A stretch of DNA of 64,000 bases from an uncultured Lachnospiraceae bacterium (lineage in GTDB: Bacteria; Bacillota; Clostridia; Lachnospirales; Lachnospiraceae). The notes under the pieces were generated by a model. The model was not told where the DNA came from. It searched no databases and saw only the letters and a list, made by a program, of their open reading frames with translations. Shown in pieces: positions 1 through 64,000 of this stretch (positions are counted from its first letter, which is position 1; each line of letters starts with the position of its first letter). The stretch is taken from positions 1 through 64,000 of the forward strand of contig CACXEU010000099.1 of NCBI GenBank assembly GCA_902766735.1. Reading direction: 5' to 3'. The position numbers and the translations under genes are program-made.

Positions 1-1
1 A

Positions 2-1290
2 GTTTGAGAGTAGTGTAATTTCATATGGTAGTCAAACAGCATTTTCCGCCGTTTTTCTGATAATCTTGTTTGAGAGTAGTGTAATTTCATATGGTAGTCA
101 AACTAAATATAAACGGTCACATGGTAGAGGTGGGTTTGAGAGTAGTGTAATTTCATATGGTAGTCAAACCAGAGACGCCCCCAAAGGAACGCCCATTGAG
201 TTTGAGAGTAGTGTAATTTCATATGGTAGTCAAACTATTCAGCGTCCTCAAATATCCAATAGTTGTTTGAGAGTAGTGTAATTTCATATGGTAGTCAAAC
301 CATTTCTTGTATGTAATTGGCTACTATCGAGTTTGAGAGTAGTGTAATTTCATATGGTAGTCAAACAATAAACAATCCGTTATAGTGGCCAATCTGGTTT
401 GAGAGTAGTGTAATTTCATATGGTAGTCAAACAAGAACGCAGTCGATGTCGTAGAACTCTTTGTTTGAGAGTAGTGTAATTTCATATGGTAGTCAAACTA
501 GTATTAGGAATGATGAATGATGCAAATGGTTTGAGAGTAGTGTAATTTCATATGGTAGTCAAACTAGATTATACAATTAGAAACAACGAACAGAGTTTGA
601 GAGTAGTGTAATTTCATATGGTAGTCAAACAAGAGGTTTTACTCAACGAGCAGTAGATATGTTTGAGAGTAGTGTAATTTCATATGGTAGTCAAACGTAT
701 TCTTCAACATCTACATATTCCCAATCGTTTGAGAGTAGTGTAATTTCATATGGTAGTCAAACACGAATATTTATGTTCCGGAGATTAGGTTCGTTTGAGA
801 GTAGTGTAATTTCATATGGTAGTCAAACTAACAGATATACATAAACCTCTGTCGTGCTGTTTGAGAGTAGTGTAATTTCATATGGTAGTCAAACCATCAA
901 AACCCTGTTGTTGATACTTCTTTAGTTTGAGAGTAGTGTAATTTCATATGGTAGTCAAACATGGATGATGAATCAATCTATGAATGATATGTTTGAGAGT
1001 AGTGTAATTTCATATGGTAGTCAAACACAGCTCCTTTCAAGGCTACTAATTAATCCGTTTGAGAGTAGTGTAATTTCATATGGTAGTCAAACTTTAGTTC
1101 TGCTTGCGAGAATGCAGGCTCTGTTTGAGAGTAGTGTAATTTCATATGGTAGTCAAACTTCCGGTACAATCAAATTTCGGCTGCGTGTGTTTGAGAGTAG
1201 TGTAATTTCATATGGTAGTCAAACGGAAAGATAAGAGATACTACAAGCTGGGTGGTTTGAGAGTAGTGTAATCTGATGTAAAGAAAGGAA
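2..1290 (+). CRISPR. CRISPR array, type II-like repeat, trailing end
   Basis: There are 19 identical 36-nt repeats starting at 2, 68, 134, 200, 265, 331, 397, 463, 529, 595, 661, 727, 793, 859, 925, 991, 1057, 1123 and 1189. Spacers are unique and 30 nt long (one of 29 nt at 236-264). Repeats begin GTTTGAGAGTAGTG and end GGTAGTCAAAC, so their ends are weakly complementary, as in type II-A repeats. A twentieth repeat at 1255 keeps only its first 18 nt and then decays, which marks the trailer end; leader, cas genes and tracrRNA should lie left of the window. Base 1 belongs to a preceding spacer, so the array continues outside. No cas gene is visible here, so the subtype is inferred from the repeat alone. 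Confidence 0.98.
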
Positions 1291-1448
1291 TAAGAGCAAA
1301 TTTAACTAAAGAGAAAATGACGGTTTTATAAAAGAAAATAAAAGAGTTGTTAAAAGCAAGGACAACCTTCTGGAACCACTAGGATAAAGACTCGTCAAAA
1401 AAACGAAGCAGATAAATGGATCAACAAGGTCTTTAAGTTTAAATATCT
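1274..1448. other. Non-coding stretch between CRISPR trailer and toxin locus
   Basis: No open frame of any length, no ribosome binding site and no strong hairpin is visible. Short frames are broken by several stops, so it may be decayed sequence. The right edge supplies the weak promoter region of the toxin mRNA (TATCTAAT near 1444-1451). Confidence 0.4.
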
Positions 1449-1518
1449 AATGAACTTACTAGGGGAACCGAAGGGGCGGTTGGCTAGCTTCTGAGTTTTA
1501 CGAAAGGAGCCGATGCCA

Positions 1519-1614
1519 ATGGTTACATATGATAATCTTTTTGATTTTGTAATTATGCTTTGTTACGTTATTACTCTCGTGTTAACAATCATCAAATTTA
1601 ACGCAAAAAAGTAA
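1519..1614 (+). CDS. Small hydrophobic holin-like toxin (type I TA)
   Basis: A 31-residue peptide, too short for most gene callers. It begins MVTYDNLFDF, has one membrane-spanning stretch (about residues 6-25) and ends in a basic tail (KFNAKK). The MVTY start, length and layout match the putative holin-like toxin family of Firmicutes, whose members insert in the membrane and are held silent by an antisense RNA. AGGAG at 1505-1509 lies 9 nt before this ATG; the in-frame ATG at 1513 would be only 3 nt away, so 1519 is preferred. The stop codon lies inside the left stem of a bidirectional terminator (1611-1644). Toxicity is inferred from family resemblance, not shown by the sequence. Confidence 0.7.
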   Translation: MVTYDNLFDFVIMLCYVITLVLTIIKFNAKK

Positions 1615-1702
1615 CGCCCTCTCTCTGGTAAAGGTAGGCGTTACTTTTAACAATTATCAAACACCAGAAGCTGGCCGATACCTAGCTTTCGGTTCTCTTG
1701 TT
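1605..1702 (-). ncRNA. Putative antisense RNA antitoxin
   Basis: The minus strand carries a near-consensus promoter: TTGCAA (1732-1737), a 17-nt spacer, then TATAAT (1709-1714). Transcription from about 1702 would run toward the toxin gene and stop at the shared terminator, giving an RNA of roughly 100 nt. It overlaps the 3' end of the toxin mRNA by about 40 nt, the usual layout of TxpA/RatA- and BsrG/SR4-type pairs. It has no usable open frame. The role is inferred from layout. Confidence 0.6.
1611..1648. terminator. Bidirectional terminator shared by toxin and antitoxin RNA
   Basis: GTAACGCC (1611-1618) pairs perfectly with GGCGTTAC (1637-1644). A T run follows on the plus strand (1645-1648) and a six-T run on the minus strand (1605-1610). 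Confidence 0.85.
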
Positions 1703-1708
1703 AAGTTC

Positions 1709-1737
1709 ATTATATAATTCAAGTTGGGATTTTGCAA
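1709..1737 (-). promoter_or_regulatory. Promoter of the antisense RNA
   Basis: TTGCAA, 17-nt spacer and TATAAT on the minus strand. It is much stronger than the matching toxin-side promoter near 1444, as expected when the antitoxin RNA must be in excess. Confidence 0.7.
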
Positions 1738-1906
1738 CTATAAAAAGAGCGCGGGTACAAAACTTAACAAATTGTGTTCGGATAATCAGATTGCATAAAA
1801 TTAAACATCTATATGGGAAATATAATGGCATAATAACTCGAAACAAAACGACTCAAGAAGTGCTTATCGTTGTAGCCACTTCTAACCGCACCCTAAGGAG
1901 GACATT

Positions 1907-2812
1907 ATGAAAAAGATTCTAGTAACCGGAGGAACCGTATTTGTCAGTAAGACCGTGGCAGAATATTTTGCCGCAAGTGACTACGATGTTTACGTATTAA
2001 ACAGAGACACAAAGACACAGATAAAAAATGCAAAACTAATTCGTGCAGACAGAAATGATTTAGGGGATGCCCTAAAGGGAATGCATTTTGATGCGGTATT
2101 GGATGTGACAGCATATACGAAGCAGGATATTTCGGATCTGTTGGATGGACTGGATTCTTTTGATGATTATATTATGGTTAGTTCCAGTGCGGTGTATCCG
2201 GAAACCGGAAAACAGCCGTTTGCGGAAGAAGAACCGGTGGGAGAAAATCGGTTTTGGGGACCATATGGAACGAATAAGATTGAAGCAGAGCAGGAACTGC
2301 AAAGCAGGGTGCCGGGTGCGTACATTTTACGTCCGCCATATTTATATGGAAAATATAATAACGTGTACAGAGAAGCATTCATCTTTGATTGTGCCATGCA
2401 GAAGAGGCCGTTTTATCTTCCAAAGAATGGAGAAATGAAACTGCAGTTTTTCCATGCAAAGGATTTGGCTCGTTTGATGGAAATGATTTTGGAAAAGAAA
2501 CCGGAGCAGCACATTTTCAATGTAGGAAATAAGGAAGCTATTACCGTGAAGGAATGGGTAGAACTTTGCTATGATATTGTTGGAACAAAGTTGGAGACTG
2601 TTCCGGTGCTGGAAGACATCTGGCAGAGAGAATATTTTTGTTTTGCGGATTACGAGTACTATCTGGATGTAACAAAGCAAGATGCATTGCTGGATCAGGT
2701 GGTTCCAATGCGTGAAGGATTAGAAGAAGCTTATGACTGGTATCAGGGTAACCAGCAAGATGTTGGGAAAAGACCGTATCTGGACTTCATTGATCAGCGA
2801 TGGAAAAACTAG
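1907..2812 (+). CDS. NAD-dependent epimerase/dehydratase family protein
   Basis: A 301-residue extended SDR protein that should bind NAD(P) through an N-terminal Rossmann fold (ILVTGGT at residues 4-10) and act on a nucleotide sugar or similar substrate. The usual third glycine of the dinucleotide motif is replaced (GGTVFVSK), as happens in the atypical SDR branch. The catalytic set is visible: SSSAVY near residue 90 and YGTNK (YxxxK) near residue 121. An AAGGAGG site lies 8 nt before the ATG. It stands alone between the toxin locus and a promoter at 2830. The substrate cannot be told from sequence. Confidence 0.85.
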   Translation: MKKILVTGGTVFVSKTVAEYFAASDYDVYVLNRDTKTQIKNAKLIRADRNDLGDALKGMHFDAVLDVTAYTKQDISDLLDGLDSFDDYIMVSSSAVYPETGKQPFAEEEPVGENRFWGPYGTNKIEAEQELQSRVPGAYILRPPYLYGKYNNVYREAFIFDCAMQKRPFYLPKNGEMKLQFFHAKDLARLMEMILEKKPEQHIFNVGNKEAITVKEWVELCYDIVGTKLETVPVLEDIWQREYFCFADYEYYLDVTKQDALLDQVVPMREGLEEAYDWYQGNQQDVGKRPYLDFIDQRWKN

Positions 2813-2829
2813 GAAAACATTATTGAATA

Positions 2830-2858
2830 TTGGATAGAAACACACTCCTTTTTATGAT
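2830..2858 (+). promoter_or_regulatory. Promoter of the LRR surface protein gene
   Basis: TTGGAT (2830-2835), 17-nt spacer, TATGAT (2853-2858), about 80 nt before the start codon at 2937. Confidence 0.55.
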
Positions 2859-2936
2859 AAAATATCAGTATCGATTCATACGTGTTGGACGGAAAAAATA
2901 CGTATAAAAATTGAATATAGAAAGGAGTGTATTTTT

Positions 2937-4928
2937 ATGAAAAAAGCATTACAGTGTCTCCTTACCATAGCACTTTTTTTATTGGTGGGTGGTGTCCTAT
3001 TCCCTTGTGAACGGATTCAGGCAGCGGATACGAAGGCACCGGTGATTGATACCAGCACGATTACGGTCAGTAAAAAGACGATTGGGTTAAAGGAAACAAC
3101 GACGATTTCCGTGAAAATCACGGATGAGTCCAAACTGGCATCGACGACTATTTGGACCATTGGTGTGGGAACTACCGCGGAAAATTTCGGAGGTATTTAT
3201 AATGAAAGCACTGGGAAGTGGGAATTTGAAGTTTCTTCGAATTATTTTGGATTAAATGAGATTCAGAATATACGCGCGGCGGATGTTTATGGAAATATAA
3301 CAGATATTTATAATTCCCATGCCAGAAACTTTATCTGGCCGGAAACACAGAATGAGGATTTAAGCGCTGGTGACTTTACTGTTTCCATTGGGTCTTACAG
3401 CCCGGAAACCACGAAGCCGAATATCTTATGGGACACATTGACTGTGGATAATTCGAAACCAAAGTTGGGACAGACGGTTTATTATAAAGTGAAGGTTAAT
3501 GACAGTTCACCGATTGCCTATACCTACATTTATTATGCTTATGTATCTGCACAGCTTACCAGTAGAGGCGTTTATAATTCCTCTACCGGATACTATGAAT
3601 TTCAGGTGGACTGCACCACTTATGGAGAATATCAGCCGTTGGTGCTGATTGCGGAGGATGCATTTGGGAATAAAGCCATTTATGCAGATCGAAGCCAGAC
3701 TATGTATGAAAAATATCCGCATAGCATTCCGAATGAGGCGATTGAACATAGTATGAAAGCGGCTAATATAAAAGTGCAAGGTGGTGCCAATGACAGAACA
3801 CCACCGAGACTGGATTTATCCTCTTTCCAGATTGAAAAATTATACTTAACGACAGGAGAATATACATATCTTTCTTTCAAAGCCTATGATGAAAGTGGAA
3901 TCAATGTAATGAATAGTGACATATGGCATGGCGGTATGGCAGGTGATGGTGCGGCATCCATTTCAGAGTATGACAAGAAAACAGGGCGATATCGTGTACT
4001 TGTGGGATCGGGCTTTTATGGAACGCATCAGATTTACGAAATGAGCTTGTGTGACGTTTGTGGAAACAAGATTTTCTATGTGGATTCAGACTCGGAAATC
4101 TTTAAGAGGCAGAATGGATTTATACCGGAAGGCGAGTATAAAAAGGTAAGTCTTGCTGCTACCACATATTATGTGGGATTGGAAAATAGGAAGACCGGAA
4201 CTTTCATATCAAACTCCACGATGGATAAAACTTCCCGGTTAAATGTAAATGAACTGGATGAAACGGGAAGAGTCTTTAATCAGCTTTCCCAGAATGGATA
4301 CAATGTTAAGGGATTCTTCGAGGTGAAGGTAAAGGGAAAATGTGATATGACCAAAGAAGATTCTAAGGTTTGTTTTAAGGCACCGGAAGGATTTGAGAAC
4401 GGTGATAAACTTAGAATCAGACATTTGCTTTCTAATGGAACTGTTCAGACTCAGGATGCAGTAGTTCGTAAGGGAAAGGTTTGCATTGATGTAAAGGAAT
4501 TCTCGCCATTTATGGTAGAGGTTGAGAAAGGGCAGGATAAGAACCTGTTTACCAAGAAGGGAATCACCTACCAGGTAATTAGTAAGAAGGCAGTAAAAGT
4601 AGTAGGTGTGAAGAATAAAAAAATCAAGGCGGCAGATATTCCTGCCACAGTGAAAGCCTTTGGAAAGAAATATAAGGTCGCAAGGATTGAAAAAGAGGCC
4701 TTCATAAAATTAAAAAAACTGAAAAAAGTGACTATTGGAAAGAATATTTCGCAAATTGGAAGTAAGGCATTTTATCAGTGTAAGAAACTGAAGAAGATTA
4801 TCTTTAAGACGAAAAAATTAAGCAAAGGAAAGGTTGGAAAAGGAGTTTTCAAAGGAATATCTAAAAAAGTGAAGATAGAAGCTCCGAAAGGAAAAGAAAA
4901 AAGTTATCGCAAGTTCCTAAAGAAATAA
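2937..4928 (+). CDS. Secreted protein with three beta-type repeats and BspA-like LRR tail
   Basis: 663 residues. A signal peptide (1 to about 30) is followed by three divergent units of roughly 100 residues. Each has a D/N-S-P or E-S-G-I turn, a Y(N/D)xxTGxYxFxV core and a DxxGN(x)xxY ending, which suggests tandem Ig-like or bacterial cadherin-like domains. The tail (about 570-663) is very lysine-rich and holds leucine-rich repeats of the LRR_5/BspA type (IEKEAFIKLKKLKKVTIG). Such proteins are usually adhesins or cell-wall-associated in Lachnospiraceae. No LPxTG motif is present, so surface retention may rely on the basic tail. It is flanked by its own promoter and terminator, so probably monocistronic. 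Confidence 0.75.
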   Translation: MKKALQCLLTIALFLLVGGVLFPCERIQAADTKAPVIDTSTITVSKKTIGLKETTTISVKITDESKLASTTIWTIGVGTTAENFGGIYNESTGKWEFEVSSNYFGLNEIQNIRAADVYGNITDIYNSHARNFIWPETQNEDLSAGDFTVSIGSYSPETTKPNILWDTLTVDNSKPKLGQTVYYKVKVNDSSPIAYTYIYYAYVSAQLTSRGVYNSSTGYYEFQVDCTTYGEYQPLVLIAEDAFGNKAIYADRSQTMYEKYPHSIPNEAIEHSMKAANIKVQGGANDRTPPRLDLSSFQIEKLYLTTGEYTYLSFKAYDESGINVMNSDIWHGGMAGDGAASISEYDKKTGRYRVLVGSGFYGTHQIYEMSLCDVCGNKIFYVDSDSEIFKRQNGFIPEGEYKKVSLAATTYYVGLENRKTGTFISNSTMDKTSRLNVNELDETGRVFNQLSQNGYNVKGFFEVKVKGKCDMTKEDSKVCFKAPEGFENGDKLRIRHLLSNGTVQTQDAVVRKGKVCIDVKEFSPFMVEVEKGQDKNLFTKKGITYQVISKKAVKVVGVKNKKIKAADIPATVKAFGKKYKVARIEKEAFIKLKKLKKVTIGKNISQIGSKAFYQCKKLKKIIFKTKKLSKGKVGKGVFKGISKKVKIEAPKGKEKSYRKFLKK

Positions 4929-4942
4929 GAACTTCAGAGATG

Positions 4943-4975
4943 GGATACGATTTCGTAAGAGGTCGTATCCTTTTT
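4943..4975 (+). terminator. Intrinsic terminator after the LRR protein gene
   Basis: GGATACGA (4943-4950) pairs with TCGTATCC (4963-4970), followed by five T. Confidence 0.85.
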
Positions 4976-5000
4976 CTGCGTTCCATGCTTTAGGAAACTG

Positions 5001-5009
5001 TGTTATAAT
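5001..5009 (+). promoter_or_regulatory. Extended -10 promoter before the NYN gene
   Basis: TGTTATAAT is an extended -10 (TGnTATAAT). No good -35 is visible at 17 nt, which fits an extended -10 promoter. Confidence 0.5.
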
Positions 5010-5053
5010 GAAAAAGGATTGTGAACGACAATAAGGACCGATAGGAGAGGATT

Positions 5054-5992
5054 ATGTCAGATAAACGAATTGCGTTATTGATTGACGCGGAAAATACTAG
5101 TTATCACTATATCGAAGATATTTTAAAGGAAATCAATGAGTACGGAACTGTAACATATAAAAGAATGTACGGAAATTTCACAGATGATTCCTTAAAACCA
5201 TGGAATGATGTGGCAGTAAAGCATGCTATTGTACAGATTCATCAGCCTCGTTATTCCAGTGCGAAAAATGCATCTGATATTATGTTGGTGATTGATGCCA
5301 TGGATATTCTGTATGATGGAAAGGTCGAAGGTTTCTGCATTGTTTCCAGTGACAGTGATTTTACCAGATTGGTGAACCGTTTGCGTGAATCAGGAATGGA
5401 AGTCATCGGAATGGGAAAGGGAAATGCTTCGAAGGCATTGAAGGCAGCTTGTACTACTTATAAAAATGTAGAAATATTACAGGATAATAATTCCGGCGTG
5501 GGTGAAGCGGATGCTTCTGAGGATGAGAATAAGTCAAAGAAAGCTGACATTACGTCCATTGTGGAATTAACCGGGTACATTGAAGACATTATCAGTAAGA
5601 ATGAAAATGCCGGAAAGGAAACCGGATTAGGAGAAATCGGTAGTCGACTGAACAAGGCATACTCCGATTTTGATGTTCGAAACTATGGATATAAGTCTCT
5701 TTCCACCTTCGTGGAAGATATGAATCGCTTTGAAGTGAAGAAGGAAGGAAAAAGTACATATGTAACGAAGGCGGATCTGAAGGTTTCGAAACGGGACATC
5801 GAGAAGTTTATCCGAAAGAAAGTGGATGTAGAACCGATGCATCTCGGAGCAATGGGACAGGAAGTTCATAACCAGTTTGAAAACTTTAACGTGAAAGACT
5901 ATGGTTATTCGAAGTTTGAAAGTTTCATAAAGAGCATGCAAGGTGTTGAGGTAAAAAAGAAAAAACTACAGAAGTATGTAAGAAAGAAATGA
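5054..5992 (+). CDS. NYN-domain protein with two LOTUS/OST-HTH domains
   Basis: 312 residues. The first ~145 residues form a NYN/PIN-like RNase domain of the LabA type: IALLIDAEN at the start, DIMLVIDAMD in the middle and CIVSSDSDF, supplying the conserved acidic residues for metal binding. Two OST-HTH/LOTUS domains follow (about 172-235 and 247-310), each ending in a basic EVKK(K/E)GK-like strand; LOTUS domains bind RNA. The combination is widespread in bacteria and is thought to process or turn over RNA, but its target is unknown. The GH16 gene follows almost directly, so the two may be co-transcribed. Confidence 0.85.
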   Translation: MSDKRIALLIDAENTSYHYIEDILKEINEYGTVTYKRMYGNFTDDSLKPWNDVAVKHAIVQIHQPRYSSAKNASDIMLVIDAMDILYDGKVEGFCIVSSDSDFTRLVNRLRESGMEVIGMGKGNASKALKAACTTYKNVEILQDNNSGVGEADASEDENKSKKADITSIVELTGYIEDIISKNENAGKETGLGEIGSRLNKAYSDFDVRNYGYKSLSTFVEDMNRFEVKKEGKSTYVTKADLKVSKRDIEKFIRKKVDVEPMHLGAMGQEVHNQFENFNVKDYGYSKFESFIKSMQGVEVKKKKLQKYVRKK

Positions 5993-6006
5993 TTAAAGGA
6001 GGAAAA

Positions 6007-7332
6007 ATGAAAGGGTTAGACAAATTAATTAAGGGAACACTAATGGTGGCTGTCGCTACATTGGCAGTGACAATACCGGCAAAAGCAGCCGGTTCCACAC
6101 AATATAAGTTGGTGTGGAGTGATGAGTTCGATGGAACAACATTGGACGAGAAAAATTGGAATTACAATATAGGTAATGGAAACTGGGGATGGGGAAATGG
6201 TGAATATGAAAATTACACAGATGATGAAAAGAATATCAAGGTGGAAAACGGATTGCTTGTAATTACTCCAAGAGCTGAAAAGAACGGAGAGGGAAAGACA
6301 GAATATACATCCGGAAGAATTAACTCCAGTGGAAAAGTTTCTATAAAATATGGAAAAATTGAAGCAAGAATTAAGTTGCCGGATGAAGTAGGTCTTTGGC
6401 CGGCATTTTGGATGTTGGGTCAGAATCAGCCGAAAGGATGGCCTTATTGTGGCGAGATTGATATTCTGGAAAATTGGAATAAAGGAAAATTCGCACAGAG
6501 CGCCTTACACTATGAGAATGAATCAAATCGTCCGGGAAAGGATACCTGTCTTGTGGGATCCACATCTTTAGAAAATAAGACGCAGTGGCATATTTATGGT
6601 ATGAATTGGACACCGGAGAAAATTGAATTTTCTTTAGATAATAAAATATTCAAAAAATTTGATATTACAAGTAAGGATCGTTCTGAACTGCGGGAGGATG
6701 AGTATTATTTCATTATTAATTGTGCGATTGGCGGAACACTTCCGGGAATCGGACCGGAAGAAAGCTTTGAATCTGCACAAATGTTTGTAGATTACGTTCG
6801 TGTATATCAGAGAGAATGTGACCACGGAACGGCGAAGTTTGAATCCAATGATATGAATCAGGTTCCGGCTTGCACAGTTACCTATAAGAACTTAGGAGCA
6901 GTTGTCTCTACCCAGAAACTTCAGAGTGGTGAGACGGCATCCCTTCCGACAGTTAAAAGAGCAAAATATAAGTTTGGTGGATGGATTAACGCAACCACGA
7001 AAGGGAAAGTAAATGCTTCCAGCAGATTTTATTCAGATACAACAGTTGAAGCAAAGTGGGAAAAGATTCGCCTAAAGAAAGCTAAAATTACTTCTACCAA
7101 GCAGAAATATAAGAAGGCAATTTCTTTAAAATTCAAGGTAAAAGGAAAATATGATGGCTTTCAGGTTAAGGCCGGAAAGAAAACGGCTAAGACAGAGTCA
7201 AAAAGAATTTTAATTCCAAAATTCAAGTCAGGAAAGACTTATAAAGTTAAAGTTCGTGCCTACGCAATTGACTCCACTGGGAAGATAAGATATGGAAAAT
7301 GGAGTAAGACAAAAAAGATAAAAGTAAAATAA
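6007..7332 (+). CDS. Secreted GH16 endo-beta-glucanase
   Basis: 441 residues. Signal peptide 1-27, then a family 16 glycoside hydrolase domain (about 30-265) with the diagnostic EIDILENW: nucleophile E150, D152 and acid/base E155. Family members with this opening (WSDEFDGTTLDEKNWNY) are mostly laminarinase-like beta-1,3(-1,4)-glucanases. A short InlB-type beta repeat (about 285-350) and a lysine-rich fibronectin-like tail follow, likely for wall association. The start at 6007 is chosen because AGGAGG (5997-6002) precedes it; an ATG at 5989 overlaps the previous gene and has no site. It may supply beta-glucan cleavage to the fungal-wall-type system at 48-64 kb. Confidence 0.9.
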   Translation: MKGLDKLIKGTLMVAVATLAVTIPAKAAGSTQYKLVWSDEFDGTTLDEKNWNYNIGNGNWGWGNGEYENYTDDEKNIKVENGLLVITPRAEKNGEGKTEYTSGRINSSGKVSIKYGKIEARIKLPDEVGLWPAFWMLGQNQPKGWPYCGEIDILENWNKGKFAQSALHYENESNRPGKDTCLVGSTSLENKTQWHIYGMNWTPEKIEFSLDNKIFKKFDITSKDRSELREDEYYFIINCAIGGTLPGIGPEESFESAQMFVDYVRVYQRECDHGTAKFESNDMNQVPACTVTYKNLGAVVSTQKLQSGETASLPTVKRAKYKFGGWINATTKGKVNASSRFYSDTTVEAKWEKIRLKKAKITSTKQKYKKAISLKFKVKGKYDGFQVKAGKKTAKTESKRILIPKFKSGKTYKVKVRAYAIDSTGKIRYGKWSKTKKIKVK

Positions 7333-7334
7333 TG

Positions 7335-7363
7335 TTGGCATTCCTTGAAAAATCGGGTATACT
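7335..7363 (+). promoter_or_regulatory. Promoter of fba
   Basis: TTGGCA, 17-nt spacer, TATACT, ending 43 nt before the ATG. Confidence 0.65.
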
Positions 7364-7406
7364 AGTTATGTTTGAGATTAATTTTTAAATTTTATGGAGG
7401 TACATT

Positions 7407-8270
7407 ATGTTAGTATCAGCTAAAGAAATGTTAGACAAGGCAAAAGCAGGACACTATGCTGTAGGTCAGTTTAATATTAACAACCTTGAATGGACAAAAT
7501 CCATTCTTTTAACAGCACAGGAATTAAACAGCCCTGTAATCTTAGGTGTGTCTGAAGGCGCTGGAAAGTATATGACAGGATTTAAGACAGTAGCAGCTAT
7601 GGTAAAGGCTATGGATGAAGAATTAGGAATCACAGTTCCTGTAGCACTTCACTTAGACCATGGTACATACGAAGGATGCTACGCTTGTATTAAGGCTGGA
7701 TTTACATCAATCATGTTTGATGGTTCTCATTATCCAATCGAAGAAAATATTGCAAAGACTCAGGAATTAGTAAACGTTGCTCATGCTTTAGGATTATCTA
7801 TCGAAGCAGAAGTTGGTTCTATTGGTGGTGAAGAAGATGGAGTTATCGGTAAGGGTGAATGTGCAGATCCTGATGAATGTAAGGCAGTAGCAGACCTTGG
7901 TGTTGATATGCTTGCAGCAGGTATTGGTAACATTCATGGTAAGTACCCAGAAAACTGGGAAGGACTTAGCTTCGAAACATTAGATGCTATTCAGCAGAAG
8001 ACAGGTCTTATGCCATTAGTTCTTCATGGTGGTACAGGAATCCCTGAAGATATGATTAAGAAAGCAATCGACCTTGGAGTATCTAAGATTAATGTTAACA
8101 CTGAATGTCAGTTAGCATTCCAGGAAGCTACAAGAAAATATGTAGAAGCTGGAAAAGACTTAGAAGGAAAGGGATTTGACCCTAGAAAACTTCTTGCTCC
8201 AGGTGCTGAAGCAATCAAGGCTACAGTAAAAGAAAAAATGGAATTATTCGGTTCAGTAAACAAGGCGTAA
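7407..8270 (+). CDS. fba: Class II fructose-bisphosphate aldolase
   Basis: 287 residues, the normal length for the short class II aldolases. It splits fructose 1,6-bisphosphate into dihydroxyacetone phosphate and glyceraldehyde 3-phosphate in glycolysis. Zinc and substrate motifs are present: LHLDHG near residue 80, FDGSHYP, IHGKYPENW and LHGGTGIPED. Codon use is strongly biased to TTA, GCA and ACA compared with neighbours, typical of a very highly expressed gene. It has its own promoter and strong terminator. A tagatose-bisphosphate aldolase is the alternative within the same family, but the single-copy, highly expressed layout favours the glycolytic enzyme. Confidence 0.93.
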   Translation: MLVSAKEMLDKAKAGHYAVGQFNINNLEWTKSILLTAQELNSPVILGVSEGAGKYMTGFKTVAAMVKAMDEELGITVPVALHLDHGTYEGCYACIKAGFTSIMFDGSHYPIEENIAKTQELVNVAHALGLSIEAEVGSIGGEEDGVIGKGECADPDECKAVADLGVDMLAAGIGNIHGKYPENWEGLSFETLDAIQQKTGLMPLVLHGGTGIPEDMIKKAIDLGVSKINVNTECQLAFQEATRKYVEAGKDLEGKGFDPRKLLAPGAEAIKATVKEKMELFGSVNKA

Positions 8271-8288
8271 GTCATACAGAAGCGATAT

Positions 8289-8317
8289 CCCCTCGGTGTA
8301 AAAGCCGAGGGGTTTTT
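8289..8317 (+). terminator. Intrinsic terminator of fba
   Basis: CCCCTCGG (8289-8296) pairs with CCGAGGGG (8305-8312), followed by five T. Confidence 0.95.
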
Positions 8318-8378
8318 GATTTATTATTTAGAACTACTGATCCGTGGAGAATTCTTTATCCGCTCTGCACAACAAAAC

Positions 8379-8407
8379 TTGATAAATTTAGGGGAAATCA
8401 TTATACT
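8379..8407 (+). promoter_or_regulatory. Promoter of the sortase gene
   Basis: TTGATA, 17-nt spacer, TATACT, about 50 nt before the sortase start. Confidence 0.65.
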
Positions 8408-8455
8408 ATGTTATAGTGTGGCAAACTGCCACGATTATGATAAGTGAGAATTAGA

Positions 8456-9448
8456 ATGGGAAAGAAAAGTAGGAAAAATAAAAAACGCAATAAGCAGGAA
8501 CATAACGTAACAAGAGTTATTGCACAGAGGACCCATGTACCGGACGAAACAGAACCGGAGCAAGGGGTTGAAATGACAGAGGCTTTACAGGAAGAACAGG
8601 AGCCGGTCATTGACCTGGTGGAAGTGACACTGGAATCTGAGAGTGGTGCTTCGAAAAGAAAATATATTTTATCAGATCGAATGTATAATGTAGTGCGGTT
8701 TGTGTGTCTGGGGTTAGCTGCCGGCGCATTGATATATGCATCCTATCATCTAACGATTTCTTATCTGAATTATAAGGAAGATGAGAAAAAGTATTCCAAT
8801 ATTGAAAATATGTTTGTGCAGGATGTGGAAGTAAAGCAGGTGGACAAAAACGGAAAGATTAGTTACTCCACGGAAAAGCAGTGGGTATGGGACTATGATG
8901 CCATGCTGGAATATAATGATGAGGCAAAAGGATATATTAAATTAGATGGAACAAGAATTCAGTATCCAATTGTGGAACATTCAGATAATACTTTCTATCT
9001 GTGGCGCGGTGTTGATAAGGTGAAAAATGGATCCGGTTCCATCTTCATTGATTATAGAACTGCAGGGCTGGATGGAAAAATGTGTATTTTGTATGGACAT
9101 AATATGTTGGATGGATCTATGTTCCAGGATATTATGGATTTCCGAAACAAAGAGTTTTGCAAGAAACATCAGGTCTTTGATGTTTATATAGGATACAAGC
9201 ATTATCTGTACTATGTATTCTCGACTTTCTCAGCAAAGGATACGGACGAAAACGTCTATGAGTTCGGATTTGAAAGTGATTCAGATTTTAAGGAATGGAT
9301 TGACCGTGTTGCGTCAAAAAGTTCTTATTCCTTTGGATACGGGAAACCGGGGATTTCGGATAAGGTGATTATGTGTTCTACCTGTGTGGATGATTATGGA
9401 AACCGTCAATTAGTTTGTATGTATCGTGGAGAGGAAGTGGCTGATTAA
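8456..9448 (+). CDS. Class B-like sortase
   Basis: 330 residues from the ATG at 8456; a GTG 12 nt upstream is in frame but neither has a strong ribosome site. A very basic start and an acidic stretch precede one membrane segment (about 76-104), giving a type II membrane topology with the transpeptidase domain outside. The catalytic set is visible: H215 in LYGHNM, C310 in STC and R317 after it. The long insert before the cysteine strand resembles class B sortases. It should cleave a C-terminal sorting signal and join the protein to peptidoglycan or to another subunit. The fibro-slime protein at 11843 ends in SPKTG and is the only candidate substrate in the window. Confidence 0.88.
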   Translation: MGKKSRKNKKRNKQEHNVTRVIAQRTHVPDETEPEQGVEMTEALQEEQEPVIDLVEVTLESESGASKRKYILSDRMYNVVRFVCLGLAAGALIYASYHLTISYLNYKEDEKKYSNIENMFVQDVEVKQVDKNGKISYSTEKQWVWDYDAMLEYNDEAKGYIKLDGTRIQYPIVEHSDNTFYLWRGVDKVKNGSGSIFIDYRTAGLDGKMCILYGHNMLDGSMFQDIMDFRNKEFCKKHQVFDVYIGYKHYLYYVFSTFSAKDTDENVYEFGFESDSDFKEWIDRVASKSSYSFGYGKPGISDKVIMCSTCVDDYGNRQLVCMYRGEEVAD

Positions 9449-9530
9449 GTCAGGCGATTTTTGATGCTTAATAATAGGGCATTGTTGTGATTGGTGGAAC
9501 TTGTAAGTAATTTAAAATAGGAGAGTGAAA

Positions 9531-10538
9531 ATGTTTATAGCAATTGAAATAGTCTTGCTTTTAGTAGGGTTTGTTTTATTGGTTAAAGGTGCGGACTTCT
9601 TCGTGGAAGGTAGTTCGGCAGTGGCAAAAAAATTGAAGGTGCCAAGCATCGTTATTGGCTTAACGATTGTGGCAATTGGAACTTCCTTGCCGGAGTTGGC
9701 AGTTAGTGCATTAGCGTCTTTTCAGAATTCCAATGCCATTGCTTACAGTAATGTCGTAGGATCTAATCTTTTTAATATGTTGATGGTACTTGGTGTGACC
9801 GCCTGCCTGATTAAAATACCGGTAAAACCTTCCGTTATGAAAAGAGAATTTCCGTTCCTGGTTGGAATTACGGCAGTACTTGTATTTCTTGCAGGTGATG
9901 CATTGTGGTTCTCAGGAAAGATGTTTAACATATTCCGCTTTCATGTTTCAGGAAAAAAGATTGGGGAAATTAATCGTCTGGATGGAATCTTATTGGTAAT
10001 CCTGTTTGGGTTCTTCCTGGTTTGGACTGTGTCATATGCATTGAAGGAAAGAAAAAGCATGGAAGATGAGCAAGGGGAAATCATGGGGAATGCACGTTGT
10101 ACCCTTTATATTCTCGGCGGAGCCGTTGGTGTTATGGCCGGCGGGGAACTGGTAGTAGAATGTGCAAAGCGTCTTGCCATGTCTGCAGGTATGAGTGAGA
10201 CATTGGTAGGTCTTACTATTGTTGCGTTGGGAACATCCCTTCCTGAACTGGTGACCTCAGCCGTTGCAGCAAGAAAAGGTGAGGCAGATATCGCCATTGG
10301 AAATGTAGTCGGATCTAATATTTCTAATATTTTATTGGTATTGGGATTTTCGGCGGCAGTTTCACCGGTTGGCGTATTGACCATGTCCTTGGCTGATGCG
10401 GTAATTTGTCTGGTCGTGACTATTGTGGTGCTGGTAGTTGCCAGAACACAGTATTCTATTCGTAGACTGGAAGGAATCTTTTTGATTTTTATCTATGTGG
10501 GATATATGGTATATATTCTCTCAAGACAATATTTATAA
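9531..10538 (+). CDS. Calcium/sodium antiporter (CaCA family)
   Basis: 335 residues, about ten membrane segments arranged as two inverted repeats. Both alpha motifs are present and nearly the same: GLTIVAIGTSLPELAVS near residue 46 and GLTIVALGTSLPELVTS near residue 230. Each is followed by GNVVGSN, the Na+/Ca2+-binding signature of the YrbG/CaCA family. It exchanges Na+ (or H+) for Ca2+ across the membrane. The ATG at 9531 has AGGAG 7 nt upstream; a GTG at 9525 is too close to it. It is monocistronic, with a strong terminator. Confidence 0.92.
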   Translation: MFIAIEIVLLLVGFVLLVKGADFFVEGSSAVAKKLKVPSIVIGLTIVAIGTSLPELAVSALASFQNSNAIAYSNVVGSNLFNMLMVLGVTACLIKIPVKPSVMKREFPFLVGITAVLVFLAGDALWFSGKMFNIFRFHVSGKKIGEINRLDGILLVILFGFFLVWTVSYALKERKSMEDEQGEIMGNARCTLYILGGAVGVMAGGELVVECAKRLAMSAGMSETLVGLTIVALGTSLPELVTSAVAARKGEADIAIGNVVGSNISNILLVLGFSAAVSPVGVLTMSLADAVICLVVTIVVLVVARTQYSIRRLEGIFLIFIYVGYMVYILSRQYL

Positions 10539-10547
10539 GAGCAATAG

Positions 10548-10573
10548 AAAAAGGATGCCGAAGCATCCTTTTT
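10548..10573. terminator. Bidirectional intrinsic terminator
   Basis: AAAAAGGATGC (10548-10558), a CGAA loop, then GCATCCTTTTT (10563-10573). Confidence 0.93.
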
Positions 10574-10693
10574 CTACAAATCTATTCTAATAAATAATAA
10601 AAAGGGAGGGAATCGACGAAAACGTCAATTCATATCGCTCACATTATGAACGATAAAAATTATGAAAAAATATAAACAATGGATTAAAATCTC

Positions 10694-10723
10694 TTGTTTA
10701 CTATGCTTATCATAAATTATAAT
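10694..10723 (+). promoter_or_regulatory. Possible promoter of the cyclophilin gene
   Basis: TTGTTT, 18-nt spacer, TATAAT. It leaves a 5' leader of about 90 nt before the start at 10819; no riboswitch fold is apparent in it. Confidence 0.4.
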
Positions 10724-10818
10724 AGTGACAAAATAGTGATTCTGATGTAAAAGAAATATGAACAAAATGTTAAAATCGTTTTTAAAGACGATAGAATAGA
10801 AAAAAAGGAGAAAAGAAG

Positions 10819-11343
10819 ATGGAACAGAAAAATCCAATTGTAACAATTGAAATGGAAAACGGAGATGTAATGAAGGCAGAATTATATCCTGAAATTGCAC
10901 CAAACACAGTAAATAACTTTATCAGCCTTGTAAAGAAAGGCTTCTACGATGGAATTATTTTCCACCGTGTTATCAGAGGATTTATGATTCAGGGGGGTGA
11001 TCCTCAGGGCGTAGGAATCGGTGGACCTGGATATTCTATTAAAGGAGAATTCTCAGGAAATGGATTTGCAAACAATCTTGCACATACAGAAGGGGTACTC
11101 TCTATGGCTCGTAGTATGATGCCGGATTCCGCAGGATCACAGTTCTTCATTATGCATCAGACTTCACCACATTTAGATGGTCAGTATGCAGCTTTTGGTA
11201 AAGTCATTGAAGGAATGGATGTAGTAAATAAAATCGCTGAAGTAAGAACAGACTATCAGGACAAGCCACTGGAAGAACAGAAGATGAAGAAAGTTACAGT
11301 GGAAACTTTTGGAGTAGAATATCCAGAACCGGAAACACTGTAA
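10819..11343 (+). CDS. Cyclophilin-type peptidyl-prolyl cis-trans isomerase
   Basis: 174 residues, one cyclophilin domain with no signal peptide, so a cytoplasmic folding helper that isomerises X-Pro bonds. Conserved stretches are FHRVIRGFMIQGGDP (catalytic Arg in FHRV), MARSMMPDSAGSQFFIM and FGKVIEGMDVV. A good AAGGAG site lies upstream. The DUF1858 gene follows after 66 nt and may be co-transcribed. Confidence 0.93.
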   Translation: MEQKNPIVTIEMENGDVMKAELYPEIAPNTVNNFISLVKKGFYDGIIFHRVIRGFMIQGGDPQGVGIGGPGYSIKGEFSGNGFANNLAHTEGVLSMARSMMPDSAGSQFFIMHQTSPHLDGQYAAFGKVIEGMDVVNKIAEVRTDYQDKPLEEQKMKKVTVETFGVEYPEPETL

Positions 11344-11409
11344 TTTTAGTGTTGATTTTATTTGATTTAGTGTTATGATGATTAGGAAAGAATTTTAGGA
11401 GGTAAAGAG

Positions 11410-11625
11410 ATGGCAAAGCAGATTACTAAGGATATGATTATTGCTGATATCTTGCAGATAAATATGGGATGCGTTCCGATTTTATTAAATGAAGGAATGC
11501 ACTGCATCGGATGCCCTGCATCACAGGGAGAGTCTTTAGAAGAGGCTTGTATGGTTCACGGAATTGATGTGGAACCATTGGTTGAAAAGCTGAATGAGTT
11601 TCTTAAGAATGTTGAAACAGAATAA
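11410..11625 (+). CDS. DUF1858 domain protein
   Basis: 71 residues, essentially a single DUF1858 domain. It begins with ITKDMIIADILQ and contains HCIGCPAS, a CxxC pair typical of the family, which occurs alone or fused to hybrid-cluster or redox proteins. The cysteines suggest a redox or metal role, but no function is established. AGGAGG precedes the ATG. Confidence 0.85.
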   Translation: MAKQITKDMIIADILQINMGCVPILLNEGMHCIGCPASQGESLEEACMVHGIDVEPLVEKLNEFLKNVETE

Positions 11626-11670
11626 AAACGTTTTTTTGACAAAAAAGCATAAGTGAAAAAAGTATTGAAA

Positions 11671-11707
11671 TCACAGAATTCCATCACAATGGTTCTGTGA
11701 TTTTTTT
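11671..11707 (+). terminator. Intrinsic terminator after the DUF1858 gene
   Basis: TCACAGAA(TT)CCAT pairs with ATGG(TT)CTGTGA across a short loop, followed by seven T (11701-11707). Confidence 0.9.
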
Positions 11708-11771
11708 ATATAAAAAGGAGGTAAAAAAAACCTCAATTTGTAACATATGTCTGAAAAATAAAAAATGTCGT

Positions 11772-11799
11772 TTGAAAAAAAGGTTTTAGTGGGTATAAT
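11772..11799 (+). promoter_or_regulatory. Promoter of the fibro-slime adhesin gene
   Basis: TTGAAA (11772-11777), 16-nt spacer, TATAAT (11794-11799), 43 nt before the start codon. Confidence 0.65.
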
Positions 11800-11842
11800 G
11801 ACATTTGGGCAAAATTACATATTATAGAAAGGGAAGAGACAA

Positions 11843-14800
11843 ATGAAAAAAATTATTTCGTATTTATTGGTTGCCGTTATGGTAATAAGCGGCTTCGGCG
11901 CCTATCTTCAGTTGGGAAGAGGAAAAGAAAATCAGATTGGGGCTGCTCAGCAGCAACAGATGAAGATGCCGATTGTCATTTATGATCATTTAAATGACAC
12001 ATTACTATTTGAATACTTGAATACAGATACTAGTTTTGGCTTAAGTATGTATGTAGATACTCCGGCAGGAGAGGGAAATGCCAATAGTGGAAAAAATCTG
12101 GTGGAAGATGAATTGGGACCAAACGGAACACCGGTTTACAAGAAAGAAGTTGTGGAACGTGTGGCTCAGATTGTAAAGGACACGGTTGAGCAGGTTCGCA
12201 CAGACACAAATTATAATTCCAGAACTGATGTATCTGATTTATATCGAAGAATAACAACGATGGTTCTTAAAAACGAACCGCAGGAAACAAAAATTGAAGT
12301 AAATGGTACTCCAATTCCGGAACAAACATTGGAAGACATAGGTTGGAGATTCCCAAAGGAAGCTTCCTCTAAGATTGAAAATAATAGAAACAACATTTAT
12401 GACGCTTCCAATAATGTTATCTGGTATCAGGAAGGGGATCAGTTTCATGCTCCAAATGGTGGAGTAGATAATACAGCAACCCGTGACCTTGGAACTTTGA
12501 AACCGGGAACTTATCGCTTGTTTGCTTGGCAAAATAATAATCTGAATGTTTCAATTACCACATCAAAAGGAACAGAGGATATTACACTTGCTAGGGAAGA
12601 TAATCCGGCTCAAACAGGGGCCGGCCGTGATGGCTACGTTTATGAATTTACATTGGATTCTGCAGATGATGTTTCTGTAACTTTGCAGCCGAAAAATTCC
12701 AATGCCTCATCCATTATGCCATTCCTTCTTTTAGAAAAGAATGGGGAGACTTGGAAGTCAACTGATTTAGTGAACAGAAATGGAAAAGTAAATGCGAAAA
12801 AACTTGGATGGGTTGTGGAAGAAGGTTCTTCCTGGTATGCATTTCCGGGTGGCGGAATCAGTTGTGATGCTGAGGAAACAACAAAAGCTTACAAAGAAGT
12901 GGAAGTAACTCCGGGAGAAATCTATCGATTCCGTTGTGGAATGAATGATGGAGCAATCTGTAAAACCTGGTTAGAAGATGAAAACGGGAATAAATTAATT
13001 GAAAGCTTACCAACGTTTTATAACGAGAGCGGTACTGCAGTTGATGATAGAACAGCAACCATTACCATTCCGGAGGGAATGACAAAGGTTCGTGTATATG
13101 TTCAGAATGACACCACAAAGACGGGAACACGTCGTGTGGGTGAAATCTACATGAAACAGATGGCAGAAGCAAGACTCGGAAACTATGAAGATTCCAAGGC
13201 AAAATATGATGGCGGTGCAAAGCTTGAGGATATTACAACCTGTATGGATTATGCATACTATTTCTTGAATAGTTTCTGGAGTGACACCAATGGTGACATT
13301 ACACAGAAGACGAACTTATATCAGACATTGACCATGGATTTAATGAATAATTCTGATAAGTATCGTTTCTCTAATGGACAGAAGATTAATTATGATTTAG
13401 ATAATAAGAACATTTCTCAGGATTTAAGCACACCGGGTACGACAGGATTGTTCCCATTAGATAGTGCAGTATTAGGAGACAGAAGTGATTTATCTGCACC
13501 GTTTGGTGTGGCTGACGGAGAACTGACTAATGAAAAGCATAATTATCATTATGCAATGAAAGCACATTGTCAGTTTATTTATGATTCGTCTTCTGATTTG
13601 ATATTTAATTTCTCCGGTGATGATGATGTATACTTATTTATCAATGGAAAGAAGGCAATGGATATCGGTGGAGCCCACGGTGCAGTGAACGGTTCTGTTG
13701 AATTAAATTATGTTGCAAAATCTAATGACACTTCAGAAATTGAACGTCAGAATAAATCAAGACAGTTAGCGCAGTCGTTAGGATTAGAAGATGGTCAGAT
13801 TTATGATTTCGATTTCTTCTATTTAGAGAGACATACCTCTTTAAGTAATATTACAATTGAAACCAACATGCCTTTAGTACAGGCAGGAGTAACACCGAAG
13901 GTAACCTTTAAGGATAAAGATGGCAATGAACTTGCTGATGGAACGAAGGTGCAGGCCGGTGAAAAAGTAAATGTGGAATATGATGTAACAAGTACTACAA
14001 AGATTAGTCCAAATGCACCAAACAAATTAACAGGATTAGAAATCATGGATAATGAATTAGGTGTTCAGATTGGATACTTTGGAAATCAGTATCCAACACT
14101 AAATCTTGGAAATGCTGAAGTGGATGAAGCGATTACAGTGACTGTCAAAGGGGCAGATGGACAGCCGAAGCAGACCTTCTCCATTGCCAAAGAAGATCTT
14201 TATAATGATGATAAGGTGCGGGAATTTGTAAGTGCATTAAAGAATGTTCAGTTGGACAATAAGGAATCTGTTACAGTTTCCGGAATTTCCCGAATTATGC
14301 CAGCAGATGAATTGCTGAAAACAGAATTAGACGTGAATGTGGTTGCTCCGGAACCATACTTTGATAATAATGGACATATTCAGTTTAAGAATAGTGAAGT
14401 CGTAACACTTCCGGTAGATGCAATGTTGATTCCGGTAAATGATCCGGATATCAAGGTGTCTGGTGTGTTAAAAGATAAAGATGGAACTGTATTGAACAAG
14501 GATGAAGAAGGAAAGTACAAGGATGAATATCTTCCAAAAGGAACAGAAATATATCCGGTATTTACCATTACAACCGATGCCGGTCAGATGAAAGATATTA
14601 AGTTAGATGACAGTCAGGGAACCGGATTTGTATTGGATAAAGATGGTGTTACTGATCCGAATGGATTCTTGGGTGAAAATGACACTTTGGTAGTTACCTA
14701 TAAGCCTGCCAATGGAGAAGCAATTACACTGAATATTCCAAAGAACGATATTGATCATCAGAATGAAAGTTTCTTGATGCTTCGTGAAATGTTAAATGGC

Positions 14801-16369
14801 GGCATCGCATTAAACAAAGGAGATGAGTTAATCATTTCCGGACTACACAAGGCATTGGATACGGATCCGATTAAAACAAAACCTAGTGTTAGTGCAATCG
14901 GTCAGATTCCTTCTTATAATGAAGAAACAGGAAAGTTGTCAGTTACTGATAAGAAGGTAACCGATGATGATACGGAAAAGAAAGCAATCCCTACTATTGA
15001 AGTGAACTTTCAGAATGGAGATCACGGAACTGTTAAGGGAGATAAAGAACAGACTATTGTTTGCAAGGATAAAGTAACCAGCGTTCCGACAAAGGATACC
15101 GCTGAGGAAGGATATTCCTTCGTGGGATGGAAGATTGCAGGTGATAATAGTAATAAGACTTATACATCTCAGGAAGTTGCAGCTTTAGAACTTACGAAAG
15201 ACACAACCTTCGTGGGTCAGTGGGAACTTGGAAAAGTTACTGTGGAATTTAAAGCCGGCAACAATGGTTCCGTAACAGGAACTGCTACTGATAAGACGCA
15301 GACCATTGATTATGGAACAAAGGTTTCCAAAGTACCGGGTGTCAATGAAGACAACGGATATGATTTTGTAGGCTGGAAGAGACAGAGTGACGGAAAGACT
15401 TATACCGAAGATGAAATCAAGAACCTGGTATTCAAGGCAGATGATGTTTTTGAAGCAGTGTTTGAACCGAAAACAATGAAATATACGGTTCGCTACATTG
15501 ATGAAAATGAACAGGATATCATTGAACCAAAGGCAGATCAGAAAGCGAAATACGGAACAGAGGTGACAGAACTGGCTGAGATATTCCCAGCATATGATGT
15601 GGACAAGGATTCTCAGAAATTTACTATGACAGTCGACGGAACAGTCATTACATTTAAGTACACCATGAAGCAGCTGAATGTTAAGTATGTGGCTGGAGAC
15701 AATGGAGAATTAGATGGTGACGATGAAGAAACTGTTACTTACGGTAACAAACCGGACAGTGTTCCAACCCCAAGAGCGGCAGAGGGATATAAGTTTGCCG
15801 GATGGACAAAGAAAGTGACGGGTGGTGATTCTTCTGTAGAGGATCCTCGAAACGAAGAAATTACAGAAGATACTGTTTTTGAAGCAGTGTTTGTTCCAAT
15901 TAATTCTAATTACACAGTAAAATATGTGGATGAAAACGGAAAAGAAATCTTTGCTACAAAGCAGGGAGAACAGACACAGGTTGGAAAGAATGTTACAGAA
16001 CAGTATGTTCCGGTTGCCGGATACGAATTGGTAAGCGAAAAAACAGTGACAAAGAAAATTTCTGAAGATGAAGCAGAAAATGTGATTGTATTTACATATC
16101 GTAAGGTGGAAGAAACTACAGTTGTGAAGGAAGAACCGACAACGAAAAAGCAGAAGACCACAAAGGATAAGGATAAAAAGAAGAAAAAGACAGAAAAGAC
16201 AACACAGGAGGCAACAACTGCAGCAGGAGCAGAAAAAACAGGTGTTTCAAATACCTCTTTGATTTCTCCAAAGACCGGATACGGAAAGCAGTTCATTGTA
16301 ATCTTTATGATGTTATTAGCATCTGTGGTAATGTTTGGAATCTCATGGAAGAAAATGAGAGAAGAATAA
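11843..16369 (+). CDS. Large surface protein: fibro-slime, InlB and MucBP repeats, sortase signal
   Basis: 1508 residues. A signal peptide is followed by about 400 residues of beta-rich sequence, then a fibro-slime (PA14-like) domain around 490-690 with DDDVYLFINGKKAMDIGG and YDFDFFYLERHTSLSN. After further Ig-like segments come alternating InlB-type repeats (GYSFVGWK, GYDFVGWK, GYKFAGWT) and MucBP-like units (YTVRYIDENEQ, YTVKYVDENGK), from about 1050 to 1420. The end is a Lys/Thr stalk, SPKTG (1475-1479), a hydrophobic helix and a basic tail: a sortase sorting signal with S in place of L. This is an extended cell-wall adhesin or matrix protein. The sortase gene 2.4 kb upstream is its likely partner. 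Confidence 0.85.
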   Translation: MKKIISYLLVAVMVISGFGAYLQLGRGKENQIGAAQQQQMKMPIVIYDHLNDTLLFEYLNTDTSFGLSMYVDTPAGEGNANSGKNLVEDELGPNGTPVYKKEVVERVAQIVKDTVEQVRTDTNYNSRTDVSDLYRRITTMVLKNEPQETKIEVNGTPIPEQTLEDIGWRFPKEASSKIENNRNNIYDASNNVIWYQEGDQFHAPNGGVDNTATRDLGTLKPGTYRLFAWQNNNLNVSITTSKGTEDITLAREDNPAQTGAGRDGYVYEFTLDSADDVSVTLQPKNSNASSIMPFLLLEKNGETWKSTDLVNRNGKVNAKKLGWVVEEGSSWYAFPGGGISCDAEETTKAYKEVEVTPGEIYRFRCGMNDGAICKTWLEDENGNKLIESLPTFYNESGTAVDDRTATITIPEGMTKVRVYVQNDTTKTGTRRVGEIYMKQMAEARLGNYEDSKAKYDGGAKLEDITTCMDYAYYFLNSFWSDTNGDITQKTNLYQTLTMDLMNNSDKYRFSNGQKINYDLDNKNISQDLSTPGTTGLFPLDSAVLGDRSDLSAPFGVADGELTNEKHNYHYAMKAHCQFIYDSSSDLIFNFSGDDDVYLFINGKKAMDIGGAHGAVNGSVELNYVAKSNDTSEIERQNKSRQLAQSLGLEDGQIYDFDFFYLERHTSLSNITIETNMPLVQAGVTPKVTFKDKDGNELADGTKVQAGEKVNVEYDVTSTTKISPNAPNKLTGLEIMDNELGVQIGYFGNQYPTLNLGNAEVDEAITVTVKGADGQPKQTFSIAKEDLYNDDKVREFVSALKNVQLDNKESVTVSGISRIMPADELLKTELDVNVVAPEPYFDNNGHIQFKNSEVVTLPVDAMLIPVNDPDIKVSGVLKDKDGTVLNKDEEGKYKDEYLPKGTEIYPVFTITTDAGQMKDIKLDDSQGTGFVLDKDGVTDPNGFLGENDTLVVTYKPANGEAITLNIPKNDIDHQNESFLMLREMLNGGIALNKGDELIISGLHKALDTDPIKTKPSVSAIGQIPSYNEETGKLSVTDKKVTDDDTEKKAIPTIEVNFQNGDHGTVKGDKEQTIVCKDKVTSVPTKDTAEEGYSFVGWKIAGDNSNKTYTSQEVAALELTKDTTFVGQWELGKVTVEFKAGNNGSVTGTATDKTQTIDYGTKVSKVPGVNEDNGYDFVGWKRQSDGKTYTEDEIKNLVFKADDVFEAVFEPKTMKYTVRYIDENEQDIIEPKADQKAKYGTEVTELAEIFPAYDVDKDSQKFTMTVDGTVITFKYTMKQLNVKYVAGDNGELDGDDEETVTYGNKPDSVPTPRAAEGYKFAGWTKKVTGGDSSVEDPRNEEITEDTVFEAVFVPINSNYTVKYVDENGKEIFATKQGEQTQVGKNVTEQYVPVAGYELVSEKTVTKKISEDEAENVIVFTYRKVEETTVVKEEPTTKKQKTTKDKDKKKKKTEKTTQEATTAAGAEKTGVSNTSLISPKTGYGKQFIVIFMMLLASVVMFGISWKKMREE

Positions 16370-16380
16370 GTGAATAAGAG

Positions 16381-16425
16381 AACCCCTTCATAGGATTGAT
16401 AAAGAACCTGTGAAGGGGTTTTTAT
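16381..16425 (+). terminator. Intrinsic terminator of the adhesin gene
   Basis: AACCCCTTCA (16381-16390) pairs perfectly with TGAAGGGGTT (16411-16420), followed by T. Confidence 0.9.
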
Positions 16426-16450
16426 GGTATGGATACAATTGATAGCATAT

Positions 16451-16486
16451 AAAAAACTCCGAAAGCGAAATGCTCTCGGAGCTTTT
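16451..16486 (-). terminator. Intrinsic terminator of the DUF6465 gene
   Basis: CTCCGA (16457-16462) pairs with TCGGAG (16476-16481); the minus-strand transcript ends in a T run (16451-16456 read in reverse). Confidence 0.8.
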
Positions 16487-16500
16487 TATATATTTAAAAA

Positions 16501-16935
16501 TTATAATGCTACGTCACCGAATACATCATCGATTACATAGTAAGCTTTTCCGTCTTCTGGTTTCACATAAATCTTAACAGAAGCTGGAGCTGTCTTCTTA
16601 CCGGACTTAGTTTTGTAATCAGCGATTGCATTCGCCTTAACTGTTTCAACATCAACCTGTTTTCCTGCAAATTCCACGTAAAGGTTTGATTCCTTCTTAG
16701 CAGCAGCTTTCTTAGCAGGAGCCTTCTTAGCAGGTGCCTTAGCAGCTGTCTTTGTTTCAGCTTTCTTAGCAGGTGCTTTAGCAGCTGTCTTTGTTTCAGC
16801 CTTCTTAGCAGGTGCTTTAGCAGCTGTAGCTGTAGTAGCTGTTGCCTTAGTAGCAGTAGTTTTTGTTTCAACAGCCTTAGCTTCAACTTTCTTTTCAGCA
16901 GCTTTAGCAGTTGTTGTTGCCTTTGTTGTTGCCAT
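16501..16935 (-). CDS. Histone H1-like Ala/Lys-rich protein with DUF6465 C-terminus
   Basis: 144 residues. Residues 1-80 are low-complexity Ala/Lys/Thr with several KAPAKKAETKTA repeats, like the tails of histone H1 or AlgP, and probably bind DNA or RNA. The last ~60 residues (NLYVEFAGKQVDVETVKA through YYVIDDVFGDVAL) form a compact alpha/beta domain that I take to be DUF6465, common in Lachnospiraceae. A strong AAGGAGG site precedes the start. The repeat region stays open in a second frame, which only reflects composition. A nucleoid-associated role is inference. Confidence 0.75.
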   Translation of the reverse strand: MATTKATTTAKAAEKKVEAKAVETKTTATKATATTATAAKAPAKKAETKTAAKAPAKKAETKTAAKAPAKKAPAKKAAAKKESNLYVEFAGKQVDVETVKANAIADYKTKSGKKTAPASVKIYVKPEDGKAYYVIDDVFGDVAL

Positions 16936-17277
16936 AATTTAAATCCTCCTTATAATTAGGTGGGTCGATTGCAAGTCTGTCTTTTAAGTTTCCCAAAATC
17001 AACCATAAAAATATTTTTTTTCACGTTGATTATCATACATCTACTAAATAAAATATGCAAGATTATTGGAAAAGTTTATGAAAATGTAACAAAAACAGAT
17101 ACAAATCAAAGAAATAATGCGTGATTTATCCAAAAAAATGCATAAGAAAAACCCTGTAAAATAGGCGAATTTTGATGGAAAATAGGGGGGGAAAAAGCGG
17201 AATGTGTCGTTTCTTGGTTTGACATAGAAAAAAAAGTTTGTTAGAATCGACAGGCATATGTTTTTTGGAGAAGAATT
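16936..17277. promoter_or_regulatory. Divergent intergenic region between DUF6465 and SH3b genes
   Basis: 342 nt, very AT-rich, no gene. It holds an inverted repeat AATCAAC/GTTGATT (16997-17031, 21-nt loop) that may be an operator. A clear plus-strand promoter lies at 17219-17247: TTGACA, 17-nt spacer, TAGAAT. I could not fix the minus-strand promoter. Confidence 0.55.
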
Positions 17278-17796
17278 ATGAATCGATTTGAAAGAAGAAA
17301 ACTAAAACAAAATATTTATAAGCATGCGAATGCGATTATGTATGCATTAATCTTTTTCCTAGCATCCATGATTACTGTTTTCGCAGCAGTTCAGCGAAAT
17401 AATGATGTAGAATATGTGGATCAGCAGGAATTGTCAATTGTTTCTACGGAATCCATTAACGTGAAAAACGGAGAAAGTGTGAAAGTGGCTGCTTCGAAAG
17501 AAACAACTACTGTTATAGAAGAAACATCTACTGTGGAAGAAACCACTGTGGAAGAAACTGTGGTAGAAGAAACGGGAGATGAAATAGAATCACAGGGAGA
17601 AGTTGCCGGACAGATTTGTGTTACAGCAGATACCTTAACGGTACGTACAGATGCATCTCAGGATGCGGAAGCTTTAGGTCTGGTAGACGAAGGGGATATC
17701 TTTGAAGTGATTTCCCGAAACGGTGAGTGGATTCAGATTGACTATCAGGGGCAGACAGGATATGTAAATGCAGAATTCGTTCAGGATGTTGAATAA
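17278..17796 (+). CDS. Membrane-anchored SH3b-domain protein
   Basis: 172 residues. A basic start and one membrane helix (about 18-38) are followed by a Glu/Thr/Val-rich stalk (about 75-105) and a bacterial SH3 domain (about 110-172: TADTLTVRTDAS, GDIFEVIS, WIQIDYQGQTGYVNAEFV). The layout places the SH3b domain outside the membrane, where such domains bind peptidoglycan or peptides. There is no catalytic domain. The ATG follows GGAG in GGAGAAGAATT. Confidence 0.8.
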   Translation: MNRFERRKLKQNIYKHANAIMYALIFFLASMITVFAAVQRNNDVEYVDQQELSIVSTESINVKNGESVKVAASKETTTVIEETSTVEETTVEETVVEETGDEIESQGEVAGQICVTADTLTVRTDASQDAEALGLVDEGDIFEVISRNGEWIQIDYQGQTGYVNAEFVQDVE

Positions 17797-17807
17797 GAAA
17801 AAATATG

Positions 17808-17845
17808 TAGAAGAAATCCTAAAATAATTAGGGTTTCTTTTTTTG
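17808..17845 (+). terminator. Intrinsic terminator after the SH3b gene
   Basis: AGAAATCCTAA pairs with TTAGGGTTTCT (one mismatch), followed by seven T. Confidence 0.75.
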
Positions 17846-17893
17846 TGGAAAATGATATAATGGTCATATTATTAAAGAAAGGAAAAAGGGGCT

Positions 17894-18325
17894 ATGGAGT
17901 ACATGTTATGGGTTTGGCTTGGAGCATTTTTGGTGTTTATCGCTTTCGAATTAATATCCTTAGGGTTAACGACTATATGGTTCGCGATAGGTGCACTCGC
18001 AGCGGAAGTGGTTTACCTTTGTGGTGGTGGACTAATCTTACAGCTAGTAGTGTTCTTTGTCGTTTCGATTGCCGTCTTGTTACTTGTTAGGCCGTATGCG
18101 GTGAAATACTTTAATACCGGTACGAAAAAGACGAATATCGAAGCCTTAGAAGGAAAAACTGCAAAAGTTGTCGAGACGATTGACAACATTGCGTCTACGG
18201 GTAGAGTCTTTGTGGATGGAGTTGAGTGGACTGCCAGATGTGAAAATGATCAAACAATCGAAAAAGATTCCTTGGTAACTGTCAAAGAAATCCAAGGGGT
18301 AAAATTAATTGTAGAAAAGAAATAA
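17894..18325 (+). CDS. NfeD-like membrane protein
   Basis: 143 residues: two or three membrane segments in the first 75 residues, then a short OB-fold domain (ALEGKTAKVVETIDN through GVKLIVEKK). This is the short NfeD type. NfeD proteins are almost always encoded next to an SPFH/stomatin gene and are thought to partner it in membrane microdomain or protease control; exactly that gene follows after 26 nt. TATAAT at 17856-17861 is the likely -10. Confidence 0.88.
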   Translation: MEYMLWVWLGAFLVFIAFELISLGLTTIWFAIGALAAEVVYLCGGGLILQLVVFFVVSIAVLLLVRPYAVKYFNTGTKKTNIEALEGKTAKVVETIDNIASTGRVFVDGVEWTARCENDQTIEKDSLVTVKEIQGVKLIVEKK

Positions 18326-18351
18326 CTTAAATGAATGGAGGATTATAACAA

Positions 18352-19278
18352 ATGGGAGATTTAGGAGCAATTGTATTAATAGGGATTGTTGCAGTATTAG
18401 TAATTATTGTAGTTTCGTGTATTCAGATTGTGCCACAGGCACATTCTTATGTTATTGAAAGACTGGGAGCGTTCCAGGAAGTATGGTCAGTAGGTTTACA
18501 CTTCAAAGTGCCATTCCTCGACAGAGTTGCCAGAAAAGTGAACTTAAAGGAACAGGTGGCAGATTTTGAACCACAGCCGGTTATCACAAGAGATAACGTA
18601 ACTATGCAGATTGACACGATTATCTTTTATCAGATTACAGATCCGAAACTTTATGCTTACGGTGTTGAAAATCCAATCGTTGCCATTAAGAACTTAACAG
18701 CAACAACACTTCGTAACATTGTTGGTGATTTGGAATTAGATGAAACATTAACATCCAGAGAAACAATCAACGCAAGAATGCGTTCAGAACTTGATGTTGC
18801 TACGGATCCTTGGGGAATCAAAGTTAACCGTGTAGAATTAAAGAACATCATCCCGCCAAGAGATATTCAGGAAGCAATGGAAAAACAGATGAGAGCGGAA
18901 CGTGAAAAGCGTGAACAGATTCTTAGAGCAGAAGGTGAAAAGAAATCAGCCGTTCTGATTGCAGAAGGTAAGAAAGAAGCCGCAATCTTAAATGCGGAAG
19001 CTGATAACAGAGCAGCAGTATTAAAGGCTGATGCTGAAAAACAGAAGAAGATTCTTGAAGCTGAAGGTGAGGCAGCAGCGATTCTTAAGGTACAGCAGGC
19101 TACCGCTGATGGTATCAAAGTTATTAAGGAAGCTGGTGCTGATCAGGCCGTACTTACCATCAAGAGCTTGGAAGCATTTGCAGCAGCTGCTGATGGACAG
19201 GCTACAAAGATTATCATCCCTTCAGAAATTCAGGGGATTGCCGGAACAGTAAAGGCATTATCAGAAGTAGTAAAATAA
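18352..19278 (+). CDS. SPFH/Band 7 (stomatin-prohibitin) family protein
   Basis: 308 residues. One N-terminal membrane helix (about 5-25), an SPFH domain (about 28-185, with YVIERLGAFQEVWSVGLHFKVPF), then a long Ala/Glu/Lys coiled coil (about 180-250) and a hydrophobic tail. Such proteins oligomerise on the membrane and organise lipid or protease complexes (QmcA/HflK type). The neighbouring NfeD gene supports a working pair. AATGGAGG lies before the start. A GC-rich stem (19297-19315) follows the stop codon. Confidence 0.92.
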   Translation: MGDLGAIVLIGIVAVLVIIVVSCIQIVPQAHSYVIERLGAFQEVWSVGLHFKVPFLDRVARKVNLKEQVADFEPQPVITRDNVTMQIDTIIFYQITDPKLYAYGVENPIVAIKNLTATTLRNIVGDLELDETLTSRETINARMRSELDVATDPWGIKVNRVELKNIIPPRDIQEAMEKQMRAEREKREQILRAEGEKKSAVLIAEGKKEAAILNAEADNRAAVLKADAEKQKKILEAEGEAAAILKVQQATADGIKVIKEAGADQAVLTIKSLEAFAAAADGQATKIIIPSEIQGIAGTVKALSEVVK

Positions 19279-19340
19279 GAATGTTTTTTTGGAGAGTCCC
19301 ATGCTTTGCATGGGATTCCCTTTAGTAAGAAGGAGCTTAT

Positions 19341-19685
19341 ATGTTTAACGATAAAATAGTTCTGTGTGGTTCGAATGCCTACGAACGAAAATATTATCTG
19401 AATGAACAGTTTTCAAATCTTCCGGAACAGATTAAACAGGAATTGCAGATTATGTGTGTAATGTTCACGGAAGAAATTGGTGGAATCCTGTTGCTGGAGT
19501 TTCAGGAAGATGGAACCTTGCAGTTTACGACGCAGGCGAAGGAAGATGATATTCTCTATGATGATATCGGCAGTGGATTGAAGGTTCATCAGATGCAGGT
19601 AAATAAGAGAGATTTACTGGAAGCTTTAGAGCTTTACTATAGAGTATTCGTATTGGGAGAAGATGCAGATGTTATTGACGATTGA
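19341..19685 (+). CDS. Small uncharacterised protein, DUF6145-like
   Basis: 114 residues, soluble, acidic, with no signal peptide. I believe it belongs to the Lachnospiraceae family DUF6145 (opening [21 protein letters not shown]), but the assignment is from memory. It contains a predicted beta region ([18 protein letters not shown]) and a C-terminal helix ending in the acidic DADVIDD. Its 3' end overlaps the coaX start by 17 nt, so the two are translationally coupled. The function is unknown. Confidence 0.65.
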
Positions 19686-20445
19686 TGTAGGAAATACAAA
19701 TATTACGTTGGGACTTTTTGAAGGAAAAGAAGTGTATGCCACATTTCGAATTACCACAAAGAGTAATAAGACTTCTGATGAATATGGAACCTTGATTGTA
19801 GATATGATTCGAGGAAGAGGAATCAGCATTGAAAATATTGATAATGTCATTGTTGCTTCCGTTGTTCCAAAGGTAATGTATTCTTTAAACAGTGGAATCA
19901 TTAAATACCTTGGAATTGAACCGATTATTGTGGGTGTGGGAACCAAGACTGGAATTCGGATTAACAGAACTGATCCGAGGGAAGTGGGAACCGACCGTAT
20001 CGTGGATGCTGTGGCTGCCTACGAAATCTATGGAGGTCCATGTATTGTCATTGACTTTGGTACAGCTACCACTTATGATTTGATTCTGGAAAACGGTACC
20101 TTTGAAGCCGGTGTGACTTCTCCGGGAATCAAGATTTGTGCTAAGGCACTGTGGAATGAAACAGCGAAATTGCCGGAAGTTGAAATCGCAAAACCGGATA
20201 CTATTTTGGCAAGGGATACCATTACCAGTATGCAGGCTGGTATTGTTTACGGATACATTGGTCAGACAGAATATATTGTGGAACATATTAAGAAGGCAAG
20301 TGGAATTGAGAACCTGAAGGTCATTGCTACCGGAGGTATGGGACGTATCATTTATGAAAATACCGATTGTATTGATATTTATGACAGCCAATTGACTTTG
20401 CAGGGAATGCGCTTGATTTACGAAAAAAATAAAAATAGGAAATAA
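19669..20445 (+). CDS. coaX: Type III pantothenate kinase
   Basis: 258 residues from the ATG at 19669, which has GGGAGA 8 nt upstream; the in-frame ATG at 19663 is too close. It phosphorylates pantothenate in the first step of coenzyme A synthesis. Type III signatures are clear: [10 protein letters not shown] at the start, [13 protein letters not shown], and DFGTATTYD for phosphate and metal binding, then GVTSPGIKI and [10 protein letters not shown]. Like other CoaX proteins it belongs to the ASKHA fold. dusB follows at once. Confidence 0.93.
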
Positions 20446-20446
20446 A

Positions 20447-21409
20447 ATGAAAATAGGAACAATAGATATTGAGAATAGTATTGCATTGGGTCCAATGGCA
20501 GGTGTAACAGACCTGCCTTTTCGTTTCTTATGTAAGGAACAGGGGTGTGGACTGATGTACACGGAAATGGTAAGTGCCAAAGCCATTTTATATAAGAATA
20601 AAAATACGAAGCCATTACTGGAAATCGGAGAGCAGGAGCATCCGATAGGAGTTCAGCTATTTGGATCGGACCCGGACATTATGTCAGAAATCGGTGCACA
20701 GGTGGCAGAAGGCCCTTGTGATTTCATTGACATCAATATGGGATGCCCAGTGCCGAAAATTGTGAATAATCATGAAGGTTCCTTCTTATTAACGCAACCG
20801 AAACTGGTGGAAGAAATCCTGACAAAAATGGTGAAGTCGATTCCAAAACCGGTGACGGTAAAAATCCGAAAGGGATTCAAACATGGGGAAACTCAGGCTG
20901 TGGAAATTGCAAAGATTGCCGAAGCCAGCGGAGTGTCTGCGATTGCGGTTCATGGAAGAACCAGAGAACAGTACTACAGCGGTCAGGCGGACTGGGATGT
21001 GATTCGTGATGTGAAGAATGCAGTGAAGGTTCCTGTCATAGGAAATGGTGATATTTTCACGCCAGAAGATGCTAAGGCAATGAAAGAGTATACCAGATGT
21101 GATGGACTGATGATTGGACGTGCTGCCAGAGGAAATCCTTGGATTTTCCATCGGGTGAATCATTATCTGAAGACTGGAGAAATATTGCCGGAACCAACGA
21201 TGGATGAAGTTCGGGACATGATTATCCGTCATGCCAAACTGCTTTGCGACTTTAAGGGAGAGTACACGGCAGTTCGTGAAATGAGGAAACATATTGCCTG
21301 GTATACCCAAGGACAACCGCATTCTGCGAAATTGAGGAAGCGCTGCAATGAAATTACCAGTATGGATACTTTATATGAAGTAATCAATATGAAACTTACG
21401 GAAGAGTAA
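20447..21409 (+). CDS. dusB: tRNA-dihydrouridine synthase B
   Basis: 320 residues, full length for the family. It is an FMN enzyme that reduces uridines in tRNA to dihydrouridine. Visible motifs are GPMAGVTDLPFR, DINMGCPVPKIVNNHEGS (catalytic Cys), VHGRTREQYYSG and NGDIFTPEDA, then MIGRAARGNPWIF for FMN phosphate binding. It starts one base after the coaX stop codon, so the genes share an operon. Confidence 0.94.
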   Translation: MKIGTIDIENSIALGPMAGVTDLPFRFLCKEQGCGLMYTEMVSAKAILYKNKNTKPLLEIGEQEHPIGVQLFGSDPDIMSEIGAQVAEGPCDFIDINMGCPVPKIVNNHEGSFLLTQPKLVEEILTKMVKSIPKPVTVKIRKGFKHGETQAVEIAKIAEASGVSAIAVHGRTREQYYSGQADWDVIRDVKNAVKVPVIGNGDIFTPEDAKAMKEYTRCDGLMIGRAARGNPWIFHRVNHYLKTGEILPEPTMDEVRDMIIRHAKLLCDFKGEYTAVREMRKHIAWYTQGQPHSAKLRKRCNEITSMDTLYEVINMKLTEE

Positions 21410-21425
21410 GAGGAAGGAGTCGTAT

Positions 21426-22190
21426 ATGCCGGTAGCATGTATTACAGGAGCAAGTTCAGGAATCGGAAAGGAATTTGCCAAACAGTATGCAGAAAAGGGA
21501 TTTGACTTGATTCTCATTGCGAGAAACAGGGAAGCGATGGAACAGGTTGCCAGAGAGGTTTCTGTTCAGACAGAAGTGATTGTGTGTGATTTATCCAATG
21601 AAGTGGAGACACTGGAATTGGCAGAGCAACTAAAGCAACGAACTATTGATGTGTTTGTAAACAATGCCGGGTTTGGTAGCGTGGGCGATTTTGACCAGAT
21701 GGACTTATATAACGACCTGGATATGATTAATGTCAATATTAAGGCAATGCACATCTTAATGAAGAAATTGCTTCCGCAGTTTATCAAGCGAGATAAAGGT
21801 TATATTTTAAACGTGGCATCCAGTGCAGGACTTATGCCGGGGGGGCCATACATGGCAACGTATTATGCCACGAAAGCCTATGTGGTTAGCATGACCGGGG
21901 CGGTGTATGATGAGTTAAAACGTCGGAAAAGCAAGGTACACATCAGTGCACTGTGTCCGGGACCGGTGGATACGAAGTTTAATGATGTGGCAGGCGTAAA
22001 GTTTTCACTGCCGGGAATCAGTGCGAAGAAATGTGTAGCCTATGCGATTAAAATGCTGGCTAGAGGAAAACTCATGATTGTTCCTACTGTAACAATGAAA
22101 GCAGCGGTTTTGGGGGCACGATTGATTCCAAGAAGTGTGGCACTTCATATGACAGCAGGACAACAGAAAAAGAAAATTGCACAACTTTAG
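21426..22190 (+). CDS. Short-chain dehydrogenase/reductase
   Basis: 254 residues, classical SDR. TGASSGIG (residues 7-14) binds NAD(P)H, then VNNAGFG, a catalytic Ser in NVASSAG and YYATKAY (YxxxK). The mid-region PGPVDTKF and the C-terminal KKCVAYAIKMLARG resemble the YqjQ/DltE-like branch. The substrate is unknown. It is the last gene of the coaX-dusB run and is followed by a strong terminator. Confidence 0.88.
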   Translation: MPVACITGASSGIGKEFAKQYAEKGFDLILIARNREAMEQVAREVSVQTEVIVCDLSNEVETLELAEQLKQRTIDVFVNNAGFGSVGDFDQMDLYNDLDMINVNIKAMHILMKKLLPQFIKRDKGYILNVASSAGLMPGGPYMATYYATKAYVVSMTGAVYDELKRRKSKVHISALCPGPVDTKFNDVAGVKFSLPGISAKKCVAYAIKMLARGKLMIVPTVTMKAAVLGARLIPRSVALHMTAGQQKKKIAQL

Positions 22191-22242
22191 TCAAGGATAA
22201 ACAATTTTAGTCATTCTAATAACTTGTGCAATGTATATAATT

Positions 22243-22283
22243 AGAGATGGTGGAGGACAAGGTTTCCAAACCATCTCTTTTTT
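22243..22283 (+). terminator. Intrinsic terminator after the SDR gene
   Basis: AGAGATGGT (22243-22251) pairs perfectly with ACCATCTCT (22270-22278), followed by T. It lies inside the upstream extension of the phosphorylase frame, which shows that the extension is not translated. Confidence 0.9.
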
Positions 22284-22398
22284 GACCGAAAGATTTGCCC
22301 AATTGACTCCACCGTTTTCTATGCTGACTCAGAGAAAAAATACGCTAAATGACATTCTGAGAGAGCGTGGAACAAACTTGGAAAGAATGGAGAACGAA

Positions 22399-24792
22399 AT
22401 GAAATACGGATATTTTGATAATGACAAGAGAGAGTATGTGATTGATAAGATTGATGTCCCGGTGTCCTGGACAAATTATTTAGGGTTAAAGGATACCTGT
22501 GTGGTTATGAATCATACAGCTGGTGGCTACATGTTTCATAAGTCTCCGGAATATCACCGAATGACCAGATTCCATGGAAATACAGTGCCAATGGATCGTC
22601 CGGGTCATTACGTGTACATCAGAGACAATGATACAGAGGATTATTTTTCTATCTCATGGCAGCCGGTTTCAAAGGACTTAAATCAGGCAAAATATCGTTG
22701 CCGTCACGGACTCTCTTATTCCGTATTTGAGTGTGAATACGATAAATTAAAGGCATCCCAGAAGATGTCAGTTCCGATGAACGATGATGTGGAATTATGG
22801 GATGTAAAAATTAAGAATGAAGATGATAAACCGAGAAACCTAAGTGTATTCTCATACCTTGAGTTTTCATTTCATCATATTATGATAGACAATCAGAATT
22901 TTCAGATGAGTTTATATTGTGCAGGCTCTTCTTATGAAGATGGAGTCATTGAAAATGACCTTTTCTATGAAGAGTTTGGATTCCAGTTCTTTACTTCGAA
23001 TTTTGAACCGGATGGCTTTGATTGTCTTCGAGATACCTTTTTAGGTACTTATAATTCAGAAAACAACCCGCTGGCCGTCTCCCGCGGTCAGTGTTTCTCC
23101 TCTTTTGAAAAGGGCGGTAACCACTGCGGCTCCCTGCAGAAGAATCTTGTTCTGATGCCGGGAGAGGAGGTCCGCCTGATCTTTATCCTCGGTGAGGGTA
23201 ACAGAGAAGTAGGAAAGAAATATAAAGAAAAATACAGTGATTTTGCAGAAGTGGATAAAGTATATGAGGAATTAAAGGCGTACTGGGATGATAAGTGTTC
23301 CAGACTCGTTGTAAACACACCAAGTGATGCAATGAATACAATGCTTAACATCTGGAATCTGTATCAGTCAGAAATTAATGTCATGTTTTCCCGTTTCGCT
23401 TCCTTCATCGAAGTCGGTGGAAGAACAGGATTAGGATATCGTGATACTGCACAGGATTCCATGACGATTCCGCATTCCAATCCGGAAAAGTGTAAGGAAC
23501 GTATTTGTCAGTTGTTGAATGGTCTGACTTCTTATGGTTATGGACTTCATTTATTTGAACCTAGATGGTTCGAAAAAGAAAAAGAAGAAAAGAAACCATT
23601 TAAATCTCCAACAGTAGTTCCGGGAATTAATAAACAGGATATTATTCACGGCATTGAAGATGCCTGTGCAGATGATGCATTATGGCTGGTGCCATCCATC
23701 ATTGAATACATTAGAGAGACCGGAGATTTCAGCTTTGCAGATATGGAAATTGATTATGCTGACGAAGGAAGAGATACAGTTTATGATCATATGAAGCGTA
23801 TTCTGGATTTCTCTACGAAAGAAGTCGGCAGCACGGGAATCTGTAAAGGTCTGCGTGCAGACTGGAATGACTGCCTGAACTTAGGTGGTGGTGAAAGTGC
23901 CATGGTATCTTTCCTGCACTATTGGGCGTTAGATCATTTCATTGATTTGGCAACCTATTTAGGCAGAGACGAAGATGTTCAGAAATACAGTGAAATTGCA
24001 GAAAACGTAAAGGCTGTCTGTGATAAAGAATTGTGGGATGGAGACTGGTACATTCGTGGTATCACAAAGAATGGAAAGAAAATCGGTACCCATACCAATG
24101 AAGAAGGAAAGATTCATTTAGAAAGTAATGCATGGGCTGTTCTTTCCGGCGCTGCACCAAAAGAAAAGGCAGTGAAGGCGTTAGACAGCATTCATGAATA
24201 TTTAGCAACTCCATACGGAATCATGCTGAATGCACCATCTTATACCGTGCCCGATGATGATATTGGATTCATCACAAGAGTTTATCCGGGCGTCAAGGAA
24301 AATGGAGCAATCTTCTCCCACCCAAATCCATGGGTATGGGCAGCGGAATGTATGGTCGGAAACGGTGACAGAGCTATGGAATATTATGATTCCCTTTGTC
24401 CGTATAACCAGAATGACAAGATTGAAATTCGTCAGTCTGAACCATATTCTTACTGTCAGTTCATTATGGGAAAAGATCATACGGCATATGGTCGTGCAAG
24501 ACATCCGTTCATGACCGGTTCCGGTGGATGGTCATACTTCTCAGCAACAAGATATATGTTGGGAATCAGACCTGGATTTAACACGATGGAAATTGATCCA
24601 TGTATCCCGGCAGATTGGAAAGAGTTTTCGGTAAGTCGTGTATGGCGTGGAGCAACATATGATATCCATGTAACGAATCCAAACGGTGTTATGAAAGGTG
24701 TGAAGGAAATTAAATTAAACGGCGAAATCGTCAATGAAATTCCTGCAATGCCAGCCGGCACCACTACAAAAATCGAAATTATAATGGGATAA
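22399..24792 (+). CDS. chbP: N,N'-diacetylchitobiose phosphorylase (GH94)
   Basis: 797 residues from the ATG at 22399, which has GGAGA 5 nt upstream and whose MKYGYFDNDKREYVI opening matches known chitobiose phosphorylases. The family converts (GlcNAc)2 plus phosphate into GlcNAc-1-phosphate and GlcNAc. Supporting stretches are RPGHYVYIRDND, SRFASFIEVGGRTG, DTAQDSM, GLRADWNDCLNLGGGES (family acid catalyst near residue 488) and IFSHPNPW. There is no signal peptide, so it acts in the cytoplasm. The mutase, ABC importer, nagB and nagA downstream supply the rest of the route. Cellobiose phosphorylase is the alternative GH94 activity but fits neighbours and sequence less well. Confidence 0.88.
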   Translation: MKYGYFDNDKREYVIDKIDVPVSWTNYLGLKDTCVVMNHTAGGYMFHKSPEYHRMTRFHGNTVPMDRPGHYVYIRDNDTEDYFSISWQPVSKDLNQAKYRCRHGLSYSVFECEYDKLKASQKMSVPMNDDVELWDVKIKNEDDKPRNLSVFSYLEFSFHHIMIDNQNFQMSLYCAGSSYEDGVIENDLFYEEFGFQFFTSNFEPDGFDCLRDTFLGTYNSENNPLAVSRGQCFSSFEKGGNHCGSLQKNLVLMPGEEVRLIFILGEGNREVGKKYKEKYSDFAEVDKVYEELKAYWDDKCSRLVVNTPSDAMNTMLNIWNLYQSEINVMFSRFASFIEVGGRTGLGYRDTAQDSMTIPHSNPEKCKERICQLLNGLTSYGYGLHLFEPRWFEKEKEEKKPFKSPTVVPGINKQDIIHGIEDACADDALWLVPSIIEYIRETGDFSFADMEIDYADEGRDTVYDHMKRILDFSTKEVGSTGICKGLRADWNDCLNLGGGESAMVSFLHYWALDHFIDLATYLGRDEDVQKYSEIAENVKAVCDKELWDGDWYIRGITKNGKKIGTHTNEEGKIHLESNAWAVLSGAAPKEKAVKALDSIHEYLATPYGIMLNAPSYTVPDDDIGFITRVYPGVKENGAIFSHPNPWVWAAECMVGNGDRAMEYYDSLCPYNQNDKIEIRQSEPYSYCQFIMGKDHTAYGRARHPFMTGSGGWSYFSATRYMLGIRPGFNTMEIDPCIPADWKEFSVSRVWRGATYDIHVTNPNGVMKGVKEIKLNGEIVNEIPAMPAGTTTKIEIIMG

Positions 24793-24807
24793 CCCATATT
24801 AATAACA

Positions 24808-24834
24808 GGAGTGGAACATTTTATGTTTCACTCC
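24808..24834 (+). other. Intercistronic stem-loop
   Basis: GGAGTGGAACAT pairs with ATGTTTCACTCC with one mismatch. No T tract follows, so it is more likely an mRNA stability or attenuation element than a full terminator. Confidence 0.55.
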
Positions 24835-24878
24835 ATTATTAGAGCTTTAAAGTAGTAATTCAAAGAAAGGAGACAAAC

Positions 24879-26291
24879 ATGATAAAGTTTGGAACAGGTG
24901 GTTGGAGAACCATCATAGGAGATGAATTCATTAAAACAAACATCCAATTAATTGCCACAGCAATGTGTGACAAAATGGAGGCCGAAGGAAAGACAGATAA
25001 GGGGATCATCATCGGCTATGACAAGCGATTCTTATCAAAGGAAGCGATGCAGTGGTTGGGAATGGTTTTTGCAAAGAGAGGCATTAAGGCTCAACTGGTA
25101 AATAAAGCTGCTCCTACTCCTTTGATTATGTTTTGCGTTGAAAAGTATGAAATGCCTTACGGAATGATGGTTACCGCCAGTCATAACCCGGCTCTTTACA
25201 ATGGAATCAAGGTGTTTACATATGGTGGACGTGATGCAGATCAGGATCAGACCGATGAAATTGAACGTTATATTGAAAAGATTGATCCGGCTACTGTGGA
25301 AGAAATGCCATATGATGAAGCTGTGGAAAAGGGATTGATTGAAGAAATATATCCATTAAATGAATATATTGATAATATTATTGCGAATATCAATATGGAT
25401 GCTATCAAGAATGCAAGGCTGAAGATTGCGTTGGACCCAATGTACGGAGTATCGGAAATTCCTTTGAAGACATTATTATTGACTGCAAGATGCGATGTGG
25501 AAACAATTCATGATGTGCATGATACCTTGTTCGGTGGAAAACTTCCATCCCCATCGGCAAATACCTTGCGAGGTTTGATTTCCCGTGTAATGGACTATGA
25601 TTTTAATATCGGTATCGCCACAGACGGTGATGCAGACCGTTTAGGTGTTATTGATGATACAGGAAGATTCCTGCATCCAAATGATATCCTTGTACTTTTA
25701 TACTATTATCTAGTAAAATATAAGGGATGGCACGGTGCAGTGGTTCGAAATGTGGCGACTACCCATATGCTTGATAAGGTTGCAAAGCAGTTCGGAGAAG
25801 AATGCTATGAAGTGCCGGTAGGATTTAAACATATTTCTGCAAAGATGACAGAAGTGGATGCTGTAATTGGTGGAGAGTCTTCCGGTGGATTGACGGTAAG
25901 AGGTCATATTAACGGAAAAGATGGTATCTATGCAGCAATGCTGTTAATCGAAATGATTGCTGTCACAGGCAGAAAGATTTCTGAAATTTATAAAGACATT
26001 GAAGAAGAATGTGGCAGTATTTATATGGAAGAACGTGATTATCGTTTCAGCCCACAGAAGAAAGTGGAAGTGAATCATGTTCTGATGGAAGAAAAGAAAC
26101 TTCCGGAATTCCCATATGAAATTGAACGAGTTTCTTATATGGATGGATGTAAGGTTTACTTCAAGAATGGTGGATGGGTCATCGGACGATTCTCAGGAAC
26201 AGAACCATTGATTCGAATTTTCTGTGAAATGCCGAAGAAAGAAGAAGCCATTGAGGTTTGTGACATCTTTAAGGAATTTTTAGGTTTGTAA
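24879..26291 (+). CDS. Phosphohexomutase (phosphoglucomutase/phosphoacetylglucosamine mutase type)
   Basis: 470 residues, alpha-D-phosphohexomutase fold with all four active-site segments: phosphoserine S101 in TASHNP, Mg-binding DGDADR (249-254), sugar-binding GGESSGG (about 334-340) and phosphate loop RFSGTEP (about 437-443). The family moves phosphate between C1 and C6. Placed directly after a chitobiose phosphorylase, its likely role is turning GlcNAc-1-phosphate into GlcNAc-6-phosphate for NagA. Glucose-1-phosphate is an alternative substrate that sequence alone cannot exclude. Confidence 0.85.
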   Translation: MIKFGTGGWRTIIGDEFIKTNIQLIATAMCDKMEAEGKTDKGIIIGYDKRFLSKEAMQWLGMVFAKRGIKAQLVNKAAPTPLIMFCVEKYEMPYGMMVTASHNPALYNGIKVFTYGGRDADQDQTDEIERYIEKIDPATVEEMPYDEAVEKGLIEEIYPLNEYIDNIIANINMDAIKNARLKIALDPMYGVSEIPLKTLLLTARCDVETIHDVHDTLFGGKLPSPSANTLRGLISRVMDYDFNIGIATDGDADRLGVIDDTGRFLHPNDILVLLYYYLVKYKGWHGAVVRNVATTHMLDKVAKQFGEECYEVPVGFKHISAKMTEVDAVIGGESSGGLTVRGHINGKDGIYAAMLLIEMIAVTGRKISEIYKDIEEECGSIYMEERDYRFSPQKKVEVNHVLMEEKKLPEFPYEIERVSYMDGCKVYFKNGGWVIGRFSGTEPLIRIFCEMPKKEEAIEVCDIFKEFLGL

Positions 26292-26345
26292 TGAAAAAGC
26301 CAGACACAAAATAATACTGCAACATAAGATAATGGAGGAGAAACA

Positions 26346-28172
26346 TTGACTATTGGAAAGAAATTTCGTGGGACAATCAAGAAATCCAGTTTATCAATCG
26401 GAATGGTGCAGGTCATTATTTGGTGCTGGCTTTTGCCATATATTCTGGTATCCGCGTTTTGGTTATATTATACCGAAGAAAGAAATAACGAACAGATTAC
26501 AGAATCAGCAATGACTTCTGTGGGAAATGCCGCACAGTTTTGTGGACGAATGGTAGAGGAAACTATAAGCTTGTCTTTGCAGGCGTCTTATGATGAAGTT
26601 ATCCGAAGTAGCTATGAAAAATATCTGGTGGATCGGAAAGAAGATGAAATGTATAAGGATATTATGGCATATATGAAACGCCAGTATAAATATACAAAGC
26701 TGGTTTCCAACACGAAATTATTGTTCAACATGGAAACGAAGCAAAGCTATGAGACTTTTAGTAATCCAGCTGGTTCTAACTATAATAAGGCACAAAAAAT
26801 CACGGGACAGATGGTAAAGGCATTGAAAAAAGAAGCCAAGGATTTAGGAACAAAGACCAGGCTGGTCAGCGTGGACGGACATTTCTTCATGATTCGAAAT
26901 CTGGTAAGAAAGGACTTTACACCATTTGCAACGCTGGTATTTGAATTAAATACAGACACGATTTTTGAACCTTTGAAGAATGTGGCGTGGCAGCAGTCGT
27001 GGGAAGTATACATTGATGACAGTTTTATCACCACAAGCAAGGGAATTGACGGTCAGACATGGAATATGCTGGATGAATACTATAAAGAGCGTTTATCCTG
27101 GGAAAAAATCCCTCAGACCAATATTAAAAATACATTTTACGAAAGAAATAAACGAATTGCCAGTTCTGTTACCAACGTGAACGGACAGAAAATAACGATT
27201 GTCACAAAATTAAATGACAAGGATATTGTTAGTGAAAAGGGAACCTATATCATTGTTTATATTTTAATGTTCATTTTATTGATTCCATTGGTGTTAGCGA
27301 CGTTCCGCTTTTTCTACAGAAATATCACCCAGCCGATGGGAAACCTGATGGCAGCTTCCAGACATATTGAAAAGGGAGAATATGGATATAAAATTGAACC
27401 GTTCAATCGGAATGAGGAATTCGAGACCATGATTGATACCTTCAATCATATGTCGGGGAGTCTGGAAGAATCCTTTAACCGGATTTATGCAGAAGAAGTA
27501 GCGGCTCGGGATGCAAACATGAAAGCACTTCAGGCCCAAATTAATCCACACTTCCTGAATAATACATTGGAAATTATTAACTGGAAGGCAAGACTCAGTG
27601 GTAATGAAGATGTGAGCAGGATGATTTCATCCTTAAGTATCATGATGAATGCCACTATGGATCGCAAGAATGAAGCGTTTATTTCTATTGAAGAAGAATT
27701 AAAATATGTGGATGCGTATCTGTATATTATTTATGCCCGATTCGGTGGCAAGTTTAAGTTTGTGAAGGAAGTGGATGAAAAGGCACTTTCTTATAAGATT
27801 CCAAGACTGATTATTCAGCCATTGGTGGAAAACGTGGTGGAACACGGAGGAGACAATAGAGGAAATATGGAGGGACGATTAACCATTTCCTTGGAAGATG
27901 AATTCCTGAGAATCCGCGTGGAAAACAATGGTAATTTGACGGAAGAAAATAAGGAAAAGATTCGTAAACTTCTCTCCGAACCAAAACCGGGAGACAGTAA
28001 TGAAAATATTGGAATTCGAAACGTAAATCTACGACTGAAAATGCTCTATGGTGAAGAGAGCGGATTGACCATTAGTAATGAAGTAGAAGGATTGACTATT
28101 TGCGAAATTATCATTGAAAATAAGGAGGTCCTTCCAGAGAGAAAAAAACCGGAAAACAACAGGGAAATTTGA
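26346..28172 (+). CDS. Sensor histidine kinase, YesM family
   Basis: 608 residues with a TTG start supported by GGAGG 7 nt upstream. Membrane segments at about 22-43 and 301-322 enclose an extracellular sensor of ~255 residues, then HAMP, then a His_kinase domain with H402 in QINPHFLNNTLE and an ATPase domain (LVENVVEHGG, GIRNVNLRLKMLYG). YesM-type kinases sense sugars, often through the solute-binding protein of a linked ABC importer. Its partner is probably the YesN-like regulator at 31729, on the far side of the ABC genes. Confidence 0.92.
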   Translation: MTIGKKFRGTIKKSSLSIGMVQVIIWCWLLPYILVSAFWLYYTEERNNEQITESAMTSVGNAAQFCGRMVEETISLSLQASYDEVIRSSYEKYLVDRKEDEMYKDIMAYMKRQYKYTKLVSNTKLLFNMETKQSYETFSNPAGSNYNKAQKITGQMVKALKKEAKDLGTKTRLVSVDGHFFMIRNLVRKDFTPFATLVFELNTDTIFEPLKNVAWQQSWEVYIDDSFITTSKGIDGQTWNMLDEYYKERLSWEKIPQTNIKNTFYERNKRIASSVTNVNGQKITIVTKLNDKDIVSEKGTYIIVYILMFILLIPLVLATFRFFYRNITQPMGNLMAASRHIEKGEYGYKIEPFNRNEEFETMIDTFNHMSGSLEESFNRIYAEEVAARDANMKALQAQINPHFLNNTLEIINWKARLSGNEDVSRMISSLSIMMNATMDRKNEAFISIEEELKYVDAYLYIIYARFGGKFKFVKEVDEKALSYKIPRLIIQPLVENVVEHGGDNRGNMEGRLTISLEDEFLRIRVENNGNLTEENKEKIRKLLSEPKPGDSNENIGIRNVNLRLKMLYGEESGLTISNEVEGLTICEIIIENKEVLPERKKPENNREI

Positions 28173-28270
28173 TGGATTCTTGAGAGAAAAAGGAGACGGA
28201 CAACCACAGACAAATTGAACCAATTTAAGACAAATTTTAATTGTATTTTTACAAAATCAAGCAACAAAAT

Positions 28271-28306
28271 GCCAATAAGATTCATTCTCTTATTGGTATT
28301 TTTTGT
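28271..28306 (+). terminator. Intrinsic terminator between sensor kinase and ABC genes
   Basis: TGCCAATAAGA pairs with TCTTATTGGTA, followed by a T run. The ABC genes are therefore also served by a promoter of their own downstream; a small CGGG/CCCG stem lies in the leader near 28333-28350. Confidence 0.8.
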
Positions 28307-28376
28307 ATAAAATAAACATATCATAATCGTGACGGGTTTAGTCTCCCGGCGATGTTTTAAAGAGGAGGATATAAAG

Positions 28377-29702
28377 ATGAGACTAAAAAAATTAACAGCG
28401 CTCGCTATGGTATCTGCTATGTCAGTTGCATTAGCAGGATGCGGTAGCTCAGACAAAGCAGGAGAAACTAAGAAGGCATCAGAGTCTACAGGACCAGTTG
28501 AATTAAACGTAGTTACTACATATGCTGGTGAAGACACAAATGCACAGAACTACCAGGATGCAATCGCAGCATGGCAGAAAGAAACAGGAAACACAGTTAA
28601 AGATGCTTCAGCTACAGCTGATGAAACATTTAAGACAAGAGTAATCACTGACTTTGAAACAGGTTCAGAACCTGACGTATTATTCTTCTTCACAGGTGTA
28701 GATGCAAATGCATTTGTAGAACAGGAAAAAGTTGTTTCTATCGAAGATATCAGAGCAGAATATCCAGATTTCGCAAGCAACATGAAGGATGACATGCTTC
28801 CTACATCCCCAGTTGATGGAAAAGCTTATGCAGTTCCTGTAAATGGATATTGGGAAGGTTTATTTGTAAACAAAGAAGTATTAGACAAGGCTGGCGTTGA
28901 AATGCCAACAAAGGATACTACATGGGCTGAATTCTTAGATATGTGCCAGAAGATTAAAGATGCAGGATTTACACCAATCGCAGCATCTCTTCAGGAAATT
29001 CCACATTACTGGTTTGATTATGCAATCTTAAACAACAACAAGTTAGACGTTCATACAACTGTACCTGGATCAGTTGATGATGAAATCGGAAAAGCTTGGG
29101 TGAATGGATTAGAAGACATCAAGTCATTATACGAAAAAGGATTCTATCCAGAAAATACTTTAACAGCTACAGATGCTGAAACATTCCAGTTATTCGCAGA
29201 AGATAAAGCTGCATTCTTAATTGATGGTTCTTGGAAAGTTGGTGGTATTGAAGAAGCAGTTGATGATATCGAAAACTTCTCAGTTACACACGTACCAGGA
29301 AACAAGGGTGAAGGTTTAAGAGCTACAACAGAAGCTATCTCAGGTATTTCAAGTGGTTACTACATCACAAAGAAGGCTTGGGAAGATCCTGCTAAGAGAG
29401 AAGCTGCAGTGAAGTTCATCGAATACATGACAAGTGATGAATTAGTATCTAAGTTCTCTGGGACAGCTGCAACAGCATTAAAGAATGGTGTTAACACAGA
29501 AGGATTAGAACTCTCTGCATTAGGTGAAGCAGCAGTTGCTTACACAAGTGAAATCACAAAGATCACAGCTCCTGTACAGGATAACCTTTCAGAAGCTCAG
29601 AGAGAACCTATCTTCTCAGAAATGGCTGCAATCGTTAAGGGTGACACATCTACTAAGGACGCTGTAGAAGCAGTTCTTGAACTTGTTAAGGAAGACGAAT
29701 AA
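28377..29702 (+). CDS. ABC sugar importer, solute-binding lipoprotein
   Basis: 441 residues from the ATG at 28377 (GAGGAGG upstream); the longer frame from 28329 has no ribosome site. A lipoprotein signal peptide ends in LAGC with lipidated C22. The rest is a family 1 extracellular solute-binding fold (VTTYAGEDTNAQNYQDAIAAWQKETG, AAFLIDGSWKVGG). Codon bias is much stronger than in the permeases, so expression is very high. It delivers a sugar, likely chitobiose or short chitooligosaccharides given the neighbours, to the two permeases that follow. Confidence 0.9.
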   Translation: MRLKKLTALAMVSAMSVALAGCGSSDKAGETKKASESTGPVELNVVTTYAGEDTNAQNYQDAIAAWQKETGNTVKDASATADETFKTRVITDFETGSEPDVLFFFTGVDANAFVEQEKVVSIEDIRAEYPDFASNMKDDMLPTSPVDGKAYAVPVNGYWEGLFVNKEVLDKAGVEMPTKDTTWAEFLDMCQKIKDAGFTPIAASLQEIPHYWFDYAILNNNKLDVHTTVPGSVDDEIGKAWVNGLEDIKSLYEKGFYPENTLTATDAETFQLFAEDKAAFLIDGSWKVGGIEEAVDDIENFSVTHVPGNKGEGLRATTEAISGISSGYYITKKAWEDPAKREAAVKFIEYMTSDELVSKFSGTAATALKNGVNTEGLELSALGEAAVAYTSEITKITAPVQDNLSEAQREPIFSEMAAIVKGDTSTKDAVEAVLELVKEDE

Positions 29703-29760
29703 TCAGTCGATTTAAAAAGAAATATTGCTAGTACCCGCTTTGGGAGACTAGATGAGTGCG

Positions 29761-29790
29761 TCGGATAGAAATGTAACAGTTTCTATCCGA
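29761..29790 (+). other. Intercistronic stem-loop after the binding protein gene
   Basis: TCGGATAGAAA pairs perfectly with TTTCTATCCGA across an 8-nt loop and has no T tract. Such stems commonly protect the 3' end of binding-protein mRNA and lower expression of the permeases. Confidence 0.7.
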
Positions 29791-29809
29791 TGTATTAGGA
29801 GGAGCAAAA

Positions 29810-30694
29810 ATGAACGCAAAAATTTATCAGAAAAAAACAATGATTGTGTTTTTCTTAATTCCAGCGTTTTTATTCATCGCGGTATTTCTGTTCTATCCAT
29901 TCATCCAGAATATCATCAACAGTTTTCAGCACATCAAACATCTGGGAACAATGGGGGGAGAATGGAATGACCCGTGGTATAAAAACTACTTAAAAATGTT
30001 AGACGATCAAAAAATTAAAATTGCACTTCAGAACACAGGCATCATGGTTTTGGCAACATTGATTGGACAGGTCGGAATCGCATTAATCCTTACCTTACTG
30101 GTAAGTAACATTAAAAAGGGATCAGGATTCTTTAGAGTAGTATTCTTCTTCCCGATTGTAGTATCAGCTACAGCATTGGGTCTGTTATTTAACTTGATAT
30201 TCTTATATAGTGATGCTGGAATGATTAACAGCGTTCGATTGGCATTTGGAGCAGAAAAAACTCTCGACTTTAAGAGTGTGGCTCCGATGATTACAATGAT
30301 GACTCCGGTTATATGGCAGTATGTAGGTTTCTACTTCATCATTATGTTGACAGGTGTCAGCGGTATTCCGGAAGACCTTTACGAGGCAGCTTCCATTGAC
30401 GGAGCTTCCAGATGGCAGAGTGTACGTTACATTACATTACCATTACTAAGAAACAGCATTTGTACCTGTGTCGTCTTAGCGGTAACCGGTGCCTTGAAGG
30501 TATTTGACCTTCCTTGGACAATGTTCCCGAAGGGAATGTCCAATACATGGTTGACAGGAACTTATATGTATTCAAAAACAACAAGTGACGTTGATTACGC
30601 AGCAGCAATTTCTATCTTAATCGTTATTGTGGGTGTAGTCTTATCTGTCCTTGTAAACAATATCTTTAAACAGAATTCAGATTACGATGTATAG
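29810..30694 (+). CDS. ABC sugar importer, permease 1 (MalF-like)
   Basis: 294 residues with six membrane segments. The EAA loop that contacts the ATPase is clear: EDLYEAASIDGASRWQSVRY near residues 190-210. Topology and size match the shorter MalF/LacF-type permeases. AGGAGG precedes the start. The next permease gene follows after 14 nt. Confidence 0.92.
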   Translation: MNAKIYQKKTMIVFFLIPAFLFIAVFLFYPFIQNIINSFQHIKHLGTMGGEWNDPWYKNYLKMLDDQKIKIALQNTGIMVLATLIGQVGIALILTLLVSNIKKGSGFFRVVFFFPIVVSATALGLLFNLIFLYSDAGMINSVRLAFGAEKTLDFKSVAPMITMMTPVIWQYVGFYFIIMLTGVSGIPEDLYEAASIDGASRWQSVRYITLPLLRNSICTCVVLAVTGALKVFDLPWTMFPKGMSNTWLTGTYMYSKTTSDVDYAAAISILIVIVGVVLSVLVNNIFKQNSDYDV

Positions 30695-30708
30695 GAGAGG
30701 TGAAAGAT

Positions 30709-31566
30709 ATGAAAGTTAGAAAATTTAAAATATCCAACATTTTTATCTATGCAATCTTAAGCGCATGGGCATTGACCACAATTTTCCCGCTTGTATGGTC
30801 CATCATGAATTCCTTTAAGGATAAAAAGCAAATTTATCGGGATTCATTCTCGTTACCAATTGGTAAATTATTCTCGCTAGACAATTACAATATGCTCTTT
30901 GAACGATATGACATTGGAAGAGCATATATGCATAGTATTATTATTTCAGGAACTGTAACGGTTGCAGTAATCCTCTTTGCAGGAATGGCTGCATACATTA
31001 TGTCCAGATATAAATTTCACGGAAAAGGATTTTTGAACGCAGTACTTTATGCAGGAATGATGTTCCCGGTTTTCTCAACCATTGTTCCAAACTTAAGTTT
31101 GTTAACGGAATGGAAAATTGCCGGACAAAATGACACAGCACTTAATATGTTGGCAGTAATTCTTTTGCAGATTGCCGGAAATATGTGTTTCGCCATTATC
31201 GTACTGACTTCTTACATCAAGACGCTTCCAATAGAATTGGAAGAGGCGGCATATATGGAAGGTTGTAATATTTTCCAGATTTATTTCAAGGTTATTATGC
31301 CTTTAAGTAAACCGTCTTTCGTAACTGTTGGAGTGTTCAGTTTCCTGTGGAGTTACAATGATTTGTTTACACAGATGTTCTTCTTAAGAACTGAAGATGA
31401 CTGGGCGATTACAGTATTGTTAAATAATATTGCATCAAAGGAAGGTGTGAACTACGGTGCGTTGTTCTCATCTGTAACATTAATTGTTATCCCGGTATTG
31501 ATTGTATACCTTTTATTACAGAAATATATCATCAAGGGAATGACAGTCGGTGCAGTAAAAGGTTAA
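30709..31566 (+). CDS. ABC sugar importer, permease 2 (MalG-like)
   Basis: 285 residues from the ATG at 30709, which has AGGTG 6 nt upstream; the GTG at 30700 lies inside that site. Six membrane segments; EAA loop LEEAAYMEGCNIFQIYFKVI near residues 185-205. No ATPase gene lies here, so the importer probably borrows a shared MsmX-type ATPase encoded elsewhere. A strong terminator follows. Confidence 0.92.
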   Translation: MKVRKFKISNIFIYAILSAWALTTIFPLVWSIMNSFKDKKQIYRDSFSLPIGKLFSLDNYNMLFERYDIGRAYMHSIIISGTVTVAVILFAGMAAYIMSRYKFHGKGFLNAVLYAGMMFPVFSTIVPNLSLLTEWKIAGQNDTALNMLAVILLQIAGNMCFAIIVLTSYIKTLPIELEEAAYMEGCNIFQIYFKVIMPLSKPSFVTVGVFSFLWSYNDLFTQMFFLRTEDDWAITVLLNNIASKEGVNYGALFSSVTLIVIPVLIVYLLLQKYIIKGMTVGAVKG

Positions 31567-31572
31567 GACATA

Positions 31573-31602
31573 CGCCCGGTGGTATCTACCGGGCGATATT
31601 TT
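31573..31602 (+). terminator. Intrinsic terminator of the ABC operon
   Basis: CGCCCGGT (31573-31580) pairs with ACCGGGCG (31588-31595), followed by ATATTTTT. Confidence 0.88.
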
Positions 31603-31659
31603 TAGGGGATTGAAAAACTTAAAAGAGTCTTATGACTACAATTCGAGTGAAAAACTTCT

Positions 31660-31689
31660 TTGCTTTCTAGTGTCAAAATAGATTATAAT
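31660..31689 (+). promoter_or_regulatory. Likely promoter of the response regulator gene
   Basis: TTGCTT, 18-nt spacer, TATAAT (31684-31689), 40 nt before the start. Confidence 0.45.
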
Positions 31690-31728
31690 AGAGGAAACGG
31701 ACTATATCGACAGAAACGAGGAGTGCAT

Positions 31729-32556
31729 ATGTATAAAGTAATAATTGTAGATGATGAACCGATTATCTGTGAAGGACTTCGCATCAGTGTGAAATGGGAA
31801 GAGTATAATTGCGAAGTCGTAGGTACCGCAGGAAACGGTTTGGAAGGGTTAGAGTTAGTACGGGAGTTACATCCTGATATAATATTTTCGGATATATCCA
31901 TGAATAATATGGATGGGCTTGCTATGGTTGCAGCGATTAAATCAGAATTTCCACGGACAGAAGTTTGTTTACTGACGGGATATCGAAATTTTGAATACGC
32001 TCAGCAGGCGATTAAACTCGGGGTGACAAGATATTTATTGAAACCTTCTCAGATGGATGAAATTCATGAAGCCATCGAGTGTATGACGAACAACTTGAGT
32101 AATGACTTGGAAGAACAGCATATCGAGGGAAAAATATGGAATGTTTCGGATAAGAAAGAAAAATATCTGTATGAAAACTTTATTAAGAATCGTCCGGAGG
32201 TAGATCCGAATTCTGATTCTAAAATTAAGGAAACGGAAGCAAACAACTATATTGCCAAAAAAGCACTGGAATATATGTATGACAATTACAAAATGAAATT
32301 ATCCCTAAAGGAAGTTTCTGAGTATTGTTACATCAGCAGTTGGCATTTAAGTAAGTTATTGAACCAGTATACAGGAAGAGGGTTCTTTGAAATCGTGAAT
32401 AAAATCCGTGTGGATGAAGCAAAGAAGCTTCTTAGAACTACTGCATATAAAGTGCAGGATGTGGCAGATATGGTTGGATTTGTGGATGTTGCTCATTTTT
32501 CAAGAATATTTAAAAACTACGAAGGAATTGCTCCTTCGGAGTATCGACATCAGTAA
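31729..32556 (+). CDS. Response regulator with AraC-type DNA-binding domain, YesN family
   Basis: 275 residues from the ATG at 31729, with CGAGGAG 5 nt upstream. Receiver domain 1-120 with VDDEP, phosphoacceptor D55 in FSDIS, and K in LLKPSQ. A linker follows, then an AraC/XylS helix-turn-helix pair (about 175-275) with the signature VADMVGFVDVAHFSRIFKNYEG. It should be phosphorylated by the YesM-type kinase at 26346 and switch on the chitobiose genes; the target sites are not identified. Confidence 0.92.
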   Translation: MYKVIIVDDEPIICEGLRISVKWEEYNCEVVGTAGNGLEGLELVRELHPDIIFSDISMNNMDGLAMVAAIKSEFPRTEVCLLTGYRNFEYAQQAIKLGVTRYLLKPSQMDEIHEAIECMTNNLSNDLEEQHIEGKIWNVSDKKEKYLYENFIKNRPEVDPNSDSKIKETEANNYIAKKALEYMYDNYKMKLSLKEVSEYCYISSWHLSKLLNQYTGRGFFEIVNKIRVDEAKKLLRTTAYKVQDVADMVGFVDVAHFSRIFKNYEGIAPSEYRHQ

Positions 32557-32616
32557 GAATCCACGGAAGACTTCTCAAAGCCGGCTGTGGAAAACAGTGA
32601 AATTTAGGAGGCTAAA

Positions 32617-33348
32617 ATGAGAATTATTAAAGCGCCGGACTATCAGTCCATGAGTAGAATGGCAGCAAACATTATTTCTGCACAGATTATTATGAAACCG
32701 AAATGTGTATTAGGACTTGCAACAGGATCCACACCACTTGGAATATATGCACAGTTAATTGACTGGTACAAGAAAGGCGATTTAGATTTTAGTGAAGTTC
32801 AGACCATTAACTTAGACGAATATAAGGGACTGGCACCGGATAACGATCAGAGTTATCGTTATTTCATGAACCAGAACCTTTTCAATCACATAAACATTGA
32901 CATGAAGAACACATATGTTCCGGATGGCCTGGAAATGGATAGCGAAAAGGCATGTAATGATTACAACAACATTATTCTGAATTCCGGAGGTGTTGATATG
33001 CAGCTGTTGGGATTAGGAAACAACGGACACATTGGATTTAACGAACCGGACGAAGCTTTTGAAAAGATGACCCATTGTGTGAAACTTGCAGAAAGTACAG
33101 TTCAGGCAAACTCAAGATTTTTTGAAACCATTGATGAAGTGCCAAAGGAAGCCTACACCATGGGAATTAAATCCATCATGCAGGCAAGAAAGATTGTCGT
33201 AGTAGTAAACGGAAGCGGAAAAGCACAGATTGTAAAGGAAGCATTTTTCGGACCGGTTACTCCAAAGGTTCCGGCATCTGTACTCCAGTTACATAATGAC
33301 GTGACTTTAGTAGGGGATGCGGAAGCATTGGCTTTATTAGATTTATAA
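32617..33348 (+). CDS. nagB: Glucosamine-6-phosphate deaminase
   Basis: 243 residues, the usual Firmicutes length. It converts glucosamine 6-phosphate into fructose 6-phosphate and ammonia. Motifs: LATGSTP for phosphate binding, NLDEYKGL with the catalytic Asp, LGLGNNGHIGFNEP and KIVVVVNGSGKAQ. AGGAGG is 4-5 nt upstream. It is the final step of the amino-sugar route here; nagA lies 549 nt downstream, after a repeat array. Confidence 0.95.
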   Translation: MRIIKAPDYQSMSRMAANIISAQIIMKPKCVLGLATGSTPLGIYAQLIDWYKKGDLDFSEVQTINLDEYKGLAPDNDQSYRYFMNQNLFNHINIDMKNTYVPDGLEMDSEKACNDYNNIILNSGGVDMQLLGLGNNGHIGFNEPDEAFEKMTHCVKLAESTVQANSRFFETIDEVPKEAYTMGIKSIMQARKIVVVVNGSGKAQIVKEAFFGPVTPKVPASVLQLHNDVTLVGDAEALALLDL

Positions 33349-33355
33349 GAAGAAA

Positions 33356-33382
33356 AAGGGATGTGTGAAAACATATCCCTTA
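33356..33382 (+). terminator. Stem-loop after nagB
   Basis: AAGGGATGTGT pairs with ACATATCCCTT around GAAA. The T tract is poor, so termination is probably partial and nagA may still be reached. Confidence 0.5.
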
Positions 33383-33390
33383 TATTATAA

Positions 33391-33890
33391 GTGGAAATGC
33401 ACCCAAAACGTAAAAAAGTACTATTAAGGTGCAACAGAAATGATGAGATTCAAGTAAAAGTGCACTCGAAACGTGAAAAAGCACCGATAGGGTGCAGTCA
33501 GAGTGAAGAAATTCAAGTGGAAGTGCACCCAAAACGTAAAAAAGTACCGATAGGGTGCAACAGAAATGATGAGATTCAAGTGAAAGTGCACCCGAAACGT
33601 GAAAAAGCACCGATAGGGTGCAGTCAGAGTGAAGAAATATAAGTAAAAGTGCACTCGAAAAGTGAAAAAGCACCGATAGGGTGCAGTAGGAGTGAAGAAA
33701 TTCAAGTGAAAGTGCACCCGAAACGTAAAAAAGCACCGATAGGGTGCAGTAGGAGTGAAAAAATTCAAGTGGAAGTGAACCCAAAACGTAAAAAAGTACC
33801 ATTAAGGTACAGTCGAGGGAATGAATTTTAAGAAAAGATGCACCAAATATGGGAAAAAGTGTCATTGGGGTGCATTTTAGAAGATAGGAG
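33391..33890 (+). repeat. 63-bp tandem repeat array, eight copies, with conserved RNA hairpin
   Basis: Seven full units start at 33391, 33454, 33517, 33580, 33643, 33706 and 33769; a degenerate eighth runs from 33832 to the nagA ribosome site. Each unit holds a 5-bp inner stem with a 5-nt loop (GCACC...GGTGC), and most also have a competing outer 7-mer (TGCACCC...GGGTGCA). The inner stem is kept in all eight copies by paired change (copy 7: GTACC/GGTAC) or G-U pairs that work only in plus-strand RNA. The unit is 21 codons long, so frames stay open on both strands, but there is no ribosome site and a stop interrupts copy 4. A structured leader for nagA is the better reading. Confidence 0.85.
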
Positions 33891-33897
33891 ATTAGCG

Positions 33898-35019
33898 ATG
33901 ATTATTAAGAATGGTTTAGTGTATATGGAAGATTTCCAGTTTCGTCAGGTGAATATTAAGTGTATTGACGGAGTGATTCAGAAAATTACGGATGTGGAGA
34001 TTGAACCGGAAATCGGTGAAGAAGTCATTGATGCGGCAGGGATGAAGGTGATTCCGGGGTTAACAGATATTCATTTTCATGGGTGTATGAATTATGACCT
34101 TTGTGATGCGACGGATGAAGCCATTACCGCAATGGCGACTTATCAAAAATCAAAAGGGGTAACTACTATTTGCCCGGCGACTATGACACTGCCAAAAGAT
34201 AAATTGATGGAAATCGTTGACGTGGCAGCAAATCATGAGAGAAAAGAAGGGGAAGCAGAATTGATAGGAATCAATCTGGAAGGACCTTTTATTTCTCCGG
34301 ACAGAGTGGGAGCACAGAATCCGAAGTTCGTACATCGTGCAGATGCAGGATTTTTGAGAGATTTGATTCAGGCATCCGGCGGATTGACGAAGTTAGTAAC
34401 TATTGCACCGGAGGAAGAAGGTGCATTAGAATGCATCGGTGATTTAAAGGATGAAATCAAGTTTTCCATCGGCCATACCATGGCAAATTATGAAGAAACA
34501 GTTGCAGGAATTAAGGCCGGAGTCAGACATATGACACATATGTTTAATGCCATGCCGGGATTGACCCATAGAGCACCGGGACCAATTGCAGCAGCAGTGG
34601 AAACACCGGGGATGACTGTGGAATTGATTTGTGACGGATATCATATTAATCCGGCAATGATTCGTCTGGCATTTCGAATGTTTGGACCGGATCGCATCAT
34701 TACAATCAGTGATAGTTGCAGGGCTTGTGGAATGGAGCCGGGAGCATATGAACTGGGGGGACAGACAGTTTATTTGAAGGATGGTGTAGCAAGATTGGAA
34801 GATGGGACTATTGCTGCCAGTGCAACGAATATTTATGACTGTATGGTGAATACAATTCAGTATGGTGTGCCGGAAGAACTGGCGATTCGTGCGGCAACGT
34901 ATAATCCGGTAAAGGCAATCGGAATGGAAAAGATATATGGTTCCATTTCTGAAGGGAAAAAAGCAAATCTGGTTCTCGTAAATATGGACTATGAAATTCA
35001 GCAGGTAATCGGGCAATAA
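33898..35019 (+). CDS. nagA: N-acetylglucosamine-6-phosphate deacetylase
   Basis: 373 residues from the ATG at 33898 (AGGAG 7 nt upstream). The longer frame from 33838 runs into the repeat array and has no ribosome site. It removes acetate from GlcNAc-6-phosphate to give glucosamine 6-phosphate for NagB. Amidohydrolase fold: DIHFHG (H59, H61), GINLEGPF, the metal His in SIGHTMAN, HMFNAMPG and the catalytic Asp in TISDS. Full length. It completes the chitobiose-to-glycolysis route with chbP, the mutase and nagB. Confidence 0.94.
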   Translation: MIIKNGLVYMEDFQFRQVNIKCIDGVIQKITDVEIEPEIGEEVIDAAGMKVIPGLTDIHFHGCMNYDLCDATDEAITAMATYQKSKGVTTICPATMTLPKDKLMEIVDVAANHERKEGEAELIGINLEGPFISPDRVGAQNPKFVHRADAGFLRDLIQASGGLTKLVTIAPEEEGALECIGDLKDEIKFSIGHTMANYEETVAGIKAGVRHMTHMFNAMPGLTHRAPGPIAAAVETPGMTVELICDGYHINPAMIRLAFRMFGPDRIITISDSCRACGMEPGAYELGGQTVYLKDGVARLEDGTIAASATNIYDCMVNTIQYGVPEELAIRAATYNPVKAIGMEKIYGSISEGKKANLVLVNMDYEIQQVIGQ

Positions 35020-35041
35020 AGAGAAAAGAAGTGCCAAAACA

Positions 35042-35071
35042 TTGACAAATAGGGGTATTGTAGGCTATTAT
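35042..35071 (+). promoter_or_regulatory. Promoter of greA
   Basis: TTGACA, 18-nt spacer, TATTAT, 36 nt before the ATG. Confidence 0.65.
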
Positions 35072-35106
35072 AAAGTGTAAAACTCGAGTAATGGAGGAAT
35101 TGAAAA

Positions 35107-35589
35107 ATGGCAGATAGCATTAAGAAGAATATTCTGACTCATGAAGGTCTTCAGGAATTAGAAGCTGAGTTAGAAGATTTAAAAGTAAATCGTAGAAAAG
35201 ATATTGCTCAGAAATTAAAAGAAGCAAGAGCTCAGGGTGACTTATCAGAAAACGCTGAATATGATGCGGCAAAAGATGAGCAGAGAGATATCGAAGCCAG
35301 AATTGAAGAAATTGAAAAGATTTTGAAAAACGTTGAAGTCGTAAGTGCAGAAGACGTTGATGATACAAAGATTAACATTGGTTGTCACATCAAAATTCAT
35401 GATTATGAATACGATGAAGATTTGGAATTCAGTATTGTTGGTTCTACACAAGCGAACAGCCTTCATGGAAAAATTTCCAATGAATCTCCACTTGGTTCTG
35501 CTTTAATCGGTCACGAAGTTGGCGATGAAGTAGAAGTAGAAATGGGAGAATCCGTTAACAAATATAAAGTATTGGAAATCAATAAATAA
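35107..35589 (+). CDS. greA: Transcription elongation factor GreA
   Basis: 160 residues, normal length. The N-terminal coiled coil (LEAELEDLK through EKILKNVEVV) carries the acidic tip residues (ENAEYDAAKDEQ) that enter the RNA polymerase secondary channel. The C-terminal FKBP-like domain follows (YTIVGS-like FSIVGSTQANSLHGKIS, SPLGSALIGHEVGDEVEV). It rescues backtracked polymerase by stimulating transcript cleavage. lysS follows after a stem-loop. Confidence 0.95.
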   Translation: MADSIKKNILTHEGLQELEAELEDLKVNRRKDIAQKLKEARAQGDLSENAEYDAAKDEQRDIEARIEEIEKILKNVEVVSAEDVDDTKINIGCHIKIHDYEYDEDLEFSIVGSTQANSLHGKISNESPLGSALIGHEVGDEVEVEMGESVNKYKVLEINK

Positions 35590-35605
35590 GGAATTGAAAC
35601 ATGAC

Positions 35606-35645
35606 GACTCAGATATTCGAAAGATTATCTGAGTCATTTCTAAGA
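35606..35645 (+). terminator. Stem-loop between greA and lysS
   Basis: GACTCAGATA (35606-35615) pairs perfectly with TATCTGAGTC (35626-35635), then ATTTCT. The short T tract suggests partial termination with read-through to lysS. Confidence 0.55.
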
Positions 35646-35665
35646 TAAAGAAAAGGAGTAGTGTA

Positions 35666-37168
35666 ATGGCACAGGAAAATAACAATGGTCAGCCAACCAA
35701 CGCGAAGCAGCTTTTAAAGGTGCGTCGTGATAAGCTGGCTGAATTGCAGGAAAATGGCAAGGACCCATATCAGATTACAAAGTATGATGTAACACATCAC
35801 AGTACAGAAATTAAAGATAACTTTGATACTATGGAAGGACAGATTGTAAGCATTGCAGGCCGTATTATGTTAAAGCGTGTAATGGGTAAGGCTTCCTTCT
35901 GTAACGTTCAGGACAGAGATGGAAACATTCAGGTTTATGTTGCCAGAGACAGTCTTGGGGAAGAACCATTTGATGAATATAAGGCATTCAAGAGAATGGA
36001 TATCGGTGACATTGTGGGAATCAAGGGTGAAGTATTCCGTACAAAGATGGGAGAAATTTCCATCCATGCTACCGAAGTTACTTTATTGACTAAGAGCTTA
36101 CAGATTTTGCCGGAAAAATTCCATGGAATGACTAATGCAGATCTGAAATATCGTCAGAGATATGTGGATTTGATCATGGATCAGAAGTCCAAGGAAACAT
36201 TCATCAAGCGTTCTAAGATTATTAAGGAAATCCGTAACTTCTTAGATGCAAAGGATTTCATGGAAGTAGAAACACCGATGTTGGTGCACAATGCCGGTGG
36301 TGCTGCAGCAAGACCATTTGAAACACATTACAATTCATTGGATGAAGATGTAAAACTTCGTATTTCTTTGGAATTATACTTAAAGAGATTAATTGTAGGT
36401 GGTTTGGAACGAGTATACGAAATCGGACGTGTATTCCGTAACGAAGGTGTTGATACCAGACATAATCCGGAATTTACATTGATGGAATTATATCAGGCGT
36501 ACACAGACTACTACGGAATGATGGACTTAACAGAAGAAATGTTTAAGTATCTGGCTGAAAAAGTTGTGGGAAGCACAAAGTTTACTTACAATGGAATTGA
36601 AATCGACTTCAGCAAGCCGTTTGAACGTATTACAATGAACGATTGTATTAAGAAATATACAGGAATTGATTTCGATGAAGTGAAGACTGATGAAGAAGCA
36701 AAGGCATTGGCAAAAGAACATCATGTAGAGTTCGAAGAACGTCACTGCAAGGGCGATATCGTAAACCTCTTCTTCGAAGAATTCTGTGAAAAGAATTTAA
36801 TTCAGCCTACTTTCGTTATGGACCATCCAATTGCAATCAGTCCATTAACAAAGAAGAAACCGGACGATCCGGAAAAGGTAGAGCGTTTCGAGTTATTCAT
36901 CAACACATGGGAAATGTGTAACGCATATTCAGAGCTTAACGATCCAATCGACCAGAGAGAACGTTTTGCTGCACAGGAAGAAGCTTTTGCAGCTGGTGAT
37001 GATGAAGCAGAACACACGGATGAAGACTTCTTAAATGCATTGGAAATCGGTATGCCTCCTACAGGTGGTATTGGATACGGAATTGACAGATTGGTAATGT
37101 TATTAACAGACAGCCAGGCAATTAGAGACGTATTATTATTCCCAACACTTAAAACTATTAAAAAATAA
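35666..37168 (+). CDS. lysS: Lysyl-tRNA synthetase, class II
   Basis: 500 residues, full length. It charges tRNA-Lys. An N-terminal OB-fold anticodon-binding domain (about 55-150, [19 protein letters not shown]) is followed by the class II catalytic core with motif 1 ([15 protein letters not shown]), motif 2 ([17 protein letters not shown]) and motif 3 ([13 protein letters not shown]). AAAGGAG precedes the ATG. The greA-lysS pairing is common in Firmicutes. Confidence 0.97.
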
Positions 37169-37180
37169 AATGAAATAAAA

Positions 37181-37216
37181 ATGGAGTTTCCATACTTTGG
37201 AAATTCCATTTTTTCT
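37181..37216 (+). terminator. Intrinsic terminator of lysS
   Basis: ATGGAGTTTCCA pairs with TGGAAATTCCAT (one mismatch), then six T. Confidence 0.88.
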
Positions 37217-37312
37217 TTTCTCAGAAAGTCTTTTAAGTTTGAAGGAAAATCAATTATAATAGAACTAATGTATAAAATGGACGGATGAATTAGGTGGAGA
37301 AAGGAGATGCCT

Positions 37313-38101
37313 ATGAGTATTGAAATAAAAAGCATTACGACGAAACGGTCAACTATGAAATATTTTGTGTTTGGAACAGGAGATAAGGATTTTATTTTGG
37401 TTCCGGGTGTGGGAATCAGAGATAACACATTAAGTGCTGATGCAATTGTGGAATATTATAAGCCTTTTTCGGAGGATTACAAAGTTTATGTATTTGATAT
37501 CAGGGAGAATCTTCCGAAGCAATACACCATCGATGACATGATGGAGGATTTGTATGAGGCCATCACTAGTCTTGGGGTTCGGAAGGCTTATTTCAACGGT
37601 TGCTCCATGGGGGGCATGATTGTACAGCGGATGGAAATCAAACATCCGGAGGTGGTAATCAAGGGTGTTTTATCTTCTACCATTTGTACAATCTCTGAAC
37701 AGGCCAGGGATACACTAACTTCCTGGAGGGATTTGACTGCGACAGGAGAACTAAAAAAACTGGCGGAATGTTCTTGCCAGCAGGTGTATACGAAATCTTT
37801 TTATGAGAAGTTTTATGATTTCTTAGTGGACTATCACGTGAATGCGAGTGTAGAGGATGCCAGACGCTTTATTGTCCAAATTAATGCAATTCTGGATTAT
37901 GATAACAAGGAAGTAGGGGAGACAAAGCCAAAGACTCTGGTGATAACGGCAAAAGGGGATCAGACATTCTCCTATAAAGAGGCAGTGGATATGGCAGAAA
38001 AAATTGGATGTGAGGTGTTGGTTTATGAAGGGTTCTCTCATGCAGTTTATGATGAAGCACCGGACTATTTGGAACAGGTAAAGGCATTTTTTGAAAATTA
38101 G
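37313..38101 (+). CDS. Alpha/beta-hydrolase family protein
   Basis: 262 residues from the ATG at 37313 (AGGAG 6 nt upstream; the ATG at 37307 touches that site). Alpha/beta-hydrolase fold with nucleophile S98 in GCSMGG, an acid near VITAKGDQTF and a catalytic His in GFSHAVYDEAP close to the end. Cytoplasmic, no signal peptide. The substrate (ester, lactone or peptide) cannot be told. A second hydrolase gene follows after 41 nt. Confidence 0.85.
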   Translation: MSIEIKSITTKRSTMKYFVFGTGDKDFILVPGVGIRDNTLSADAIVEYYKPFSEDYKVYVFDIRENLPKQYTIDDMMEDLYEAITSLGVRKAYFNGCSMGGMIVQRMEIKHPEVVIKGVLSSTICTISEQARDTLTSWRDLTATGELKKLAECSCQQVYTKSFYEKFYDFLVDYHVNASVEDARRFIVQINAILDYDNKEVGETKPKTLVITAKGDQTFSYKEAVDMAEKIGCEVLVYEGFSHAVYDEAPDYLEQVKAFFEN

Positions 38102-38142
38102 ATACGGCTTAACGTTGACATAGGTGTAGATTGGAGGCACAT

Positions 38143-39153
38143 ATGAGAAAGTATATCATTGGAATCGTGATTGTGCTGGTTTTGTTATTAGGAGGGATTG
38201 CTATGGTGGTAATAAAAAATGAAACGAAGGAAAAGAAACCGATAAAATCTAATGGTGTGGATTATTCCAAAAAAGAAAACTGGGTCTTTAACGAAAACGA
38301 CGTAGAAGGAAAGGATGCAGATATTTTTATCGTTTGTTCTACGGCAATTGAAGGCGATGATTCCCACTTTAACATGGACTTGGCTGATGAGGAGATGAGA
38401 ACTATGTTTTCCTTGACCACTGCCTTGGAAAGCGGTACTTATGGGGACAGGGCACGAGTGTTTGCACCATATTACAGACAGGTTGGTTTAAGTGCCTGCT
38501 ACTTGTCTGAGGAAGACCGAGAAAAGTATTTTAATATCGGATTTACGGATGTACAGGATGCTTTTGAATATTATATGGAGCATTATAACAATGGAAGGCC
38601 GTTTATTCTGGCAGGATATTCCCAGGGAGCACAGGTATGTATGAAACTTATGAAAGAAAATATGGGAAATCAGGCACGACAGGATTTGCTTGTGGCATGC
38701 TATGCGATTGGTTGGAAAATCACAGATGAGGATTTAGCAAATAATCCACAGATTAAGATGGCAACCGGAGAAACAGATACGGGCGTGGTGATTTCCTACG
38801 ACTGCGAAGCGGAATCCGTAACATCTTCCTTTATTATTCCGAAGGGAGTAAAGGTTCATTCAATCAATCCGTTGAATTGGAAAACAGATTCAACAACAGC
38901 GGATAAATCACTTCACAAAGGAGCATGTATTGCAGATGAAAAATGTGAGATTGTTCAGGAAATTAATCAGTTCACGGGATGCTATCTGGATGAAACCCGT
39001 GGCTCATTGAAAGTCACAGATGTTCCAATTGAGGAGTATTCTCTGGACATTGATATTTTTGGAAAAGGTGACTATCATTGGTTTGATTTACAGTTTTTCT
39101 ATAATAATATCAAGGAGAATGTTTCAAAGAGAATTGATGCCTATTTGAAATAG
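38143..39153 (+). CDS. Membrane-anchored DUF3089 alpha/beta-hydrolase
   Basis: 336 residues from the ATG at 38143 (GGAGG 5 nt upstream). One N-terminal membrane helix (about 4-24), then a DUF3089 hydrolase domain: VFAPYYRQVGLSA, nucleophile S160 in AGYSQGAQ, a late DYHWFDLQFFYNN. It should be anchored outside the membrane. The family is esterase-like with unknown substrates. It follows the other hydrolase on the same strand, possibly in one transcript. Confidence 0.82.
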   Translation: MRKYIIGIVIVLVLLLGGIAMVVIKNETKEKKPIKSNGVDYSKKENWVFNENDVEGKDADIFIVCSTAIEGDDSHFNMDLADEEMRTMFSLTTALESGTYGDRARVFAPYYRQVGLSACYLSEEDREKYFNIGFTDVQDAFEYYMEHYNNGRPFILAGYSQGAQVCMKLMKENMGNQARQDLLVACYAIGWKITDEDLANNPQIKMATGETDTGVVISYDCEAESVTSSFIIPKGVKVHSINPLNWKTDSTTADKSLHKGACIADEKCEIVQEINQFTGCYLDETRGSLKVTDVPIEEYSLDIDIFGKGDYHWFDLQFFYNNIKENVSKRIDAYLK

Positions 39154-39198
39154 AAGTGGAATCCATAAATAAATGATATGGATGGGAAAACGATAAAA

Positions 39199-39237
39199 GG
39201 ACGATTCAGGTTCATGACCTAAATCGTCCTCTTTTAT
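39199..39237. terminator. Bidirectional terminator between convergent genes
   Basis: GGACGATT-AGGT pairs with ACCT-AATCGTCC around TCATG. Plus-strand T tract TCTTTTATTT; minus-strand T run CCTTTTAT. Confidence 0.88.
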
Positions 39238-39428
39238 TTATCTTTTTCCATATTTACCCGAACCAGACATACTATTAGTAATGCGGACACCACGTAGGCA
39301 CAAGGCACCTGAAATGCCGGAAAGATGGATAAGGAAAATCCGATGGCCGAAATCACAACAGTTGCAACGCTAACCCATTTCCATAAAGTCGTTTTTGCGG
39401 TAAAAAACCAGTAGCCGGTACAAAACAA
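39234..39428 (-). CDS. Small membrane protein, start uncertain, possibly truncated
   Basis: A ~64-residue frame with two hydrophobic helices (VSVATVVISAIGFSLSIFPAF and CAYVVSALLIVCLVRV) and a charged end (NMEKDK). It terminates in the bidirectional terminator, as a real gene would. The only start codons are TTG (39428) or rarer ones upstream, without a convincing ribosome site, and the frame stays open upstream into the ptsI terminator region until a stop near 39485. It may be a gene that lost its 5' end. No family recognised. Confidence 0.35.
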   Translation of the reverse strand: MFCTGYWFFTAKTTLWKWVSVATVVISAIGFSLSIFPAFQVPCAYVVSALLIVCLVRVNMEKDK

Positions 39429-39447
39429 AGTTATTGCACATAAAATA

Positions 39448-39478
39448 ACTCCGGAACAATAGATATCCCGGAGTTGTT
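39448..39478 (-). terminator. Stem-loop terminator of the fru-pts operon
   Basis: AACTCCGG pairs with CCGGAGTT around a 13-nt loop; the minus-strand transcript continues ATTTTATG, a modest T tract. Confidence 0.65.
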
Positions 39479-39514
39479 TGCTCTAACCCATGAAAACCGG
39501 AATGGTTTTGCATG

Positions 39515-41218
39515 TTATGAAAGAATACTGTTTAAGTATTCCAATACTTCAGCTTCCGTTGCCATATTCATGACCTTTTCAGTAACTTTGTCTGCTTCTT
39601 CCTTGGTCCATTTTGCAATGTTCTTACGAACCTTGAGAACCGATGGGGCAGAAACACTGAACTCAGTTAACCCCATGGAAATCAGTAATGGAATCATTTT
39701 TGGATCAGCAGCAGCTTCGCCACACATTCCTACCGGAATATTATTTGCACGACCATTCTTGATAATACTTTCAATCATTCGCAGAACACTCGGCTGGAAT
39801 GGGGAGTAAAGGTAAGCTACATCACTGTTGCCACGATCTGCTGCCATGGTATATCCGGTCAAGTCATTGGTACCAATGCTGAAGAAATCAGCTTCCTTAG
39901 CCAGCAGGTCTGCAATGACACCGGCAGCAGCAGTTTCCATCATGACCCCTACCGGAATATCTTCATTGAAGGCAATGCCGGAAGCTCTTAAATCGGCTTT
40001 CGCCTCTTCCACGAGAGCTTTTCCTTTTCGCAGTTCTTCCACAGCTGTAATTAATGGAAACATAATTCTTACGTCGCCATAGGCACTGGCTCTGAGAATC
40101 GCCTTAATCTGGGATTTAAACATATCGCGATGTTTCAGACAATACCGAATGGCACGGAATCCCATAAAAGGATTTTCTTCTTTGGTAAGACCGAGATAAG
40201 GAATTTCTTTATCACCACCAATATCTAAGGTTCTGATAATCAGACCTTTCTCTTTCAAAATCAGAGCAGCCTGCTTATAGGCTTCAAACTGTTCATCTTC
40301 TGTCGGAAGAGAAGTACGGTCCATAAATAAAAATTCAGTTCGAAATAATCCAACACCTTCCCCATCTGCTGCCATTGCCTTAGTGGCATCTTTTGGAGTT
40401 CCGATGTTACAGAATAGTTCGTATTCTGTTCCGTCGGCAGAGCGGGTTGGCTTTCCACGATAGTTTTCCAATTCTCTCTTATCCCTAAGAAATGCATCCC
40501 GTTTATTTGTATATTCCACCACTTCGTTACCACTAGGTCCTACAATGACGATTCCCTTACTACCATCCACAATGACATTCTCACCGGAAGAGATGGTAGC
40601 AGTGGCTTTTTCCACGCTTAACACTGCTGGAATTTCCAAGGCTCTTGCAAGAATTGCAGAGTGAGAAGTCTGGCTTCCGGTTTCAGTGATAATGCCCACA
40701 ATATGATCTTTATTGATACTGGCAGTCATGGACGGGGTAACCTCAGTGGCTACAATGATCGTTCCTGCCGGTGCATCGCTGATTTTTATATTGTTGATTC
40801 CAAGAAGAATGCTTAGCAGGGCAGTTTTGATGTCTTTAATGTCGGCTGCGCGTTGTTTCATCATCTCATCAGGAATCTGCGCAAACATTTCCATATACTT
40901 GGAGTAAGTTAAATCCACTGCCTCTTCAGCACATTTATTTTGCTTAATCAGGGTGGAAACTTCTCCATCCATCATTGGATCTTTCGCCATCTGAATATGT
41001 CCCTCTAAAATTTCGGCTTCTTTTTTGCCGGCGGTTTTTTTGAGGGCATCTGCCTGTTCCATAGTTTCCTTGCAGAAATCTTCTATGGCGTTCTGATAAC
41101 GCTTGATTTCAGCATCTGTGTCAGCAATAGTTCTTGGGGTGTAGTCGAGAGAATGTTCTTCAATAATCATTACTTTACCAATTCCGATTCCTTCGGAAGC
41201 AGCTATGCCTTTTAACAT
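39515..41218 (-). CDS. ptsI: PTS enzyme I (phosphoenolpyruvate-protein phosphotransferase)
   Basis: 567 residues, full length. It takes phosphate from PEP and passes it to HPr, starting the sugar phosphotransferase chain. The phospho-histidine lies in TETGSQTSHSAILAR; the C-terminal PEP-binding barrel shows GVGLFRTEFLFMDR, IRTLDIGGDKE and the late Cys in PVGMCGEAAAD. AGAGGTGAG precedes the start. It is the last gene of the leftward operon fruR-fruK-fruA-ptsH-ptsI. Confidence 0.97.
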   Translation of the reverse strand: MLKGIAASEGIGIGKVMIIEEHSLDYTPRTIADTDAEIKRYQNAIEDFCKETMEQADALKKTAGKKEAEILEGHIQMAKDPMMDGEVSTLIKQNKCAEEAVDLTYSKYMEMFAQIPDEMMKQRAADIKDIKTALLSILLGINNIKISDAPAGTIIVATEVTPSMTASINKDHIVGIITETGSQTSHSAILARALEIPAVLSVEKATATISSGENVIVDGSKGIVIVGPSGNEVVEYTNKRDAFLRDKRELENYRGKPTRSADGTEYELFCNIGTPKDATKAMAADGEGVGLFRTEFLFMDRTSLPTEDEQFEAYKQAALILKEKGLIIRTLDIGGDKEIPYLGLTKEENPFMGFRAIRYCLKHRDMFKSQIKAILRASAYGDVRIMFPLITAVEELRKGKALVEEAKADLRASGIAFNEDIPVGVMMETAAAGVIADLLAKEADFFSIGTNDLTGYTMAADRGNSDVAYLYSPFQPSVLRMIESIIKNGRANNIPVGMCGEAAADPKMIPLLISMGLTEFSVSAPSVLKVRKNIAKWTKEEADKVTEKVMNMATEAEVLEYLNSILS

Positions 41219-41234
41219 ATCTCACCTCTTTCTA

Positions 41235-41269
41235 TAAGCTGTTGCTGCCCCGAAGGGCAACAACGCTTA
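41235..41269 (-). other. Intercistronic stem-loop between ptsH and ptsI
   Basis: A long imperfect stem (AAGC...GTTGCCC / GGGCAGCAAC...GCTT) closed by a UUCG loop in the minus-strand RNA. No T tract follows, so it is an mRNA stability or processing element. Confidence 0.65.
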
Positions 41270-41286
41270 TGGTTTATTTTTGCGTC

Positions 41287-41550
41287 TTATTCACCAAATC
41301 CGCTTTCAATCATTTCACAGGCTTTTGCCAATGCTTCATTTTCGTCTGCTCCGTCGCAAACCACTTCGATTTCGTTGCCACACTTAATGCATGCCGCCAT
41401 GATGTTCATAAGACTTTTGGCATTTACGTCTGTGCCGTTGTGCTTCAGGGTAACGTCCGAACTAAACGCTCCCATTTCTCTTGCAAAATCAGATGCAGGT
41501 CTCATATGAAATCCCTGCGCATTTACTACTGTAAGTTTTTTTGAAACCAT
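41287..41550 (-). CDS. ptsH: PTS phosphocarrier protein HPr
   Basis: 87 residues from the ATG at 41550, with GGAGG 6 nt upstream; a longer in-frame reading from 41571 is unsupported. It carries phosphate from enzyme I to EIIA. The active His lies in GFHMRPAS, with Met where most HPr have Ala (HARPA). The regulatory serine region NAKSLMNIMA is present, so HPr kinase/CcpA-type control is possible. Confidence 0.95.
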   Translation of the reverse strand: MVSKKLTVVNAQGFHMRPASDFAREMGAFSSDVTLKHNGTDVNAKSLMNIMAACIKCGNEIEVVCDGADENEALAKACEMIESGFGE

Positions 41551-41576
41551 AAGATACCTCCGTTCATTCAATCAAA

Positions 41577-43550
41577 TTATGCTTCTTTGTTTTTTCCTTT
41601 CAGTACTGTCAGGATAATGCAGGCTACTGCAGAACCAACAATTAAGGAAAGGATATATAAGAGTGGCTGCTTCACTGTGGCAAATACGAAAATACCACCA
41701 TGTGGAGCCATCAACTGACATTTAAACAACCAGGATAAGAATCCTGCAACACCGGAGCCAATCATACAAGCAGGAATGACTTTCAGTGGATAGGATGCTG
41801 CATAAGGGATTGCACCTTCAGTAATGAAGGAAAGCCCCATGATATAGTTTACGACACCATTCTTTCGTTCGCTTTCGCTCCAATGATCTTTAAAGAGCGT
41901 AGTGGAAAGTGCGATTGCGATTGGAGGGACCATACCACCAATCATAACGGCTGCCATTGCTTCGTAACAAACTACAACCTTTGGATCGGTAACAGCAAGA
42001 CCTTTTTCCAATAATCCGGCTGCGGTTGTTAACATTCCGGTACCGAAAACATATGCTGCCTTATTGAAAGGACCACCCATATCGATTGCCATCATAGCAG
42101 CTAGAATGAATCCTAACAGTAGGCCTAAGTTATGCTCGTTTAACCAGGTCAGTCCATCGGACAATCCGGTATTCAGGTATCCCATGAATGGGTTGACTGC
42201 ACACATCATAACACCAACGATTCCCAGTCCGGCTAACGGATAAATCAGAACCGGTTTAATGCCTTCCAGGGCATCCGGAAGTTTATTGCAGAGTTTCATA
42301 ACCATCTTCATTAACCAGCCTGCCAGGAAGCCGGCAAGTAATGCACCTAAGAATCCGGATGGAATCAGGTCATCCCCTTGGATTGCCTTAAAGGTAGAAC
42401 CGTATTTTGCCAAGAATCCACCGATAACACCAACCAGGAAGCCCGGACGGTCAGCGATGGACATTGCAATAAATCCTGCAAGAACCGGAAGCATGATGCC
42501 GAATGCTTCTCCACCTAAGCCTTTTAGCCATGCAGAGACTGCAGTTCCGGAACCAAAGTTTCCGTCCATTTTAACACCTGCAATGGTATCAATCAGGAAG
42601 GCGATTGCGATGAAGATACCACCGGCAACAACAAACGGAAGCATATGAGAAACACCATTCATCAGATGTTTATAAAGCTTTCGTCCAATGCTGTCTCCGC
42701 TATCGGAATCAGAAGAAGAAGCCTCAGCTTTTTCAGCCTTAAAGGTTGGTACCTTACCATCTAATACTTTCTGAATCAATTCTTTCGGTTTATGAATTCC
42801 GTCTGCCACCTTCGTGGATAAAACGGGCTTTCCATCAAAGCGGGCTGTTTCAACGCTCTTATCAGCCGCGATGATGATTCCCTGACAATTTTCAATATCT
42901 TCTTTCGTTAATACATTTTTTGCACCGCCGGAGCCATTGGTTTCTACCTTGATGGTAACCCCCATTTCTTCACCGGCCTTTGCCAATGCTTCTGCAGCCA
43001 TATAGGTATGGGCAATTCCTGTCGGACAAGCTGTAACTGCAAGAATCTGATATCCGTCCTCACTTGCAGCAGGTGCAGCAGTTTCTTCCGGGAATTTTTC
43101 TGTTTCTTTCGCATCAATTAATGAAAGAAATTCTTCCGGGGTTTCTGCCTTTTTAAGACTGGCAGTAAAGGATTCGTCCATAAGAAGCTGCATTAATCGT
43201 GCAAGAACTTCCAAATGCACATCGCCGTCTGTGGTTGCAGCAATCATAAACAATAACTTACAATCTGCACCATCCGGAGAATCGTAATCCACACCGTCAG
43301 GAACAGTGATGGCACTGAGTGCCGGAGCTTTTACGGCTTCACTCTTCGCATGAGGGATGGCTACTTCCATTCCGATTGCTGTAGTCCCCATTTCCTCACG
43401 GGCAAGTATTCCTTCTTCGTATTTTTCCCGGTCCAGTAAATTTCCACAGTTATCGTGCAACTCAATCAAGAGATCAATGGCGTCTCTTTTATTTGAAGGT
43501 GCAACACCGAGACGAATCGCATCTGCTTTTAATAAATCTGTAATACGCAT
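41577..43550 (-). CDS. fruA: PTS fructose transporter EIIABC
   Basis: 657 residues with three fused domains. EIIA (1-150) has the phospho-His in AIPHAKS. EIIB (about 168-265) has its Cys in AVTACPTGIAHTYMAAEAL. EIIC (about 285-645) has about ten membrane segments (MLPFVVAGGIFIAIAFLI, IAMSIADRPGFLVGVIGGF). It imports fructose and delivers fructose 1-phosphate to FruK. The A-B-C order is normal for Firmicutes FruA. It lies 11 nt from fruK in the same operon. Confidence 0.96.
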   Translation of the reverse strand: MRITDLLKADAIRLGVAPSNKRDAIDLLIELHDNCGNLLDREKYEEGILAREEMGTTAIGMEVAIPHAKSEAVKAPALSAITVPDGVDYDSPDGADCKLLFMIAATTDGDVHLEVLARLMQLLMDESFTASLKKAETPEEFLSLIDAKETEKFPEETAAPAASEDGYQILAVTACPTGIAHTYMAAEALAKAGEEMGVTIKVETNGSGGAKNVLTKEDIENCQGIIIAADKSVETARFDGKPVLSTKVADGIHKPKELIQKVLDGKVPTFKAEKAEASSSDSDSGDSIGRKLYKHLMNGVSHMLPFVVAGGIFIAIAFLIDTIAGVKMDGNFGSGTAVSAWLKGLGGEAFGIMLPVLAGFIAMSIADRPGFLVGVIGGFLAKYGSTFKAIQGDDLIPSGFLGALLAGFLAGWLMKMVMKLCNKLPDALEGIKPVLIYPLAGLGIVGVMMCAVNPFMGYLNTGLSDGLTWLNEHNLGLLLGFILAAMMAIDMGGPFNKAAYVFGTGMLTTAAGLLEKGLAVTDPKVVVCYEAMAAVMIGGMVPPIAIALSTTLFKDHWSESERKNGVVNYIMGLSFITEGAIPYAASYPLKVIPACMIGSGVAGFLSWLFKCQLMAPHGGIFVFATVKQPLLYILSLIVGSAVACIILTVLKGKNKEA

Positions 43551-43561
43551 AATATTCCTCC

Positions 43562-44467
43562 TTAATTAAATATTTTTAGTAACTCATCTATTTTCTCTTT
43601 TGTGGCAAGGCCAGGTAAAAATGCTGTTGCATTCCCACAGACGCTGCCTAAAGTAAGTGCATAAGGGTAGCTTTTTGTTTTTTCATATCCGGCAACAAAT
43701 CCCGCTACCATAGAATCTCCGGATCCTACTGTGTTAATGACCGGCTGGTTAATGACGCCGGCTTCGTGTATATTTCCGTTCTCATCTACTAAAATAGCTC
43801 CTTCTCCACCGAGAGAAATCAGAACATTTCTGGCACCCAGTTTTTGTAATTCTTTTGCATAATAAATGGTGTCTTCCTTTGTTTTTACTTCCACGTCAAA
43901 AATCTCGGAAAGTTCCTGACGATTCGGTTTAATCAGAAATGGACCATATTTTAAGGAATTTACCAAAAGTTTTTTTGTGGCATCTACCACAATTCTCAAA
44001 TCCTTGTGTTGAAGTTTTTCTAACATTCTTTCGTAAACATCATCCGGTAAGGTATTTGGAATGCTCCCGGCAAGAATCAGTGTGTCACCGTTTCGAATAT
44101 TGTCCAGTTTCCCCATTAATGCATCCAGTTCGTCTGCCTCAATATCAGGTCCCTGACCGTTGATTTCCGTTTCTTCTCCGGCCTTGATTTTGACATTGAT
44201 TCTGGAAACCCCATTTTTCAAACGAATAAAATCAGTGGTAATGTGGCTGTTGGCAATTCCCTTATCGATGGCATCACCGGTAAAGCCTGCCACAAACCCC
44301 AACGCGGTAGAGTGCAATTCCAATTCCGCAAGGACGCAGGAAACATTAATTCCTTTTCCACCAAAGTAATATTCTTCTCCAATGGTACGATTGGTAATTC
44401 CCATTACCAACTGATCCATCTTGACAATATAGTCGATGGATGGGTTAAGAGTTACCGTGTAAATCAT
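43562..44467 (-). CDS. fruK: 1-Phosphofructokinase
   Basis: 301 residues, PfkB-family sugar kinase that converts fructose 1-phosphate to fructose 1,6-bisphosphate. Signature stretches are TLNPSIDYIV, FGGKGINVSCVLAELE and, near the end, NTVGSGDSMVAGFVAGYE with the catalytic Asp (GSGDS). Its product feeds the class II aldolase. AGGAGG lies just before the start. Confidence 0.96.
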   Translation of the reverse strand: MIYTVTLNPSIDYIVKMDQLVMGITNRTIGEEYYFGGKGINVSCVLAELELHSTALGFVAGFTGDAIDKGIANSHITTDFIRLKNGVSRINVKIKAGEETEINGQGPDIEADELDALMGKLDNIRNGDTLILAGSIPNTLPDDVYERMLEKLQHKDLRIVVDATKKLLVNSLKYGPFLIKPNRQELSEIFDVEVKTKEDTIYYAKELQKLGARNVLISLGGEGAILVDENGNIHEAGVINQPVINTVGSGDSMVAGFVAGYEKTKSYPYALTLGSVCGNATAFLPGLATKEKIDELLKIFN

Positions 44468-44481
44468 GAAGCCACCTCCTT

Positions 44482-45228
44482 TTATTTCACGATTTTAATG
44501 ACTGTTTCATGGCTGTATCTTGGATCCGGAAGGTAGTCCGTAATGATACAGCATTGATTAAGTTCCTTAAAAGTTTTTGCAAAAATTTTTTTGAATTTTG
44601 AATGGTCTGCTAAAACAAAGACCATATTGCTTTGATTAATAGCTGTTTCTTTTAGGAGACCTTCATCAATATCCGGTGTGGTGTAACCGGCTTTTAAGTC
44701 AATTCCGTTGACTCCGATAAAAGCTTTGGAAAAATTGAATTTTGCTAAGTTTGCAATAGCTTCCACTCCGATGATGGCTTCGGTCATAGTCTTAATCTTC
44801 CCACCAATGATATAAGTATTCAGGCCTTTTTCCAAAAGCTTTCTGGCATGAGTGATACCATTGGTAACATAGGTCGCATTATTTTTTTCAATGAAATCAA
44901 TCATTCTGGCAGTGGTTGTTCCTGCATCAATGAACACGAAATCATCATCGCTGATGAGTGTGGCAGCATATTTCCCTATGGCTGTTTTTTCTTCGTTCAT
45001 TAAGGACTCTTTTACCCGAATGGTGTCTTCCAAAAAACGATGCGGAGTTTCTGCTTTCGTTGCACCACCGAAAAATTTTTGGATTTTTCCTAATTCGTCC
45101 AAGGCGGTAAGATCTCGTCGGATGGTGGACTCAGAAGTGTCCAGCGCCTTTGATAATTCAGCAACTGTGACGGTTCCCTTTTCGTTAACAATTTCCTGTA
45201 TTAGAACATATCTTTCGTGACTTAACAT
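44482..45228 (-). CDS. fruR: DeoR/GlpR-type regulator of the fructose operon
   Basis: 248 residues from the ATG at 45228 (GGAGAG upstream); the longer frame from 45279 crosses the operator. N-terminal DeoR helix-turn-helix (VTVAELSKALDTSESTIRRD) and a C-terminal DeoRC sensor domain with IGKYAATLI, DDFVFIDAGTT and KAFIGVNGID, which typically binds a phosphosugar such as fructose 1-phosphate. First gene of the operon, so it probably represses its own promoter until fructose is imported. Confidence 0.93.
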   Translation of the reverse strand: MLSHERYVLIQEIVNEKGTVTVAELSKALDTSESTIRRDLTALDELGKIQKFFGGATKAETPHRFLEDTIRVKESLMNEEKTAIGKYAATLISDDDFVFIDAGTTTARMIDFIEKNNATYVTNGITHARKLLEKGLNTYIIGGKIKTMTEAIIGVEAIANLAKFNFSKAFIGVNGIDLKAGYTTPDIDEGLLKETAINQSNMVFVLADHSKFKKIFAKTFKELNQCCIITDYLPDPRYSHETVIKIVK

Positions 45229-45262
45229 AATTATTCTCTCCACTTGATTAAATTTGATTAAA

Positions 45263-45352
45263 ATGCCATAAAAAATCATAAATAATCACTAACTATTTTC
45301 ATTATGGCATAAAAATAGTCAAAGTCAAGCAAAGATAATCAAAAATAGTCAA
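45263..45352 (-). promoter_or_regulatory. fru operon promoter and operator region
   Basis: Minus-strand promoter TTGACT (45323-45328), 16-nt spacer, CATAAT (45301-45306). It is overlapped by a perfect 9-bp inverted repeat ATGCCATAA (45263-45271) / TTATGGCAT (45302-45310). Two direct repeats AAAAATAGTCAA lie at 45311-45322 and 45341-45352, 30 bp (about three helical turns) apart. This layout suits FruR binding; which repeat is the true site is not shown. Confidence 0.65.
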
Positions 45353-45437
45353 TAAAAAGGGATTTGAAATTTTAGTTTGGTTGTAAAATTTTAGAAAAAA
45401 CGATTCAGAATAATAGAATGATGTTATTTATATAGAA

Positions 45438-45477
45438 GAAAAAGAAAAACAGCAGCTATGAGAACATAACTGCTGTT
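45438..45477 (-). terminator. Intrinsic terminator of the HAD gene
   Basis: AACAGCAG (45448-45455) pairs with CTGCTGTT (45470-45477); the minus-strand transcript continues TTTCTTTTTC. Confidence 0.85.
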
Positions 45478-45481
45478 TAGC

Positions 45482-46288
45482 TTATTTAAAAAATGTATCG
45501 ATGACATGTACAATTCCGTCATCATCATTTGATTTTGTAATGAAGTCTGCCTGATTCTTTACCTCGTCCTGAGCGTTTCCCATGGCAACGCCAACACCGG
45601 CATATTGAATCATGGATAAATCATTGAAACCGTCGCCACAACAAATGGTGTTTTCCTGTTTCATATCCAGGATATGAACCAGTTTATCCAGAGATGCGGC
45701 CTTATCAACGCCTTGAGGCATTACTTCTATAAAGAATGGTTCGGAACGGCAGACATTGGCGTTATCCAATAATTCTGAAATAGAAGTTTCATGTTCCGGT
45801 GCGCTATCTACCGGCGCAGTGAGAAGACATTTATTTACATCAAAGTCCACATAATCCGGGAAGTTTTCCACGTCCACAATTGGGATTCCGTTAATGCGGG
45901 CTTCCATTTCCATATAGTCATCATGTCGGGTTCCTGTTACCACGTTTTGTTCCTGATAGGTAACCAACCCTAAATCATTTTCGGTTGCATATTCATATAA
46001 ATCGGAAATAATATTCTGGTCTAAAGTATTCTGGTAAATGATTTCTTTCGTTTTCCAATCGGTAATTCTTGCACCGTTATAAGATAAAACGTAGCCACCG
46101 GTTTTATCTAATTCCAATTCATCAGCGACTTTGGCCGTTCCCGGAGTCGGTCTTCCGGATGCGATGACAACAATGTGTCCATCCTGCTGAATTTTTTTGA
46201 TTGCTTCTTTCGTTGCATCTGTAATTTCTTTTTTACTGTTTGTTAATGTGCCGTCAATATCAAGTACTAATAACTTTTTATCTGACAT
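45482..46288 (-). CDS. Cof-type HAD-IIB phosphatase
   Basis: 268 residues. HAD motifs: LDIDGTLTNS at the start (nucleophile Asp), VIASGRP (motif II), Lys near QGVDKAASLDKL, and CCGDGFNDLSMIQYAGVGVAMGNA (motif IV). Cof-like HAD-IIB enzymes remove phosphate from sugar phosphates, flavins or pyridoxal phosphate; specificity cannot be read here. It reads toward the fru operon but has its own terminator. Confidence 0.92.
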   Translation of the reverse strand: MSDKKLLVLDIDGTLTNSKKEITDATKEAIKKIQQDGHIVVIASGRPTPGTAKVADELELDKTGGYVLSYNGARITDWKTKEIIYQNTLDQNIISDLYEYATENDLGLVTYQEQNVVTGTRHDDYMEMEARINGIPIVDVENFPDYVDFDVNKCLLTAPVDSAPEHETSISELLDNANVCRSEPFFIEVMPQGVDKAASLDKLVHILDMKQENTICCGDGFNDLSMIQYAGVGVAMGNAQDEVKNQADFITKSNDDDGIVHVIDTFFK

Positions 46289-46397
46289 ATTGTTTCCCCT
46301 TTATCTTTAGATTCAAACGATTTCATTTATACACCAAATAAGAGGGAGTGTCAAATGTTAATGAATTGTTAAAGGTGGACAATATTTATCTTTTGTC

Positions 46398-46426
46398 TTG
46401 AAAGAGAAAATTTTATGGAGTAGAAT
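46398..46426 (+). promoter_or_regulatory. Promoter of the DUF6273 gene
   Basis: TTGAAA (46398-46403), 17-nt spacer, TAGAAT (46421-46426). Transcription from about 46433 leaves a 44-nt leader, which supports the start at 46477 rather than 46435. Confidence 0.6.
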
Positions 46427-46476
46427 GGAGTTTAATGATGGAAAAACAATGGAGAGAAAAAGAAAGGATAGTTATT

Positions 46477-47847
46477 ATGGGTAAAAATTTAAAGAAATTA
46501 TTTGCAGCAGGATTAAGTATGGCATTGCTTTTTTCTTTCGCATTACCTGATAGAGCAGTGGAAGGAAAGGTAACTCCACCGGAACCGGCAAATCCGGTGA
46601 TTGAGGCGGTGGGTGATGATAATGTAGTTACCTGGGACTGTGTGTATTTTGGAAACTATTATCAAAGTAATGCACAGGATAAGGAGCCGATTCTGTGGAG
46701 AGTTTTATCTGTCACAGAAGATGATATGTTTCTTTTAGCTGATAAGGTGTTGGATTGTGGACCATATAACACTACATCGGATCCGACGACTTGGGAAACC
46801 TGTTCTTTAAGAGGTTGGTTAAATGATACCTTTTATAATACAGCTTTTACTTCCGATGAAAAGGATGCAATTAAGACGACCTTAGTTGTAAATGATGATT
46901 TCAGTGTCGGAGGCCCGTTGGTTGAAAACGGGAATGATACTTTAGATAAAGTATATTTATTATCTGCACAGGAATGTGGAAACAGTGCCTATGGATTCTG
47001 GAAGTCTTTTTTACTTGATTCACAGTGGGATTTAATGAAGATGGGAAAAATCACACAGTATGTTCTTGATAAAGGCGGATATAGCTTTGGAGAGGATGCT
47101 GCTTATTTTACGCGTAACACGAACTGGTGGTTAAGAGGAGAAGGATTGACAGCAGATCAGACTTATAAGGCTACCGGAATTCATCCGGCAGGTGGTGGTG
47201 CTGATTTTGACAAGACGATACAAAACTTTGGAATTCGTCCGGTTCTTCACTTAGACCGCACGAAAACAGATGTATGGAGCTATGCAGGAACAGTTACATC
47301 CACACAGGAATTCCATGAATATGTTCCACCAGTGGAAGGTTTCGAATTTAATGGATATGTTTTAAATAGTAAAGTTGGTGGTATGCGAGGTGTTTATACT
47401 GTAACAGATACACTGAACGGACTGGATGTAGTAGAAAGTGGATTGATTTACGGTGTGGCAGATTATGCAGAGGAAAGTGACATGTATGTGGGAAGTTCTT
47501 CTGAATATGTAGCAAGTTTTGCAGCCAATGCAGATGCAAAGTGTGCTCACAATTATTCTCAGACTCTTACTGATGGAACCAGTTATCGAATGACATTAAA
47601 GTTTGCAAAGGAAAGTGTGAAAGAGTTAACTTCCAACTGGTACATTAGAGCTTATGTAAAACTGGAAGATGACAGTTACGTGTATAGTGATGTAAGAACC
47701 TATAATATTTATGATGTAATCACTTATTTATATCAGAACAAGTTGATGCCATCCGAGGCAGAACATAATGAACTATATACCCGTTACTTAACAAAGGTTG
47801 ATCCGAATTATGAAGTTGTTCCATATGGCAACACATCTAATAACTAA
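46477..47847 (+). CDS. Secreted DUF6273-like protein with shared C-terminal domain
   Basis: 456 residues from the ATG at 46477 (AGGATAGTTATT upstream); signal peptide 1-26. Residues about 40-270 resemble DUF6273 (VYFGNYYQS, PILWRVLSV, LLADKVLDCGPYN, SLRGWLNDTFYNTAF, WWLRG, GIRPVLHLD), found in many secreted Lachnospiraceae proteins of unknown role. Residues about 287-450 are the first of five copies of the C-terminal domain shared with the next four proteins (GLIYGVADYAEESDMYVGSS, RAYVKLEDDSYVYSD, LYQNKLM, NPNY-like DPNYEVV). No glycosidase domain is visible. It could be a scaffold or sugar-binding partner of the enzymes next to it. Confidence 0.75.
   Translation: MGKNLKKLFAAGLSMALLFSFALPDRAVEGKVTPPEPANPVIEAVGDDNVVTWDCVYFGNYYQSNAQDKEPILWRVLSVTEDDMFLLADKVLDCGPYNTTSDPTTWETCSLRGWLNDTFYNTAFTSDEKDAIKTTLVVNDDFSVGGPLVENGNDTLDKVYLLSAQECGNSAYGFWKSFLLDSQWDLMKMGKITQYVLDKGGYSFGEDAAYFTRNTNWWLRGEGLTADQTYKATGIHPAGGGADFDKTIQNFGIRPVLHLDRTKTDVWSYAGTVTSTQEFHEYVPPVEGFEFNGYVLNSKVGGMRGVYTVTDTLNGLDVVESGLIYGVADYAEESDMYVGSSSEYVASFAANADAKCAHNYSQTLTDGTSYRMTLKFAKESVKELTSNWYIRAYVKLEDDSYVYSDVRTYNIYDVITYLYQNKLMPSEAEHNELYTRYLTKVDPNYEVVPYGNTSNN
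47335..47830 (+). other. Shared C-terminal domain, copy 1 (most diverged)
   Basis: About 160 residues related to the ends of the proteins encoded at 48241, 52262, 57354 and 59558. Common skeleton: GL(I/V)YGLADY, VGS, SYAMTMK, RAYxKLKDGSYVYS, TVYxLAxxLYQ and NYLYTxIL...NPNY. Confidence 0.7.
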
Positions 47848-47857
47848 TTGAACAATG

Positions 47858-47897
47858 AAAAGCCCTGCAAGTTGTAGTTACTTGCAGGGCTTTTGTA
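47858..47897 (+). terminator. Intrinsic terminator of the DUF6273 gene
   Basis: AAAAGCCCTGCAAG (47858-47871) pairs perfectly with CTTGCAGGGCTTTT (47881-47894): a 14-bp stem. Confidence 0.95.
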
Positions 47898-48240
47898 ATT
47901 TCAAGTGGATTTTTCCATAAAATAGGAAAAGTCTGCTTTTTTATTGCCTGAAAATTGAATTTCAAACCAAGAATAGACAAATTTTGAAACGGTTCCAATG
48001 ATATTTTTGAAATGATAAAAATTATTTTAGCGCTAACATCTCGAAAAAGCACTAAAAAAATGTTTCAAAACTGTGCGAATTGCACAATGGAAGCCTTTCC
48101 AATTCCCTCATTACGCCAAAAATGATAAGAAACAATAAAAATGCTTTTTTACTATGGAAAAACAAAAAAGCGATACCTATAATAAAAAACGAAAACTTGA
48201 ATCGGAGAAAAGAGGAAAAAAGCAAAGGAGAGAAACATTT
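47898..48240 (+). promoter_or_regulatory. Regulatory region upstream of the glycosidase operon
   Basis: No gene. It holds a cluster of palindromes: TTGAAACGGTTCCAA (47984-47998, imperfect), TTAGCGCTAA (48027-48036, perfect, LacI-family-like centre), TGTGC-GAATT-GCACA (around 48073-48088) and TGGAA-GCCT-TTCCA (around 48090-48103). The promoter could not be fixed with confidence. The last part encodes the 5' leader of the first GH gene, with AAAGGAG at 48225-48231. Confidence 0.55.
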
Positions 48241-51200
48241 ATGAAATTGAGTAAAAGAGTACTATCGTTTCTGTTAACGCTAACAATGGTAATGGGACTG
48301 CTGCCAATGTCTCTGCCGGCGAATGAAACGACAGTCAGTGCAGGAACTTCCTGGAGAAGTGCACTGTACCCGGAAAATTGGACTCCGGGATATTCCATTA
48401 ATAATGGAACACAATATTTGCAGGATTTTTCCTATGCAGGTTATGAGAAGGGAGAGAAAGCACTTCCTACTACAATGAGTGGAATTACTGCTAATGTTCT
48501 TGACTATGGAGCAGACAGCACAGGAGGGAATGATTCCACCACGGCAATTCAGAATGCAATCAATGCGGTACAGAATGCCGGTGGCGGTACCGTTTACTTA
48601 CCGGCAGGAACTTATAAGGTGAAGCCCAGTGGAACCGGTGCAGCAGCATTAAAAATCAGTGCAGCGAATGTCTTATTGAAAGGGGACGGAATTGGAAAGA
48701 CTTTTATAAGATGTTATGCAGAAAATATGATGAACAGTCAGGTTATTCTCGTACAGGGAGATGCATCATGGGACACTGTAAATGGAGCATCCAGCAATTT
48801 ATCAAAAGATATCACAAAACCTACCACAACCATTCCGGTAAACAGTACCAGTGGTTTTGCAGTAGGAGATTATGTTGTGGTTCGAAGCAACAGAACCCAG
48901 GGATTCATTGATGAACATCAGATGAACGGATTCTGGTCCGCTTCTTTAAATCCAACAACAATGGGACCAACCTTCTATCGTAAGGTTACCGCAGTCAATG
49001 CATCCAATAACACAATCGAAATTGATATCCCTACAAGATATGCCTTAAAGACCAGAGATAGTGCAAGAATTTATAAAGTTAAAGCACCAACGAAGAAAAA
49101 CATTGGTTTAATGGATTTCTCTATTGGTAATAAGATGAATCCGAAAACAAACGGATGGGGAGAAGAAGATTACAAGACTGCAGGAACAGGTGCCTACGAG
49201 GCTAATCAGGCGTTCCTGATTAAATTTTCTAACTGTGAGAACTGCTTTGCAAAGAATATCGCAACCTATCAGGCAGGCAATGCATCACAGATTCATATGA
49301 TTTCTAATGGATTGGACTTAAATAGAACAAAGAATGTAACTATTGAAAACTGTGATTTCAGTTATCCACAGTATGAAGGCGGCGGCGGAAACGGATATGG
49401 AATTAATCTTTGCGGACAGGAAACATTAATTAAGAACTGTTCTTCCACCAGCGCAAGACATAGTTTCGCATTTAAGTATTCTTACGCTAATGGAAATGTT
49501 ATTTATCATTACACTTCCACAGATCCAAAATATGGAAGCGACTTCCATATGTACTTAAGTATGTCAAACCTGATTGACAATGAAGAATTAAATGGGGACT
49601 TTGTGGAAACCCACGTCCGTCCTTATGGTGGTACGGCTGGGAACAGACATGGAGTGACATCTTCCCAGACTGTTTTCTGGAATACCAAAGGGAACAGATA
49701 TAAATCAGGAACGAACTATATTATTGATTCCAGACAGCATGGATACGGATACATTATTGGAACCCAGGGGGCGGCAACCAGCGTCAAGACTACACCGACC
49801 AGTGAAAGTTCTTCTTATGGAAATCCGAATACAGCACCGGAAGATTATAAAGAAGGAATTGGTCAGGCTGCAGATCTTGTTCCGCAGTCATTATACTATG
49901 ATCAGTTAGAAAAGAGATTGGCCCGTGAGGGGGGACAGACTGTGTCCGTAATTCCGGGAACGGTTTCTGTAGGAGCGTTTACTTCTAAAACAGATTCCAT
50001 CACAATGAACAAAATCGGAAATACAATTTATGCAGGAAATTTAAATAGTAACAAAGAATTGAACTACGCGGTAACGGCTAAAGATTCAGGAAACTATCAA
50101 TTTACATTTAAGTTTGCAGCCGGAGATATGCAGTGGAATGCAAAGAATATGATTATCAAATTGGATGATCAGACTGTTGCAACCATTCCTGTTCAGGGAA
50201 GCAGTAGTTGGGAAACTTTTATAGACCATACAGCAACCTTTAGCGTGACCGCAGGACAGCATAAGCTTTCTATCGTTGCAGACGGAGGCTCATGTAATGT
50301 GGCAGATTTTTCAGCAAAAACGGTAAATGAATCTAATGAACAACCGACAGAACCACAGGTTCCGGATGCAACATTGCCAGAAGAACAACTTTCGTCCAAT
50401 AGCGGAAGAGTTGTTGGATATTTACCTTCTTACAGATTGGGAAGCTTAAACAGTATTGATTTTTCAGCACTGACACATTGTGTATTATCATTCATGACAT
50501 ATAACAACGGAACATTGACTTCAGGATTTAGTGCATCCAATACGCAGAATGTAGTGAACAAATGCCATCAGAATGGTGTAAAGGCAATGATAGCCATCGG
50601 TGGTGGCGGTGGATTTAATACATCGGACAATCCATTTGGAACAGCCGCTAAGAGAACTTCCATTGTAAATCAGATTATGAACTATGTTGATACATACGGT
50701 TTAGATGGTGTTGACATCGATATTGAAGTATCCGACTCCAACACATGGGCAAACTTTGATCCGTTTATTAGCGAATTGTCCAGTAGATTAAAAGCTGAAA
50801 ATAAATTATTAACCATGGCGGTTTCATCCTGGTTTACTGGTTCAATTCAGAACAGTACTTATAACTACTTCGATTTTATCAATCTGATGACTTACGACGA
50901 GAATGCAGGAAATGGACCGGTAGCATCTATGAATTTTGTAAATGGTCAGATTTCTCATTATGTAGGAAAAGGCATTAGTAAGGATCGTTTAACAATTGGA
51001 GTACCATTCTATGGTTATGGTCCCGGTGGATATTCTGATGCATTTACCTATGGTGAAATTATTAGTGCCAATGCAAGCAACAGAAATTCTGATACCGCAA
51101 CCATCAATGGGAAGACAGTCTATTATAATGGCGAACCAAGTATTAGGGAGAAGGCTGAGTTAAGTAAGTCGTACGGCGGAATCATGATTTGGGAATTAGG

Positions 51201-52233
51201 ACAGGATTCTTTTGGAACCTATTCCCTGTTAAAGGTCATTAAGGATATTGTTAAAAGCACAAGCACAGTAACAAATCCGATAATTACAGCAATTCCGGGG
51301 ACAGTTCCGGTAGATTCCTTTGTATCAAAGAGTAGTGAAATTACAATCACTTCAGGTACACCGACTTATGCAGGAAACTTAAAGAATGGTTCAGAACTGA
51401 GTTATTACATTCGCGTCCCAGAGGCAGGAAAATATACCGTAACCCTAAAGCTTGGAGCAGGAAATCCACAGTACAATGCAAAGAATATGCTTGTGAAATT
51501 AAACAATGAAACTGTGGCAACTGTTCCGGTGCAGGCAAGCACTGATTGGACGACATTTATTGACCATACTGCAGAAATCAACTTTGCTGCAAAGGGTGAA
51601 TATAAGATTTCTTTGGTGTCAGATTCCGGAGCATGTAATGTGACAGATTTCATGATTGTAAAGAAAGCACAGGAAACCACAACGGAAGCACCAACGGAAG
51701 AATCAACCACCCAACCGGTTCAGATGAAAGCATCAGTAGCAATTAACGGATGTCAGATTAATGCCTCTGCAGAAGGATTCCGTGTCGTTTACAGTGTAAA
51801 CGATCCTGACAATGAAGTAGCCCATGCAGGTTTGATATATGGCTTAGCAGATTATGCAACAGACAATGACTTATATGTAGGAAGCACTGCAAAGAGTGTT
51901 TATGATTATGAAGCAAATGACAGTGCAAAATTAAAGAAGTCTTACGGAATAGGTCAGAGTTATGCAATGACTATGACAAATATTAAAAATGCAAACTTCT
52001 ATCATGCACAGATTTCAGTCAGAGCATATATTCGGTTAAAGAATGGCACTTATGTATATGGTAACATAAAGAAATTTACGGTTTATGATTTAGCACATTA
52101 CTTATATCAGCATAAGGAAATGACCAATGAAGTAAGTCACAACTATTTATATACGAAGATTTTGTCCATAGCAGATTCAAACTATCAGAAAGTGGAATTT
52201 GATTGGAACAAAACATTAGTAACGATGGATTAA
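48241..52233 (+). CDS. Secreted beta-helix + GH18 multidomain glycosidase
   Basis: 1330 residues from the ATG at 48241; a longer frame from 48154 adds only a basic extension before the signal peptide. Signal peptide 1 to about 33. About 70-560 is a right-handed beta-helix of the Pectate_lyase_3/GH55 kind (VLDYGADSTGGNDSTTAIQ, GGGTVYLPAGTYKV). A CBM6-like module (about 571-697) is followed by a GH18 catalytic domain (about 720-1000) with DGVDIDIE (822-829, acid E829). A second CBM6-like module (about 1018-1142) and the shared C-terminal domain (about 1164-1325) complete it. GH18 points to chitin or GlcNAc-containing glycans; the substrate of the beta-helix is unknown. First of three closely spaced genes. 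Confidence 0.85.
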   Translation: MKLSKRVLSFLLTLTMVMGLLPMSLPANETTVSAGTSWRSALYPENWTPGYSINNGTQYLQDFSYAGYEKGEKALPTTMSGITANVLDYGADSTGGNDSTTAIQNAINAVQNAGGGTVYLPAGTYKVKPSGTGAAALKISAANVLLKGDGIGKTFIRCYAENMMNSQVILVQGDASWDTVNGASSNLSKDITKPTTTIPVNSTSGFAVGDYVVVRSNRTQGFIDEHQMNGFWSASLNPTTMGPTFYRKVTAVNASNNTIEIDIPTRYALKTRDSARIYKVKAPTKKNIGLMDFSIGNKMNPKTNGWGEEDYKTAGTGAYEANQAFLIKFSNCENCFAKNIATYQAGNASQIHMISNGLDLNRTKNVTIENCDFSYPQYEGGGGNGYGINLCGQETLIKNCSSTSARHSFAFKYSYANGNVIYHYTSTDPKYGSDFHMYLSMSNLIDNEELNGDFVETHVRPYGGTAGNRHGVTSSQTVFWNTKGNRYKSGTNYIIDSRQHGYGYIIGTQGAATSVKTTPTSESSSYGNPNTAPEDYKEGIGQAADLVPQSLYYDQLEKRLAREGGQTVSVIPGTVSVGAFTSKTDSITMNKIGNTIYAGNLNSNKELNYAVTAKDSGNYQFTFKFAAGDMQWNAKNMIIKLDDQTVATIPVQGSSSWETFIDHTATFSVTAGQHKLSIVADGGSCNVADFSAKTVNESNEQPTEPQVPDATLPEEQLSSNSGRVVGYLPSYRLGSLNSIDFSALTHCVLSFMTYNNGTLTSGFSASNTQNVVNKCHQNGVKAMIAIGGGGGFNTSDNPFGTAAKRTSIVNQIMNYVDTYGLDGVDIDIEVSDSNTWANFDPFISELSSRLKAENKLLTMAVSSWFTGSIQNSTYNYFDFINLMTYDENAGNGPVASMNFVNGQISHYVGKGISKDRLTIGVPFYGYGPGGYSDAFTYGEIISANASNRNSDTATINGKTVYYNGEPSIREKAELSKSYGGIMIWELGQDSFGTYSLLKVIKDIVKSTSTVTNPIITAIPGTVPVDSFVSKSSEITITSGTPTYAGNLKNGSELSYYIRVPEAGKYTVTLKLGAGNPQYNAKNMLVKLNNETVATVPVQASTDWTTFIDHTAEINFAAKGEYKISLVSDSGACNVTDFMIVKKAQETTTEAPTEESTTQPVQMKASVAINGCQINASAEGFRVVYSVNDPDNEVAHAGLIYGLADYATDNDLYVGSTAKSVYDYEANDSAKLKKSYGIGQSYAMTMTNIKNANFYHAQISVRAYIRLKNGTYVYGNIKKFTVYDLAHYLYQHKEMTNEVSHNYLYTKILSIADSNYQKVEFDWNKTLVTMD
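49951..50330 (+). other. CBM6-like module coding segment (48241 protein, first)
   Basis: Opens IPGTVSVGAF, then YAGNL, DSGNYQFTFKFAAGDMQWNA, TIPVQGSSSWETF and GGSCNVADF. The IPGT opening and the W/G pattern resemble CBM6/CBM35 beta-sandwiches. Confidence 0.65.
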
Positions 52234-52261
52234 TCAGAAAAGGATTAGGGAGAGAACAGAT

Positions 52262-55200
52262 ATGAGACAACTAAGAAAATTAGTTTGTTTTCTTATGATA
52301 ACAGTGATGATTTTTACGGGAACAGAAATGTTCCCGTTCCATCAGTCTGTATCCGGTGCGGCACAGAATGCACCGGCAAGAGTGTATTTTGAAAAGGACG
52401 GAAATAAGAAAACGATTCGCTGGGAGAGTGTGAATGGAGCAACAGGATATAACGTATATCGAAGTAATAGCCGATATGGAACTTACACAAAAATCGGTTC
52501 TTCATCCACTACAACCTATGTAGATGAAACGGCCGGTTCTTACTATTACAAAGTCAGAACACAGTTAAGTGGAGGAGAATCCGGAGATTCTGATCCAACA
52601 TCTGAAGAAATTCAGTTGTTCGGCGAGAACGTTTATGTTTTTGATAAAACAGATGACATGTCTCAGGTACAATCCATCTTAACAAGTACATGGAATAAGC
52701 AGGAAACCAATCAGTTTGGAAGTGACCGATATGCATTTTATTTCAAACCGGGAAATTATTCGTCTCTGGATTTCTATGTGGGATTCTATACGCAGGTATC
52801 CGGTCTGGGACTAAAACCGACAGATACCCATGTGGGAAAAATGAATTGTACTGCCAGATGGTTAGGTGGTGACAGCAATCACAATGCTACTTGTAACTTC
52901 TGGAGAATGGCAGAGAATCTTACCGTGGACAGCGACATGATGTGGGCGACTTCTCAGGCGGTATCTCTTCGAAGAATGCAGATTAATGGAAAATTAGATT
53001 TACATGATAATGGTGGATGGGCCAGTGGTGGATTTTTGGCAGACTCGAAAGTGACCAGTTCCACAAACTCCGGCTCCCAGCAGCAGTGGATTTCCAGAAA
53101 CACGGAATGGGCTAGCTGGAGCGGATCCAATTGGAACATGAACTTTGTAGGATGTACCAATACACCAAACGAAGACGGACAAGCGCATTACACACCGATT
53201 GCTCAGACACCGGATTCTTATGAAAAACCATTTCTGGTATATCACAATGGTGAATATGGAATTTTCGTTCCGGAAAGAAGAACCAATTCCAAGGGAGTAT
53301 CCTGGGAAGGAAATAACAACGGAACCTTTATTTCGATTGATAAATGCTTTGTGGCAAAACCAACGGATTCCGTTGATAAGATTAATAATGAATTAGCACA
53401 AGGAAAACATTTAATCTTTACACCGGGGATTTATAACATTAATAAACCGATTGAAGTTAAGAATGAAAATACTGTTGTTTTAGGAATTGGACTGGCATCC
53501 TTAAAGTCTACGAATGGAAATGTTTGTATTAAGACAGCAGATGCTGATGGCATTAAAATTGCCGGACTGTTGTTTGATGCCGGAACAACTAATACGAGAA
53601 CTATGCTTCAGGTAGGAGAATCCGGATCTGCAAGATCCCATACAACCAATCCGATTTTTATCGGTGATGTATTCTTCCGGGTCGGTGGTGTAGAGAATGT
53701 TGCAACAAACGCAGACACCTGCGTTATTATTAATGCTAACGACGTTATCGGTGACAATTTCTGGGTGTGGCGTGCAGACCACACTTATGGTGTGGGTTGG
53801 AATACCAATAAGACTACTAATGGAATTATTGTCAATGGTGATAATGTAACAATCTACGGATTAATGGTGGAACATTTTCATCAGTATCAGACGGTATGGA
53901 ATGGAAATGGTGGACGGACATATATGTATCAGAGTGAAATGCCATATGACGTTCCAAACCAGAGTTCCTGGTCACATAATGGAGTGAATGGATATGCATC
54001 TTACAAGGTATCAGACAATGTTATTTCGCATCAGGCATATGGTCTGGGAATGTATTTATATAACAGAGATGCTGCAGTAACACAGAATACTGTAATGGAA
54101 GTACCGGATGTGGCTGGAGTGACAGTTCATAATATTTGTTCGGTCATGCTAACGGGAAATCCGAGAACGGACCATGTAATTAATAACACTGGTGGCGGAG
54201 TTTATAACGGAGGAGCAAGACAGTACATTGTCAATTACGGTTCCGGTGTGGCAGCACCAACTATTGAACCGACAAATGAATGTTATAGAGAAGCACCAAC
54301 CGTGGTATTAAAAACAAATACAGCCGGTGCAACCATTCGATACACAACAGATGGGACAATCCCATCTAAGACTAATGGTAAAACCTACACTGGACCATTT
54401 AAGTTAAATGTTTCTGCAACAATTAAGGCAATGGCGTATCTGGACGGTCAGACGGACAGTGCGGTAAATACAAAGACGATTACTATTGGAGACATTGCAT
54501 TAAATAAGCCGGTTACCGTATCTTCTACCAGAAGTACCGGCGTGAAAATGCAGAATGCTGATTACACAGCTGATAAGCTGACCGATGGAAATAAATCAAA
54601 GGATGCCTGTCGTTGGGAATCCGAATGGAGTGACAGCCAGTGGGCAGTCGTTGATTTAGAAAAGAATTACAACCTGAATGAAATTAAACTGACCTGGGAA
54701 GCAGCATCTGCCGCAGACTATACCGTTCAGGTTTCTAAAGATAATTCCAATTGGGAAACCGTTCGAACAGTAACCAATGGTGCACAGGGTGCGGTGTTAG
54801 ATGTGACCAATGTGAATCGGACCGCCCGCTACATTAAAGTCGATATGACAAAGCGTGCCACAACCTATGGAAATTCTCTATATGAAATTGAAGCATATGG
54901 AGAGCCGGCAGATGGAGTGGTTGAAATTTCACCGGTTCCGGGAAAAGCTATGGAGGGAGAGGAAATCTCTGGAAGCAGTGCAATGGTAACAACCATTCCG
55001 GGAACCGTTCTGATTACAGATTATTCGGACGCATCTTCCGGAATTACCGTAGATGCTTATGCAGGAAACTTTAAGAATGGTTCTTCCATTTCTTATAAGG
55101 TTAATGCCGTGGCAGGGAACTATGAAATGACATTGCCTCTGGCGGCAGGAAACACACAGTATAATGCGGCAAATATTCTTGTTTCTGTGGATGGAACACA

Positions 55201-57331
55201 GGTGGCAAGTATTCCGGTTACTGGAAGTACTGCATGGGATGCCTTCATAAATCATAAGGCACAGTTCCATATCACAGGTGGCAAGCATACGATTTCTTTA
55301 GCTACCAATGGTGGCGGTGGCGCTTGCAACATAAATAGCTTTACTATGTCTTTGGTTCAGCCGGAAGAAACCACTGCAGAACCAACTACGGAAGAATCAA
55401 CTACAGTGGAAGAAACCACAATCGAACAGGGACAAAACCAAAGTAAAGTATTTCATCCGGTGACGGTACCGGATGGATCAACGAATACCTCTGGGCAATA
55501 TTTGTCTGTGGGCTATTTACCAAACTGGTCCGCATCGGGGTTCTATCAGAAGATTAACTGGGATGGATTGACACATATCTGCCTGGCATTTTGTAATCCG
55601 GATACCAACGGAAACTTAAGTTACAGTAGTGACAGTCTGACAAAAAATATTGTTACAGCAGCACACAATCATGGAGTAAAGGTTATGGCTTCCTTAGGTG
55701 GTGCTGATTATGGTGATAACTATACTGCTTTAGTAACAGCATCCAGAATGGACAGCTTTAATGATCAGATTATTTCCTTCGCACAGAAATATAATTTAGA
55801 CGGAATCGATATTGATATTGAAGGAGACAGTCATACCTCACAGTCTGTTTGGAACAACTATGAAGCATGGATGAGAACACTCAGTGCGAAATGTAAATCA
55901 AACGACCTGTTATTCACCACAGCTATTGGACAGTGGTATGCAGGCAATGTAACCAATAAAGCATTGACTTATTTTGATTATGTCATGCTGATGGAATATG
56001 ATTGTAGCGCAAGCAATTATCCATCCAGAATTAATTATTTTATGAATACAAAGGGAGTTCCAAAGGAAAAGATTGTATTAGGAGTACCATTTTATGCAGA
56101 TGGACCTTATACAGCATACAGTGAAATTGTGGGACAAACCAGAGGAACGAACCTTTATAACCGTGTCACAGGAATTATTCCTTTGGCAAAGAGCTATGCA
56201 GGAATCATGAACTGGGAATTAACCCAGGATACGACCAATAATACATCTTTGATGAAGGCTATTCAGAACGGCCTTTATGATGGTGGTGTGGCACCAAGAG
56301 ACGGGGACGGACAAACAGCAGTAACGGATGTTCCGGGAACTGTAAAGGTAAAAGACTATTACGATAAGACATCATCCGTTACCTTTACTACAACGACCAG
56401 TGGTGTCACATATGCAGGAGGACTTAATAATAATTCTTACTTAGATTTCTATGTTAATGTTACGCAGGAAGGCTCTTACACAATTAATCTTCCATTGGCT
56501 GCCGGAAATGTCCAGTGGAATGCGGAGAGCATGGTAGTCAGTGTAAATGATACGGAAGTAGTAACACTTCCGATTATAGCCAGCACAGACTGGGAAGCAT
56601 TTATCAATCACAGCTGTAAATTCAATGCAGCAGAAGCGGGAGCATACAAAATATCCGTAAAAGCTGTTAGTGGTGCAGTGAATGTGGCAGACTTCTTAGT
56701 AGCACGAAACGGAGAAATTGAAACAGAAGAGCCAACTACCGAGGAACCAATGACAGAAGAAACGACGACAGAAGAACTGACTAGCGAGGAACCAACCACG
56801 GAAGAACCGACTGTTATTTCTAAGGCAAAAATGGAAATTAATGGATATCAGATTAGTACCACTTATGAAGGATTCCGTGTGATATTCTCTTCTGATGATC
56901 CAGACAATGAAATCGTAGGTACTGGACTGGTTTACGGATTGACCGATTATACATCAAATTCTGAAATGGTTGTAGGAAGCAGTAACAGCACCGTATATAA
57001 CTATGAAGTGGACCAGTACGGAATGCTACAGCGCAATGCCAGCACTTTTGCTAATGGAAAGAGTTATTCCATGACCATGAAGCATATCAAGAGTGCGAAG
57101 TTCTATAACACATCCATTAGTGTCAGAGCTTATGCGAAGTTAAAGGACGGCTCTTATGTATACAGTGATGTGAAGACATTAACGGTATATCGATTAGCGA
57201 ATTATCTATATCAGAATCAGATGATGACCAATGTCAATGCACATAACTATTTATATACAATGATTTTAAAAGTAGTAAATCCTAATTATGAAACAGTGGA
57301 TTTTGATTGGAGTAATACTTTGGTGAAATAG
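52262..57331 (+). CDS. Secreted beta-helix + CBM32 + GH18 multidomain glycosidase
   Basis: 1689 residues, signal peptide 1 to about 35. Fibronectin III-like domain (about 38-115); large beta-helix (about 120-660: YAFYFKPGNYSSLDFYVGFYTQVSGLGL-type opening, NATCNFWRMAENLTV, WASGGFLADSK, QQQWISRN) of a family often mislabelled adenylyl cyclase and probably a GH55/GH87-like glucanase; a CHB_HEX_C-type segment (about 680-738, IRYTTDGTIPS); an F5/8C (CBM32) domain (about 746-881); CBM6-like module (about 911-1031); Thr/Glu linker; GH18 (about 1080-1336) with DGIDIDIE (1180-1187); CBM6-like module (about 1356-1482); linker; shared C-terminal domain (about 1520-1685). It starts 28 nt after the previous gene, in the same operon. 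Confidence 0.85.
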   Translation: MRQLRKLVCFLMITVMIFTGTEMFPFHQSVSGAAQNAPARVYFEKDGNKKTIRWESVNGATGYNVYRSNSRYGTYTKIGSSSTTTYVDETAGSYYYKVRTQLSGGESGDSDPTSEEIQLFGENVYVFDKTDDMSQVQSILTSTWNKQETNQFGSDRYAFYFKPGNYSSLDFYVGFYTQVSGLGLKPTDTHVGKMNCTARWLGGDSNHNATCNFWRMAENLTVDSDMMWATSQAVSLRRMQINGKLDLHDNGGWASGGFLADSKVTSSTNSGSQQQWISRNTEWASWSGSNWNMNFVGCTNTPNEDGQAHYTPIAQTPDSYEKPFLVYHNGEYGIFVPERRTNSKGVSWEGNNNGTFISIDKCFVAKPTDSVDKINNELAQGKHLIFTPGIYNINKPIEVKNENTVVLGIGLASLKSTNGNVCIKTADADGIKIAGLLFDAGTTNTRTMLQVGESGSARSHTTNPIFIGDVFFRVGGVENVATNADTCVIINANDVIGDNFWVWRADHTYGVGWNTNKTTNGIIVNGDNVTIYGLMVEHFHQYQTVWNGNGGRTYMYQSEMPYDVPNQSSWSHNGVNGYASYKVSDNVISHQAYGLGMYLYNRDAAVTQNTVMEVPDVAGVTVHNICSVMLTGNPRTDHVINNTGGGVYNGGARQYIVNYGSGVAAPTIEPTNECYREAPTVVLKTNTAGATIRYTTDGTIPSKTNGKTYTGPFKLNVSATIKAMAYLDGQTDSAVNTKTITIGDIALNKPVTVSSTRSTGVKMQNADYTADKLTDGNKSKDACRWESEWSDSQWAVVDLEKNYNLNEIKLTWEAASAADYTVQVSKDNSNWETVRTVTNGAQGAVLDVTNVNRTARYIKVDMTKRATTYGNSLYEIEAYGEPADGVVEISPVPGKAMEGEEISGSSAMVTTIPGTVLITDYSDASSGITVDAYAGNFKNGSSISYKVNAVAGNYEMTLPLAAGNTQYNAANILVSVDGTQVASIPVTGSTAWDAFINHKAQFHITGGKHTISLATNGGGGACNINSFTMSLVQPEETTAEPTTEESTTVEETTIEQGQNQSKVFHPVTVPDGSTNTSGQYLSVGYLPNWSASGFYQKINWDGLTHICLAFCNPDTNGNLSYSSDSLTKNIVTAAHNHGVKVMASLGGADYGDNYTALVTASRMDSFNDQIISFAQKYNLDGIDIDIEGDSHTSQSVWNNYEAWMRTLSAKCKSNDLLFTTAIGQWYAGNVTNKALTYFDYVMLMEYDCSASNYPSRINYFMNTKGVPKEKIVLGVPFYADGPYTAYSEIVGQTRGTNLYNRVTGIIPLAKSYAGIMNWELTQDTTNNTSLMKAIQNGLYDGGVAPRDGDGQTAVTDVPGTVKVKDYYDKTSSVTFTTTTSGVTYAGGLNNNSYLDFYVNVTQEGSYTINLPLAAGNVQWNAESMVVSVNDTEVVTLPIIASTDWEAFINHSCKFNAAEAGAYKISVKAVSGAVNVADFLVARNGEIETEEPTTEEPMTEETTTEELTSEEPTTEEPTVISKAKMEINGYQISTTYEGFRVIFSSDDPDNEIVGTGLVYGLTDYTSNSEMVVGSSNSTVYNYEVDQYGMLQRNASTFANGKSYSMTMKHIKSAKFYNTSISVRAYAKLKDGSYVYSDVKTLTVYRLANYLYQNQMMTNVNAHNYLYTMILKVVNPNYETVDFDWSNTLVK
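54993..55355 (+). other. CBM6-like module coding segment (52262 protein, first)
   Basis: Opens IPGTVLITDY, with YAGNFKNGSSISYKV, LAAGNTQYNAANILVSVDG, SIPVTGSTAWDAF and GGACNINSF; clearly paralogous to the modules at 49951, 51292, 56328 and 62346. Confidence 0.65.
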
Positions 57332-57353
57332 GAAACCTATAGAAGGAGATATT

Positions 57354-59336
57354 ATGAAAAAATTTATTACAGCAGGGATGGTTTTGACATTACTCATATT
57401 ATCCTTTCATATGGTGTGGGAAAAACAGGAAAAAACAGTGGAGGCTGCAGAAGCATATGCGGGAAATCCGATTATCGCAAATATGTTTACAGCAGACCCG
57501 TCGGCCCATGTATGGGAAGCTAATGGAAAATTGTACATTTATGCTTCCCATGACATTTTTCCTTCCAGAGGATGTGACTTAATGGATAAGTATCATGTTT
57601 TCTCCACGACGAATATGGTGACCTGGAAAGATGAAGGGGAAATTTTATCTTCAGATGACGTATCTTGGGGACGTCCGGAAGGAGGCTTCATGTGGGCTCC
57701 GGATGCAGCCTATAGGAATGGAACATACTACTTGTATTTTCCACATCCAACAGGTTCCGGGGATGATTGGAACAGTACCTGGAGAATCGGCGTGGCAAAA
57801 AGCACGAAGCCTGCCAGTGATTTTACCTGTGCATCCGACGGATACGTAAAGAAAAAAGATGGTAGCCCTTATGTAACGGGAATCGATCCATGTATGTTCA
57901 AAGATGATGACGGACAGTATTATTTATACACCGGAGGCGGTGCCCACAGCTATGTGGCAAAAATGCAGGACAACATGGAATATCTGGCAGAGGAACCGGT
58001 AGAAATTACCGGAAGCTTAACAGACTTTCATGAAGCAATGTGGGTGTTTAAACGAAATGGCATTTACTATGCCATGTATGCCGACAACACATGGGGAGAA
58101 AACCTGATGAGATATTCTACTGCCAGCAGTCCATATGGACCATGGAAAGAAGGCGGTATTGTATTGGATGGGACAGGATGTGATACGACCCATGGTTCCA
58201 TTTGTGAGTATAAGGGGCATTGGTATTTGTTCTATCATAACTGTGAAATATCCGGAAACGGGACCCTTCGCTCTGTATGTGCGGATGAAGTGACGTTTCG
58301 GGAAGATGGTTCCATTAAGAAGGTGGAACAAACGAAACGGGGTGTTGAAAATGTGGATGTTGTAAATCCGGAAGATTTAGCAGGAAATAACAGCAAACCA
58401 AATCCGGAGGATTTTGTAGAAACGACAAATTATAAAGCCTCGGAAGCTACGCTGTTCGGCGCTGCGCAGCTAGAAGGGGATGGTGCCGTACATAATCTTC
58501 ATATGGAAGGTGCAGCATTACAGTGGAATCACATCAATGGCGGAATTGGTGGGCAGGCAATGCTTACTGTTTATTATGCCACACCGGATGGCGCCACAGG
58601 ATTGGTACACAGCAGTGGAGATGCTTCAGGGGACGGATATTTCCTGAAGTTTGATAAAACATCCGGCTGGAGTGATTACGGAAAGGGCGTGGCGCGATGC
58701 TTCGTTGATTTAAAGGCAGGAAGTGACAATACGGTTAAGGTGATTTGTGGAATGGGTGGTGTGAATATCACGGGAATGTCCATTTCTTTAAAAAATCAGA
58801 GTCAGCCGGTAAGTCGTGCAGAAGTAGCCCTGAACGGTTGTCAGATTAGTGATGTTTTGGAAGGATTTCGAATTGTCTTTTCAGTGTCGGATCCGGCCAA
58901 TGAAATTCAGGAAGCAGGAATGATTTACGGATTGATGGATTATGCAGCAAAGGATGACTTGATTCTGGGAAGCAAACAAAAATCAGTTTATGCTTATACC
59001 GTGAATCTGGCGAATCCATTGTCACGATGTTATGAGACAACGTTTGAGCATGGAAAAAGTTATGCGCTGACAATGAAACTACTCAAGAACAGAGATTTTT
59101 ATACATCAGAGATTGGTGTGAGAGCTTATGTAAAATTAAAGGATGGCTCTGTGATCTACAGCAATCCGGGTGTGTTTACCATATATCATTTAGCGGATGT
59201 TCTGCATCAGAAGCAGAATATGTCTAATCTGCAGGGACATAATTATTTGTATCAGCAGATTTTAACAAAAGTGAATCCGAATTATCAGTACTGTGATTAC
59301 CATTGGAATCATGGAATTGCAATTTTGGATGAGTAA
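57354..59336 (+). CDS. Secreted GH43-family glycosidase with CBM6-like module and shared C-terminal domain
   Basis: 660 residues, signal peptide 1-32 (AAGGAGATATT before the ATG). GH43 five-bladed propeller (about 34-340): NMFTADPSAHVWEANGKLYIYASHD (catalytic base Asp in ADPS), WAPDAAYRNGTYYLYFP, GIDPCMFKDDDGQYYLYTGGG and FHEAMWVFKRNGIYYAMY (acid Glu in HEA). Most GH43 enzymes act on arabinan or xylan, some on galactan, so this is the one member not obviously aimed at chitin or beta-glucan. A CBM6-like module (about 360-485) and the shared C-terminal domain (about 490-655) follow. It begins 22 nt after the previous gene. Confidence 0.88.
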   Translation: MKKFITAGMVLTLLILSFHMVWEKQEKTVEAAEAYAGNPIIANMFTADPSAHVWEANGKLYIYASHDIFPSRGCDLMDKYHVFSTTNMVTWKDEGEILSSDDVSWGRPEGGFMWAPDAAYRNGTYYLYFPHPTGSGDDWNSTWRIGVAKSTKPASDFTCASDGYVKKKDGSPYVTGIDPCMFKDDDGQYYLYTGGGAHSYVAKMQDNMEYLAEEPVEITGSLTDFHEAMWVFKRNGIYYAMYADNTWGENLMRYSTASSPYGPWKEGGIVLDGTGCDTTHGSICEYKGHWYLFYHNCEISGNGTLRSVCADEVTFREDGSIKKVEQTKRGVENVDVVNPEDLAGNNSKPNPEDFVETTNYKASEATLFGAAQLEGDGAVHNLHMEGAALQWNHINGGIGGQAMLTVYYATPDGATGLVHSSGDASGDGYFLKFDKTSGWSDYGKGVARCFVDLKAGSDNTVKVICGMGGVNITGMSISLKNQSQPVSRAEVALNGCQISDVLEGFRIVFSVSDPANEIQEAGMIYGLMDYAAKDDLILGSKQKSVYAYTVNLANPLSRCYETTFEHGKSYALTMKLLKNRDFYTSEIGVRAYVKLKDGSVIYSNPGVFTIYHLADVLHQKQNMSNLQGHNYLYQQILTKVNPNYQYCDYHWNHGIAILDE

Positions 59337-59557
59337 AAAAGATGTTATTACTATGCACATATTTTTTGTGCATATAATATAAAGCCATACTACATATCAG
59401 GTGTGATTGTATATGGTGAGGTACCATAATTTGGTATAAAATGAAAGTACCTATGGGGCTTTGAGTTTGAAGGAAAACATAAGAACTATAAATCTCGCTA
59501 AAATGACAAACCGGTAAGATTTATAAGTCTTAAAACAACGCAAGGATGGAGGAAAAA
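59337..59557 (+). promoter_or_regulatory. Leader and control region of the GH5-GH18 gene
   Basis: No gene. A stem ATGCAC/GTGCAT (59353-59371) may end the upstream transcript weakly. TATAAT at 59374-59379 and TATAAA near 59435 are possible -10 boxes; the latter lies between the arms AGGTAC and GTACCT (about 59420-59453). A 9-bp inverted repeat TATAAATCT/AGATTTATA (about 59488-59526) lies in the leader just before GGAGG. Confidence 0.4.
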
Positions 59558-62500
59558 ATGCGGAAATTCAAAGGAATGGGTAAAAGAGCATTGGCATACA
59601 CCATGGCAATGTGCTTAACCGCCGGTTTATTTACCGGAATTGGAGTGGGAAATGATGTGAAAGCGGTAAAGGCTGCCACAACAGGCTTTACAAAGAATGA
59701 CTTTTTGAAAGTCGACGGGACCTATGTGAAAAACAATTATGGAAAGGGAAACAATGTTTATCTTCGAGGAACAAACTTAGGAAACCTTTTTGTACAGGAA
59801 AGCTGGATGAGTTCTACAGATGCTTCGGATCAGAAGACAATTCTTGAAGGACTGACCAATCGGTTTGGACAGGACAAGGCATTGGAATTGTTAGATTACT
59901 ATGAAAGTAATTACATAACAACAGCAGACTTTGACAAGATGAAAAGCATGGGAATGTCTGTAGTTCGAGTGCCGTTTACTTATATGAACCTGTACAAGAA
60001 GTCTGGAAACAGTTGGGTGCTTCGTTCCGATGCATTTACCCGATTGGACTGGATTGTGGAGCAGTGTAGTCAGAGAGGAATTTATGTTATCTTAGACCTT
60101 CATGGTGCTTTTGGTTCACAGAATGGTCAGGATCATTCCGGCCAGGTGCTTAACAGTGTATCTGATGTAACATTTTTCAGCAATGAAACATTGATGACAC
60201 AGACATTGGATTTGTGGAAAGTTGTTGCACAGCATTATGCTGGAAATCCGGCAGTAGCAGGTTACGATACCTTGAATGAGCCGGGAGAAAAAGCAGGTTC
60301 AACCGGCGAAAAGCATTGGAATTTCTATGACAGAATGTATGATACAATTCGTTCCGTTGACCCGGATCATATCATTATTATGGAATCATGCTGGGGTACA
60401 GCAAACCTTCCAAATCCATCCCGCTATGGTTGGACGAACGTAATGTACGAATATCACCATTATCCATGGGATTATGTGGCAGATAATGACGAAAATTATA
60501 ACGGACAGGTAAATGCCATTAATAACCTGGTTAACAGTGTAAACAGTGCAAATTACGGTGTTCCGACATACATCGGTGAATTTAACTGCTTTGATGGAGA
60601 TGCAAAATGGAAATATGTTCTTGATAAAATGAACAAAGCCGGTTGGCATTATACGAACTGGTCTTACAAGTCCAACGGTATGGGAAGTTGGGGAATTTAT
60701 CATGAATATGCAAGTCAGGGAAAGGTTAAACCTTCTTCTGATTCTGAAGATGCCATCCGAACAAAATGGGGTAGTGGTAATATTGGCACAAACAACAGCA
60801 GCACAGGAGTTACTTATAATAACATGAAACCAAAACTTCCGGGAACTGTTGTTTTTGCTGATACTGCCTTAACAGATGATAGTTATTTTGGAATTCAGGC
60901 AACCATTAATTCTAAATATGTTTGTTCTGAAGATTACGGGGAATCTAATCTGGTAGCAGACCGTGATTCTTCCGGTGGCTGGGAACAGTTCCGAATTATT
61001 CGAAACAGTGACGGAACTTATTCCTTCCAGGCCAGAGCAAACAATAAATACCTGTGTGCAATCATTGATGATACGGATACCAAAAATCCGGTGAAGGCAC
61101 GAAGCAACAAAATCAGTGATTGGGAAAAGTTTACGTTGGAGAAACAGTCTAACGGAACTTACGCAATTAAGGCAAATGCCAATGGAAAATATGTACAGGC
61201 TGACATTAACGATTCTAAGGCAGGAATCTTACATGCCTGTGGAGAATCAGTAGGAACCTGGGAAACATTCAATCTGAAGTCTGTAACCGGAAAGGCAACT
61301 ATTCCGGGAGAAACTCAGACAGAAGAACCAACACAGAATCAGACACAGCCGCAGACCCAGGAAGCGACAGTGGAAATCCCGAAGAATTCTTCTTCTACAA
61401 AATATGGAAATGACTTTAAGGTGGTAGCATATTATCCAAACTGGTATGGTGACATTACGAGTCAGGTACAGTGGGATAAAATAACCCATGCATATTATGC
61501 GTTTGGTCTTCCATCAGGTTCACTGAATGGTACCATGCAGAGCCTTAGCGGAGAAGCATCGAATATTAAGGCAATGGTAAATGCATGTAATCAGCATAAT
61601 GTTGTACCGGTACTGTCTGTAGGTGGATGGAGTCATTCAGATTCCTGGGATCCGGATAAGAAGTGTAGTGTAATCTTTGAAGCAAATACAGATACGGAAG
61701 CAAAACGTCAGTCTTTGGCAAATAGTATTGTAAATCAGGCAGTACAGCATGGATTCAAGGGAGTTGATATCGATTGGGAATATCCAACTTCTTCCAGCCA
61801 GGCACAGTATGTTGATTTTATGAAGAAATTAAGAGCACTCTGTAATCAGAATAATATGATTTTAACTGTTGCTGTAGCAGCAACCAGTGGTTCCGGATTT
61901 ACCAGTGAAGTATTAAACCTTTTGGACTTTGTAAATCTGATGGCATACGATGGAGACGGCGGAGCAGGTCATTCTCCATACAGTCTTGCGACACAGTCCT
62001 TTAATTATTGGAAAAATACTATGGGAGTACCGGCTAACAAACTTGTCATCGGTGTGCCTTTCTATGAAAGACCAAACTGGGCATCTTATGCAGATGTCGT
62101 TGCAAATAATGCAGCCAATGCACAGAAGGATTCCGCAGTAGTTAACGGAACAACAGTTTATTACAATGGGATTCCAACCATGAAACAGAAAGCGACTTAT
62201 GCAGCCAATAATGCCGGTGGTGTTATGATTTGGGAAATCAGTCAGGACTCCACAAACAGCTCCTTAAGCTTATTGAATGCAATTCATGAAGCAATTCTTC
62301 CAATTGTGGGAGAAGGTGGTTCCGGAGAAGTTGCCGTAACGAATGTTCCGGGAACAGTAAAGGTAAATGACTTTGGAAAAAAATCAAGTGAGATTACATT
62401 GACTACGGCAAACGGAGTAACTTATGCCGGTGGATTAAATAATGATTCCTATTTGGATTATTATATTAATGTGCAGGAAGCTGGAACATATGTATTGACT

Positions 62501-63697
62501 TTAAATCTGGCAGCAGGAAATACACAGTGGAATGCCAGTGGAATGAAAGTTTCCCTGAATGATCAGGCAGTAACAACAGTTCCGGTTCAAGGCAGTACAG
62601 GATGGGAAACCTTTATTCCGCACACCACTGAATTAACTTTCTCTGCAAAGGGAACTTATAAACTAACCATTACTGCACAGGGTGGTGCCTGCAATGTAGC
62701 AGACTTTACACTGACAAAGAAGAATGAACAACCATCCACAGCACAGCCTACAACACAGAAGCAGGAAACGACTACAGAGAAGGAAAATCCAACTTCTGCT
62801 ACAGGAAACTGGGTTCAGATTAATGACGACGGTGGTCAGCCAACAGATTATTATTTTGATAATTCCACTGTGGCGACAATCGTGAATGTTCAGTCACCGG
62901 GATTCACGCCGGAACGAGGAATTTATGCGAATGTTCCTGCAGGAATCAGTGGAGCTACCGTAAACGGAGCAACACTGAATGCACAAAACATTCAGGGAGC
63001 CGGAATAATTATTCCACTTTCTGTTTTGAACCAAGGAGAAAATACTGTCGTAGTAAACTATGCCGGCGGAACTGCAACCATCAGAATTAAGAAGGAAAGT
63101 GCTGTGGTTGAAACAACTACAGAGGAAACGACAACCAAGGAAGTTACGACAAAAGAAGTGACCACGAAGGAAGAAACAACAGAAAAAGAATCTGTTCAGG
63201 TAGAATTAAACGGGTTCCAGATGAATGTTAAAAAGGAAGGATTCCGTGCAATTTACACAGTTACAAATTCTAGTGATGTTGTGAAGAAGGGACTTGTTTT
63301 TGGTCTTGCAGATTATGTGGGTGATGAACCATTAGTGGTAGGAAGTACTCTGAAATCTGTATTTACTTATGAAGCAAATGCATATGGAACAATGTCCAAG
63401 CATTTTGGAAACTTAGAAAATGCTACAAGCTATGCAATGACAATGCGCTTACTGAAGAACGTTAAATTCTATAATACGTCCATTAAGGTTAGAGCGTATG
63501 CGCAGTTAAAAGATGGTTCTTATGTGTACAGTAACACGAAAACGATGAGTGTATACACTATAAGTGACAGACTTTATCAGGCAAAACAGATGGGTTCTCT
63601 GGAAGAACACAATTATTTATATAATACGATTCTGAAACCATCAAATCCTGATTATGAAGAAGTTGATGCCACATGGGAAAGCCCATTGATTCCGTAG
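59558..63697 (+). CDS. Secreted GH5 + GH18 bifunctional glycosidase
   Basis: 1379 residues from the ATG at 59558 (GGAGG upstream), signal peptide to about 37. GH5 domain (about 40-400), acid/base E241 in TLNEP and nucleophile E341 in YIGEFN; closest in style to exo-beta-1,3-glucanase/cellulase types. A fascin-like beta-trefoil (about 430-580: FGIQATINSKYVCSE, SFQARANNKYLCA, AIKANANGKYVQA) is followed by a GH18 domain (about 618-917) with KGVDIDWEYP, so the catalytic DxDxE (D737, D739, E741) is intact although the usual leading Asp is Lys (K734). Then a CBM6-like module (about 928-1052), an unrecognised beta domain (about 1081-1179), a Thr/Glu/Lys linker and the shared C-terminal domain (about 1213-1379). 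Confidence 0.88.
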   Translation: MRKFKGMGKRALAYTMAMCLTAGLFTGIGVGNDVKAVKAATTGFTKNDFLKVDGTYVKNNYGKGNNVYLRGTNLGNLFVQESWMSSTDASDQKTILEGLTNRFGQDKALELLDYYESNYITTADFDKMKSMGMSVVRVPFTYMNLYKKSGNSWVLRSDAFTRLDWIVEQCSQRGIYVILDLHGAFGSQNGQDHSGQVLNSVSDVTFFSNETLMTQTLDLWKVVAQHYAGNPAVAGYDTLNEPGEKAGSTGEKHWNFYDRMYDTIRSVDPDHIIIMESCWGTANLPNPSRYGWTNVMYEYHHYPWDYVADNDENYNGQVNAINNLVNSVNSANYGVPTYIGEFNCFDGDAKWKYVLDKMNKAGWHYTNWSYKSNGMGSWGIYHEYASQGKVKPSSDSEDAIRTKWGSGNIGTNNSSTGVTYNNMKPKLPGTVVFADTALTDDSYFGIQATINSKYVCSEDYGESNLVADRDSSGGWEQFRIIRNSDGTYSFQARANNKYLCAIIDDTDTKNPVKARSNKISDWEKFTLEKQSNGTYAIKANANGKYVQADINDSKAGILHACGESVGTWETFNLKSVTGKATIPGETQTEEPTQNQTQPQTQEATVEIPKNSSSTKYGNDFKVVAYYPNWYGDITSQVQWDKITHAYYAFGLPSGSLNGTMQSLSGEASNIKAMVNACNQHNVVPVLSVGGWSHSDSWDPDKKCSVIFEANTDTEAKRQSLANSIVNQAVQHGFKGVDIDWEYPTSSSQAQYVDFMKKLRALCNQNNMILTVAVAATSGSGFTSEVLNLLDFVNLMAYDGDGGAGHSPYSLATQSFNYWKNTMGVPANKLVIGVPFYERPNWASYADVVANNAANAQKDSAVVNGTTVYYNGIPTMKQKATYAANNAGGVMIWEISQDSTNSSLSLLNAIHEAILPIVGEGGSGEVAVTNVPGTVKVNDFGKKSSEITLTTANGVTYAGGLNNDSYLDYYINVQEAGTYVLTLNLAAGNTQWNASGMKVSLNDQAVTTVPVQGSTGWETFIPHTTELTFSAKGTYKLTITAQGGACNVADFTLTKKNEQPSTAQPTTQKQETTTEKENPTSATGNWVQINDDGGQPTDYYFDNSTVATIVNVQSPGFTPERGIYANVPAGISGATVNGATLNAQNIQGAGIIIPLSVLNQGENTVVVNYAGGTATIRIKKESAVVETTTEETTTKEVTTKEVTTKEETTEKESVQVELNGFQMNVKKEGFRAIYTVTNSSDVVKKGLVFGLADYVGDEPLVVGSTLKSVFTYEANAYGTMSKHFGNLENATSYAMTMRLLKNVKFYNTSIKVRAYAQLKDGSYVYSNTKTMSVYTISDRLYQAKQMGSLEEHNYLYNTILKPSNPDYEEVDATWESPLIP
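62346..62715 (+). other. CBM6-like module coding segment (59558 protein)
   Basis: VPGTVKVNDF opening, YAGGLNNDSYLDYYINV, LAAGNTQWNASGMKVSLND, TVPVQGSTGWETF and GGACNVADF. Nearly the same pattern as the second module of the 52262 protein (56328-56708), which suggests recent duplication. Confidence 0.65.
63197..63690 (+). other. Shared C-terminal domain, copy 5
   Basis: Begins VQVELNGFQMNVKKEGFRA, then KGLVFGLADY, VGSTLKSVFTYEANAYG, TSYAMTMRLLKN, VRAYAQLKDGSYVYSN, LYQAKQM, HNYLYNTIL and NPDYEEVDATW. Copies 2, 3 and 4 lie at about 51730-52215, 56821-57320 and 58815-59320. Confidence 0.8.
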
Positions 63698-63751
63698 TAT
63701 GAAATAAGAAACCGTTACATCAGCAACAAAATTGATGGAACGAGAAATAAA

Positions 63752-63790
63752 AGGAGTTCAGGAAGCGAAAGCGGAGGGAACTCCTTTTTC
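63752..63790 (+). terminator. Intrinsic terminator of the GH5-GH18 gene
   Basis: AGGAGTT (63752-63758) pairs with AACTCCT (63779-63785), with a smaller GCGAAAGC hairpin inside the loop, then T. Confidence 0.85.
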
Positions 63791-63897
63791 TATGCAGTTC
63801 TATTTTTGAAAAAATTACAGAGATTTTCTAAAGATTTAGTGGTATAATATAGTCGTTTAAGTGACTGGAAAAATAAAACAGGAAAAGAGGCAGAAGT

Positions 63898-64000
63898 ATG
63901 ATTAGAGTACTCGTGGATTCGGGAAGTAGTATTAAGCAGGAAGAAAAGGAAAAATTGGATGTGGAAATCTTACCATTGAAAATTCTGATGGGAGAAACGG
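63898..64000 (+). CDS. DegV family protein, N-terminal fragment cut by the window edge
   Basis: The first 34 codons of a gene that continues past the window. MIRVLVDSGSSI, then EILPLKILMGET, fits the opening of DegV proteins (D-S-x-S motif then a conserved PL strand), which bind a fatty acid in fatty acid kinase systems. GAGG lies 8-9 nt upstream and TATAAT at 63843-63848 is a likely -10. Only the start is visible. Confidence 0.65.
   Translation, partial: MIRVLVDSGSSIKQEEKEKLDVEILPLKILMGET

What the first reader, a model, noticed from the sequence alone, without database searches (positions are those of the whole stretch)
46477..63697. Unrecognised ~160-residue C-terminal domain shared by five consecutive secreted proteins
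Proteins with quite different catalytic parts (DUF6273, beta-helix/GH18, beta-helix/CBM32/GH18, GH43, GH5/GH18) all end in the same domain: an (N)G-(C/Y/F)Q(I/M) strand, GLxYGLADY, VGS, SY(A/S)MTMK, RAYxKLKDGSYVYS, LYQ and a final NPNYE-type tail. It always sits last, after a Thr/Glu linker in most. That is what a sorting, anchoring or scaffold-docking module looks like. There is no LPxTG, SLH or dockerin in these proteins, so the domain could define a new way of holding glycosidases on the cell or in a complex.
Basis: partly seen in the sequence, partly recalled or inferred. Interest (0 to 1): 0.82.

Follow-up and report, generated by a model that had tools for sequence, protein, structure and literature searches.

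The report
New address tag on secreted enzymes
A gut bacterium puts the same undescribed protein module on about 35 different secreted enzymes, most of which look made for digesting fungal cell walls, and the module most likely holds them on the cell surface, as CBM37 does in Ruminococcus albus.

Summary
Five consecutive secreted proteins end in one ~170-residue domain unknown to Pfam, NCBIfam and PDB sequences. It is genome-wide: 35 copies in this 2.4 Mb Lachnospiraceae genome, 38-41 in three congeners, 58 in one other genus (SIG293), no full-length copy in any other genus sampled. Carriers all look secreted. 'Always last' is wrong: 2 of 35 own copies and conserved families elsewhere carry it at the N-terminus, which excludes an obligatory C-terminal sorting signal. 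AlphaFold (pLDDT 94) predicts an FN3-like sandwich plus a conserved helical hairpin. Orthologous enzymes of the two genera keep their catalytic parts but carry differently related tags (ortholog's tag is the best match in 5 of 28; congener control 11 of 11). In a tag-free congener an orthologous GH81 enzyme ends instead in a very basic FN3 module (net +37). No SLH or cohesin in tag-rich genomes; sortases exist. Best reading: a lineage-specific attachment module, functional counterpart of R. albus CBM37 without detectable sequence relationship; its ligand is unproven. Most tagged enzymes attack chitin, beta-1,3-glucan, alpha-1,3-glucan or mannan, suggesting fungal-wall digestion.

The parts
46435..47847 (+). 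secreted DUF6273 protein carrying the tag (470 aa)
47317..47844 (+). tag domain copy 1
   Evidence: E 1.9e-77
48154..52233 (+). secreted beta-helix / CBM6 / GH18 / CBM6 protein carrying the tag (1359 aa)
51721..52230 (+). tag domain copy 2, after a Thr/Glu-rich linker
   Evidence: E 9e-95
52262..57331 (+). secreted beta-helix / Fn3_assoc / F5-F8C (CBM32-like) / CBM6 / GH18 protein carrying the tag (1689 aa)
56810..57328 (+). tag domain copy 3 (the copy folded by AlphaFold)
   Evidence: (E 2.5e-97)
57354..59336 (+). secreted GH43 protein carrying the tag (660 aa)
58809..59333 (+). tag domain copy 4, no Thr/Glu linker
   Evidence: E 1.1e-91
59546..63697 (+). secreted GH5 / ricin-type / GH18 protein carrying the tag (1383 aa)
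63191..63694 (+). tag domain copy 5, after a Thr/Glu-rich linker
   Evidence: E 5.6e-94

Best explanation
The domain is a lineage-specific attachment module ('address tag'): an FN3-like beta-sandwich capped by a conserved helical hairpin, fused, often through a flexible Thr/Glu linker, to the end of many of the organism's exported wall-digesting enzymes, and holding them at the producing cell's surface (a wall glycan or a surface receptor). Shown: the domain, its copy number, carriers that all look secreted, position, predicted fold, lineage restriction, tag replacement on orthologous enzymes, and exchange of the tag for a strongly basic FN3 module. Inferred: that it binds, and that the partner is on the cell and not on the substrate.
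For: 35 copies in this genome; carriers with a visible start have a signal-peptide-like N-terminus except truncated or borderline ORFs, none with LPxTG. Carriers are functionally unrelated (GH18, 43, 5, 16, 81, 76, 115, alpha-1,3-glucanase, amylase, two protease families, CotH, LRR) and many already have their own CBMs (CBM5/12, 6, 26, ricin, F5/8C), so a shared extra module suggests a shared destination. N-terminal copies show a position-independent module. Tandem copies (L062, L135) fit avidity. Between genera the catalytic parts stay orthologous (up to 86% over 908 aa) while the ortholog's tag is the best match in only 5 of 28 pairs and is usually less similar than same-genome paralogs; within the genus 11 of 11 tags track the enzyme: tags become alike within a lineage, as expected if they fit a lineage-specific partner. 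A GH81 of a tag-free congener, 56.5% identical over 2292 aa up to the linker, ends instead in a 98-aa FN3 with net charge +37, a module likely to adhere to an anionic cell wall. Same pattern of use as CBM37, for which cell-surface attachment was shown (PMC4081043).
Against: No binding, localisation or partner data. Most carriers share one plausible target (fungal wall), so substrate binding is also sensible. The domain evolves faster than the enzymes (53-80% against 75-95% within the genus), so part of the lost orthology signal could be divergence alone, although 57-68% identical paralogs in one genome argue against that being all. The binding function of the basic FN3 module is itself an inference from charge.
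Confidence: 0.5

Rival explanations
1. Substrate-targeting carbohydrate-binding module: the tag binds a component common to the target (for instance fungal wall glucan, chitin or mannan) and brings all enzymes to it.
For: Most tagged enzymes are of fungal-wall type (chitinases with CBM5/12, GH16, GH81, GH128-like, GH64, alpha-1,3-glucanase, GH76). A beta-sandwich fold is usual for CBMs. Nearly invariant aromatic and polar residues (Q14, R23, R106, Y108, Y118, Y134, H145, Y149) could form a site.
Against: Also on proteins with other targets (CBM26 amylase, GH115, LRR, CotH, DUF6273). Many carriers have dedicated CBMs. Lineage-wise tag replacement on orthologous enzymes is not expected if the ligand is the same substrate. 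Congeners without the tag still have GH81 enzymes.
Confidence: 0.25
2. Scaffold docking: the tag binds a repeated receptor on a scaffold protein, as dockerin binds cohesin, building a multi-enzyme complex.
For: Tags on dozens of diverse enzymes; lineage-wise homogenisation is what partner co-evolution predicts; a single tag in most proteins.
Against: No cohesin in the five tag-rich genomes, no dockerin in this one; no candidate scaffold identified; tandem tags exist.
Confidence: 0.15
3. Passive spacer or stability domain: an FN3-like module spread by duplication with no binding partner.
For: FN3-like fold; such modules are common in secreted clostridial enzymes, and weak homologs without the hairpin occur in other genera.
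Against: Terminal in nearly all cases, single copy in most, about 20 columns at 85% or more conserved across 129 copies including the hairpin; internal spacer use is rare.
Confidence: 0.08
4. C-terminal secretion or sorting signal that is read and possibly cleaved by a dedicated machine.
For: Terminal in 33 of 35 own copies.
Against: N-terminal copies directly after the signal peptide in own and related genomes; tandem and internal copies; no LPxTG.
Confidence: 0.02

Closest known systems
CBM37 of Ruminococcus albus
   Same: Lineage-specific module in tens of copies per genome (51-102; PMC4081043), often terminal, sometimes tandem, on GHs of many families and on LRR and CotH proteins (PMC4300822); takes the place that other anchors hold in relatives; FN3-like core (Pfam fn3, E 7e-4).
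   Different: About 85 aa, basic (+6, pI 9.9) and without the helical hairpin, against ~170 aa and acidic (median -4, pI 5.2); no detectable sequence relationship (hhalign probability 0.6%); polysaccharide and cell-surface binding was shown for CBM37, not here.
Dockerin / cohesin cellulosome
   Same: Small terminal module on many secreted enzymes; within-lineage similarity of the tags.
   Different: FN3-like fold, not a calcium-binding EF-hand pair; no cohesin in the tag-rich genomes, no dockerin in this one.
Basic (Lys-rich) C-terminal FN3 module of the same bacteria
   Same: Sits at the same place, after a Thr-rich linker, on an orthologous GH81 and on a paralogous alpha-1,3-glucanase.
   Different: 96-103 aa, net +35 to +40, no hairpin, at most a weak Pfam fn3 match.
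Fibronectin type III fold in general
   Same: Predicted beta-sandwich, residues 6-127; PDB matches at Z 8-9.5 are mostly FN3 or other Ig-like domains.
   Different: No Pfam fn3 match; extra helices 126-135 and 142-156 are part of the conserved unit.

Membership tests
CBM37 | sequence similarity to CBM37 (R. albus WP_013483737.1 C-terminus) | tested here: not met
   hhalign probability 0.6%, 13 columns; one CBM37 sequence was used, not a profile
CBM37 | many copies, lineage-restricted, on diverse secreted enzymes | tested here: met
   35 to 58 copies per tag-rich genome; two genera only
CBM37 | binds polysaccharides and the cell surface | not testable with these tools
   needs protein or cells
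Dockerin type I | duplicated calcium-binding repeat (PF00404) | tested here: not met
   no dockerin in the genome; no Pfam match on the domain; FN3-like model
Cohesin-dockerin system | cohesin partner in the genome (PF00963) | tested here: not met
   0 of 5 tag-rich genomes
LPxTG sortase substrate | C-terminal LPxTG, hydrophobic segment, positive tail | tested here: not met
   no LPxTG in the last 60 residues of any carrier, although sortases are present
SLH-anchored proteins | SLH domain (PF00395) | tested here: not met
   0 of 8 genomes
Fibronectin type III / Ig-like fold | FN3/Ig-like beta-sandwich | tested here: met
   AlphaFold pLDDT 94.3; PDB Z up to 9.5 over 86-108 aligned residues, mostly FN3 or other Ig-like domains; predicted, not solved
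Pfam fn3 (PF00041) | profile match | tested here: not met
   no match up to E 1
Position-dependent C-terminal sorting signal | always at the C-terminus | tested here: not met
   N-terminal copies in own and related genomes

The most novel reading that the evidence does not exclude
An undescribed docking system, evolved independently of cellulosomes and CBM37, in which a lineage-specific FN3-plus-hairpin tag fits a lineage-specific surface receptor and thereby arrays a whole fungal-cell-wall-digesting enzyme set on gut bacteria that feed on fungi; imported enzymes are fitted with the resident tag.
Probability: 0.2. Interest if true: 0.85.

Novelty: new variant of a known kind. Interest (0 to 1): 0.62.

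Why it matters
It would add a second lineage-invented way, after CBM37, for gut Firmicutes to array dozens of hydrolases without a cellulosome, and it marks a little-known group of herbivore-gut Lachnospiraceae whose tagged enzyme set is aimed largely at fungal cell walls. The idea can be tested in a single binding experiment with a fused reporter.

Tried and rejected
Pfam, NCBIfam and PDB sequence searches with the domain gave only noise (DUF6155, HypF_C, TcaA; DNA polymerase I through a shared G-x-VYG stretch). CBM37 homology was tested and not found. No copy on plasmids or viral contigs. Weak hits in other genera (20-24 bits) cover only part of the FN3-like core, or are DNA polymerase I. 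No receptor was identified. No description of this domain was found in the paper library, which lacks most subscription journals.

Full report
OBSERVATION. Five consecutive complete ORFs (46435-63697, +) end in one domain, 35-40% identical to the first copy. The catalytic labels are right: DUF6273; beta-helix with CBM6 and GH18; beta-helix, F5/8C, CBM6 and GH18; GH43; GH5 with ricin-type and GH18. No Pfam or NCBIfam family covers the domain and no solved structure matches its sequence. The Thr/Glu linker is present before three of the five copies.

EXTENT. A profile of the five copies finds 35 in the 2.4 Mb genome. Of these, 33 end within 0-5 residues of the C-terminus, while two (G000:C18:12588 and C80:49900) begin 18-27 residues from the start, directly behind the signal peptide. 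In contigs of related genomes there are 56 copies: 46 C-terminal, 6 N-terminal (on GH64 beta-1,3-glucanases and on HExxH-containing peptidase-like proteins, orthologous across species), the first copy of one tandem pair, one internal, two cut by contig ends. Carriers with a visible start look secreted by a crude hydrophobicity rule (32 of 33, 42 of 44, 45 of 45; the exceptions are truncated or just below threshold), and none has LPxTG near its end.

DISTRIBUTION. 20 of 23 congeneric genomes (own included) have the domain; four of them carry 35-41 copies, the rest 1-13; none in 37 genomes of other genera. A class-wide sample gives only partial 20-24 bit hits: DNA polymerase I by chance, or the FN3-like core of other secreted proteins without the hairpin. 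No plasmid or viral copy. The related records are MAGs named Eubacterium or Lachnospiraceae; several isolate names (RUG, RUI) point to rumen collections and 'Lapin' to rabbit, which is my reading of the names and not a tool result.

STRUCTURE. AlphaFold on 56 sequences: mean pLDDT 94.3, pTM 0.87; a beta-sandwich over residues 6-127 followed by helices 126-135 and 142-156. The best PDB matches are mostly FN3 or other Ig-like domains, Z 8-9.5 over about 86-108 residues. Across 129 copies, G12, Q14, R23, G39, R106, Y108, Y118 and Y134 are 96-100% conserved, and H145, L148, Y149, I152, L153 and Y160 are 90% or more. So the hairpin is part of the unit. I had no coordinates and cannot say which of these residues are exposed.

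WHAT CARRIES IT. In this genome: GH18 (five proteins, some with CBM5/12), GH16, GH81, GH128-like, alpha-1,3-glucanase, GH76, GH5, GH43, GH115, an amylase with CBM26, subtilase, M64 peptidase, two CotH proteins, an LRR protein. SIG293 has nearly the same set. Chitin, beta-1,3-glucan, alpha-1,3-glucan and mannan are fungal-wall polymers (general knowledge), so the set looks like fungal-wall digestion; clostridial lysis of rumen fungal walls has been reported (cited in PMC7200989). GH81 occurs in all 24 genomes tested, tagged or not, and in none of 14 controls, so beta-1,3-glucan use is broader than the tag expansion; alpha-1,3-glucanase occurs only in the five tag-rich genomes.

TAGS BEHAVE LIKE ADDRESS LABELS. 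For 28 reciprocal-best enzyme pairs between this genome and SIG293, the ortholog's tag is the best SIG293 tag in only 5. The window's 52262 protein is 86% identical over 908 aa in its enzyme part but 48% in the tag; the GH5 protein L072 69% against 30%. Identity falls at the tag boundary, for example 70% to about 30% in the GH43 protein. Paralogous tags in one genome reach 57-68%. The control within the genus gives 11 of 11. Tags were therefore replaced or made alike within each lineage, or enzyme parts moved between lineages and were joined to resident tags. Fast divergence contributes but does not explain the close paralogs.

MODULE EXCHANGE. A tag-free congener with a single-contig genome (G019) has a GH81 that matches this genome's tagged GH81 at 56.5% over 2292 aa right up to the linker, then ends in a 98-residue Lys-rich FN3 module of net charge +37 instead of the tag. 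Alpha-1,3-glucanase paralogs within this genome show the same exchange (L198 against L079). In the window itself, a GH16 enzyme at 5989-7332 ends in such a basic module, and a 1508-residue surface protein at 11843-16369 ends in an SPKTG sortase-type signal with a sortase at 8444-9448. So at least three terminal routes coexist. The tag itself is acidic (median pI 5.2) and must bind differently from the basic module.

ALTERNATIVES EXCLUDED OR WEAKENED. No dockerin in this genome, no SLH in eight genomes, no cohesin in the tag-rich genomes. Sortases are present but tagged proteins lack the motif.

INTERPRETATION. The pattern equals that of CBM37 in R. albus: lineage-specific, dozens of copies, diverse enzymes plus LRR and CotH proteins, occasional tandem copies (PMC4081043, PMC4300822). 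CBM37 was shown there to attach enzymes to the cell surface. The two modules share only the FN3-like character. I take surface attachment as most likely (0.5), substrate binding next (0.25), docking to an unknown scaffold third (0.15). Membership in CBM37 or in cellulosome systems is not met.

Noticed in passing
window 5989-7332: GH16 glucanase without the tag that ends in a Lys-rich FN3-like module, the same kind of module that replaces the tag on a congener's GH81.
   Followed up: partly
window 11843-16369 and 8444-9448: 1508-aa surface protein with PA14 and Listeria-Bacteroides repeats ending in an SPKTG sortase-type signal, and a sortase gene nearby.
   Followed up: partly
G000 to G022 and G342: GH81 beta-1,3-glucanase, absent from 14 control genomes, is in all 23 congeners and SIG293 (1-8 copies); alpha-1,3-glucanase only in the five tag-rich genomes. 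The group looks specialised on fungal walls.
   Followed up: partly
L180, L183-L185, L195-L199 C-termini: A strongly basic (net +35 to +40 in ~98 aa) FN3-like C-terminal module on secreted enzymes, with at most a weak Pfam fn3 match; possible electrostatic wall anchor.
   Followed up: partly
L136 (G342:C22:108000-121500): Cluster of three genes with divergent copies of the domain in SIG293, followed by 15 to 75 further residues instead of ending the protein.
   Followed up: no
L093:493-3720: N-terminally tagged protein with an HExxH-type motif (FFSHEITHS) and F5/8C domains, peptidase-like but without a Pfam peptidase match; orthologs in several species keep the N-terminal tag.
   Followed up: partly
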